From IMG/VR virus record IMGVR_UViG_3300032304_002766, positions 1 to 40,050 of that record: DNA of 40,050 nt; one strand, 5' to 3'. The number at the start of each line of letters is the position of its first letter. Positions within the stretch are counted from its first letter, which is position 1. The stretch is from a virus. The position numbers and the translations under genes were made by a program. A model generated the notes under the pieces. That model did no database searches, had not been told where the DNA came from, and saw only the letters and a list, made by a program, of their open reading frames with translations. Below, piece after piece: positions 1 to 40,050 of this stretch.

Positions 1-1
1 G

Positions 2-2413
2 CCTTTGATATTACCGGCACTTGCTGAGTCAATTGCGAAATCATCTGTACACTTTAAAGAAGTTAAATTGGTTAATTTGTTGAAATTATTAACTGCTGTT
101 GCGATTGGGTTTATTTTTGTGGTTTTATCTTTTGCAGTTGTGCAAATTTCTAAAGCTATGGAAAAAGTCAGTTTGATAGGAATGGTTTTGATACCATTTG
201 TATTAGTTGCATTTGCAAAGGTAATATATGAAACATCACTAATTTTTAATCAAACTGTCGAGATACCTTATACAAAATTATTGAATATCCTAGTAATGGC
301 AGCTGTTATTTCTGCCATCGGATTTGTTTTTGCAAAATTAACTGAAAAAGTTTTAAGTAAATTAAGTATAATTGAAGTTCTCAAGGGAGCTGCCATGCTT
401 TTAATTATTGCAGGAACAATAACACTTGCATCTTGGATACTCAATCAAGGCACATATGAAAAATACCCTGATGTATTTTGGGCGGCTGGTGTTGGTCTTT
501 CACTCGGAGTGTTTGGTCTAGCGACTGTTGCTTTGGGTGCGGTTGCCTTAACAGGAATTGGTCTTGCTGCATTTGCTATTGGTCTTCCAATGATTTTAAC
601 TCTTGCTGGAACAATCGTAGAAACATCTAAAATTTTAGCAGGAGGTAATTATCAAACTCCGGGATTGTTACAATGGGCAGTTGCGACTGCATTATTATAT
701 TCTACGTTTACTCCAATAGTTATTTTGCTTGGTGCAATCGGAACGGCTGGTAAAGTGATTGAATTTTTTGGAGGAGCTAATCCATTTGAAACAGCTAAGA
801 AGATGATTGTTGATATCGCGAAAACAATTGTTGAAGTTTCATTTGAATTGAAAAAAGGTGATTATAAAGGTGGTCCGACTATGGAATGGGCAGGTGGAGT
901 TGCGATAGCCTTAGGTGCGTTTTCTCCATTGTATGCCATGTTGGTAGCTAATAAAATAATGTCCATATTTGGTGGTGGTTTAGGACCCGAAGATTTTAAC
1001 CAAGCAATAAGAACTGTTGTGGGTGGTATAATTTTTGCTGCTAAGGAGTTTGCAGGAACGACTGCTTTTCAAGGTGGTCCTAAAAAAGAATGGGCAGAAG
1101 GTGTGGGAGGAGCGATTGGTGCTTTTTCTCCATTATATGGAATACTTGTTAAAGGGGGAATAATGAAGGCATTTGGTATTGGTGGTGTTGGAATTGATGA
1201 CTTCAACAATGCTATCAAAACTATTACACAGGGTATAATTTTCTCAGCTGGTCTATTCAACAAGAATAGTGCTGCTTTTGATTTAGAGAGAACACCCAAG
1301 AAAGAATGGGCTGAGAGAGTCGGTGCTGCAATTCAGGCTTTTATGCCGGCTTTGGACTTTGTTTCAAAGAATAGTGGTATATTCAAAGGTGATGGTTCAG
1401 CAAATTTAACAAAGGGATTAAATGCTACCACCAATGGTATTGTATATGCTGCTGTAACTCTCGGAATGGCTGATTATAGTAAAGTTATACCTGAAAGTTG
1501 GACAAAGGGTTTGGTTACTGCTGTTAATGGATATTTAGATTTGGTTACAAATGTGGTTTATCCTAAAAGAGAATGGTTATGGGATGCTCTTGAAAAATTC
1601 AAATGGGTTTCGGATAGCATACTATTTACTTCTAAAAGATTTAAAGAAATCAATGCTAATGTAACAAATTTCAATTCAGAATGGATAGGTGGATTTGACA
1701 AAGTTGTTAGAACTTATGTTGATTTACTTTCATATTATATTTACCCAAAGAGGAAGTGGATATACGATGCTATAGATAAATTAGGTTGGGTGACTTATGA
1801 CATAAAAAATACTGCTGAAAGATTTTCATATATTTCGAAAATAACTTCGAATATTAAACCAGATTGGATGGCAAATGTCGATCAGAACGTAAGAATGTAT
1901 GTAGATCTTGCTGATTATTTAAGTTCAACGGATACTGACTATTCTAAAGTTTCGACAGCTGTTTCAAATTTAGAAAAAATATCAAAAGGATATTCGGAGT
2001 TAGCCAAGGGTGTTAGTAAGTTAAGTGCGGAATTAGAAAAAATAGATATGGAAAAACTCACCGCACTAAGAAGTTTGACTGGTTCTATAATTCTAATGTC
2101 TTTGATGGACTCAGACCAATTCAAAGAAATGATGGATGCTCTTGAAGATAAGGCTAAGATATTTGTAGATGTCATCAACGAATTGGAGAGTAAGACTGAG
2201 AAAACGAAGCCTGGTAAAGAAGCAAAGCCGGGTATTGGTGTCAAAAGTGGTGGTGGTGAGGTCAAGAGACCAGAAAAAACAATGAGTGATTTATTCAGTG
2301 TGATGGAGGCTATTGATTTGAAAATGGGTGAATTAGTAAGTTCAAATGATAACTTATCTAAATATGTTGATGAAATAAGAAGTGATGATTTGAATCTGAA
2401 GAAGAAAAAATAA
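2..2413 (+). CDS. Tape-measure-like hydrophobic repeat protein (5' end missing)
   Basis: The reading frame is open to the left edge, so the true start lies outside the window; at least 803 residues are seen. The first 200 residues hold several hydrophobic segments. From about residue 213 a unit of roughly 61-72 residues recurs about seven times; each carries an acidic-or-polar residue plus Trp (LLQWA, TMEWA, KKEWAE twice, ESWTK, SEWIG, PDWMA near residues 213, 285, 353, 425, 489, 555 and 616), and the three middle copies share GAFSPLY-type helices. The last 150 residues are charged and helical and end in a Lys run. Length, hydrophobic helices and internal repeats fit a tail tape measure or other large tail/virion protein. 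I cannot show a diagnostic domain, so the function is inferred. Three small genes follow on the same strand. Confidence 0.6.
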   Translation, partial: PLILPALAESIAKSSVHFKEVKLVNLLKLLTAVAIGFIFVVLSFAVVQISKAMEKVSLIGMVLIPFVLVAFAKVIYETSLIFNQTVEIPYTKLLNILVMAAVISAIGFVFAKLTEKVLSKLSIIEVLKGAAMLLIIAGTITLASWILNQGTYEKYPDVFWAAGVGLSLGVFGLATVALGAVALTGIGLAAFAIGLPMILTLAGTIVETSKILAGGNYQTPGLLQWAVATALLYSTFTPIVILLGAIGTAGKVIEFFGGANPFETAKKMIVDIAKTIVEVSFELKKGDYKGGPTMEWAGGVAIALGAFSPLYAMLVANKIMSIFGGGLGPEDFNQAIRTVVGGIIFAAKEFAGTTAFQGGPKKEWAEGVGGAIGAFSPLYGILVKGGIMKAFGIGGVGIDDFNNAIKTITQGIIFSAGLFNKNSAAFDLERTPKKEWAERVGAAIQAFMPALDFVSKNSGIFKGDGSANLTKGLNATTNGIVYAAVTLGMADYSKVIPESWTKGLVTAVNGYLDLVTNVVYPKREWLWDALEKFKWVSDSILFTSKRFKEINANVTNFNSEWIGGFDKVVRTYVDLLSYYIYPKRKWIYDAIDKLGWVTYDIKNTAERFSYISKITSNIKPDWMANVDQNVRMYVDLADYLSSTDTDYSKVSTAVSNLEKISKGYSELAKGVSKLSAELEKIDMEKLTALRSLTGSIILMSLMDSDQFKEMMDALEDKAKIFVDVINELESKTEKTKPGKEAKPGIGVKSGGGEVKRPEKTMSDLFSVMEAIDLKMGELVSSNDNLSKYVDEIRSDDLNLKKKK

Positions 2414-2443
2414 ACTTTTTTTGATTGTGAAAATATAAATCAC

Positions 2444-2872
2444 ATGAAAAAGATTTCATTTTTTAAAAAAGTCTCACTATTTCGATTTTGGAGTAAAACT
2501 TTAAAGTCAAAAAAGACGGAATTACTGGAAAAGTTCAACACCAGAGTTGATACTTCAAGTCGTCTCTATACAGTCATAAACATTCCACCAAGTTTAATAG
2601 AAGAGCCCTATAATTTGAGGAAGTCGGATATTGATAATCTCGCCCGTAGTTTTATAACAGAATACTCTACTAAAATTTCTTCATATCTAAACTCTTTGGA
2701 GCTTTTAGAATTATATGACTATTACGAAATCAAGAAAGTTGATAAGTACAGTTATCTCGTAGTCTTTGGATTTTCTTTGTTTAAATCTCATATCTTTTTG
2801 AGAAATCTATATATCTGGATATTTTCACTTTCGACAATTTCTTTAATTGTTCTTTTATTTCTACTTTTCTAA
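2444..2872 (+). CDS. Small protein with C-terminal membrane anchor
   Basis: A 142-residue protein of unknown function. The N-terminal 35 residues are rich in Lys, Arg and Phe. The middle is a charged soluble domain with many Tyr and Leu. The last 22 residues (about 121-142) are almost purely hydrophobic and run to the stop, which is the layout of a tail-anchored membrane protein. It starts 30 bases after the large repeat protein and is probably cotranscribed. I do not recognise the family. A role at the host membrane is possible but unsupported. Confidence 0.6.
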   Translation: MKKISFFKKVSLFRFWSKTLKSKKTELLEKFNTRVDTSSRLYTVINIPPSLIEEPYNLRKSDIDNLARSFITEYSTKISSYLNSLELLELYDYYEIKKVDKYSYLVVFGFSLFKSHIFLRNLYIWIFSLSTISLIVLLFLLF

Positions 2873-2916
2873 ACTTTTTATTTTTTTAAATTTATAATAT
2901 AAAAAATTCTATTAAT

Positions 2917-3342
2917 ATGAGTAAATTCTATTTTTTATCAGAAGATACAATCGACACTTTCATGAAAGTTTATAACAAAAAAGCTTTCTCAATCAATGTG
3001 AATTTCGAGTTTGTGGGTTCTGAAACACAAAAATCACTTATCAAAATTTCCAAATTAGCAGATCAATTCTCATTCATTCTCAGTAAAGATGTTTTAGTTT
3101 CAATTAACGAAGATTTAATGAATGTGTTTGATGACGAATCAGTTGAAATCCTTATTGAGCAAGAAATTGATAAGATAACAACTAATATCGAAACTGGAAA
3201 AGTTCGTTTAGTTAAACCAGACTTAACAACTTTTTCAGGACTTATAAATAAATATGGTATTGAAAAAATTGCTAAGGCTAATAAAGTAGAAGAACTTTAT
3301 TCTCAGCAAAAACAGGATCAAGAAGAAGGATTCATAATTTAA
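2917..3342 (+). CDS. Conserved phage protein, unknown function
   Basis: A 141-residue acidic protein with no signal peptide or membrane segment. The pattern in the middle and C-terminal half (VFDDESVEILIEQEIDKI, then KVRLVKPDLTTFSGLINKYG and a Gln/Glu-rich tail) resembles a family of small proteins I recall from T4-like phages; some of these are loosely annotated as metallopeptidase-like, but there is no HExxH motif here, so catalysis is not supported. It is preceded by an AT-rich spacer of 44 bases and followed after 15 bases by the next gene, so the two are probably one operon. Confidence 0.65.
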   Translation: MSKFYFLSEDTIDTFMKVYNKKAFSINVNFEFVGSETQKSLIKISKLADQFSFILSKDVLVSINEDLMNVFDDESVEILIEQEIDKITTNIETGKVRLVKPDLTTFSGLINKYGIEKIAKANKVEELYSQQKQDQEEGFII

Positions 3343-3357
3343 AAAAAAATTAAAAAA

Positions 3358-4014
3358 ATGGATAAAAAAAATCAATTTGAAACAAGTGTAGTAAAACCAA
3401 GTCTTTCTTTCTTTGAAAAAGAACAAGAATACAGACTTATTGATTTCTCAACTGAAATGGCTTTGGATTCCAAAATCTTAGAAATTGAGAACTTCATGAG
3501 AAATAATCACGGAGAAGGAGAATCGGATGATGTAAAAGATAGTTTGTATGCTAGTGCAATTCAACTTTGGGATGAATACGCATCAATCCTTAGAAATTGC
3601 AAATATACTTTCTATCTTAACAAAAAACAATATCAGTTTCTAACAGACTTGATTATTGAGAAAATGGATTATGACGTTAATACAGTATTTTTCGCAATTG
3701 AATTAACTGATATGTTAGGAACTTGGAGAAACATTGGAACTAATAAAGATGAAAATTTCTTACAATCTTATCAGACCAATGCAACCGAAATCACTTATAT
3801 TTATCACTTAATTTCTAAATATAAAGTAAAGGGATTGGGTCACGCTTCTTACCGTTTCGCTGAAGTTCTTAGAAGAATTGGTTCTATCTCTAAAGTAATC
3901 GGTTATTACGATACAACAGCTAAAAACCTTTCAAAAGAAATTCAAGATTGGGTATCTTGCTTTGAACCAGAAGAGTTCAGAAAATCAACTGAATCACAAA
4001 CCGAATCGGTTTAA
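3358..4014 (+). CDS. Conserved hypothetical phage protein
   Basis: A 218-residue soluble protein. It is predicted to be mostly helical, with aromatic-rich segments in the middle (WDEYASILRNCKYTFYLNKK) and a Ser/Glu-rich C-terminal tail. There are no membrane segments, no metal-binding Cys/His clusters and no nucleotide-binding motif. It is the last gene of the rightward unit and ends just before a hairpin terminator shared with the convergent baseplate gene. The function is unknown; its position among virion genes suggests a structural or assembly role only by association. Confidence 0.6.
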   Translation: MDKKNQFETSVVKPSLSFFEKEQEYRLIDFSTEMALDSKILEIENFMRNNHGEGESDDVKDSLYASAIQLWDEYASILRNCKYTFYLNKKQYQFLTDLIIEKMDYDVNTVFFAIELTDMLGTWRNIGTNKDENFLQSYQTNATEITYIYHLISKYKVKGLGHASYRFAEVLRRIGSISKVIGYYDTTAKNLSKEIQDWVSCFEPEEFRKSTESQTESV

Positions 4015-4016
4015 TA

Positions 4017-4050
4017 AAAAAAATCCTCTCTTTATGAGAGGATTTCTATT
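4017..4050. terminator. Bidirectional rho-independent terminator
   Basis: A perfect 9-base-pair stem (AATCCTCTC with GAGAGGATT, loop TTTAT) is flanked by an A-run on the left and a T-rich stretch on the right. It lies between two convergent genes, so it can end transcription from both sides. Confidence 0.85.
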
Positions 4051-7000
4051 TTATGGATAAATGATACTTGGTGTGTTGGAAAACTGACCGGATCTTCTAT
4101 TAGTAGTTGTTGAGCCCTGTACTGTAACAACTGGTCCAGTAATCTGTGTAATTGGTGTAAACGGTTCAATTTTTTCACCTTCATAACCTGTGAATAGATC
4201 GTTCAAACCTCTTATTTCATAGTTTTTCTTTTGTGTGAATACTTGACCATATCCATTATCACTTGTGACTTCAATCACTATAAATGGATCTATATTTGAA
4301 TCTATCGTAAAATTATATGAATTCAAATCGTTTCTCCATTCTCTGAGGGTTTGAACAGGTTCGAGTCCAATTTTTCTCCATTCGGTATTATCAACCCAAC
4401 TCGCCAAAGAACCATTCGTCGTAATATCTTCTGGTGGTGTTAATAAATTTGATGAGGTTCCAGACTGTGAAAAAGATGATTGAGTCCCAATATATTGATA
4501 AATAAACTCATCGTATTTGACAAATTGACCCAAAAGATAATCCGTTTCTGTATTCCACTCTGGTGCGTTTTCATATCTCCTCGGATTTTTCAGCTTATTT
4601 CTACTAATCATCGATTCCCAAATATCATCGTAATAGAAAACTTTGTCTCCAACATTGTAAGTTGTGAATGGATTCCATTCTTTATAAGTCTTATAGGTTC
4701 TAATACAGATATCAAATGAATCAGGTAATTCCTCTTCAACCGCATAGTAAAAATCAACCACACAAGTATAGACTGTACTTCCACTATTTACTGGCATTAA
4801 ATATGCTTCTGATAAAACAAAATCTATCGGTGTCATCGATTGTCTTATGTTCAATATTTTAACATCGTAGTTTCTGTGTGTTATTCCAGTTGTGTTGACC
4901 CAATCAGCCCTACCCGTTATATCTAATATTCTATGTGTAATAGGAATTACTTTTCTTTGTAACCAATATTTTAAACCCTGTAATTTTATAATTACCTCGT
5001 TTAGTGAATATTGTAAGACATTATTTCCTTCTTTGTCGGTGATTTTGAAAGTTAGATTGAATAAATTTGTTAACTCGAAATTACTATTTGGTAAAAGATG
5101 CTTAATGAAGTCATTTGATTTCCATCCGGCTACACTATTATCAAATATGTCTGGTATTTCAACTTTGAAAAGCTTGAAAAAATCCGGAGACGAAATATTC
5201 ACATTTCTATAATATTCATATAACTCTAAATCATTATATCCAAAATAATTTATTGCGTTTATAATTGCTTTATATGAACCAACATAAGAAAAAATATCGT
5301 TTCTGACCATCAACATTTCCTTTCTTTTCTTGTTCATATATGTCCAATCTATGCCTTGCTCATTTATGTCATAAGGTTTGAAAATATAAACGTCATCTGG
5401 ATCGATTAGATGTCCTGTATTTGATAGTTCAACTTTATATCTAACATCTTCTATTTCGGTTTGACCCGAAACTACGAATCTACCTATGGTTTTATCTAAA
5501 ACCGATATTTTAACACTTAAATATGTTGTTATTCCACTTTTCGGATAATCCTGTATAATATTTCTTTCAGGTATCATCAAATCAATAAAGTCTACTTGGA
5601 TTTCTCGAGAACTTATTCTTCTAATTTTGAATGTTCTACCGTTATTCTGTGATAGGAATTTAGTTCTGACATTTGTAATATCATTGATTGTTATTTGTAT
5701 TATCTGACCAGGTTTCAATCCTCTTGGTGTGCCATTCAAATCATAAGTGAAAAGTGAGTTAGAGTTTACATTCAATTTTATTATTCCATAGAATTCACCG
5801 GATGTTGTTGTTGTGAACTCTATGTAGTCGTTATTTATTGAATTTGGTGTAATCGTGAATGAAATCTCTTCCCTTTTAATTAATAATAATGTTGATGTCA
5901 AGGTTCCTTCGTCATCACTTCTGAAACCCAAAAAAGTTTGTAGTGGTTCTGGTACAAATGTTAAATCAGTTTCAGAATCCACATGAACAAGTTCTGTTTC
6001 AATCTCGTCAAAAATAGTTTGTTGATATTCGGGCAAGGAAACTTTCGTGATATCCTTATTAGGATTCCTATTCAATGTGACTAACTCTAAAGGTTTAGTT
6101 CCTGTATAAGCATAAGATCCTGTTATAGGAAGTTGGTCTCCACTAAAATCAAAAAGAAACATTTGGGGATATTCATCAGTCTCCCATTTCCAAATATATT
6201 TTACGAATGGTTCATCATTATAATTCTCTCTTGGTTTTCTCAAATATTCCCTCGTATTCAACCATAAATCTGGATGTGGTGTGTAGTTAGAACCTAAAGT
6301 ACCTAATTGATTGTTGAAATTGGTTGAGAATGTTGTCGACAACTGTTGATAGACTGAAGCAAGTACCACCGAGATTTCAACGAGAGTGTTTGTTCCTGGT
6401 TGAATACCAAACATGGAATTTCTTTCTGGATCGAAAACCATTTTCAATACTGGACTATTTACAGTCTGAGCTCTGACAACACTTGAATTCTGTTTGTCCA
6501 ATATAAAAACAACTGGATTAGTTATCGATGGTAAATATGTATTCTCATCGTAATTACTCACAGCTAGATTGCCATAATTAGTTGTTGTGAATGAGTTGGT
6601 TAAAGTATTGGATAGTGTAATTTCTGATAGTTTCGTATTTTGTGAAACCACAACAACTCCTGAATTGTGGTTGTAAACTATACTTTTAAAACTTGATGTA
6701 CCCGAAAAAACAGGAACAGTGATGTTATTATTGATATTTTTCAATCCAACTGAATCAAAATAATAAACCGATGAGTTTATAGAATCATAAAATAATTCTG
6801 GATTCAATCCTGTAATAGAGTAAGTTGCAAAAACTGTTCGACCAGATAAATCTATCCTCAATAAATTATTATCATCTTGACTTAGATAAATATCATTTTC
6901 ACTTGGATTGTAAACTAATCCCTTTCCAAAACCAGACAGTGTTATTGTTTTTGACGGTGTTGATGTGAAATTACCGAAATACCAAATATCAACAACCTGT

Positions 7001-9813
7001 GTATTGTCATAAGTAACAAAGACATCACCATTCGAGTCACCAACTTCAATACTATTTGCGTCCGAACTTAATGTAATTGTGTAAACCAAATCATTGATAA
7101 CTGGGTCGATGACATATAATACGTTCTTTGTTAAACAATACAAATAATTATTATAATTGTTCCATTTAAAAGACTTTGATGTTGCAGTGGATAGACCAGG
7201 TAAATTTATTGTCTTCAATAAAAGAGTAGAATTTGCATCAACTACACTAACAGAATCTCCTAAAACATACATTGCACCAGAAATCTGTAAATAAATTATA
7301 TCTACTATATTTGAATTACCTGGTAGTGAATAGTTTAAAAATGAGTATGTATTTAGTGTTAAATTCGTTAAACTAAAAGATTGAGTAAACTGTTGTAAAT
7401 TAAAATTACCACCAATCGAAGCAGTCGGAACAATTACCGGAACACAACCTGTTGCTCCAAACCCCGTACTAAAAGCAATTGTAACGTAGGGAGAAACATC
7501 ACATCTTGGATCGGTAGTTCCCCAAAAAGGACCTTCGTAACTTAGTACCAAATGATACGGACCCAAATATAAGATATTATATTCTTGATTATTAAGTGGA
7601 TAAGATGTGTTGTTAATCGTTACAATTTGACCTGTTGCGAATGGATTATCCTCAAATGAAGAAGTGCCACCATCTGGTAAAATAATTGCATTTGATGTCA
7701 TTAGAGCTCCAAATTTACCCAACAACTTTCTTTCTATTCTAAATAAATCTATACCAGGTAGGCTTGACTTACCGACACTTACGACATAATCAACTCTTTG
7801 ATTTTGTCTTTTGACCCTAAATTCTAATTTTTGGTTTGTATTTACTACATAAATTCCCCAGTCATCTAATTCTGTTGCATATTCGTTAGTCCAATTTTCT
7901 AAAGCTTCAACTATATTTGCTGTTCCACCTATCACATTTACAGTTTGACCATAACTTCTACCATTGATTGTTAGATTGAGATAGTTAGACATATCAAAGA
8001 AAATTACATCGGAGTGTTGGATATAATAATCTGCTGTTGTTCCTACTTTTACTTCGAATTGAAGTGGAACGTTTGGATATTCAGTTGTTAGATTTATCGA
8101 GTTATAATAAATTGAACTCGCTCCTCCGATATATTGTAATGTTGCAAATATACCTAGTGAAACAAGTCTTGTGTAATGTTCGGATAACCAATTTCTAAGA
8201 GTTCTATCGATGGTTCTTGGTAAATCAACTGATAAACCAACATAAATAAAGTCTATTTGCTCTTCGTACTCTTGTCCATTTATTCTTATTTTCAAACCAT
8301 ATTCATCCAAATCCGTAAATACTATGTTATAACTGAAATTCTCACAAATATCTTCATTGACTTCTGGTTTCAATTCTTCTAATACACCGACATTTTGTTC
8401 ATATATTATCCTTGAAGTCCCAGAACTGGTTGTTCCAAAATTGGTGACTGAAGACTGCGTAAAAAGATAATAGTTAACAATTGCATAAGGACTTGGATAA
8501 ACCAGATCGGCATGTAGTATTGAGTTTTCTAAATACAAATCTACTTTGAAAAAATCCAAATCAGCTGCATAGGTTTCAACTGCTGATCCCATAGTTGTCA
8601 GAGCACTTTGGGTAAAATTTGTAATATAGTATAGTTTATTTGTCGTTAAATGGATTTCTGTTGAAAGGAAAGTTTCATTAATTAACTGTGAGTTTACAAT
8701 AAGGTAAGTTGGCTCGCCCCAGTAATTTGTATCATCTGGACTTATAGAACCTGTTCCGAAAACACCGGTGTTATTATTTGCTGACCAAGTATATGCCTGA
8801 ATACATTCGTAAATCCTATTTTCAAATATAACTTGTGACCCAGTAGCAAAATAAGTTGCATTTGAGATTCCTCTATAATTTGGAATTGGTTCAATTTTCA
8901 CTGGATTCGGATTCAGTGTTGATTGTGCTAATACAATTTCAGTACCTGGTTTCAATGTTAAAGGTATGGTGTCACTGAAATTAATTCTATTAGCGACTAT
9001 ATCTAAGCCACCTGTGTAAGCAACGGGTAAATCAGTTTTTAGAATCAACTCTATTGCTAGATTCTGACTTTGAGTAAACTGATTCAAATTTAATTCATAT
9101 CTTGAGTATGCTTTATCGTAAACATCGATATTGTTGATTGTATAGATACCATCATTTTTCTCTGTGTTTATAATATTGATTTTTCTACCATTGAAATATC
9201 TATCGTAAAAATCTGGTTCAGACCAATCACTTAATAAAGTATTTAATTGTTGATCCACATAATTATAGACACCTATCGAGTTGAGACCGCTTATTGTAAT
9301 GTTTGCATAAGAACTTGTTAAAGCGAGTTGAGATCCATAAAGACTTATGAATCTTCTATTATCAACGGAAGTAATAATTAAGATTGCGTTCTTCTTTGTT
9401 TGTATAACTGTATAAGAAAGGTTTGAGGTACTGAATTCAAAAATTGGATTTTCAAAATAAACTTGGCTACCAATCGGAAATTTTTTCTCAAAATCTTTAC
9501 CATAAACCCATTTCGAGAAGAAAGTTGGATCGGTGTTTACCGGTTCAATTTTAGTTACCTCTTCTCCAGAATAAGGACTACCTGTGTAATTGAATCTATA
9601 TTCGTTGAAAAGTTGAAATTTTTGCAGTTTAAGTTCACCTGGATTTTCATACTCAAAAGCATCAATCCTTTCGAACATATATATACCTATGGTTTTGAAA
9701 GTATCGTTTCCATTTTCATGAAAAATCAAATCACCTTCCCATCTTTCGTCACCGGCTCTCCACCTAAAATTATAATTATCACCTTCTTTATTAAAGAATA
9801 CTAATGATTGCAT
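4051..9813 (-). CDS. Very large baseplate / tail-tip structural protein with beta-propeller-like region
   Basis: This 1920-residue protein is the largest gene in the window. It is rich in Asn, Thr, Ser and Tyr, as expected for beta-structured tail proteins. Residues about 830-1150 read as repeated beta-strand blades (patterns such as VIDPVINDLVYTITL and LLRIDLSGRTVFATYSITG), like a YVTN/NHL-type beta-propeller. Around residues 1490-1535, the segment with RNDIFSYVGSYKAIINAINY followed by a Phe-Gly-Tyr resembles the segment that defines P2 gpI-like baseplate proteins. Residues about 1705-1775 contain two segments of the carbohydrate-binding type (WNPFTTYNVGDKVFYYDDIW), and related GSQVxFEN segments occur near the N-terminus. 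I infer a baseplate wedge or tail-tip protein able to bind surface glycans. It is transcribed alone, convergent with the preceding unit and divergent from the leader-gene cluster. Confidence 0.75.
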   Translation of the reverse strand: MQSLVFFNKEGDNYNFRWRAGDERWEGDLIFHENGNDTFKTIGIYMFERIDAFEYENPGELKLQKFQLFNEYRFNYTGSPYSGEEVTKIEPVNTDPTFFSKWVYGKDFEKKFPIGSQVYFENPIFEFSTSNLSYTVIQTKKNAILIITSVDNRRFISLYGSQLALTSSYANITISGLNSIGVYNYVDQQLNTLLSDWSEPDFYDRYFNGRKINIINTEKNDGIYTINNIDVYDKAYSRYELNLNQFTQSQNLAIELILKTDLPVAYTGGLDIVANRINFSDTIPLTLKPGTEIVLAQSTLNPNPVKIEPIPNYRGISNATYFATGSQVIFENRIYECIQAYTWSANNNTGVFGTGSISPDDTNYWGEPTYLIVNSQLINETFLSTEIHLTTNKLYYITNFTQSALTTMGSAVETYAADLDFFKVDLYLENSILHADLVYPSPYAIVNYYLFTQSSVTNFGTTSSGTSRIIYEQNVGVLEELKPEVNEDICENFSYNIVFTDLDEYGLKIRINGQEYEEQIDFIYVGLSVDLPRTIDRTLRNWLSEHYTRLVSLGIFATLQYIGGASSIYYNSINLTTEYPNVPLQFEVKVGTTADYYIQHSDVIFFDMSNYLNLTINGRSYGQTVNVIGGTANIVEALENWTNEYATELDDWGIYVVNTNQKLEFRVKRQNQRVDYVVSVGKSSLPGIDLFRIERKLLGKFGALMTSNAIILPDGGTSSFEDNPFATGQIVTINNTSYPLNNQEYNILYLGPYHLVLSYEGPFWGTTDPRCDVSPYVTIAFSTGFGATGCVPVIVPTASIGGNFNLQQFTQSFSLTNLTLNTYSFLNYSLPGNSNIVDIIYLQISGAMYVLGDSVSVVDANSTLLLKTINLPGLSTATSKSFKWNNYNNYLYCLTKNVLYVIDPVINDLVYTITLSSDANSIEVGDSNGDVFVTYDNTQVVDIWYFGNFTSTPSKTITLSGFGKGLVYNPSENDIYLSQDDNNLLRIDLSGRTVFATYSITGLNPELFYDSINSSVYYFDSVGLKNINNNITVPVFSGTSSFKSIVYNHNSGVVVVSQNTKLSEITLSNTLTNSFTTTNYGNLAVSNYDENTYLPSITNPVVFILDKQNSSVVRAQTVNSPVLKMVFDPERNSMFGIQPGTNTLVEISVVLASVYQQLSTTFSTNFNNQLGTLGSNYTPHPDLWLNTREYLRKPRENYNDEPFVKYIWKWETDEYPQMFLFDFSGDQLPITGSYAYTGTKPLELVTLNRNPNKDITKVSLPEYQQTIFDEIETELVHVDSETDLTFVPEPLQTFLGFRSDDEGTLTSTLLLIKREEISFTITPNSINNDYIEFTTTTSGEFYGIIKLNVNSNSLFTYDLNGTPRGLKPGQIIQITINDITNVRTKFLSQNNGRTFKIRRISSREIQVDFIDLMIPERNIIQDYPKSGITTYLSVKISVLDKTIGRFVVSGQTEIEDVRYKVELSNTGHLIDPDDVYIFKPYDINEQGIDWTYMNKKRKEMLMVRNDIFSYVGSYKAIINAINYFGYNDLELYEYYRNVNISSPDFFKLFKVEIPDIFDNSVAGWKSNDFIKHLLPNSNFELTNLFNLTFKITDKEGNNVLQYSLNEVIIKLQGLKYWLQRKVIPITHRILDITGRADWVNTTGITHRNYDVKILNIRQSMTPIDFVLSEAYLMPVNSGSTVYTCVVDFYYAVEEELPDSFDICIRTYKTYKEWNPFTTYNVGDKVFYYDDIWESMISRNKLKNPRRYENAPEWNTETDYLLGQFVKYDEFIYQYIGTQSSFSQSGTSSNLLTPPEDITTNGSLASWVDNTEWRKIGLEPVQTLREWRNDLNSYNFTIDSNIDPFIVIEVTSDNGYGQVFTQKKNYEIRGLNDLFTGYEGEKIEPFTPITQITGPVVTVQGSTTTNRRSGQFSNTPSIIYP

Positions 9814-9833
9814 CTACGATTAAAAACTTTTAG

Positions 9834-9846
9834 TTATATATTAAAA
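9834..9846 (-). promoter_or_regulatory. Candidate late promoter element for the large baseplate gene
   Basis: On the minus strand this reads TTTTAATATATAA, ending about 20 bases before the ATG. The same string occurs divergently at 9871-9884 and upstream of many other genes in the window. The assignment as a late promoter is inferred from recurrence and from the gp55-like sigma gene. Confidence 0.5.
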
Positions 9847-9870
9847 ATTTAGTTTACTTTCAGTATTTAT

Positions 9871-9884
9871 TTTTAATATATAAG
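9871..9884 (+). promoter_or_regulatory. Candidate late promoter element for the leader-gene cluster
   Basis: TTTTAATATATAAG lies 20 bases before the ATG of the first leader gene. It is a near copy of the element facing the opposite way at 9834-9846. See the finding on the recurrent AT element. Confidence 0.5.
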
Positions 9885-9904
9885 AATAATATAATTTTTT
9901 AGAT

Positions 9905-10489
9905 ATGAGAAGAATAGAATTGTTTGATGAGTTCACACCAATAAGTGAAAATTTAAAATATCACGTTGATAATAATATTTCTATTTCGGAGTGTATATTT
10001 AGACCCTATTCGAAGTCTTTCTATAATTTGATGTTAGAGGCTAGAGCACTCTGGGATAGTGGCAAAATTCATTTAAATGGTCTTGATGAAGAGTTATTTT
10101 CCGAAACTGATTTAGGTCGTTTTGCGATTTACGAAGGTCGTATGGTTCCTTTAGATTTACCAATGACTATTGAAGATGAGATAAATGAGGCTGAATATCA
10201 TGGGAGAGAAGTTGAGTTAAATAAGCCGATGAGAAGTAAGGGACCGAAAAAATATAAAGTCTATGTTAAAAACCCAGAAACTGGTAGTGTTAATGTAGTC
10301 AACTTCGGTGATGTTAAAGGTGGTCTTACAACTAAAGCTGGAAATAAAAAAAGAGCAGCGTCATTTGCAAAAAGACATAAATGTGCCGAGAAAGTTGGTA
10401 AGCCTGGTGCTAAATTGACACCTGGATATTGGGCGTGTGTACTGCCTCGGTATGGACTACTTAAAGGTGTTTCGAGTAGATTCTGGTAG
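9905..10489 (+). CDS. Leader-type protein with basic Cys/Trp C-terminal domain, probable virion protein
   Basis: A 194-residue protein. It begins MRRIELFDEF, a member of the leader family, followed by an ISE site. Residues about 60-120 form an acidic domain with DLGRFAIYEGRMVPLDLPM. The C-terminal 75 residues are basic: a KKYKVYVKNPETG segment, a VNFGD turn, then KKRAASFAKRHKC and PGYWACVLP. This last arrangement (RxxSFxxRHxC ... YWxC) recalls a domain I know from many T4-like phages, often encoded near head genes; no biochemical function is known to me. It is the first gene of the rightward cluster and has its own candidate late promoter. Confidence 0.7.
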   Translation: MRRIELFDEFTPISENLKYHVDNNISISECIFRPYSKSFYNLMLEARALWDSGKIHLNGLDEELFSETDLGRFAIYEGRMVPLDLPMTIEDEINEAEYHGREVELNKPMRSKGPKKYKVYVKNPETGSVNVVNFGDVKGGLTTKAGNKKRAASFAKRHKCAEKVGKPGAKLTPGYWACVLPRYGLLKGVSSRFW

Positions 10490-10516
10490 ACAGAAAAAAA
10501 AAATTAAAAGAACCCC

Positions 10517-10915
10517 ATGAAATATTTGAGTAGATTTCAAATATTTGAATCATCTAATAGTTCGTTTGTTAAAGATTTTCTAACAAATTTTGGTATGCTT
10601 ATATCACTTAATTTTAGTCAAATAACTAAGATGGGTAAAGATACTAACTCAACAGATGGGCTTATTGAGATGATGAAACAACTTAGAAAACCAATAATAA
10701 ATGGTAAAAACTATTGTGATTTCTTAAAAGATAATATAGATGGTGTTGTCGAAAATAAAAAATTACTTTCTGCTCTGCTAGATATAGTAAGACAATATTT
10801 AAATTTCATAGAACCAAGAGTTAAAATGTTTGTGAAAGATGAGGCAAAAAATAAAAAATTTTGGATAGAAAAAATTGATGGTTTAAAAAAAGATTATTTG
10901 GAAATAATAACATGA
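10517..10915 (+). CDS. Leader-type protein, unknown function
   Basis: A 132-residue protein that starts MKYLSRFQIFESS, a clear member of the leader family. The rest is a helical, Lys-rich domain (for example a MMKQLRKPI segment and a C-terminal FWIEKIDGLKKDYLEII) without recognised motifs. Its stop codon overlaps the ATG of the next gene by four bases (ATGA), so the two are translationally coupled. I do not recognise the family. Packaging into the head is a proposal based only on the leader. Confidence 0.65.
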   Translation: MKYLSRFQIFESSNSSFVKDFLTNFGMLISLNFSQITKMGKDTNSTDGLIEMMKQLRKPIINGKNYCDFLKDNIDGVVENKKLLSALLDIVRQYLNFIEPRVKMFVKDEAKNKKFWIEKIDGLKKDYLEIIT

Positions 10916-11175
10916 TATTACCATTTATAGAAAAAAAAGAAGAAGATAATGTCTTCATCAGAACTTTCAGTTCGGATACTGAAGAAGAATCTTTATTGTG
11001 GCATCGCGATAAGGAGGATAGAATAATAGAATCTTTAGAAGAAACAGACTGGATGTTTCAATTAGATAATCAATTGCCACAAAAAATAGAAGGTCAAATA
11101 TTTATACCAAAAGAAATTTACCACAGATTGATAAAAGGTAGTGGTGATTTAAAAATAAAATTAATTAAATTTTAA
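10912..11175 (+). CDS. Small cupin-like phage protein
   Basis: An 87-residue protein. The pattern LLWHRDKEDR, then WMFQLDNQLP, then IPKEIYHRLIKG matches a family of short cupin-like phage proteins I recall with the same order of motifs (WHxDxxDR, W-Q-DN-LP, HRxxKG). The His residues could form a metal site, but this is not established. It lacks the leader seen in its neighbours, overlaps the preceding leader gene by four bases and is followed by a new candidate promoter, so it belongs to the first small operon of the cluster. Confidence 0.65.
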   Translation: MILPFIEKKEEDNVFIRTFSSDTEEESLLWHRDKEDRIIESLEETDWMFQLDNQLPQKIEGQIFIPKEIYHRLIKGSGDLKIKLIKF

Positions 11176-11182
11176 AATTTAA

Positions 11183-11194
11183 TTTAATATATAT
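11183..11194 (+). promoter_or_regulatory. Candidate late promoter element for the ferritin gene
   Basis: TTTAATATATAT lies 21 bases before the ATG. It matches the AT element found before the other transcription units. Confidence 0.45.
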
Positions 11195-11215
11195 TTATAA
11201 AAAAAAACAAGAGAT

Positions 11216-11776
11216 ATGCAAATCAAAAAATTTTTAAAAGAACAAATTGAGAATAAGGCTATTCAGCCTGCTAATTCTAAGGGATTAATGACACTCAAAA
11301 CTTTACCAGATACAATTATTTCAACTTTGAATGAAAGAATCGGTGATGAATATACAGCATATTATTTTTACAGAAATGCGGCTAACTGGTGCAAAGATAA
11401 AAACTATAAAAAGGCTACACAATTTTTTGAATCTGAAGCAGCCGGTGAATTAGAACATTCTAAAGGTCTTCAAGATTATTTAACTCAGTGGAATACAATT
11501 CCAACAATTCCACAAGTAGAAACTACACAAGAATTTGAATCTTTGGTTGATATTATAAATAAAGCTTATGTTTTAGAATATAATTTATTGATGAAATATT
11601 CAAAAGACCAACAGTCATTTTTAGGTGTTCACCCTGCGACATTCAATTTTATTCAAAAATATGTTGATATACAAAACGGTGAAGTTTCTGAATATTCAGA
11701 TTTTATAAATGCTTTGAATTTGATTGACTATACCGATAAGTTCCAAGTGTTATATTTTGAACAAAATTATTTCTAA
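11216..11776 (+). CDS. Ferritin-like protein (non-haem ferritin type) with N-terminal extension
   Basis: A 186-residue four-helix ferritin. Aligned by eye to E. coli FtnA, all ferroxidase ligands appear kept: Glu45, Glu78, His81, Glu121, Gln153 and Glu156 (for Glu17, Glu50, His53, Glu94, Gln127 and Glu130). The SEAAGELEHSKGL and PATFNFIQKYV segments are typical. It should oxidise Fe(II) and store iron in a protein cage. Compared with FtnA there are about 28 extra N-terminal residues, starting MQIKKFLKEQIE, which resemble the leader family of its neighbours. A candidate late promoter precedes it and another leader gene follows after five bases. The family call is firm; whether it goes into the virion or acts in the infected cell is open. 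Confidence 0.88.
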   Translation: MQIKKFLKEQIENKAIQPANSKGLMTLKTLPDTIISTLNERIGDEYTAYYFYRNAANWCKDKNYKKATQFFESEAAGELEHSKGLQDYLTQWNTIPTIPQVETTQEFESLVDIINKAYVLEYNLLMKYSKDQQSFLGVHPATFNFIQKYVDIQNGEVSEYSDFINALNLIDYTDKFQVLYFEQNYF

Positions 11777-11781
11777 AATTC

Positions 11782-12957
11782 ATGAAATATATAAAACTAT
11801 TTGAAAATTTTTTAGATGAATATCTTATTGAAGATAGAAGATATATTCATGGTGATTTAGAGACGCAGATTATAAACTTTGTACAAAAATATAAAGGTAG
11901 GGAAGATAAAATATTTGTTTCTTTTAGAAGTTCTGAGCATGTTACTATGATTAATAGGAAGAATACATTTGGTACACCTACTGGTATCTATACTTATCCT
12001 TGGAAAGGATATTTTGACAAAAGATATGAAGAAAGAATTAAAGGAAAAAAGGTAATCAATATTAATTTACTAGTACCATTTACTGGAAAAGAACCTGCAA
12101 AATATATTTACCTTTATAAAATAAAAGATGATGCTAAAATTATCAGTAATAGCACTAAGTATGAAGAACTTAGAAAATTTGCCGAAAAAATAGAGCCTTT
12201 CTATCCTAATAATATTTTTCTTTCTAAATATTTAAAAAGTGAAGATGATTATTTAAACTTTTCAAAAAATCCATTTTTGAAAGGCATTAAATGTCCAAAT
12301 TGTGATATGGGAGAAGTTGTTTGTCATGATTGTGAAGGAGAGGGTTATTTTGAAGATGGTGAGGAATGTTATAATTGTTATGGAACTGGAAAAGATGAAT
12401 GTTATCCATGTCATGGAACTGGGTATCAATCAGAGGTTTTTGAAGACGTTCCTGCTCATATATTTTGGGTGTTATTATATGATATAGTTGGGACTATTGG
12501 TGGCAATCTTCAATTAAAATTTACAAATTTATGTAATAAAATTGGTGTTGATGGTTTTGTAGATTATGGTTCTGGTTATATACATCCGAATGAAAAAATA
12601 CAGGCAGTGCTTCTAAAGGGTAGATCGATAATAGAAGATTATGCGATTGTCTCAACTGATTCTGGAATGGATATAATATCTATATCTTCTAAAATCTTAG
12701 AGATGGATAAAGATGAATTCAAGGAATTGTTAGACTTGAAGATTTATGATAGAAAAACCGACAAATATAAGGATGATGTAGTTAATAATTTAATTAGGAA
12801 TTTGAGAAAAGAAAATAAGTTAGAATTGCTTTTAATAAAACTAACGCAAGAAGAACTTAAAAACTATAGGCATATTTTTTCTTTCGTAGAAAATATAAAA
12901 AAGTTTTTGACCGAACCCGAACTAAATTTTTTACAAGAGTTAGAAAATAAAAATTAA
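11782..12957 (+). CDS. Leader-type protein with DnaJ-like zinc finger inside a polyvalent-type domain
   Basis: A 391-residue protein. Residues 1-10 are the archetypal leader MKYIKLFENF, followed by a LIE site near residue 17. Residues 171-214 carry four CxxC pairs (171/174, 181/184, 196/199, 207/210) with GxG spacers, the pattern of the DnaJ cysteine-rich domain, likely binding two zinc ions. The zinc finger splits a second domain: FVSFRSSEHV and GTPTGIYTYPW before it, and VDGFVDYGSGYIHPNEKIQ after it. I recall these two halves as continuous in large phage and plasmid polyvalent proteins; an ADP-ribosyltransferase-like or other toxin-like activity is possible but not shown. There is no J domain, so it is not a true DnaJ. 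The C-terminal 100 residues are helical and charged. Confidence 0.7.
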   Translation: MKYIKLFENFLDEYLIEDRRYIHGDLETQIINFVQKYKGREDKIFVSFRSSEHVTMINRKNTFGTPTGIYTYPWKGYFDKRYEERIKGKKVININLLVPFTGKEPAKYIYLYKIKDDAKIISNSTKYEELRKFAEKIEPFYPNNIFLSKYLKSEDDYLNFSKNPFLKGIKCPNCDMGEVVCHDCEGEGYFEDGEECYNCYGTGKDECYPCHGTGYQSEVFEDVPAHIFWVLLYDIVGTIGGNLQLKFTNLCNKIGVDGFVDYGSGYIHPNEKIQAVLLKGRSIIEDYAIVSTDSGMDIISISSKILEMDKDEFKELLDLKIYDRKTDKYKDDVVNNLIRNLRKENKLELLLIKLTQEELKNYRHIFSFVENIKKFLTEPELNFLQELENKN

Positions 12958-12964
12958 AAATATA

Positions 12965-13096
12965 ATGAAATATATCAAACTATTTGTAAATTTTTTTAGC
13001 ATAATTGATTTTGGAAATCAATTATGGATAGAAACTAATGATTGGGAAAATTGGGATGAATTAGTTTGGAATGAACAACCAGAAGAACTAACCTAA
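12965..13096 (+). CDS. 43-residue leader mini-gene or remnant
   Basis: A short gene starting MKYIKLFVNFF and ending after a Trp- and Glu-rich acidic stretch (WENWDELVWNEQPEEL). Its first 33 bases differ from the start of the preceding gene at only about three positions, so it looks like a recent duplication of the leader. It could be a real micropeptide or the remains of a leader gene whose body was lost. It lies tightly packed, 7 bases after one gene and 12 before the next. Confidence 0.5.
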   Translation: MKYIKLFVNFFSIIDFGNQLWIETNDWENWDELVWNEQPEELT

Positions 13097-13108
13097 ATTG
13101 AAATTGTA

Positions 13109-13369
13109 ATGATTTTGAATGAATTTTTAAATAAGAAATTCAAGATAGGTAAAATCAGTTTGAAAAAAAGACTATCTAATGACAAATTTAGATCTTGTCT
13201 TAGGATTGATAATGAAAATGATTCAACCATTTTCATTTACAAATTTAGAGATGATATGTGGATGATAGAAATATTTGAATTTATATTACAAGATGACAAA
13301 AAGTTTGTTTGTGATGGGACCGATGGATTATCTTTATGGCTTTCTGATTGGATAAAAAAATTAAGATAG
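13109..13369 (+). CDS. Small hypothetical protein
   Basis: An 86-residue protein with a basic N-terminal third and an acidic, Trp-containing C-terminal part (SLWLSDWIKKL). The start MILNEFLNKKF is only loosely similar to the leader family. There are no recognised motifs. It sits between the 43-residue leader gene and a leader-bearing basic protein in the same operon-like run. Coding is supported mainly by tight packing and codon use like its neighbours. Confidence 0.5.
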   Translation: MILNEFLNKKFKIGKISLKKRLSNDKFRSCLRIDNENDSTIFIYKFRDDMWMIEIFEFILQDDKKFVCDGTDGLSLWLSDWIKKLR

Positions 13370-13394
13370 AATTTTAAAAATAAAAATGAATAAT

Positions 13395-13976
13395 ATGAGA
13401 TATATTAAATTATTTGAAAACTTTAATCAAACCTCAACTTGGGAGGCAAAATTAGAAGAAATTAGAAATGGACTACCAACCAACGAAAATATTGAATTCT
13501 CTTGGAAACTAGAAAGTTCATCAGTTGATGATACTAAACAAGGTTTTCTTTTTATAAGCTTATACAAAAATGGTTTACATTTGAATCTACAGTGGAATAT
13601 TGATTTGGATTCATCTAAAATACAATTTATTGCCGAAGGGCAAGATTCTAAGGGAAATTCAGTATCCGAATTATCTTATAATACAGAGGTTGACAATATA
13701 GACCAGGCTTTAGAAATGGTTGAATCGGACATAGAAGATTGTCTATATGCTGATGAGGTAGAGTTTTACGAAGATGAAAGTGATATACTTGAAAGCTTAA
13801 TACTTGAAAAAAATGTAGCAAAAAATCAATCTCTTTGGGCTTCCTGTAAAGCTTGGGCAAAAGAAAGATACGATGTTTGGCCTTCTGCTTATGCTTGTGG
13901 TGCAGCAGCCAAAAGATATAAAGCTAAAGGTGGTAAATGGAGAAAAGCTAAGAAGAGAAAAAAATCAAGAAAATAA
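13395..13976 (+). CDS. Leader-type protein with basic C-terminal domain
   Basis: I choose the ATG that gives MRYIKLFENF at the N-terminus because it matches the leader family; an ATG nine bases upstream adds MNN. Residues about 20-140 form an acidic beta-rich domain. The last 50 residues are sharply different: a SLWASCKAWAKERYDVWPSA segment followed by KRYKAKGGKW and a run of Lys/Arg to the end. I recall the SLW...PSAYA...YKxKGGKW domain from phage and giant-virus proteins of unknown function. The highly basic end suggests nucleic-acid binding. It lies three bases before another basic leader gene. Confidence 0.7.
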   Translation: MRYIKLFENFNQTSTWEAKLEEIRNGLPTNENIEFSWKLESSSVDDTKQGFLFISLYKNGLHLNLQWNIDLDSSKIQFIAEGQDSKGNSVSELSYNTEVDNIDQALEMVESDIEDCLYADEVEFYEDESDILESLILEKNVAKNQSLWASCKAWAKERYDVWPSAYACGAAAKRYKAKGGKWRKAKKRKKSRK

Positions 13977-13978
13977 AC

Positions 13979-14302
13979 ATGGTTAAAATTAAAAAGTTTG
14001 AAGAGTTTTGTTACGAAATCAACGAGAAGAAAAAGGCTAAAAAACCTTATGCAGACACCAAAGGTGGCTTGGACAAATGGTTTAAAGAAAAATGGGTAGA
14101 TATATCCAAAACTAATCCTGATGGTTCTCATCCACCTTGTGGTAGAGATGATGCTAGTAAAGGTGGTTACCCTAAATGTAGAAAAGCAAAAGTCGCTGGT
14201 AAATGGTCTAAGAAAAGAAAAAAGGCGGCTGTTGCGAGAAAGAGGACAGCAGAAAAGAAAGGTGAAAAAGGTAGTGGTAGAAAACCAAACTATTCAAGAT
14301 AG
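13979..14302 (+). CDS. Leader-type basic protein, DUF5872-like
   Basis: A 107-residue, strongly basic protein. It starts MVKIKKFEEFCYEINEKKK, a leader with an INE site. The rest matches what I recall as DUF5872: GLDKWFKEKWVDI, then a CGRDDASKGGYPKC segment whose two Cys could bind metal, then a Lys/Arg-rich tail ending RKPNYSR. The family occurs in phages and giant viruses and has no known activity to my knowledge. With its partner upstream it makes a pair of small basic proteins, both with a leader. A condensing role on packaged DNA is a plausible inference. A terminator follows directly. Confidence 0.75.
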   Translation: MVKIKKFEEFCYEINEKKKAKKPYADTKGGLDKWFKEKWVDISKTNPDGSHPPCGRDDASKGGYPKCRKAKVAGKWSKKRKKAAVARKRTAEKKGEKGSGRKPNYSR

Positions 14303-14308
14303 AATAAA

Positions 14309-14334
14309 AACCCATCTTAACCGATGGGTTTTTT
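14309..14334. terminator. Bidirectional rho-independent terminator
   Basis: An 8-base-pair stem (AACCCATC with GATGGGTT, loop TTAACC) is followed by a T-run on the plus strand and preceded by an A-run. It separates the leader cluster from the convergent exonuclease gene. Confidence 0.85.
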
Positions 14335-14989
14335 AATAAATCTTTTTAGAGACTTCAATACAAGCCAAAATATCTCTCTCACAATAATCCTTAATGTCTT
14401 CTAATCTATCCTGCCAGTAAAACTTATGAACATCTGAACCGCTCATGAGTTCTTTTGGTGAGTCGATATCTAACTCATAAGCCATTTCATCAAATGATGG
14501 TGACCAAGCAAATTTTCCTTTCCAATCCTCAAACATATCTACAATTCTCTGTTCCCAGGGTTTTTTCCCATAAGGCAGAATGATATTAGCTGGCTTTATT
14601 CCATACTTATGTAATTTATGAAGTATCCAAGGAATGTCGAAATGTGAGATTCTAAACCCAGAAAGGTTGAAGTTTTTTGTTTCAATCTTTTTCAATAATT
14701 CATTAAAGTTTTCTACTATTTCCCTTTCCTCTTTACCATAAAAAGATTTTATCTGATAGTTACCAGAGTTAGCAATAAAACCAAAAGATATACAACAAAT
14801 TTTACCAAATGCAGATATTATTCCAGCATTCTCAACATAAGCTTCATCTATATTGGAATATTTTTCATTCCAAGACATTTTAGAAAATTTTGATTGAAAT
14901 AGTTTTGAACCCCTTTCATCTTCTAACTTGAAAATTTCATAGTCTGGGTAGGAACCACATGTCTCGATATCAAAAAAGAATAAATCCAT
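14333..14989 (-). CDS. DEDD-family 3'-5' exonuclease (PolB-exonuclease-like)
   Basis: A 218-residue single-domain exonuclease. The three exonuclease motifs are visible: FFDIET (Asp7, Glu9), SHFDIPWI (Asp118), and YCERDILA (Tyr202 and Asp206, the YxxxD form typical of DEDDy enzymes). The family, related to the proofreading domain of B-type DNA polymerases, degrades DNA or RNA from the 3' end using two metal ions. No polymerase domain is attached. It lies four bases downstream of the SbcD-like nuclease on the same strand, so the two are probably cotranscribed and may work together in DNA end processing. Confidence 0.82.
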   Translation of the reverse strand: MDLFFFDIETCGSYPDYEIFKLEDERGSKLFQSKFSKMSWNEKYSNIDEAYVENAGIISAFGKICCISFGFIANSGNYQIKSFYGKEEREIVENFNELLKKIETKNFNLSGFRISHFDIPWILHKLHKYGIKPANIILPYGKKPWEQRIVDMFEDWKGKFAWSPSFDEMAYELDIDSPKELMSGSDVHKFYWQDRLEDIKDYCERDILACIEVSKKIY

Positions 14990-14993
14990 TTTT

Positions 14994-16124
14994 TTAATTT
15001 TCTATGTTTTTAAAATTATGATTGTAAACATCTATTATTTTTTCAAACTCACCTAAAATACCTGACTTTATTTTATCTGAGTTATATTTTTGTGAATTGA
15101 TGTATTCTTTTATTATTTCACCAAACTCAAGTTGAATACTTGGAATCACACCATTATTCAATTCTTCTTCGGTAATTTCATCTGTCACAGTTTTAACTTC
15201 TGCACTTTCTGTTACGATATCATCTAAATATTCAACTGAAGCAAAATTACCGGTTTCTAAAATCATCTCGAGCTTTCTTCTGAACTTTCTATTGTTTATT
15301 AGAAGAGAGTTTGAAATTTTCAAGTCTATGTAATCTCTTGTTGAAATTTTGTCAAGATTTAAAATATCCTCTTCATTTTTTACCCAAACTTTCATAAATT
15401 TCGGGGAAACATCATTCGGGATAAATTCTTCTGAGCCATCGATGGTATCTAATATATAAATGCCTTTTTGATTACCTAAATCATTTCTATCCATTTCAAA
15501 TATAGATCCAACAAATGTAAAGTTCTTTGTTGATTGTCTTATATGTAAATGGCCAGAATAAACTTTTTTGAAATTGTTAAATTCTTCTATATCAATTTTA
15601 TCATTATTTTTATGTGCAACGGAAGTTAAGTGCATTTTAGCACCATTTAAATCAGAATGGCAAAAAAGATAATGACAATCTTTATTTTGTTGTATATGTT
15701 TTATCTGTTCGGATTTTTTGTCAAAGTATGGCATCATCAAAATTTTCTTACCAAAAAACTCAACCTTCTTACAATGGTCATAAATAAAAACATTTGGAAT
15801 CCATCTAAATGCTCTTATAGTATTTATTTCACTTGAACTTTTATGCCAACAATCGTGATTCCCGACTAAAATATGTAGTGGTGCAATTTTAGAAATCTTT
15901 TCTACTACATCCATTCCAAAATTAAGTAAATCTATGGGTATAACAGTCCTGTTGTCAAAAAGGTCACCTAATTGAACTATTATATCTTCTTTTGTAACAT
16001 TTTTTTCAAGATAGGGTATTAAAAATTTATCGAAATATTCTATATGTGTTTTTTTCCAATTGTCATATTTATTTGGAAATCCAAGTCCGATGTGTACATC
16101 CCCTATTAAAAATATTTTTGACAT
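14994..16124 (-). CDS. SbcD/Mre11-like nuclease (T4 gp47-like)
   Basis: I choose the internal ATG giving MSKIFLIGDVHIG; the longer frame adds 43 hydrophobic residues translated from the AT-rich promoter region and is unlikely. The 376-residue product has the calcineurin-type nuclease motifs: GDVHIG (Asp9, His11), GDLFD (Asp54), GNHD (His90), CHSD (His156) and GHLH (His192, His194). In the family this manganese nuclease works with a Rad50/SbcC/gp46 ATPase in recombination and DNA end processing. No such ATPase is in the window, so it is either elsewhere or host-supplied. A divergent intergenic region of 156 bases separates it from the tail tube gene. Confidence 0.85.
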   Translation of the reverse strand: MSKIFLIGDVHIGLGFPNKYDNWKKTHIEYFDKFLIPYLEKNVTKEDIIVQLGDLFDNRTVIPIDLLNFGMDVVEKISKIAPLHILVGNHDCWHKSSSEINTIRAFRWIPNVFIYDHCKKVEFFGKKILMMPYFDKKSEQIKHIQQNKDCHYLFCHSDLNGAKMHLTSVAHKNNDKIDIEEFNNFKKVYSGHLHIRQSTKNFTFVGSIFEMDRNDLGNQKGIYILDTIDGSEEFIPNDVSPKFMKVWVKNEEDILNLDKISTRDYIDLKISNSLLINNRKFRRKLEMILETGNFASVEYLDDIVTESAEVKTVTDEITEEELNNGVIPSIQLEFGEIIKEYINSQKYNSDKIKSGILGEFEKIIDVYNHNFKNIEN

Positions 16125-16184
16125 AATCTTTTTTATTTTTATATCAAATGGGGAAAGATAAGTTAGAAAAAAATGACTTTTTGG

Positions 16185-16229
16185 ATTAAATATATAGATA
16201 ATAAGAAGATAAAAAATTTTTATATATAG
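16185..16229 (+). promoter_or_regulatory. Candidate late promoter region for the tail tube gene
   Basis: Two copies of the AT element occur, ATTAAATATATAG at 16185-16197 and TTTTTATATATAG at 16217-16229, about 84 and 52 bases before the tail tube ATG. Which one is used cannot be decided from sequence. Confidence 0.4.
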
Positions 16230-16280
16230 TTTTATAATTGTAATCTTAAACAATTAAATAAAAAATAATATAACTTAGTT

Positions 16281-16931
16281 ATGGCAGGAGGATTACCACA
16301 TTTTTCCAATATTCTTGTTACAGGTCAACAGGCAGGTCCTGGTGCAGAACCACAGGAAGTTTTTTACACAAACCTTTTTGAGGTTACGATAAACTTACCA
16401 ACTGCATTGCAACAATACAGTGGTCAACAATTATTGTTGATTCAACAAGCTACTAAGATGGGTTCAGCTTTAGGTCTTTCTGAAAAAATCGAGGTGAAAG
16501 AACAAAGATATAAAACTTCAACTAGAGCTTTTGCTTCAACACCGGCAAAAACACACATCGAGTTCAACATTGGTTTTAACGTGAATGTTAATACTAACTC
16601 TAATGTTGAGGTTTGGAACGTATTGAAAGCTTGGTACGACTTAGTTTATAACTTCAATAACGGTACAATGAATTATAAGAGAGACATGATCGGAACAGTT
16701 ATTCTTGATATGCATGACAAAAGGGGTGTTGTTTTAAGAAGAATCACTTATAATAATGCTCAACTTTTATCTATCACCGGATGGACTGACCCAGATTGGA
16801 GTAGTTCTGAGATTCACTCACTACAAGCAGACTTCGTTGCAGATTATTGGACAGATGAATATATCGATGATGTCGATTCTACTAATGGTAGTATTCCAAA
16901 TGGTGTTCTTCCTTATACAGTTTATCCTTAA
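16281..16931 (+). CDS. Tail tube protein (T4 gp19-like)
   Basis: A 216-residue protein. The C-terminal half has the tail tube pattern: YKRDMIGTVILDMHDKRG, then TYNNAQLLSITGWTDPDWSS, then a strand ending ADFVADYW. Length is close to the 163-220 residues usual for gp19-like tubes. Subunits should stack as hexamers to make the inner tube of the contractile tail. It stands alone between two minus-strand blocks, with its own promoter region and a terminator directly after the stop. A tube-initiator (gp54-like) role is a less likely alternative. Confidence 0.85.
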   Translation: MAGGLPHFSNILVTGQQAGPGAEPQEVFYTNLFEVTINLPTALQQYSGQQLLLIQQATKMGSALGLSEKIEVKEQRYKTSTRAFASTPAKTHIEFNIGFNVNVNTNSNVEVWNVLKAWYDLVYNFNNGTMNYKRDMIGTVILDMHDKRGVVLRRITYNNAQLLSITGWTDPDWSSSEIHSLQADFVADYWTDEYIDDVDSTNGSIPNGVLPYTVYP

Positions 16932-16937
16932 AATATT

Positions 16938-16967
16938 AAAACCCAATCAAAAGATTGGGTTTTTTTT
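16938..16967. terminator. Rho-independent terminator after the tail tube gene
   Basis: A stem of at least 10 base pairs (AAACCCAATC with GATTGGGTTT, loop AAAA) is followed by a long T-run. The A-run on the left allows it to serve the convergent minus-strand unit as well. Confidence 0.88.
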
Positions 16968-17217
16968 ACTTCTTAAATTTACTTGCCATATTACTCATGT
17001 TATTCATATAAGATCCGGGATTGAAGTTTGGCATGCCCTTACCCTGTTCTTCTTCTTGTTTCTTCTTTTGCTTTTCCTCTTCTTCAGTTAATTGGTTAAC
17101 TATTTTAATATTCTCTTCAAGTAACCAATAAGGCCAATCATCAATAGCCCATTCCTGTAAATGATAGTTTTTTTGCAAAAGAAGTTTATTCTTCAATAAA
17201 CTGTTCAAATGCGTCAT
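16966..17217 (-). CDS. Small baseplate/tail assembly protein overlapping the gp26-like gene
   Basis: An 83-residue protein. I take the ATG at 17217; a TTG six bases earlier is also possible. It holds a helical N-terminal part with LQEWAIDDWPYWLLEENIK, an acidic-basic coiled stretch of Glu and Lys (residues about 43-58) and a Gly/Asn/Met-rich tail. The Trp-rich WPYW...EE pattern followed by a charged helix recalls small gp51-like or tail-chaperone proteins encoded after gp26 in T4-like phages, but this is a weak match. It overlaps the end of the gp26-like gene by 32 bases in another frame, which suggests translational coupling or frameshifting. Confidence 0.6.
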   Translation of the reverse strand: MTHLNSLLKNKLLLQKNYHLQEWAIDDWPYWLLEENIKIVNQLTEEEEKQKKKQEEEQGKGMPNFNPGSYMNNMSNMASKFKK

Positions 17218-18130
17218 GAACAACGAAAAGAGCTGACGGTCCGTTGGGAAATATCATGTCGGTGTGCACCTCCAAATTACACACCTGACAATTCTTCTTC
17301 AATTTTTGTATTCCATAAGTCATTTTTTCAACAGCTGAATTCAAGAACTGAAATGAAATATCATCCAATTTCTCATATTCTGTTAATTTTGCTTTGATGC
17401 CATCAATTGTGATTGATGATCTATCAACTAATAAGAAAGGTATGATTTTCAAAAATGAAAGATTAGGCTTTCGTTTTTCATTGTTTTCTTTAATGATATA
17501 TTCGGTGAAACTTTTTTGAAGTCCAATTGTGGGTGGTGCTAAATTGAAAGTTTTTCCATTCTTAATCGTGAATCTAAAAGAAAGTGTTGCCGGATCGAAG
17601 AATCTCTCAATCTTTTCAGGAGTTTCATAGTTTCTGAAATTAATTCTTTTAAGCTCCAAACTTACTTCTGTGCCACAAGAACAAGTCGAAGTTGTGTTTA
17701 GTGAACTACCCTGTTGGAATGTTAATTCTCTGATTAGAAAAATAAGATAAAATCTATCCGGATCTTTCAATTCCAAATAAGATCCAACTCTTCCGTCTAC
17801 ATACTTGATTCTTACACAAGAAGCCAACATATCATTCATCTTCTCAACGATGTCATAAAAATTATTATCATCAACCATTGAGTATGCTTGAATTTCTTTA
17901 ACTTGTGCTGGTCTTACTTGAATAGTTGTACCCGGTGGATAAAATATTCCACAAGGAAATTCCTTTACATCAAAAGCGAAATATTGAAGATCAGACACTC
18001 TTGTGTTTTCAATTGTAACCTTGGGTTGTGCAAAAGATTGACTCTGTTGAGTGGTGTTTTTGCCCTCGATTCCTTCAAGATGTCTTCTCAGGTACTCCTC
18101 TTCCGATAAGTTTTGTTTATTTTCTGACAT
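17186..18130 (-). CDS. Baseplate protein, T4 gp26-like
   Basis: A 314-residue protein matching the T4 baseplate hub (gp26-like) family. The DVKEFPCGIFYPPGT opening of the domain, PAQVKEIQAYSMVDD and DPDRFYLIFLIRELTF are characteristic. Two Cys pairs (CSC in the middle; CQVC near the C-terminus) probably form a zinc ribbon, as is common in this family. It should act in assembly of the central baseplate hub. A small gene overlaps its 3' end. An AT element lies about 20 bases before the start. The N-terminal 45 residues are polar and disordered. Confidence 0.8.
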   Translation of the reverse strand: MSENKQNLSEEEYLRRHLEGIEGKNTTQQSQSFAQPKVTIENTRVSDLQYFAFDVKEFPCGIFYPPGTTIQVRPAQVKEIQAYSMVDDNNFYDIVEKMNDMLASCVRIKYVDGRVGSYLELKDPDRFYLIFLIRELTFQQGSSLNTTSTCSCGTEVSLELKRINFRNYETPEKIERFFDPATLSFRFTIKNGKTFNLAPPTIGLQKSFTEYIIKENNEKRKPNLSFLKIIPFLLVDRSSITIDGIKAKLTEYEKLDDISFQFLNSAVEKMTYGIQKLKKNCQVCNLEVHTDMIFPNGPSALFVVHDAFEQFIEE

Positions 18131-18149
18131 ATTAATACGTTATTTTTAT

Positions 18150-18162
18150 TTTTATATATAGA
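18150..18162 (-). promoter_or_regulatory. Candidate late promoter element for the gp26-like gene
   Basis: Reads TCTATATATAAAA on the minus strand, about 20 bases before the ATG. It is a variant of the recurrent AT element. Confidence 0.4.
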
Positions 18163-18219
18163 CTATTCATATCTCCCCAATAGTCTTTGTAATATTATAT
18201 TTAAAATAGATAGATATGT

Positions 18220-19857
18220 TTAAACATTTATTTTGTATATCCATTTTTCTTGACCACAAGAATATGTTCTATAATAACCTAATTCATGCAAAATCTCAGA
18301 TTCGGATTTTGTCGAATCGTATCCTAATTTCACCAATCTTTTTTTATTGAAATTGAATCGATGTTTTCTAATTCCATCTACTATCCAAAAATAATTGGGT
18401 TTAGAGGTGGAAATTCTTTTAAATCCAAGTTTTTGATATAAATTTCCTTCAAAGATAGATATGTCCGAATAAGAAATGATTTCATTAATTGATTCAACAT
18501 TTTTCAAAAAATAAGCAAACAATTTTGAAGCCGCTCCAATAACATTAAAGCCTTTTCTATTACAAAATCTTATCAACTCAAATTCTTTCTTGGAATTAGT
18601 ATATCTCCAACCAAACGTCATCAAGCTAACTAATTCATCAGAATAATATAAACCAAATTTATATTTAGATGGACTAAATCCTTGTATGTGGTTTTCTTCC
18701 AAAAAATTAGAAGCATCAGATGGTGAAACTTCTTTCACCTGACACTTTCTTGCAAATATTTTATTCTCGGATAACCCCAATCTATTCAATATTATTGATT
18801 TTACTATATTTCTTTTCAGTTTCCAATCATCTTCCCAAATATGAATTAAATGAATTCCCTTTTCTCTACAAAGATTAGATTTATCTCTATGGTAGTATTT
18901 ATCCAGATAAATCTCTGAATGCCAATAAACTCCATTCATTTCAATTGCTAGATTATAATCTGGTAAATAAATGTCTAATTCTTTACCACCCAGTACAGTT
19001 CTATCCTTTCTGATGTAAGAAATTGAAAGTGAATTTAGAAATTCTTGCATTTCTAATTCCATATTGGATTGACTCAAATCTATGTTTAAAAAATTTCGGA
19101 TATTTTTACACTTTCTGACTCTATCTTTAAATTCGTCGGTTTTAGAATAATGATCCACTCCCCAATTTTTTTGTGAAGTTTGTTTGGTCTTTTCTAAAAA
19201 ATCTGGTGTCTGTGAAAAATTATCCACTCCCCAGTTTTTTTGACTTGTCTCTCTAACTTTGACTTTGAATTCAGATGTTTGTGAGTATCTTTCTACACCA
19301 AATTTATCCAAAAAAGATTGAGTCGTTTTTTCCTTTATCTCTTCAATTTGTTGCGGATATTCTTTCCCCCACTTTTCTAAATATGTTGATTTTATTTTAT
19401 CTTTACCCTCTTCTGATTGAAAAACATTATCCACTCGCCAATTTTTTTGACAAGTTTCTTTATATTTTTTCTTGAAATCTTCAGTTTTGGAATAATGTTC
19501 AACACCATAAGTTTCTAATAAACTAATTTTAAGTTTATTTTTAACCTCATCTGATTGCATTGGATTCTCAACGCCCCATTTTTCGACACAAGTTGCCTTC
19601 CTCTTTTCATGGCTACACTTCTGACAAAAATATTTTTCTTTTAGTCCCGATGTATATTCCCAGTAAAAACGAAATTGGTTAGGCTTTTCAGATAAGCAAT
19701 TATCACATATAGATGTGATAATTGCTGTTGAACCAGGCATTAAATCTTGAATCTTTACCGATATTGTCTTTTTGAATTGTATGTCATATCCCCTTTCCTT
19801 AAAATGATTAAAATTAGTTCTATGACCCTTGATTAAAACTTCTTTTTCCTTTATCAT
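18220..19857 (-). CDS. Free-standing homing endonuclease, Vsr-like / EDxHD type
   Basis: I choose the ATG at 19857; a TTG 27 bases upstream is less likely. The protein (545 residues) has three parts. The N-terminal part contains two CxxC pairs, probably a zinc finger. Then come seven repeats of about 23 residues (type NWGVDNFSQTPDFLEKTKQT), a likely DNA-binding array. Residues about 270-365 form a Vsr-like nuclease: a Glu in MELEMQEF, Asp in KELDIYLPDY, EMNGVYWHSE and HLIHIWEDDW, matching the EDxHD homing endonuclease family. The C-terminal 180 residues look like an acetyltransferase-type fold (FGLYYSDELVSLMTFG, then RFC and YQKLGF). Such enzymes cut related phage genomes and spread by repair. 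It is a paralogue of the gene at 22107. Confidence 0.8.
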   Translation of the reverse strand: MIKEKEVLIKGHRTNFNHFKERGYDIQFKKTISVKIQDLMPGSTAIITSICDNCLSEKPNQFRFYWEYTSGLKEKYFCQKCSHEKRKATCVEKWGVENPMQSDEVKNKLKISLLETYGVEHYSKTEDFKKKYKETCQKNWRVDNVFQSEEGKDKIKSTYLEKWGKEYPQQIEEIKEKTTQSFLDKFGVERYSQTSEFKVKVRETSQKNWGVDNFSQTPDFLEKTKQTSQKNWGVDHYSKTDEFKDRVRKCKNIRNFLNIDLSQSNMELEMQEFLNSLSISYIRKDRTVLGGKELDIYLPDYNLAIEMNGVYWHSEIYLDKYYHRDKSNLCREKGIHLIHIWEDDWKLKRNIVKSIILNRLGLSENKIFARKCQVKEVSPSDASNFLEENHIQGFSPSKYKFGLYYSDELVSLMTFGWRYTNSKKEFELIRFCNRKGFNVIGAASKLFAYFLKNVESINEIISYSDISIFEGNLYQKLGFKRISTSKPNYFWIVDGIRKHRFNFNKKRLVKLGYDSTKSESEILHELGYYRTYSCGQEKWIYKINV

Positions 19858-19899
19858 ATATTGTATATATATAAAAAAATTCAAAGGAAGTTATGCAAA

Positions 19900-20265
19900 T
19901 CATATCGAATGTAAACCCATCCCATCATTTGAACTCTCAATGGAAATAAGGCGTATCTGATGTTCAGCATCACCCTTTTTCTTATATAGTTCGTTATATC
20001 CACGAGCCGTTCCCCTCTTGAATATTTCAGTGAAATAGGCGAAAGCATTATCGGATTTTTCATCATTAAAATTGTGCCAACCAGAAAACATGTCTAAAAG
20101 TCCAGTTTGGTAGCAATCTTTTCTATCGTCTTCGTTGTAGTAACGCATTTTTTTGATAGTTTTCTTGGCTAAAATTTCAAGCATAAGTTTTGCTTTAGGA
20201 GTAAGCTTACCAAGATGTTTACTTATAACTATTTCTGAAAATAGATCTTTATTTTGTAAGTACAA
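19900..20265 (-). CDS. Late-transcription sigma factor (T4 gp55-like)
   Basis: A 121-residue protein starting at a TTG; this start gives YLQNKDLFSEI, which lines up with the YVNNKELLQAI start of T4 gp55, and no in-frame ATG lies nearby upstream. The sigma region-2 pattern follows: DDRKDCYQTGLLDMFSGWHN, FND, then NAFAYFTEIFKRGTARGYNE. In T4 this protein directs host RNA polymerase to the late promoter TATAAATA. The product is shorter than T4 gp55 (185 residues), and the acidic C-terminal tail that binds the sliding clamp in T4 is not seen. It lies directly upstream of a homing endonuclease gene. It probably controls the virion genes around it. Confidence 0.82.
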   Translation of the reverse strand: MYLQNKDLFSEIVISKHLGKLTPKAKLMLEILAKKTIKKMRYYNEDDRKDCYQTGLLDMFSGWHNFNDEKSDNAFAYFTEIFKRGTARGYNELYKKKGDAEHQIRLISIESSNDGMGLHSI

Positions 20266-20340
20266 ACCATTTAAGTTATTTTTTAAAAGATAAAAAAATT
20301 TATCATGAATCTTATATGTAACTACAACATGATTGTTTTA

Positions 20341-22083
20341 TCAATCTATCCACTTTTTAATTCTTTCTAAACTTCCCACAAACTTCTTCTCTCCGTTATT
20401 TACTAATTCTTCCAGTTTATCTTTCAACTCAATTTTCAAATTTTTATCCATATTATAATAATATTCAAATAAATCTGTTGAAATTTCATCTCCTATCCAA
20501 TCTACACCAAGTGCTTCTGCATCAATAGACATGAGTTTGCCTACACTTGTTTCTTTTAATATCACACCGAATTCATGAATAAAATATTTACCTTCTGTTT
20601 TACTCCAATCCAATAATCTTTTGTGTATATATTCTTCTGGTATGAATTCTCTCAGAAATTCAGAGCAAACTAAATTTTCAATTTCGGTGAAATTCGTTTC
20701 ATCTAGTGCGGAAAATATTTCAGATGAATAACTTGCTTTATATCTACCTGTAATTGAAAGTGATTTAACAACTCTTACGGCATCATCAGCCAGAATAAAA
20801 TCTTGGTAGTGATAACTAAATATAGAATCATTTACATTTATCCATTCCTCTCTAAATGATTCCCATTTAACTTTTCTTGATTCTTTCGGATAGAATCCGT
20901 GATTTTCTGGTCTTCCGATTTCTACTTGAATTGAATTATTCAGTTTAATCCAATCATTGAGTGGTCTCGACCAAACAGCATTATCTATTGGTAAGATTTC
21001 TTGGTAGAAATTAGAAAATTTACCATTCATATCATCAAATTCTCCATTGGTATCGGTTAAAATATAAGACTTCTTTTTAGCTTCTTTATCATTGTGTAGT
21101 GTACCCGATTCAACATCTAACCTTTTTAGTGTGTCCATATAAGGATATTTATCAAATTTGAAATTATTTAATTTTACACTTATCTGGGCTGTTATTTGTG
21201 TATCACCTAAAACAAATTTATCAAATTCGTGTTGTTTTGTATTTGACCTTCTGATATATCCGTTTTCATCTGACCATTTTTCGAAAAGTTTTTTGGTTGG
21301 TTCATCAATTGAATAAATTCTATCCATGAATTTATTTGTTCCATTTACTGTATTTTCTAAAGTCCATAAAAGAGCTCTTCCTATTAAACCTTCTGAATTT
21401 TTTAGAATCAGTAATTGACAAACATCTGGATTTTTTGTATAAATATCAAAATAATCTGAACATCTTGAGTATCTCATACAGGAATCACCTAACTCACCGA
21501 TAGATTCTTTATAAGATTTTTCATTATACCAAGTTATTATATCGTCACCAGAAACAATTTCAAATTGAAATTTATTAATTGATGTACTTTTATATAAATT
21601 TACAAAATCTTCTATTTCTGTATCTGTGTATCTATTGGGAAATATTTTTCTGACTAATTTACCTATACTTGTGAAATTTCTTGACTTAGATTTCAAGTCA
21701 AATTCTTCTGAGTCCCAAAATTGGTCTATGTCACCTCTTGAAAGTTGTCCTGTGTTTAATTTATTTATTTTTAGGTCTATTAAACTATCGATTGTATTAG
21801 TGTCCCAAGACTTATATTTTGTAGAAAGTTTTGTAGAAAGTCCGTTTTTGATTGACTTTTCTACATTTTTCATTTGAGTGAATGATATAGAACCTGGTTC
21901 ATCGGATAAACCGATAAATGTCATATCGGGTTTAACAAAATTTTTTTCTACTGAAAATAAATCTACTGCTATTTTACTTTTTGATGAGAGTTTTGCTAAA
22001 ATTTTTCTAAATTCAGTCGAAAAATATAAATTCGATTCATTTAGAATTTCAAATTGTAGAAATTCATTGTATTTAAATAGCAT
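20341..22083 (-). CDS. Leader-type large protein, conserved in phages, unknown function
   Basis: A 580-residue protein starting MLFKYNEFLQFEILNES, a leader-like start with an LNE site at residues 14-16. A recognisable core near residue 200 (GELGDSCMRYSRCSDYFDIY, followed by LIGRALLW) is one I recall in phage proteins of unknown function. It is soluble, acidic and has no membrane segments or known enzymatic motif. It lies between the late sigma factor and the second homing endonuclease on the same strand. The AT element TTTAATATATAA precedes it and overlaps the end of the upstream endonuclease gene. Packaging in the virion is a proposal from the leader. Confidence 0.65.
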   Translation of the reverse strand: MLFKYNEFLQFEILNESNLYFSTEFRKILAKLSSKSKIAVDLFSVEKNFVKPDMTFIGLSDEPGSISFTQMKNVEKSIKNGLSTKLSTKYKSWDTNTIDSLIDLKINKLNTGQLSRGDIDQFWDSEEFDLKSKSRNFTSIGKLVRKIFPNRYTDTEIEDFVNLYKSTSINKFQFEIVSGDDIITWYNEKSYKESIGELGDSCMRYSRCSDYFDIYTKNPDVCQLLILKNSEGLIGRALLWTLENTVNGTNKFMDRIYSIDEPTKKLFEKWSDENGYIRRSNTKQHEFDKFVLGDTQITAQISVKLNNFKFDKYPYMDTLKRLDVESGTLHNDKEAKKKSYILTDTNGEFDDMNGKFSNFYQEILPIDNAVWSRPLNDWIKLNNSIQVEIGRPENHGFYPKESRKVKWESFREEWINVNDSIFSYHYQDFILADDAVRVVKSLSITGRYKASYSSEIFSALDETNFTEIENLVCSEFLREFIPEEYIHKRLLDWSKTEGKYFIHEFGVILKETSVGKLMSIDAEALGVDWIGDEISTDLFEYYYNMDKNLKIELKDKLEELVNNGEKKFVGSLERIKKWID

Positions 22084-22099
22084 GGAAATATTTTTTTAA

Positions 22100-22111
22100 T
22101 TATATATTAAA
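22100..22111 (-). promoter_or_regulatory. Candidate late promoter element for the 580-residue leader protein
   Basis: Reads TTTAATATATAA on the minus strand, ending 17 bases before the ATG. It is embedded across the stop codon of the upstream homing endonuclease gene. Confidence 0.5.
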
Positions 22112-23810
22112 GATTCAAAATCCACTTTTTATTACCACCATTATAAATTCTATGGTAACCCCATTCATTCATTATTTCTTCTTCGGTCTTATCTTTATCA
22201 CCACCTAATTTGATTAACTTGTCTTTTCTCCAATTAAATCTATGTTCTCTTTTCCCGTTTATGTTGTACCAATATCCAGGATCTGATGTGTGTAAATATT
22301 GAAACCCTAACTTTTCATACATATTACCATTAGAAATAAGATTATCTGAAAATGTTTCTATTGAAGATGGAGTGTATTTTTCTATGAAATATTTCATAAT
22401 TTTTGAAGCACCACCAACAACGCTGGTAAAATTCAGATTACAAAATCTTGTTAATTCCCAGACACCTTCTTTATTTCTAGTGCCTAAAGGTAATCTAAGT
22501 TTAGAAAAAGTCATTAGACAGACTAATTTGTTTTGGTAAAAAAGTCCGATTCGTATTGAAGATTTGCAGTCACCCTGAAAGTGATTTTGATTTAAGAATT
22601 CTTTTGAAGTTGTGTAATCAATTTCCCTAATTTGACATTTTCTTGCCCAAATTTTTTCTGATTTGCCTAATTTGTTTAATATAAATGATTCACAAATTTC
22701 TCTTTTCAATATCCAATCATCTTCCCAAATAGTTATTAGATTGATGTCAACTTCCTCTGCCTTTTTATGTTTTTGAAAATGATAGTCTTTTGGTCTTCTC
22801 AGAGAAGAGTGCCAATATAATCCATTAAATTCAAATCCCAATTTTGATTCTGGTAAGAATATATCAATTTCATGTGGATTTAATATTTTTCTGGAATTCT
22901 GAATTATTTCACCTCCATAATTTGATTCAATAAAATTAAATAATTGTGTTTCTTTGCCTGATATCGCTTTATTAATAGGATTACAAATTGTACAAATTTC
23001 TGTTTGATTTACATCTCTTTCATATAGATGAACTCTAAATATTTCAAATTCGTGATTATTGGGGCATTCAAGTTGAACTGACTTTTTATCTGGATAGATA
23101 TCAATTAAATTATAATTTGGATAATTTAATAGTCTTTTTAAAATTATTTTTTTGAATAACTCATTTTTCGAATCTCTACTCGAGTCAACGGTTTTCTGAT
23201 GGATTTCACTATTCATCCAAGGATGCTCACAACCATATCTTTCCAAATTAGTTTTTTTAAATGATTCTTTGTATTTATCTATGTTCTTTTTGAAACTCTC
23301 TACTCTCTTTTCACGAATCTGAATTGATTCTGATATGTTTTTAACACCCCAATTATTAAAAAGTGTTTCTGATGATTTTTTCTTGACTTCATCATTAGAC
23401 AATGGTGAGTTACCTCCCCATTTTTGATAATTAGTTTGAATTATTTTTTTCTTAATAATATCTGACTGAGCCGGTGATTTGGTGCCGAATTTTTCTAAAG
23501 ATTTTTTCTCTTTTATATCTTTTATTTTAGGATCGTTTGAAATACATTTAGTTGAACAATATTCTCTATATCCAAGAGTTGTATTTCTAAAATTTACCGG
23601 TTTATGACATAAATCATTTTTACAGGTTGGAACTTCGTTTAAACCATTCAGACAAATATATAATTTTTCTTTGAATGTGATATCTATAATTCCTCTCTCA
23701 TTACAGTAATCGATAATATAGTTATATTCATCCAGAAAATTTTTAATAAGATAACTAACCTTTGACAACTTTCCCGATGGGTCCTCTTGTTTAAATATAT
23801 CTAAGTTCAT
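22107..23810 (-). CDS. Free-standing homing endonuclease, Vsr-like / EDxHD type (second copy)
   Basis: A 567-residue paralogue of the enzyme at 18220. The N-terminal part has zinc-finger cysteines (CKNDLCHKP, CSTKC) and about four copies of the KWG...-type repeat; a further Cys/His segment (CPNNHEF ... CTIC) lies near residue 260. The nuclease core shows HEIDIFLPES, FEFNGLYWHSS and INLITIWEDDW. The C-terminal domain matches the other copy (IGLFYQNKLVCLMTFSKLR, RFCNLNF, MYEKLGF). All key residues appear present, so it may be active. It lies between the tail sheath terminator and the 580-residue protein, with its own AT element upstream. Confidence 0.8.
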   Translation of the reverse strand: MNLDIFKQEDPSGKLSKVSYLIKNFLDEYNYIIDYCNERGIIDITFKEKLYICLNGLNEVPTCKNDLCHKPVNFRNTTLGYREYCSTKCISNDPKIKDIKEKKSLEKFGTKSPAQSDIIKKKIIQTNYQKWGGNSPLSNDEVKKKSSETLFNNWGVKNISESIQIREKRVESFKKNIDKYKESFKKTNLERYGCEHPWMNSEIHQKTVDSSRDSKNELFKKIILKRLLNYPNYNLIDIYPDKKSVQLECPNNHEFEIFRVHLYERDVNQTEICTICNPINKAISGKETQLFNFIESNYGGEIIQNSRKILNPHEIDIFLPESKLGFEFNGLYWHSSLRRPKDYHFQKHKKAEEVDINLITIWEDDWILKREICESFILNKLGKSEKIWARKCQIREIDYTTSKEFLNQNHFQGDCKSSIRIGLFYQNKLVCLMTFSKLRLPLGTRNKEGVWELTRFCNLNFTSVVGGASKIMKYFIEKYTPSSIETFSDNLISNGNMYEKLGFQYLHTSDPGYWYNINGKREHRFNWRKDKLIKLGGDKDKTEEEIMNEWGYHRIYNGGNKKWILNL

Positions 23811-23827
23811 GACATATTGTGTTTTAT

Positions 23828-23840
23828 TTATATATTAAAA
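23828..23840 (-). promoter_or_regulatory. Candidate promoter element for the second homing endonuclease
   Basis: Reads TTTTAATATATAA on the minus strand, 17 bases before the ATG. It is identical to the element before the large baseplate gene. Confidence 0.45.
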
Positions 23841-23857
23841 ACTCCTAAACTTGTTAA

Positions 23858-23893
23858 ATAAAAAAACCAACAATCTTTCAATTGTTGGTTTTC
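23858..23893 (-). terminator. Rho-independent terminator after the tail sheath gene
   Basis: A 12-base-pair stem (AAAACCAACAAT with ATTGTTGGTTTT, six-base loop) is followed on the minus strand by a T-run. It ends the tail sheath transcript. Confidence 0.87.
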
Positions 23894-23913
23894 TATTTTC
23901 AATATGTTTCAGA

Positions 23914-26900
23914 TTAAGGATTTATGAAACCACCTGCTGAAATTGCTCCGGTTCTTAGGATTGTAATGTTATTTACAATTATACCCATAGATTTAATCGG
24001 TTCAACATAAGTGTCTAATACACCAATCTGATTATCAATTATCTCATTAGTATTGTTTTCTTCATCACACTTGTTGAAATAATTATATAAACCATTTTTA
24101 TTTACATATTTCTCACAAATGATATCTGCTCTCAACTTGATTTCTGCTCTTACATCAGGTGTATTGAATCTCCATTGGAAATCTAACAACATTGCTGATA
24201 ATTCTCTTTCAAGTTCAATAAGAACCTCTCTAACGTGTATGTAAGAAAGAGCTGATTTGTAAAGAGTTTGAGCTGTGTTTTCAGTTTCAATCACATAACC
24301 TCTATTACGTTTGAAAACGATTGGGTTCATTTGTGCCCCATTCAAATTCTCAATATCTTCAAGTGATAAGTTTTGTTCAATACCTGCGATATTAGTAATT
24401 CTACCATTTGTAACACCTGCAGCTACTGTCCAAGGAACGATTGAGCTAGCATTTGAATTTAATTTTCTCAAATATGTGTTTGCTACAAACATTGCTGGTG
24501 GTACCTCTGCTGGTCTTCCATTATCATTGACAATTAGATAAGGTAAGAAATAACCAACACTTGAAACACCTCTGCCATCACCGAATGAGTATAAGAAAGC
24601 TGGACTTGATTGTGGATCACCACCTTGTGCTATGAATGATGTTTGAACAACACCTTCTGAATTAACAAATGTTGGTGAAGTTGAATTCTTGAATGACTTC
24701 ATTGAAGGCATATTAATGAATCCAAAACAATCTAATCTATCACCACAAAGATCAACTAATTGTTGTTTAGATCTTTCTGTTAGACCAAGACCAAATGAGT
24801 CTATAACATATCTGAAATCGATAGCTTCTTTGTTTGTTAATGCTTTTGCCAAAGTTGTTCCTTTAGCAATCAAATTAAGAATTGCTGTTTGTCTTGCTTC
24901 TGTTCCATCAGGCATTGAAGCTTCTCTCATTCTGAAACCTTTTAGTGAAATTCCTTTATATGTTGAAACATAATCTTCAATTGAAGTATATCTCATTGTT
25001 TGAAGGTCACCTCCGATATTATATTTCTCAATAGCTGCATCACAAGTGATTTCAACAAGTGTTGTGTCAGCTGCATATAATCTCTTAGAAAGGATTCTTG
25101 TTAGATTTCTTGGTTTTTCACCAGCGACTGGAGTTGTATCAACTTGAGCCTCTAAGAAATCACCAACTTTAACTTCTGTATATCTTGAACCTTTTACCAA
25201 AATCTTATTAGCAACTTGAGTATAACCTGCTGGTTGCTCGATTTCAATAGTTTGCTTATAGTTCAACTTATTCGACCAAACTTCGAATTGTGAATCATTT
25301 GTTGTGTCAATTGGTTCTGATGTAGCTAAAGATGAATCTGTGAAATTAACAAATAAATTTTCTGAAGAATTTAAATACATTTTTAAGTAATGTTTCTTAT
25401 CAGCATCCCAAATGAATTTAACATCTGATAAATCCTCATTTACAACATCAACACCATCCGTTTTATATATCTCATAAGTTCCTGGAGCATAATAAGTAGC
25501 TGTAATAGGGTCTATCAAATCTGTAACCACCACTGGATTTGCTGATGTCAATTGTATTGATGTAAGGTTAAGTGTAGAACTTGGTACATAAATCTTCTTG
25601 GTGTCATCAACATCAGTTCCTGTTGTAACAATAACATAACTGAATGTTCCTTCATTTTGGAAAACAAGTCTGACTGGGCTTGTTGGGTCCAAAAGATTAC
25701 CGTGGAAATAATCAGCTGTATTGATTTGTCCGTTATAGAAGTCTTGATAAAACTCTGAGTATTTAGCAACAACACCTGATGCTGTTGGAACACCAACTGT
25801 ATTTTTAGTTTCTAAACCAACTTGTCCAAGAGTCAACTCATTGTCAATTTTATAGAATACTAAGTTACCTGCTAAAATATCTGATGGAGTTGCGGTTAAT
25901 CCCAAAGAAAGTGTGAAACTCTTATTTGATGTCTGTGAAAGCGTTTGTGTTACAACACTAGAATTTTCCAAAGAAAACTTTTCTTGTGTGTTAAGGTCTC
26001 TAATCATGGTTCCTTTCAAAGCATCAACAGATTCGAAATAGTTGTACATTTTATTAAACAATCTCACTCTTCTATATTTTTCATAATTCTTAGAAGTTAT
26101 GGAACCTGCTGTATCTGTAAATTCTAGTTTTATTGAACCAGTTGTTGGTTGAGTAATCGAATAATCAGTTCCTAAGACTAAAGGATTATATCCTACACCT
26201 ACACCACCAGCAAAAGTATTACTCAAAGGTGTGCTTGTAATATTGGATGAACTACCGACAGTTAGATTGAATTGGAAAGAATCTCCATTTACAAGATCGA
26301 GTTGTCCTGGTGCTGATACAGTTAATGTTGCAGAAGAAGTCGCAAACGAGAACGTTCCAGAGAAAAGACCTGAAATACCATTTGAGATATCTGTAATGAA
26401 TGTTCCTAAATCACCACTTGATGCTGTTACAGAAGATATTGTTGCACCATTATAAAGAACTACCATATTTGTGCTTGAAGCACTTGGTGAACCACTGAAT
26501 GTGAATACAAGTGGAGAAGGATCTTCAGATGACTTGATTCCAACATCTACTATTGCAATACTGCTTGTTACGAAGTATCCACCAGCAACATTAAAACTGA
26601 AATAGTTCATGACTAAGTCTTCGGTTGAGGATGGACTCGGGAAAGTTCCTGTTACTGTACTGTGGGCTACCTCAATGTTACCTGTTGTTGAATTAAGATA
26701 AGCGACAGAATAATAACTTTGTGTTGTTGCACTTGTAGAATATTGTGATGAAGCAAAAGAGAACGTATATGTGTTTGCAACACCATCATTCACTAATACT
26801 TTGGTTCCATTTGTAATCAAATAAGCTTCTGATGAAGTCAAAGCACCTAAACTGGGTGCTGAAATATCATAACCGAACGTGATTGAAGTTGTTGTCCCAA

Positions 26901-28092
26901 CGAATAAACCGGAGTTAAATTCAACACCATTGATATATTCTTCATGAAAATTTGCAGATCTGTCTTCACCACCCCAGAAACCTTGCATAAGTGTTGAAAC
27001 AGAAGCTCCAAGTGCAAAAACATTCTGACCATCAGTTCCACCAGGAATATCTAACGGAGTTGCCTGATAACCTTTGAATTCAATTAGATTTGCATTATAT
27101 GAAAGGAAATCAACACTTTGAATGCCTTGGTCTACTAAACCATCAGTTGTTACGAGGTTGTTACCGATAAGGTCAACCATCAAAGATGGATAATCCTTTT
27201 CAAACTTATCCATATTGAATGCGCAGAAAAGACCAGTTCTGTCAGTATCATTATTAACGATTGTTTCAATGAAGATATTTCTACCATTTAAATCTCTGAA
27301 GAAAGGAATAAGTGAAAGACCTTCATAATAAGCAAGAAGATTTACACCTCTGTCATTAACAAAGTCACTTAATTTTGTTTTATCGATACCAGTCGCTGTG
27401 AAATATTGAGACCATCTTGGATCTACACTTAGTTGTGAGTAATTTGTCCAATCACCACCAACTGCTACCAAGTCGATCATATATTCAGAAGCCCAATCCA
27501 ATTGATTAACATATAATGGAACTTTTTCTGCTGATCCGTAAAAATCAAGAAGAGGTCTGTTATATCCAGTCAATCTTGTTTTGAATGCAAAAATAGTCAC
27601 ATATTTATCTGACATATTTGTGAAATGTAAAAGTCTGTCATCGTCACCAATATCATTAGATGCTAAATTTATGAATGATTCGGAATCCCTTTTCCAGAAA
27701 CCTGTTGTGTCAAAAAATCTTCTATATGCACCTTCTCTGGTGATATCATTTGATTTATCACTTCTTGTAGAAAAAGATTTATATTCAATTTTATCAAGTG
27801 TGTCTGAAGTTGAAAGAAGATTCATCACATATACTTGATTTGATTCAAGTAGTTTTGCAACTGTTCTGTGAAGAAAAGATCCTTTTCTTTCAAGAGTTCT
27901 ATCAAGTGGACCGAAAATTCTTTCTAAATCAGCAAGTGTTTGAACTAATACAGGTGTATTAACGGGACCTTTTTTAGAAAAACCTGCAACAAAAGTTGAA
28001 GTTCCAGTAACCGTTGGACTGGTTATTATGGAATTGTCGAATTCTTCTATAAAGATACCTGGGCGTTTGTATTTACCAATTTGAATTGCCAT
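23914..28092 (-). CDS. Tail sheath protein (T4 gp18-like), unusually long
   Basis: A 1392-residue contractile tail sheath protein, about twice the length of T4 gp18 (659). The N-terminal start (IGKYKRPGIFIEEFDNS, then GTSTFVAGFSKKGPVNTPVL and a LADLERIFG segment) and the C-terminal domain (AQTLYKSALSYIHVREVLIE, then NNITILRTG) are typical of sheath proteins; these ends form the core that slides along the tube. Between about residues 395 and 665 lies a Ser/Thr/Gly-rich beta segment with little resemblance to sheath, likely an inserted surface domain. A further non-core segment runs to about residue 990. It is transcribed alone, between an AT element upstream and a strong terminator. Confidence 0.9.
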   Translation of the reverse strand: MAIQIGKYKRPGIFIEEFDNSIITSPTVTGTSTFVAGFSKKGPVNTPVLVQTLADLERIFGPLDRTLERKGSFLHRTVAKLLESNQVYVMNLLSTSDTLDKIEYKSFSTRSDKSNDITREGAYRRFFDTTGFWKRDSESFINLASNDIGDDDRLLHFTNMSDKYVTIFAFKTRLTGYNRPLLDFYGSAEKVPLYVNQLDWASEYMIDLVAVGGDWTNYSQLSVDPRWSQYFTATGIDKTKLSDFVNDRGVNLLAYYEGLSLIPFFRDLNGRNIFIETIVNNDTDRTGLFCAFNMDKFEKDYPSLMVDLIGNNLVTTDGLVDQGIQSVDFLSYNANLIEFKGYQATPLDIPGGTDGQNVFALGASVSTLMQGFWGGEDRSANFHEEYINGVEFNSGLFVGTTTSITFGYDISAPSLGALTSSEAYLITNGTKVLVNDGVANTYTFSFASSQYSTSATTQSYYSVAYLNSTTGNIEVAHSTVTGTFPSPSSTEDLVMNYFSFNVAGGYFVTSSIAIVDVGIKSSEDPSPLVFTFSGSPSASSTNMVVLYNGATISSVTASSGDLGTFITDISNGISGLFSGTFSFATSSATLTVSAPGQLDLVNGDSFQFNLTVGSSSNITSTPLSNTFAGGVGVGYNPLVLGTDYSITQPTTGSIKLEFTDTAGSITSKNYEKYRRVRLFNKMYNYFESVDALKGTMIRDLNTQEKFSLENSSVVTQTLSQTSNKSFTLSLGLTATPSDILAGNLVFYKIDNELTLGQVGLETKNTVGVPTASGVVAKYSEFYQDFYNGQINTADYFHGNLLDPTSPVRLVFQNEGTFSYVIVTTGTDVDDTKKIYVPSSTLNLTSIQLTSANPVVVTDLIDPITATYYAPGTYEIYKTDGVDVVNEDLSDVKFIWDADKKHYLKMYLNSSENLFVNFTDSSLATSEPIDTTNDSQFEVWSNKLNYKQTIEIEQPAGYTQVANKILVKGSRYTEVKVGDFLEAQVDTTPVAGEKPRNLTRILSKRLYAADTTLVEITCDAAIEKYNIGGDLQTMRYTSIEDYVSTYKGISLKGFRMREASMPDGTEARQTAILNLIAKGTTLAKALTNKEAIDFRYVIDSFGLGLTERSKQQLVDLCGDRLDCFGFINMPSMKSFKNSTSPTFVNSEGVVQTSFIAQGGDPQSSPAFLYSFGDGRGVSSVGYFLPYLIVNDNGRPAEVPPAMFVANTYLRKLNSNASSIVPWTVAAGVTNGRITNIAGIEQNLSLEDIENLNGAQMNPIVFKRNRGYVIETENTAQTLYKSALSYIHVREVLIELERELSAMLLDFQWRFNTPDVRAEIKLRADIICEKYVNKNGLYNYFNKCDEENNTNEIIDNQIGVLDTYVEPIKSMGIIVNNITILRTGAISAGGFINP

Positions 28093-28116
28093 ATTTTTTT
28101 AGATAATTTTTTATTT

Positions 28117-28133
28117 ATTATATATATAAAAAC
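28117..28133 (-). promoter_or_regulatory. Candidate late promoter for the tail sheath gene
   Basis: The minus strand reads TTTTTATATATATAATAA, about 25 bases before the ATG. It is a variant of the recurrent AT element. Confidence 0.4.
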
Positions 28134-28156
28134 CAAAAACCATATTTTTCTCATTT

Positions 28157-28798
28157 TTATGGTTTTGATTCTTGTGTGCTTTGAACTTTTTCGGCTTCTC
28201 TTTCATTTTTCACCTTTAAAATTCCCTTTTGAAGTTCTTTCTTCATTAAATTCAATTTATCTTTAGCTTCCTTATCAAGTTTTTTAACATCGATTCCTAA
28301 TTGATCTATTTTTTTCTTTTTATTTTGTAGTTCTTCACTATCTTGCTCTATTTCTTTTTTTGATAGTTCTGCTGTATCGGGGTCTGTGTTAGCCGATTCC
28401 TCACCCATTTCTGTTTCTAATTTATCAATTTGTTTCTCTTGTTTTTGTATTTCTCTTTTTTTACTCGACAAGTTAGCCCATATTTCTATCAAAGGATTTG
28501 GGAAATTTATTCTACTTTTTTTACCGGTTTTTAAAGCGTCTAAAAAAGTTTTGATTTGAATTTGATCTTCTGGGTTTGAATTTATTTTTTTGAAAAAACT
28601 CAACAGTTTTGAATTTAAATCTTCCGAATCTTTTGCATTTTTATAAATAGTCTCAACTTCATTTTTAAATTTATTGAAATCATTTATGTCTTTCTCCATA
28701 TCGTTCAATCTATTTACGGTTGAATCTTCTTCAGTCGTATCAGTTGGTTGTGGAATTATTTTTTCTAAAATAAAATCCTTATATTTTAATATTCTCAT
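28157..28798 (-). CDS. Leader-type coiled-coil protein
   Basis: I choose the ATG at 28798, which gives MRILKYKDFILEKI, a leader with an ILE site, and sits one base after the stop of the preceding gene; the longer frame adds ten residues and would overlap that gene. The product has 213 residues, almost all charged helix, with Glu/Lys/Gln-rich coiled-coil stretches from about residue 110 to 200. There are no Cys clusters or membrane segments. The close spacing points to translational coupling with the 1047-residue leader protein, so the two may act together. The function is unknown. Confidence 0.65.
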   Translation of the reverse strand: MRILKYKDFILEKIIPQPTDTTEEDSTVNRLNDMEKDINDFNKFKNEVETIYKNAKDSEDLNSKLLSFFKKINSNPEDQIQIKTFLDALKTGKKSRINFPNPLIEIWANLSSKKREIQKQEKQIDKLETEMGEESANTDPDTAELSKKEIEQDSEELQNKKKKIDQLGIDVKKLDKEAKDKLNLMKKELQKGILKVKNEREAEKVQSTQESKP

Positions 28799-28799
28799 G

Positions 28800-31700
28800 T
28801 TACTTTTTTGCATATGAAGATAAAACATTGCTTAATACACTTATATCTCTTGGTAAAAGTTTTGGATTTTGAACTGGTAATTTCTCTACATTTATTTTAT
28901 CCTTGTTTTTAACCAATATAGATATCGATTCTAAATCAAGTTCGATATCTGCGACTGTGTCCACTTTATTCGAACCAATCACTTTACCAACTTGTAATTT
29001 TGTTTTGTTTGTACCACGAAGTTTTATATTCTCACCTCTTGAGATTGCTGCCAGAAATACTTCTTTATTTGGGTCAAATGTCATTTTCTCATTTTCTTTG
29101 AATGATTTCAAATCATCTTTCTCACCATCCAAATAGGTTGAAATTATATTTTCTTTATTACCAGCTTCTGATTTATTATATTTAATCCAAACTTTTTCAT
29201 CTTTGAATTCATAAACATAACCAATTAGATAAAGACCCTTTTTCTTTTCAAAATATTTAATTTTGAAAAAACAATTTTTGTATTTATTGAAAAATTCATA
29301 AGCGGTTTTTCCAAATTTACTATCTTCAAAATTTGGGTGACCAATCGGAAAAAACGAAACTTCACCTTCTTTACCATCTGCACCTTTACCTATGTATTTA
29401 CTTTTTTTCTCTTCGCCTTTTTCGAGGATAGTATCATCTTTAATTACATCAACACCTCCAAACCATTCTTTCATGATTTTCTTTCTCGCTGCTCTAAATC
29501 CACCCTCTGGATTTATCATCTCGTTGATGAAATCAAATAAACTCCTACCAACTTTTATCTCTCTTCTTGTTTCTTCACCGCCCTTGCTATATCCTTTTTC
29601 ACCACCAGTCTCACCAGAACCTTCCACTGCACCTTGATATACAAATTTTGCATTTTGTAAAATTTCCTTATACTTATTATCTTCCAACATATTAGTGACT
29701 TTATCTTCCCAAGCATTGAAAATCAGTCTAACTGCGTAAGGACCCTCACCTGGTGTTTGACCTTCTTGCCATTGACCACCTCTACTTTCACCTTTTCCGA
29801 TATAAGTATATTCTCTAAATGTTTTGAGTGAAACCCTACCACCGGGTCTACCCGATGGAATATAGTCTGTTGCATAAAGTCTATATGCTCTTCCAAAAGC
29901 ATTTACTATTTTCATGACATAATCTTTGTGCGTTGAATTTCTTTCAACATCAATATTGAATTCTTTTGACAAATAAGATTCGGATTCTTTATTTAGTTTA
30001 TCAACTTCTTCCTGCTCTACAACATATTTATCAACATCACCTTTTTCGAAGGATTGATTCCAAGCATCTTTAACTCTATCATCACCTCCGCTTTTTTCAT
30101 CTTCATCCAATTCATCTTCCAATTCCTCAAACATTCTGAATTTGTCATAGTCATGAATATTACCTAGTCTACTCTCATTTTTATTTTTGTCCTTGATGCT
30201 AACATTTACTTTACCTTTACTAACACCAATCTTTTCACCGGTTTTCTTCTCATATTCAACTAAGTCTGGATAAAGTTTTTTCAGATTTCCATATTCTTTT
30301 ATGAAATTCTTGATGTGATCACCAGCCAAACCATATGAGCTTGCTAAGCCGACATCATCTTTGAATGCAAGTAATGTTCTCGCTAACAAAGAGATGTGTT
30401 TTGCAACAGTTAGTATTTCTAGTTTTTCTTTGATTAATTCAGTGAATGAAAATGGTTTTCCAATTGTTGCTTCATTTTTGATAACTTCTTTTCCAATTAA
30501 GATTAATTTAGAATTATCAAATTCTTCATATTTGAATTTTCTCTTTTCTGGATCAGGAACGACTGTGCTGGTTTTAATTATTTCTTTTAATTCAGCAGAT
30601 AGTTCTTTTAGATTAACATCTTTTTGATTATAAACTTTCAAAACTTTTTTCCAAGCCGCAACTGCCTGCTTTTCATCTTTAGTTATCTTAGCAACATTTG
30701 TTCTACCAACTTGTGGACTTGTTGAATCAACAGGTAAACTTGCTTCAAATAGTCCAAAATAAAAGCTTTCGAAGTCTCTTTTTTCAGTTGGAAGCATTTC
30801 GTTCTCATAGAAATAATTTTCATTCTTCAAACTTGAGATTGATATAATTTTTCCAGATGTACTACCCGAACTAACTTCTTTTTCATTTTTCTTCGGAATC
30901 CACTTTAAGTTCCTATAGTTAGCAACAAAAGGTTTTGATATTTTTTTAAGTCTTATCCCTTTCAATATTTCTATATCTGTATCGAATTTTCCATTTCCAC
31001 CGCAAACGTCACATTTTTTTTGTTCTTTTTCGTCACCTTCACACTTCAGACACTTTATTGGTAAAACAAAAACATTACCATCTTTCAAAACTCCAATAGA
31101 TTTACTAAATTTACCATCTGGTCCAAGTTGAAGTTCTTTTTCTGTGGAAATTAATTTAACCAACATAGTTTGTTTATTTCCTGGGTTTGTGTACTCATAG
31201 TTTTCACCTGGTGTTAATTTATGCTTCCCCAACATATAAGTTTTTCCAGTTGATTCTCCTTCAATAACAACTCTTTTATTTGTTATTTGTTCTTCAAGTC
31301 CTATTATTGATTGGAAAAGTTTTTTAACAGATGTATAAAATTGAAATTGTATTCTTGTAGCTTCTTCCTCTTTGATTTCTTCCATTTCTTCCTCTTCAGT
31401 TTCAACTAGTTCGATATCCTCTTTGTCTTTTAAATCCTTTAGTAAATCTCTGAATTTTTCTAATTTTTTAATCAATTCATCTCTTTCTGGGAAATCTTCC
31501 GTTTCCATTTTTTTGACTTCATCAATTAACTCACCAACTAATCCTTCATCGCCAGTTCCAATCAAATTTGTAATTTTAGCAGCAACAGTTTCATCTGAAA
31601 TCACCCAATTATAAATTTGAGTCAATAAAGCTTTAATTTTAATAACTGATGTTCTTTTTCTTAAATCATTTGGTAGAGCAGCAGATTCAACCAAACCATC

Positions 31701-31943
31701 CATAGCGGCTTGTAGTTCAGCAAAGGGTTTGTTTATTTGTGCGTACTTTGTGTAAATAGTAGCTTTTCTGATGATTGAATTGACAAGTCTTCCTAAAAGA
31801 GAACCACCCCAAGTTATATCATTAGTCACGGATGGAACTGACTCTAAAATCAATTTAGAACTTTGAAAATTATTTCTTAAATTTTCTTTACTAATTTGAA
31901 CTTTCTTATTCAAAAAATCATTTCTATATTGTAAGTGACGCAT
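28800..31943 (-). CDS. Very large leader-type protein with zinc-knuckle, unknown function
   Basis: I choose the internal ATG giving MRHLQYRNDFLNKK; the 94 residues before it come only from reading the opposite strand of the gene at 32002. The product has 1047 residues. The N-terminal 35 residues are leader-like and end in LILES. A CLKC...CDVCGGNGK motif around residue 280 is a short DnaJ-type zinc knuckle, like that in the leader protein at 11782. Long Lys/Glu-rich helices fill much of the rest; a Gly-rich segment near residues 740-830 precedes a C-terminal beta-rich part. There is no recognised enzyme motif. Its size and leader suggest a major internal virion protein, but this is inference. 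Confidence 0.65.
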   Translation of the reverse strand: MRHLQYRNDFLNKKVQISKENLRNNFQSSKLILESVPSVTNDITWGGSLLGRLVNSIIRKATIYTKYAQINKPFAELQAAMDGLVESAALPNDLRKRTSVIKIKALLTQIYNWVISDETVAAKITNLIGTGDEGLVGELIDEVKKMETEDFPERDELIKKLEKFRDLLKDLKDKEDIELVETEEEEMEEIKEEEATRIQFQFYTSVKKLFQSIIGLEEQITNKRVVIEGESTGKTYMLGKHKLTPGENYEYTNPGNKQTMLVKLISTEKELQLGPDGKFSKSIGVLKDGNVFVLPIKCLKCEGDEKEQKKCDVCGGNGKFDTDIEILKGIRLKKISKPFVANYRNLKWIPKKNEKEVSSGSTSGKIISISSLKNENYFYENEMLPTEKRDFESFYFGLFEASLPVDSTSPQVGRTNVAKITKDEKQAVAAWKKVLKVYNQKDVNLKELSAELKEIIKTSTVVPDPEKRKFKYEEFDNSKLILIGKEVIKNEATIGKPFSFTELIKEKLEILTVAKHISLLARTLLAFKDDVGLASSYGLAGDHIKNFIKEYGNLKKLYPDLVEYEKKTGEKIGVSKGKVNVSIKDKNKNESRLGNIHDYDKFRMFEELEDELDEDEKSGGDDRVKDAWNQSFEKGDVDKYVVEQEEVDKLNKESESYLSKEFNIDVERNSTHKDYVMKIVNAFGRAYRLYATDYIPSGRPGGRVSLKTFREYTYIGKGESRGGQWQEGQTPGEGPYAVRLIFNAWEDKVTNMLEDNKYKEILQNAKFVYQGAVEGSGETGGEKGYSKGGEETRREIKVGRSLFDFINEMINPEGGFRAARKKIMKEWFGGVDVIKDDTILEKGEEKKSKYIGKGADGKEGEVSFFPIGHPNFEDSKFGKTAYEFFNKYKNCFFKIKYFEKKKGLYLIGYVYEFKDEKVWIKYNKSEAGNKENIISTYLDGEKDDLKSFKENEKMTFDPNKEVFLAAISRGENIKLRGTNKTKLQVGKVIGSNKVDTVADIELDLESISILVKNKDKINVEKLPVQNPKLLPRDISVLSNVLSSYAKK

Positions 31944-31961
31944 TACTAATCTATATTTTTT

Positions 31962-31974
31962 CTTATATATTATT
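31962..31974 (-). promoter_or_regulatory. Candidate late promoter for the 1047-residue leader gene
   Basis: The minus strand reads AATAATATATAAG, about 19 bases before the ATG. It lies in a 58-base gap shared with the divergent gene at 32002. Confidence 0.4.
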
Positions 31975-32001
31975 TTTATAACCTCAAAAATAAAAAAAAT
32001 T

Positions 32002-32400
32002 ATGAAAAGTTTTTCTTTTGAACTCTTTAAAATAGATTTGAGAATTATCAATACAGTTGATAACTGTAAAAGACTTCTAAAAGATAATGATATCACTGAA
32101 GATAAAGTCAGTGCTGAGAAACTATTCGCACTAAAAACAACTGTTGATATTATTTTCTTCGATAAAGTAACATTTTCAATTTTTGCATTCATAAGAAAAA
32201 GAGAAAAGCAAATTGAATTTGTCAAAGAGTTAAATGACGAATTGTTCGAGATTGAATCTATAAAATATGTTAAGATTGAACCAACAATTCAATCAGAAAC
32301 TCTTAAATTAGACAACATCTTAGAGAAGATTTCTACTAAAGGTATGAATTCACTAACTCCGAGAGAAAGAGAATTTCTTGATTTACAGTCAAAAAAATAA
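32002..32400 (+). CDS. Small protein with Bacteroidota-type C-terminal tail motif
   Basis: A 132-residue protein. Residues about 1-85 are charged and helical without a recognised fold. The last 32 residues (LDNILEKISTKGMNSLTPRE and on to a Lys end) match a C-terminal motif I recall in many Bacteroidota proteins, for example after rhomboid proteases (DUF6576-like: LDxILxKIsxxGxxSLTxxExxFL). The role of this tail is unknown to me. It suggests that the gene, or at least this end, came from a Bacteroidota host. It is divergent from the 1047-residue leader gene. Confidence 0.65.
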   Translation: MKSFSFELFKIDLRIINTVDNCKRLLKDNDITEDKVSAEKLFALKTTVDIIFFDKVTFSIFAFIRKREKQIEFVKELNDELFEIESIKYVKIEPTIQSETLKLDNILEKISTKGMNSLTPREREFLDLQSKK

Positions 32401-32513
32401 TTTAATAATTTATTAATTTTAGAATGCCCAAAAAATTTCAAAAAATGTGGAATTGAGATTTTTTGGATTTTTGTTTTTTGAATATATAAAATTATAAAAT
32501 AGAATTCTGTAAT

Positions 32514-32804
32514 ATGCGTTTTTTAGAATTAAAATGGAATGATGAAATATTTACTAACGATAGTAAAATCAATAACATTCTCGAACAGGAAAACCTAACC
32601 TGGATACAAGAAGCAGAAATCGAGAATGCAAAAATCGAAATCAAGAAGAAAACATTGATATGGCATGATGGTTATTTTTTCGGAAATTGGCATTATGGCA
32701 TTTTCAAAAATGGAGAATTTCACGGAAGATTTCAAAATGGAATTCTTGAAGGTGGAAATTTTCACGGAGAATTTATTAGTGGTGTGAACTTGATGACGGT
32801 ATAA
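32514..32804 (+). CDS. Small protein with MORN-like repeats
   Basis: A 96-residue protein. The C-terminal half has short repeats of aromatic/Gly type (DGYFFGNWHYGIFKNGEFHG, then RFQNGILEGGNFHGEF), like MORN or pentapeptide-style beta repeats. The N-terminal half is acidic; its start MRFLELKW is only weakly leader-like. An AT-rich stretch with AATATATAAAA lies about 30 bases upstream. A following gene begins 17 bases after the stop. MORN-like repeats usually mediate binding rather than catalysis; the partner is unknown. Confidence 0.6.
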   Translation: MRFLELKWNDEIFTNDSKINNILEQENLTWIQEAEIENAKIEIKKKTLIWHDGYFFGNWHYGIFKNGEFHGRFQNGILEGGNFHGEFISGVNLMTV

Positions 32805-32821
32805 AAAATTACTTCAAAATT

Positions 32822-33265
32822 ATGGGACCAAAACGTCAATCCAAATCCAACATTAAGTTGTTGAATCAAGATTTTGTTAAAATCACTAAATCGTCAGATG
32901 ATTATCTATTCGAGATTGGTGATTCTTTGACATCAGATCCTGCAGAAGCAGTAGCTCTTATGATGAGAATTACTGATTTAGACGAAATGACTTGGAAAAA
33001 AGACTTCAAAATCAATCCCGAAAAAATTGAACCCAGAAAAGCTCTCTATTGGCTAACTGGTGGTGACTTGGAATGGATAACTCTCGAAAATTATCGAGTA
33101 AGTTGGAACAACTCGGAATTCATCTGGGAAGAAGAATTTGGTTTTATAATCAAATCGATTGTACAAAAATCAAAAAAATTAGAAGACATAAGAAGAGGAT
33201 TTCTAAAATATCTGAACCTTCCAAGACTTTATGAATTCGCACTCGAAAAAAACTTTATACAATAA
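32822..33265 (+). CDS. Hypothetical phage protein
   Basis: A 147-residue protein with a basic N-terminal decapeptide, an acidic centre rich in Trp (EMTWKKDF, ALYWLTGGDLEWITL, SEFIWEEEF) and a basic helical C-terminus. There are no membrane segments and no known motif. It is probably cotranscribed with the MORN-like gene 17 bases upstream and is followed by a clear terminator. The function is unknown. Confidence 0.6.
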   Translation: MGPKRQSKSNIKLLNQDFVKITKSSDDYLFEIGDSLTSDPAEAVALMMRITDLDEMTWKKDFKINPEKIEPRKALYWLTGGDLEWITLENYRVSWNNSEFIWEEEFGFIIKSIVQKSKKLEDIRRGFLKYLNLPRLYEFALEKNFIQ

Positions 33266-33273
33266 AAAATTTG

Positions 33274-33299
33274 ACCCACCAAAAAATGGTGGGTTTTTT
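33274..33299 (+). terminator. Rho-independent terminator
   Basis: An 8-base-pair stem (ACCCACCA with TGGTGGGT, loop AAAAA) is followed by six T residues. It ends the small rightward unit that starts at 32514. Confidence 0.88.
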
Positions 33300-33301
33300 A
33301 A

Positions 33302-33314
33302 TTTTAATATATAC
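33302..33314 (+). promoter_or_regulatory. Candidate late promoter element for the gene at 33337
   Basis: TTTTAATATATAC lies 22 bases before the ATG, immediately after a terminator. This placement between terminator and start is what a promoter should show. Confidence 0.5.
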
Positions 33315-33336
33315 ATTTAATAAATAAATTTTAAAT

Positions 33337-34194
33337 ATGTCTGAAGCACACTTCTACGATATAAGTACCTTAATTCAAATTGACCCTAGTGAAGCCTGGG
33401 TCGTTGATAAAAAGAATCCAAATGTTCCAATTATGAAAATATCTAAATCGGATATGAGACTTATGCAATCAGGAATTTGGAAAAATCAAGGAAATAAAAT
33501 TGAATTCAACGGAAAAACATTCTGGATACCAACAGATATATACAACCAAATAAAAATCAAAACTAAAGTTGCAGGAGCAAACTTTGCTGAACTTGCAATA
33601 TCTCTACAAGAATTTTTAAATCCGGAATTAATATCAAATAATAATTATAGATTAAGAATCGAAAATATTATAGAACTTAAAAATAAAGTAGAAGACATTT
33701 ATATAATTTGTTCCAAATTAACAAAGAAATTGTGGGAGCCTTTCATCGAAAAACTTTTAGAAAAATTAGAAGAGGAAGGAATAAAAATAAAAAACTATTA
33801 TTATATTTCGGACCATCCAATCCAATGGGAAAACGATGAAACCAAATTCAAAAAAATAAGACTATTAATTCAACATCTAACCGGATATAAGACCGATAAT
33901 AAAAAGTTTACTGATGACAAAATCGACAGATATTCCAAAATTAGTTTTTTTGATACTGAACTCGACACACTGACCTTAGAATCAAAAATAAATCCACTTC
34001 TGAACTTTCTAATACAAAACTCACCAGATGGATTCAAGTCAATAATCAGGGAAGACTTGAAAGATTTCAAACCAAAACTAACAATTAATAGAATCAATGA
34101 TAATCTATATAACCGACTTGATTCAGTTAATGTTATTTTAGAAGCTGGGAATATTATAAAAGCTTTTGAAAATTTTAAATATAGAAGACACTAA
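33337..34194 (+). CDS. Conserved hypothetical phage protein
   Basis: A 285-residue protein. The N-terminal 75 residues (FYDISTLIQIDPSEAWVVDK, then KIEFNGKTFWIP) form a compact domain I recall as conserved in Bacteroidota phages. Residues about 115-230 have the order YIICSK, KIKNYYYISDHP, LLIQHLTGYKT and ISFFDTE, which I also recall from phage proteins of unknown function and which loosely resembles a HAD-like layout, though no catalytic DxD is seen. The C-terminus ends IIKAFENFKYRRH, which looks like the leader motif but lies at the wrong end. It overlaps the convergent gene by four bases. Confidence 0.65.
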   Translation: MSEAHFYDISTLIQIDPSEAWVVDKKNPNVPIMKISKSDMRLMQSGIWKNQGNKIEFNGKTFWIPTDIYNQIKIKTKVAGANFAELAISLQEFLNPELISNNNYRLRIENIIELKNKVEDIYIICSKLTKKLWEPFIEKLLEKLEEEGIKIKNYYYISDHPIQWENDETKFKKIRLLIQHLTGYKTDNKKFTDDKIDRYSKISFFDTELDTLTLESKINPLLNFLIQNSPDGFKSIIREDLKDFKPKLTINRINDNLYNRLDSVNVILEAGNIIKAFENFKYRRH

Positions 34195-34802
34195 TCTTTC
34201 TTATTTTTGAGATAACTATCGATCATATTGTTAAGATTTCTAGCATCAAATATTTTACCCTCTTCTTTATCCTCTTCCACCACATTCTTCTGATTCATGG
34301 TCTCTGATATTTCATTAAGACCCATATCCCTTCTAGTTTCTTTATAGAACTTTTCTAATTCTGAGCGTTGTGATTGAGAAAATTTTATATTATCACGGAT
34401 TTGTGAAATAGATTGATTGATAACTTCGTGCATCCTAGCAGATGTATCACCATTATCAACTTGCCTTAACTGAGTTAAAAAATTCTTTTTAGTCATTTTT
34501 TGTAAAAAAATGGTGTCAGCATAAACTTGAGCATCTTCCTCCATTTTCTTTTTTATGTAAGGATGTTGAACTATTATAGGATTATCACCCAAATACATAT
34601 CAACAAGTGTTCCTAAAACTTCCTTTCCTTGAGCCTTTGCTTCTTCTATATCAGCATCATAATCATACATAACTATTTCACCAAGATCCGGTAAGTCTTC
34701 ACGCTTAGCTAAATATTTACTCACATCCAACTCTTTGTTCTCTTCCTGAATTCTTTGAAATTCGTTTTGCAAATCATTTATCTTTTCTTCTTTTTTACTC
34801 AT
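34191..34802 (-). CDS. Helical protein divergent from the large terminase
   Basis: A 203-residue protein, acidic and mostly helical. The N-terminal 30 residues are coiled-coil-like, the middle holds DLGEIVMYDYDADIEEAKAQ, and a Gln/Ser-rich helical part (EVINQSISQIRDNIKFSQSQ) follows. There is no DNA-binding motif that I can name. A small terminase subunit is possible from its position beside the large terminase and its coiled-coil character, but T4-like small terminases usually lie on the same strand, so this remains a guess. It shares a 49-base divergent AT-rich promoter region with the terminase gene. Confidence 0.6.
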   Translation of the reverse strand: MSKKEEKINDLQNEFQRIQEENKELDVSKYLAKREDLPDLGEIVMYDYDADIEEAKAQGKEVLGTLVDMYLGDNPIIVQHPYIKKKMEEDAQVYADTIFLQKMTKKNFLTQLRQVDNGDTSARMHEVINQSISQIRDNIKFSQSQRSELEKFYKETRRDMGLNEISETMNQKNVVEEDKEEGKIFDARNLNNMIDSYLKNKKD

Positions 34803-34851
34803 AGAAGCCTTTTTTTACTATATATATGTAAAAAATTCAAGTTCCCTAAAA

Positions 34852-37011
34852 ATGGCTAAGAAAACAGTAAACGAAGAAGAAGAAAGGAAAATTGTTTTTA
34901 GTACGAAACTTGTAGAAGACACCACCAACAAAATCAATGATGGTATAATTGTTAAAAGATATCAAAATCCCTGGTTTCAAAATGAAGTCGGTGTTAGAAG
35001 AGCGGGTCTAACATTCAGAATGACTGATGATGAAATTCAAGAATATATTAAGTGCAAATTAGATATAAGTTATTTTGCTGAAAAATATTGTCGAATCAAA
35101 ACAGAAGATGGTTCTGTTAGAAACATTACTCTAAGAGATTATCAAAAAGAAATTCTAAATTTATATACAAAAAGTAGATTTTCAATACTTTGTTCTAGTA
35201 GACAGTCTGGAAAAACTATTAATGCTGCAATTGCTATGCTACATTTTATCACTTTCAATAATGATAAAAATATCATGATTGTCGCAAACATTGCTGGGAC
35301 AACAATTGAAATTATTGATAAAATAAAAGGCATTTATAGTCAGTTACCATTTTTCTTGAAGACTGGTATAAAAAACTGGAACCAAAGATCGATGATTTTT
35401 GAAAATGGTTGTCGTATAAAATCAGCCGCAAGAAGTAAAACACCAGCAATCGGTTTTACTATTGACTTTCTTTATCTTGACGAGTTTGCACATATTCCTA
35501 GTAATATTATAGAACCTTATTATACCGCAGTATTTCCAACTGTATCGGCAATTGAAAATTCCAAAATTATCATTACCTCTACTCCAAACGGAATGAATTT
35601 ATTCTATAAGTTATTGACAGATGCTGAAAGACCGGCTGGTGACCCACTTAAGAATAACTATAAAGCTATGAGAGTTTATTGGTATCAAGTTCCTGGTAGA
35701 TTCGTCACCTATTTTAGATTGAACGATCACCGAATGTGGGAGTGTGGTGTGAACAAAGATGAAGTTTTTAAACAAGCTTGTGAAACATTTGGGGATAAAA
35801 CAAAAGTCGAAATGAAATACATACCCGATATAACGAAATGGGTTATTTATGTTTATAATAATGCAGAATGCTCTGATACTCTTGTAAAGAGTTTTCAGGT
35901 TATAAAAGACGACAAAGAAATTTCAATATTTTCATTATCAGAAGTCACGACTTGGAAAGAAGAAGCAATTAAGGATATTGGCGGTGAAGATGCTTTCAAC
36001 CAAGAATATGGATTGAGATTTGTTAACGCAACAAGATCCCTATTAAATGAAAGTTTGATTGAACGACTACTGACAAATAAGAAAAATTATGTTTGGCATG
36101 ATTTAGAACAATTCAATAAAAGGTTGAAGTTTGCTTATACAGGATTACAGTGGATTGATGATGAGACTGTTTTTAATCCAGCCCTAAAAGAATCGTATAG
36201 AGGTGTCATGTCAATAGACATAGCAGAAGGATTGGGTCAGGACTATTCGGTTATTAATATTTTCAAAATAAGTCCAAAATCCGATGATATAATAGAATTA
36301 AATAAAAAGAAGTACACAAATATCGCCGATTTTTTCTGTTTAGAGCAAATAGCCATGTTTAGAAGTAACCTAGTTTCTGTTAAACAGTTATCTGAATTGT
36401 TTTATGTTTTGCTTTTTGAATATTTTAATTATGAGAATTTTAAGGTTGTTTTAGAGTTGAACAACTATGGAAATGAGTTTTTAGCTCACTTACCGAATAC
36501 TTTTGAAGGGAACAACAATTACGGTTCTTCAGTTTTTTTCCGATATAAACATAGAGCAGATTCACCTGATGAAAAAATAGGATTAAAGGTTGGTGAGAAT
36601 AAAAATATCTTTGTTAAAGAATATCAGGATGCTATGCAAAATAATAGTTTTATAATTTCGAATGAAGAGAATGTAAAAGAAATAACAACGTTTGTAAAAC
36701 ATATTACATCAGCTGGTAACATCAGATATGCTTCGGATATTGGACATGACGATACAGTTATGACATTGGTGGATTGTTCAACAGTCTTTTCGAAACATGA
36801 TTATAGAGAAATGGTAGAATTATATGCAGAAAAAATTATACCTAAAGAAAAATTAAATTATTGGTATTCGATTCTAAAAGAGTTAGATTATGCGGAAATT
36901 GTTGACTATTCTACAATAATTAATATCAATAAGCAAAAAAGATTCCGGGAACAATTAGAAAACTCCAGAACAAAAATTTATGGAAATAGTGGAAATTGGT
37001 TTGGAAAATAA
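34852..37011 (+). CDS. terL: Terminase large subunit (T4 gp17-like)
   Basis: A 719-residue DNA-packaging motor. The ATPase domain shows a Walker A motif (CSSRQSGKT, Lys121), a Walker B motif (FLYLDEF, Asp210 and Glu211) and coupling motif ITSTPNG (241-247). The C-terminal nuclease has SIDIAEGLGQDYS (Asp456) and GHDDTVM (Asp633/Asp634), which make up the RNase H-like metal site. The protein docks on the portal, pumps DNA into the prohead using ATP, and cuts the concatemer. It is longer than T4 gp17 (610), mainly from an extra segment at about residues 285-370 between the two domains. A leader gene follows after 12 bases. Confidence 0.95.
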   Translation: MAKKTVNEEEERKIVFSTKLVEDTTNKINDGIIVKRYQNPWFQNEVGVRRAGLTFRMTDDEIQEYIKCKLDISYFAEKYCRIKTEDGSVRNITLRDYQKEILNLYTKSRFSILCSSRQSGKTINAAIAMLHFITFNNDKNIMIVANIAGTTIEIIDKIKGIYSQLPFFLKTGIKNWNQRSMIFENGCRIKSAARSKTPAIGFTIDFLYLDEFAHIPSNIIEPYYTAVFPTVSAIENSKIIITSTPNGMNLFYKLLTDAERPAGDPLKNNYKAMRVYWYQVPGRFVTYFRLNDHRMWECGVNKDEVFKQACETFGDKTKVEMKYIPDITKWVIYVYNNAECSDTLVKSFQVIKDDKEISIFSLSEVTTWKEEAIKDIGGEDAFNQEYGLRFVNATRSLLNESLIERLLTNKKNYVWHDLEQFNKRLKFAYTGLQWIDDETVFNPALKESYRGVMSIDIAEGLGQDYSVINIFKISPKSDDIIELNKKKYTNIADFFCLEQIAMFRSNLVSVKQLSELFYVLLFEYFNYENFKVVLELNNYGNEFLAHLPNTFEGNNNYGSSVFFRYKHRADSPDEKIGLKVGENKNIFVKEYQDAMQNNSFIISNEENVKEITTFVKHITSAGNIRYASDIGHDDTVMTLVDCSTVFSKHDYREMVELYAEKIIPKEKLNYWYSILKELDYAEIVDYSTIININKQKRFREQLENSRTKIYGNSGNWFGK

Positions 37012-37023
37012 ATATATAGATTT

Positions 37024-37497
37024 ATGGAAATATTAACATTTAAAAAATTCAATGAAGGTTTATGGAATGATGTGAAAAACTTCTTTTTTCGTGGAGGATC
37101 ATCGGAACCAAAAACAGAATATGCAAAGGATTTGAAAGATTACAACCTTTCTTTACATCCATCTTCTGATCAACAAAGTATGACTGTCAAACATACTAAA
37201 TGGACAAAATTGAAATCTGAAACTAAGGTAGTTGCTGAAATCAATATAAATACGACACTTAAAACTAATTATCCTGTTTGGGATTTATATGTTTATTTTT
37301 ACGAAAGTGAATTACCTAAGGAAAAAAATTATAAACTTCCACAAGGATTTCCGAATCAAAATGAACAACCTTATGGAAGAGCTAAAGAAAGTTTCGCCTC
37401 CGAAACAGATAATGCTTTGAAGGTTTTTTTGGATTGGTGGAAGAATAATACTAATTCAGGTAGAGCAAAAAATCCAAGATATAAAGTCAAGTTTTAA
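37024..37497 (+). CDS. Leader-type protein, unknown function
   Basis: A 157-residue protein starting MEILTFKKFNEGLWND, a divergent member of the leader family. The remainder is a basic, beta-rich domain (for example VWDLYVYFYESELP) with a C-terminal FLDWWKNN and a basic end. There are no Cys clusters or membrane segments. The AT string AAATATATAG lies just before the ATG, overlapping the end of the terminase gene, so it may have its own promoter as well as be cotranscribed with it. It overlaps the convergent ClpS gene by four bases. Confidence 0.65.
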   Translation: MEILTFKKFNEGLWNDVKNFFFRGGSSEPKTEYAKDLKDYNLSLHPSSDQQSMTVKHTKWTKLKSETKVVAEININTTLKTNYPVWDLYVYFYESELPKEKNYKLPQGFPNQNEQPYGRAKESFASETDNALKVFLDWWKNNTNSGRAKNPRYKVKF

Positions 37498-37775
37498 GCA
37501 AGTTCCATTGTGACCGTCAATCCTGCGGATTTCAATTTTTCATATGCCTTCTGTACTTTTTCTTGACTACCTCTTTTAACATCACATTTGCCTGTGTAGT
37601 GAACAATAAATGCACATTGTGAAGCTTGTTCTTGTTCATGACCACAAAATTTTACAAGACACTCGATAACCCACTCAAAAGTATTATATGTGTCATTGTG
37701 AAGAATAAGAATGTAGGGGTTTGATAATTTTTCTTCTAACTGTGAAGAGACTTCTTCTTTATAGATTGTTGACAT
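37494..37775 (-). CDS. clpS: ClpS-like adaptor of the Clp protease
   Basis: A 93-residue protein matching ClpS over nearly its full length. LILHNDTYNTFEWVIECLVK and QCAFIVHYTGKCDVK are the conserved core. Compared with E. coli ClpS, Asn34, Asp35 and His66 are kept (Asn27, Asp28, His59), while the second Asp and the Thr of the pocket are changed. The CGH...EQA and VHYTGKCDVK patterns are the form I recall from flavobacterial ClpS, suggesting capture from a host. ClpS brings proteins with destabilising N-terminal residues to ClpAP. A phage copy could redirect host proteolysis. It lies three bases downstream of the HAD phosphatase gene and is probably cotranscribed with it. Confidence 0.85.
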   Translation of the reverse strand: MSTIYKEEVSSQLEEKLSNPYILILHNDTYNTFEWVIECLVKFCGHEQEQASQCAFIVHYTGKCDVKRGSQEKVQKAYEKLKSAGLTVTMELA

Positions 37776-37777
37776 AA

Positions 37778-38308
37778 TTAAAATATTTGTTTTTGAAGGT
37801 TTACATTATATATTTTTATTTTGAACGTTTGTTTTTCTGCCCAAAGGCAGAACTTTTCGAGATGTTCTTCTCTGTCGTCATACATAATAAATTCATCAGC
37901 ATCGGAATTTTCTGAAATTATTTTCTCGAATAATTTGGTTTTGAAATAAAATGTCTCACCTCCAGTATTAGTGAAGAGATCGTCATATCCAAAAGTTTTT
38001 GGCTTTTCTCTTTTAAAGATATTATTTAACTCTAAAACTTTTTTTACTTCGTTTTCTAATTTTTTTATTCTACCAGTTGCTATGAATACATAATTATCTT
38101 CTGAGGTGGACTTTCTAAACTCATCAATCACCCAAGGATTGTGCTCTGGTTTGAAGATGTTTGTGTCTAATGATTCTGGATGTGACCACCATCCTTTGTG
38201 TGGATATTTTTGACCTGTCACATGTGACCAGGTTTTTTTTCCTTCTTCTTCGAGTGGTGTCATGATAAGAGTACCATCGAAATCAAAACTTATTAATTTT
38301 TTTGACAT
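37778..38308 (-). CDS. HAD-superfamily phosphatase
   Basis: A 176-residue HAD-type hydrolase. Motif I is ISFDFDGTL (nucleophile Asp9, general acid Asp11), motif II FIATGR, motif III a Lys in FKTKLFEKI, and motif IV MYDDREEH with acidic metal ligands. The order resembles phosphatase domains linked to nucleic-acid end repair (Swiss-army-knife RNA repair/polynucleotide phosphatase-like), with no kinase domain attached. The natural substrate cannot be read from sequence. It is the first gene of a two-gene minus-strand unit with ClpS and shares a divergent AT-rich region with the gene at 38387. Confidence 0.8.
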   Translation of the reverse strand: MSKKLISFDFDGTLIMTPLEEEGKKTWSHVTGQKYPHKGWWSHPESLDTNIFKPEHNPWVIDEFRKSTSEDNYVFIATGRIKKLENEVKKVLELNNIFKREKPKTFGYDDLFTNTGGETFYFKTKLFEKIISENSDADEFIMYDDREEHLEKFCLWAEKQTFKIKIYNVNLQKQIF

Positions 38309-38386
38309 AAAAGTTTAGATATATTTTCAAGTTGTCTATATATAATAAAATATTTTGAAAATAAGTTTCCAAAAATTAAATTATTT

Positions 38387-38800
38387 ATGAAAATCGATAT
38401 AAAAATAATAGTTATAATCGCTCTCAGTCTACTCACAATTCTTTTTGTTTTTTTGTGGTGGAGAGGAGGTAATGATTTCCTTGAAAAAGAAAACCGTAGA
38501 TTGAATACTGAAATAAAAAAGATTCAGGAACAGAGAGATTCTTTACAAGTTGAGAGAAAAATTCTTGAAGCCGAATATAAAACTATACAAGAAAGAATAA
38601 AAGATAAAGAAAGATTTATTAACAGTTTAAGTGTAACAATTGAACAATATAGAATAAGTTTAAAAAACACACAAGAGGATTTAGATAGGGAAAGAAAAAA
38701 ATTATCTGAGATAGATAAAGAAATCGAAAAAATAAAAAAATATCCTTTCGATAGAAAAGGAGAACAATTATTTAATTCACTAAAAGACAAAATCAAATAA
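38387..38800 (+). CDS. Membrane-anchored coiled-coil protein, possible inner-membrane spanin
   Basis: A 137-residue protein. A short N-terminal cytoplasmic end is followed by one membrane helix (about residues 7-25), then a continuous charged coiled coil (about 30-125). This is the layout of i-spanins (Rz type), which span the periplasm and help disrupt the outer membrane at lysis. The next gene, three bases downstream, also encodes an exported coiled-coil protein, which fits a two-gene spanin set. No lysozyme or holin is seen nearby, so the function is inferred from topology only. Confidence 0.65.
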   Translation: MKIDIKIIVIIALSLLTILFVFLWWRGGNDFLEKENRRLNTEIKKIQEQRDSLQVERKILEAEYKTIQERIKDKERFINSLSVTIEQYRISLKNTQEDLDRERKKLSEIDKEIEKIKKYPFDRKGEQLFNSLKDKIK

Positions 38801-38803
38801 ATT

Positions 38804-39328
38804 ATGAAAAAAATTATTTTAACATTTATTGTTTCATTAATATCTTTATTTGCATTCTCACAAGATTCAACAAATAGAGACTCTCTTAAATTCCCCAGTT
38901 GGTTTGTGGTTGAAGGTGATACTATGGGTATTATATTCAGTTTAGAACAAGCACAAAAAATTGATAATGATTTAGAAATGAAAGCTCTTCTAGAAAAAAA
39001 GGGATATGCTTGTGACTCAACTCTTTCTAAATTTATCAAATTGGTTGATGAAAAGACAGCATTTATATCATCTTTAGATTTAAAAATTAAAAGCTTACAG
39101 GATCTGCTAAAGGATAAAGACTTATCAATAGATAATTTGAACTCAAGAATATCCAATTTAAATTTAGATGTGATTTTTTCGAATCAACAATTAACAAGAA
39201 AAGATGGTATTATACAAAATAAAGATGTTCAAATTAATACACTAAAAGTTCAAAGGGCTTGGGCGATAGGTGGTGGTGTCAGTGCTCTGCTCGGAGGAAT
39301 TTTGATTGGAGTTTTATTAATTCCATAA
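38804..39328 (+). CDS. Exported coiled-coil protein with C-terminal membrane helix
   Basis: A 174-residue protein. An N-terminal signal peptide (MKKIILTFIVSLISLFAFSQ) ends in the FSQ junction common in Bacteroidota. A periplasmic domain follows, including a GYACDSTLSKFI helix and a coiled coil (about residues 85-150), and then a Gly-rich hydrophobic helix at the C-terminus (about 152-172). Signal peptide plus C-terminal membrane helix resembles a unimolecular spanin, but the lipobox Cys is missing. It is probably the partner of the preceding coiled-coil protein. A tail or structural role is the main alternative. Confidence 0.65.
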   Translation: MKKIILTFIVSLISLFAFSQDSTNRDSLKFPSWFVVEGDTMGIIFSLEQAQKIDNDLEMKALLEKKGYACDSTLSKFIKLVDEKTAFISSLDLKIKSLQDLLKDKDLSIDNLNSRISNLNLDVIFSNQQLTRKDGIIQNKDVQINTLKVQRAWAIGGGVSALLGGILIGVLLIP

Positions 39329-39352
39329 AATGTGTGAAAAATGAAGTTTGGA

Positions 39353-39367
39353 ATTAAATATATATAC
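39353..39367 (+). promoter_or_regulatory. Candidate late promoter element for the Gln-rich gene
   Basis: ATTAAATATATATAC lies about 28 bases before the ATG. It is a variant of the recurrent AT element. Confidence 0.4.
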
Positions 39368-39394
39368 TTATATAAAAAAAATTTTAACAATTAT

Positions 39395-40050
39395 ATGAAA
39401 CACATTAGAAAATTCGAATCATTTCAGAATAAATTGAGAAGACAAGATATTATCAAGGAATCAGTAATTCAAGTTGATGATCTTTATAAAGTAAGAACAA
39501 CAGTTGATATTCCTCAATCTCTTATTAATGCTTATGTTAAAAAAGTTAAAGAGAATTCTGGTAAAAATCTTAGACAATATTTCGGTGATGTAGATATCGC
39601 TGAAGAAATTGTAAAATATCTTACCGTGTCTGGTTTAGATGTTGAGAAGATTCCAGGTAATGCAATCTTAGGTGGTCCTCAGGCACAGACTCAACAAGGT
39701 CAAATTCAACAAGGTCAGGCTCAAACTGGTCAAGAAGATGAAGATGACTATGAAGATGTTCAGCAAGGTCAAGCTCAGCAAGGACAATCTCAGCAAGGAC
39801 AAGGTCAACAAGGTCAAAGTCAGCAAGGTCAAAGTCAGCAAGGACAGGCTCAACAAGGTCAAAGTCAGCAAGGACAGGCTCAACAAGGTCAAAGTCAACA
39901 AAAAGCTCAACAAAGTCAAAGTCAACAAGGACAAGGTCAACAAAAAGCTCAACAAAGTCAAAGTCAACAAGGACAAGGTCAACAAAAAGCTCAACAAAGT
40001 CAAAGTCAACAAGGACAAGGTCAACAAAAAGCTCAACAAAGTCAAAGTCA
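39395..40050 (+). CDS. Leader-type glutamine-rich repeat protein (3' end missing)
   Basis: The frame starts at ATG and stays open to the right edge, so at least 218 residues are seen. It begins MKHIRKFESFQNK, a leader-family start. Residues about 27-93 form a folded domain (DLYKVRTTVDIPQSLINAYV, and a C-terminal EEIVKYLTVSGLDVEKIPG). From about residue 95 the protein is a low-complexity repeat of Gln with Gly, Ala and Ser (QQGQ, QQGQSQQ), briefly broken by an acidic stretch (EDEDDYEDV). The last part repeats a 14-residue unit exactly. Such a tail is probably disordered and may self-associate. The function is unknown. An AT element lies upstream. Confidence 0.75.
   Translation, partial: MKHIRKFESFQNKLRRQDIIKESVIQVDDLYKVRTTVDIPQSLINAYVKKVKENSGKNLRQYFGDVDIAEEIVKYLTVSGLDVEKIPGNAILGGPQAQTQQGQIQQGQAQTGQEDEDDYEDVQQGQAQQGQSQQGQGQQGQSQQGQSQQGQAQQGQSQQGQAQQGQSQQKAQQSQSQQGQGQQKAQQSQSQQGQGQQKAQQSQSQQGQGQQKAQQSQS
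39838..39897 (+). repeat. 30-base tandem repeat in the Gln-rich gene
   Basis: Two identical 30-base units encode a Gln/Gly/Ala/Ser decapeptide. They sit just before the 42-base repeat array. Confidence 0.8.
39896..40050 (+). repeat. 42-base perfect tandem repeat
   Basis: Units begin at 39896, 39938, 39980 and 40022 (the last cut by the window edge). Each encodes QQKAQQSQSQQGQG. The copies are identical at DNA level, which points to recent expansion. Confidence 0.9.

Follow-up and report, generated by a model that had tools for sequence, protein, structure and literature searches.

The stretch of DNA analysed here, referred to as the window, comprises 40,050 nucleotides and carries a ferritin gene within a cluster of genes whose products share a short N-terminal leader with the ferritin. 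The terminase large subunit encoded in the window belongs to the T4 gp17 family, and the record is therefore assigned to a T4-like myovirus, probably a jumbo phage. The ferritin locus and the two genes that place the window among the T4-like phages are as follows.

11185–11193, plus strand: late-type promoter-like motif TAATATATA, approximately 23–31 nt upstream of the ferritin start
11216–11776, plus strand: ferritin coding sequence, FtnA-type fold, 186 aa, ATG start
11216–11299, plus strand: whole N-terminal extension, residues 1–28, of which residues 1–18 have pLDDT <50
11216–11242, plus strand: predicted capsid-targeting sequence MQIKKFLKE, with I3-x-x-F6 for targeting, L7-x-E9 as protease site and cleavage after E9
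11348–11350, plus strand: codon of ferroxidase ligand E45 (FtnA E17), from alignment
11447–11449, plus strand: codon of ligand E78 (FtnA E50), from alignment
11456–11458, plus strand: codon of ligand H81 (FtnA H53), from alignment
11576–11578, plus strand: codon of ligand E121 (FtnA E94), from alignment
11672–11674, plus strand: codon of ligand Q153 (FtnA Q127), from alignment
11681–11683, plus strand: codon of E156 (FtnA E130), variable among homologues (34 S, 11 E, 5 A)
23914–28092, minus strand: tail sheath, T4 gp18 family by family match, 1392 aa
34852–37011, plus strand: terminase large subunit, T4 gp17 family by family match

The product of the 11216–11776 gene is a genuine FtnA-type ferritin. 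Residues 36–169 match the Pfam Ferritin family (PF00210, E=2.4e-17), sequence comparison with the PDB gave bacterial non-heme ferritins as the best solved relatives, and the AF2 model (pLDDT 89) superimposes on FtnA structures with a TM-score of 0.88–0.91, normalised by target. The model contains helices A–D (residues 32–61, 65–91, 110–135 and 140–167) and a short helix E (residues 175–185), the residues of which are conserved among homologues; the protein may assemble into a 24-mer. A Dps-type identity was ruled out, FtnA rather than Dps providing the best sequence and structure matches. The four-helix bundle with its short helix E, the ferroxidase A/B ligands and Tyr24 are all shared with the FtnA proteins of E. 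coli (1EUM) and Vibrio (3QZ3); the phage ferritin differs from them in its N-terminal extension, in the loss of E49, E126 and E129, and at the E130 position, which is mostly Ser or Ala in the family.

The initial annotation had claimed that six metal ligands are kept, and alignment with solved ferritins, from which the ligands were assigned by FtnA numbering, bears this out: all six ferroxidase A/B ligands are present (E17=E45, E50=E78, H53=H81, E94=E121, Q127=Q153 and E130=E156). Five of these (E45, E78, H81, E121 and Q153), together with Tyr52 (FtnA Tyr24), are invariant in 50/50 homologues, and the sixth position, E156, is S in 34, E in 11 and A in 5 of the 50. Since Ser or Ala at this position recalls the Gln/Ala arrangement of animal H-ferritin, ferroxidase activity across the phage ferritin family is plausible. 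The third iron site has no ligands, FtnA E49, E126 and E129 being replaced by G77, I152 and G155; many functional ferritins lack this site, which is a feature of E. coli FtnA and not a requirement of the family. No close relative of the phage ferritin was found in the 84,980 genomes searched or among named phages, and recent capture of the gene from a host is therefore unsupported.

The extension of approximately 28 residues, which had been reported as absent from FtnA, is indeed absent from solved PDB ferritins, the alignments with which start near query residue 28–33, and no cellular ferritin with the same extension was found in the 84,980 genomes. In the AF2 model residues 1–18 are disordered. 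No other part of the protein changes as fast as the extension, the mean identity of which to homologues is 0.16 as against 0.59 for the body. Initiation at M25 instead of M1 was considered and rejected: the close homologues L003–L005 have no Met near position 25 yet keep MQIKKF[LI]KE in frame, and the extension must therefore be truly translated. In these homologues 8–9 of the 9 leader residues are conserved and the remainder of the extension drifts, which places the functional signal roughly in the first nine residues and not in all 28. The earlier description of the extension as leader-like thus holds in that a leader is present and is shared with neighbouring genes, but the signal is limited to about nine residues; likewise, conservation of the extension in related phages extends to those nine residues in the nearest homologues but not to the rest.

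These nine residues resemble the capsid-targeting sequence (CTS) of T4 internal proteins. In T4 IPIII, targeting depends on residues 4 and 7 of the CTS and processing on residues 8 and 10; the prohead protease gp21 cleaves after L/I-x-E, and the internal proteins are loaded by means of an N-terminal propeptide of 10–19 residues (PMC9026906). With the cuts in the T4 sequences placed by the L/I-x-E rule, IPII and IPIII begin MKTYQEFIAE with A after the cut, and IPI begins MKTFKEFTSTTTPVSTITEA, with the cut between MKTFKEFTSTTTPVSTITE and A. The window sequence MQIKKFLKE, set against MKTYQEF-IAE of IPIII, shows the same hydrophobic-x-x-Phe-[L/I]-x-E and is one residue shorter, with an N-terminal targeting motif at I3-x-x-F6 followed by the protease-site match LKE9. 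The corresponding match is INE, LNE, VNE or TNE in homologous ferritins, the leaders of which include MKTFKHFKGGTNEG. Homologues L014–L016 read MKTFKHFKGGTNE with G after the cut, 6/7 residues being those at the start of T4 IPI (MKTFKHF..TNE and G in these ferritins, MKTFKEF..ITE and A in IPI), and other homologues have the targeting motif, a spacer and then LNE, INE or VNE. With regular expressions that were set after the first sequences had been seen, the targeting motif occurs in 26/51 distinct homologue extensions (shuffled mean 3.0, maximum 9), and the motif followed by [ILVT]xE in 24/51 (shuffled mean 1.5, maximum 6). The N-terminus of the major capsid protein (MCP) of this lineage also carries [IL]NE, which is suggestive of a cleavage site there, with no column-for-column alignment to the T4 gp23 site.

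The ferritin gene had been described as lying in a cluster of leader genes, and this was upheld by the neighbours at 9905, 10517, 11782, 13386 and 13979, all of which carry the leader. The leader-bearing ORFs of the window, apart from the ferritin gene, are listed below.

9905–10489, plus strand: leader-bearing neighbour MRRIELFDEF..., with a phrog_7595 domain at residues 93–178
10517–10915, plus strand: neighbour MKYLSRFQIFE..., leader match
11782–12957, plus strand: leader-bearing neighbour MKYIKLFENFLDE..., 391 aa, directly downstream of the ferritin gene, with CxxC zinc-binding repeats of DnaJ-like type, as judged from the sequence
13386–13976, plus strand: leader-bearing neighbour, likely start MRYIKLFENF, with a basic C-terminus and a weak DUF5872 match
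13979–14302, plus strand: leader-bearing neighbour MVKIKKFEEF..., highly basic, phrog_23735, with a weak DUF5872 match
20341–22083, minus strand: leader-bearing ORF MLFKYNEFLQFE..., 580 aa, of a multicopy family without a Pfam match
28157–28828, minus strand: ORF with likely start MRILKYKDFILE, another tag match, the choice of start being inferred
37024–37497, plus strand: ORF MEILTFKKFNE..., leader match
39341–40050, plus strand: ORF truncated at the end of the window, its true start probably MKHIRKFESF, the leader at which its G002 and G009 homologues begin

About 11 more members of the family of the 20341–22083 ORF occur in G002 and G009; in the window the ORF sits between two HNH homing endonucleases (18220–19857 and 22107–23810). 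By eye, two small genes of the window, 9905–10489 and 10912–11175, seem homologous to 72220–72759 and 71622–71906 of G025, where they form the same ferritin-adjacent neighbourhood, which suggests that the ferritin locus is conserved between the two.

In five related phages the leader is found across the genome. With patterns that had likewise been chosen once sequences had been seen, and among mechanically called ORFs, 65/336, 64/431, 38/288, 16/178 and 37/301 have it at their start Met (9–19%), compared with 2–4.5% at internal Met of the same proteins (p from 3e-5 to 3e-25). In G025, where the consensus is approximately MKxxKTFExF[IL]NE followed by A or S after the cut, 29/301 ORFs carry the complete pattern, which terminates in F[IL]NE, compared with 1% at internal positions (p=1e-19). 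Taken by itself, the strict pattern [FYILV]xxF[IL]xE reaches significance in certain genomes (G009 and G025) but not in G012, the targeting motif and the cleavage site being frequently set apart by a spacer of variable length. The cultured distant relative PTm1 has 9 leader-like starts among 337 ORFs, and the leader pattern is thus not a product of AT-rich phage DNA. The bodies behind the leader are unrelated, 151 leader proteins falling into 125 clusters after removal of the leader; T4 Ip1–3, too, have only the leader in common (PMC12373910).

In G025 the proteins without a leader include DNA polymerase, helicases, ribonucleotide reductase, thymidylate synthase, ligase, portal and MCP; the leader set contains none of those replication, portal or MCP families. 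Among the candidate cargoes are an adenylate kinase, a RimK-like ligase, a CCA-adding enzyme, an NFACT-R domain protein, a 2H phosphoesterase, a SET-domain protein and a DegT aminotransferase. Some tagged proteins may not be packaged, since their share of the ORFs far exceeds that in T4. The same excess over the number of proteins packaged by T4, the metabolic enzymes among the tagged proteins, and the longer MKYIKLFENF form that stands before the T4-like core in many leaders would also fit a phage-specific address elsewhere, such as a membrane, the replication compartment or a degradation pathway, with a merely convergent likeness to the T4 CTS. We think this unlikely, as the leader is followed without a break by an L/I-x-E site of the kind cleaved by gp21, one subset of leaders shares 6/7 residues with the T4 IPI start, a late promoter is common to leader genes and virion genes, and replication genes are without the leader.

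Codon use in the leader is near background for most residues, with the exception of Tyr in G002, and leaders that are identical as protein differ as DNA. The near-background codon use indicates that the constraint acts on the protein, and a DNA-level or regulatory origin of the leader is unsupported. It is similarly very improbable that the leader is a shared start region spread by recombination together with the late promoter, or a translation enhancer, rather than a protein signal. Near-identical copies of the leader do occur on paralogous genes within one genome (the MKYLKLFENF set of G002), and ip loci are variable hot spots in T4-like phages (PMC12373910), but neither the synonymous codons, nor the likeness in protein of leaders unlike in DNA, nor the conservation of residue properties at variable spacing would be expected from such a process.

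The leader was also compared between phages the ferritin of which does and does not carry the targeting motif. Flanking ORFs bear the leader in 62/175 cases in the former and 3/176 in the latter (p=2.6e-18), and contigs with leader-bearing flanks number 20/25 and 2/24, respectively (p=4e-7), a contrast that is largely one between phage groups and between related contigs, so that the p-values overstate independence. The distribution shows that the putative tag follows the phage and not the ferritin. A second phage ferritin group (contigs G020, G022 and G030) has no tag on the ferritin or on the other proteins of the same phages; a claim that this group is tagged was accordingly rejected and, judged by the predicted tag, packaging cannot be assumed for phage ferritins at large.

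Transcription of the ferritin gene is predicted to be late. The promoter motif that had been noted ahead of the gene is of the TAATATATA type that in relatives lies upstream of the MCP, portal and sheath genes, in agreement with the earlier reading of a late-type promoter belonging to the ferritin gene itself. In G012 the motif GATA[TA]ATA precedes structural genes, among them those for capsid, protease, portal and sheath, as well as the ferritin gene. The late motif or its counterpart is enriched at leader genes in G006 (12/30 versus 14/258, p=6e-7), G009 (p=2e-5) and G012 (p=1e-3), and more weakly in G002 (p=8e-3). A late promoter would suit cytoplasmic action equally well, and the ferritin might act only in the infected cell, as a metabolic gene product binding iron from the dying cell, with an extension that plays no part in packaging. 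Tagless phage ferritins do exist (L139, L144 and L159), and ferritins of phages and viruses have already been annotated. We nevertheless consider this explanation rather unlikely: it leaves unaccounted for both the hydrophobic-x-x-Phe and [ILV]xE that are retained in an otherwise drifting extension and the occurrence of tagged ferritin in contigs whose other proteins are tagged.

A protease that could process such a leader is encoded by the related phages. A Peptidase_S77 (gp21) domain was found in 10/11 contigs of at least 150 kb, including G002; in those relatives that were examined it adjoins portal and capsid genes of T4 type. The 40-kb window, which holds the T4-type terminase and sheath, has no capsid or portal gene, and no S77 protease was found among the window ORFs examined, the window being a fragment. 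The nearest large relative, G002, the ferritin of which is 77% identical, has a full head module, and the packaging machinery of the window phage is inferred from relatives such as this. The protease domain lies mostly in an ORF of about 630–718 aa, as opposed to the 212 aa of T4 gp21; in L031, L033 and L029 (G002, G009 and G012) the ORFs are of 654–718 aa, and the long ORF is perhaps a fusion with the scaffold.

Taken together, T4-style internal-protein packaging that includes a ferritin is the best explanation of these sequence patterns, with dozens of other candidates besides the ferritin. We consider it likely that a late-made bacterial-type non-heme ferritin is packed into the prohead of this T4-like phage as cargo and trimmed after LKE. 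Our current working hypothesis is that the ferritin would be synthesized late, alongside head and tail proteins, that I3-x-x-F6 of the leader would dock on the prohead core, and that a gp21-type (S77) prohead protease would cut after L-K-E9, freeing a nearly ordinary ferritin into the head among the packaged DNA. Either there or, once ejected, in the cell, the intact ferroxidase centre could oxidize and store Fe2+, and removal of Fe2+ would lessen Fenton chemistry near the phage DNA. A ferritin 24-mer is approximately 12 nm wide and the tube of a contractile tail approximately 4 nm, so that intact cages should stay in the head; individual subunits could be ejected. Protection of packaged DNA inside the head is slightly favoured; delivery to the host is the main alternative, since those T4 cargoes for which a function is known do their work once injected. 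Fitting a 24-mer into a packed head makes heavy steric demands, which counts against the model. A bolder version, which is possible but which we advance tentatively, is that the T4-type tag would serve as a general postal code bringing dozens of proteins into each head (ferritin, adenylate kinase, CCA-adding enzyme, RimK-like ligase, SET-domain protein, 2H phosphoesterase and others), with ferritin as working 24-mer cages, a cage within a cage, acting as an iron sink and antioxidant of the virion.

Several known systems offer parallels. T4 IPI, IPII, IPIII and Alt have the same kind of short N-terminal tag, with hydrophobic-x-x-Phe and L/I-x-E in front of unrelated bodies, and among the relatives of the window the leader likewise goes with late promoters and with an S77 protease in the same phages; the differences are that the cargo here is a ferritin, that candidate cargoes are several-fold more numerous and that an additional MKxIK segment frequently stands at the N-terminus of the leader. 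EncFtn, a ferritin-like ferroxidase, is loaded into an HK97-fold encapsulin shell by a short peptide tag, which is C-terminal and uncleaved. In contrast to EncFtn, the phage protein has the full FtnA-type fold rather than a half-ferritin, and ends in a conserved LYFEQxYF C-terminus with no tail. The large heads of SPN3US and phiKZ-type giant phages hold numerous proteins that lose their propeptides to the prohead protease (PMC5694885); several propeptides of their head ejection proteins exceed 100 residues, whereas the leader here is of T4 length. A ferritin-like protein, gp217, has been proposed in the proteome of the Vi01-like phage Sajous1 from a structure-modelling match, is encoded in a tail operon and was linked to the Ferrojan horse entry hypothesis; Sajous1 infection was independent of the host iron-uptake genes tested, and the passages of that report dealing with gp217 describe no capsid-targeting sequence (PMC10892097). 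A search of an open-access literature library brought up neither a CTS-tagged ferritin nor a genome-wide leader of this kind.

Iron handling by virions is debated, with little molecular evidence so far, and a ferritin with a cleavable CTS would make the question directly testable on one isolate. The tag also provides a sequence rule for proteins that are maybe packed and delivered by a large group of uncultured T4-like phages, one that covers candidate counter-defence enzymes and would make injected cargo, open to testing, of many genes so far hypothetical. Capsid engineering, too, could profit from natural tags by which folded metalloenzymes are loaded.

Some further features of the related phages are of interest. 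The leader precedes an adenylate kinase and a RimK-like ATP-grasp ligase domain in G012 (L070:19290-19916 and L070:5738-7195) and a CCA-adding nucleotidyltransferase and NFACT-R proteins in G009 (L068:12513-13679 and L050:10991-11407). The 2H phosphoesterase L065:2643-3176 of G009 (2'-5' RNA ligase superfamily, E=6e-9) begins MIIKNYLQFIKE, a close tag match, and has a weak, sub-threshold match to the anti-CBASS protein Acb1 (E=1e-5); it is a candidate for a pre-packaged counter-defence enzyme. Avoidance of the TAnnTTTG promoter at leader genes was tested and no difference was found. The motif TATATTTG, which is enriched upstream of G009 ORFs and was seen in G025, resembles the Bacteroidota sigma -7 element TAnnTTTG, hinting at Bacteroidota hosts. 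Finally, three ORFs of G022, in the second ferritin group (L180:2842-3702, 9271-9597 and 9609-9926), have a different repeated N-terminus, MKQxLNEQFRRMQKLAGIITEG, which is possibly another tag.
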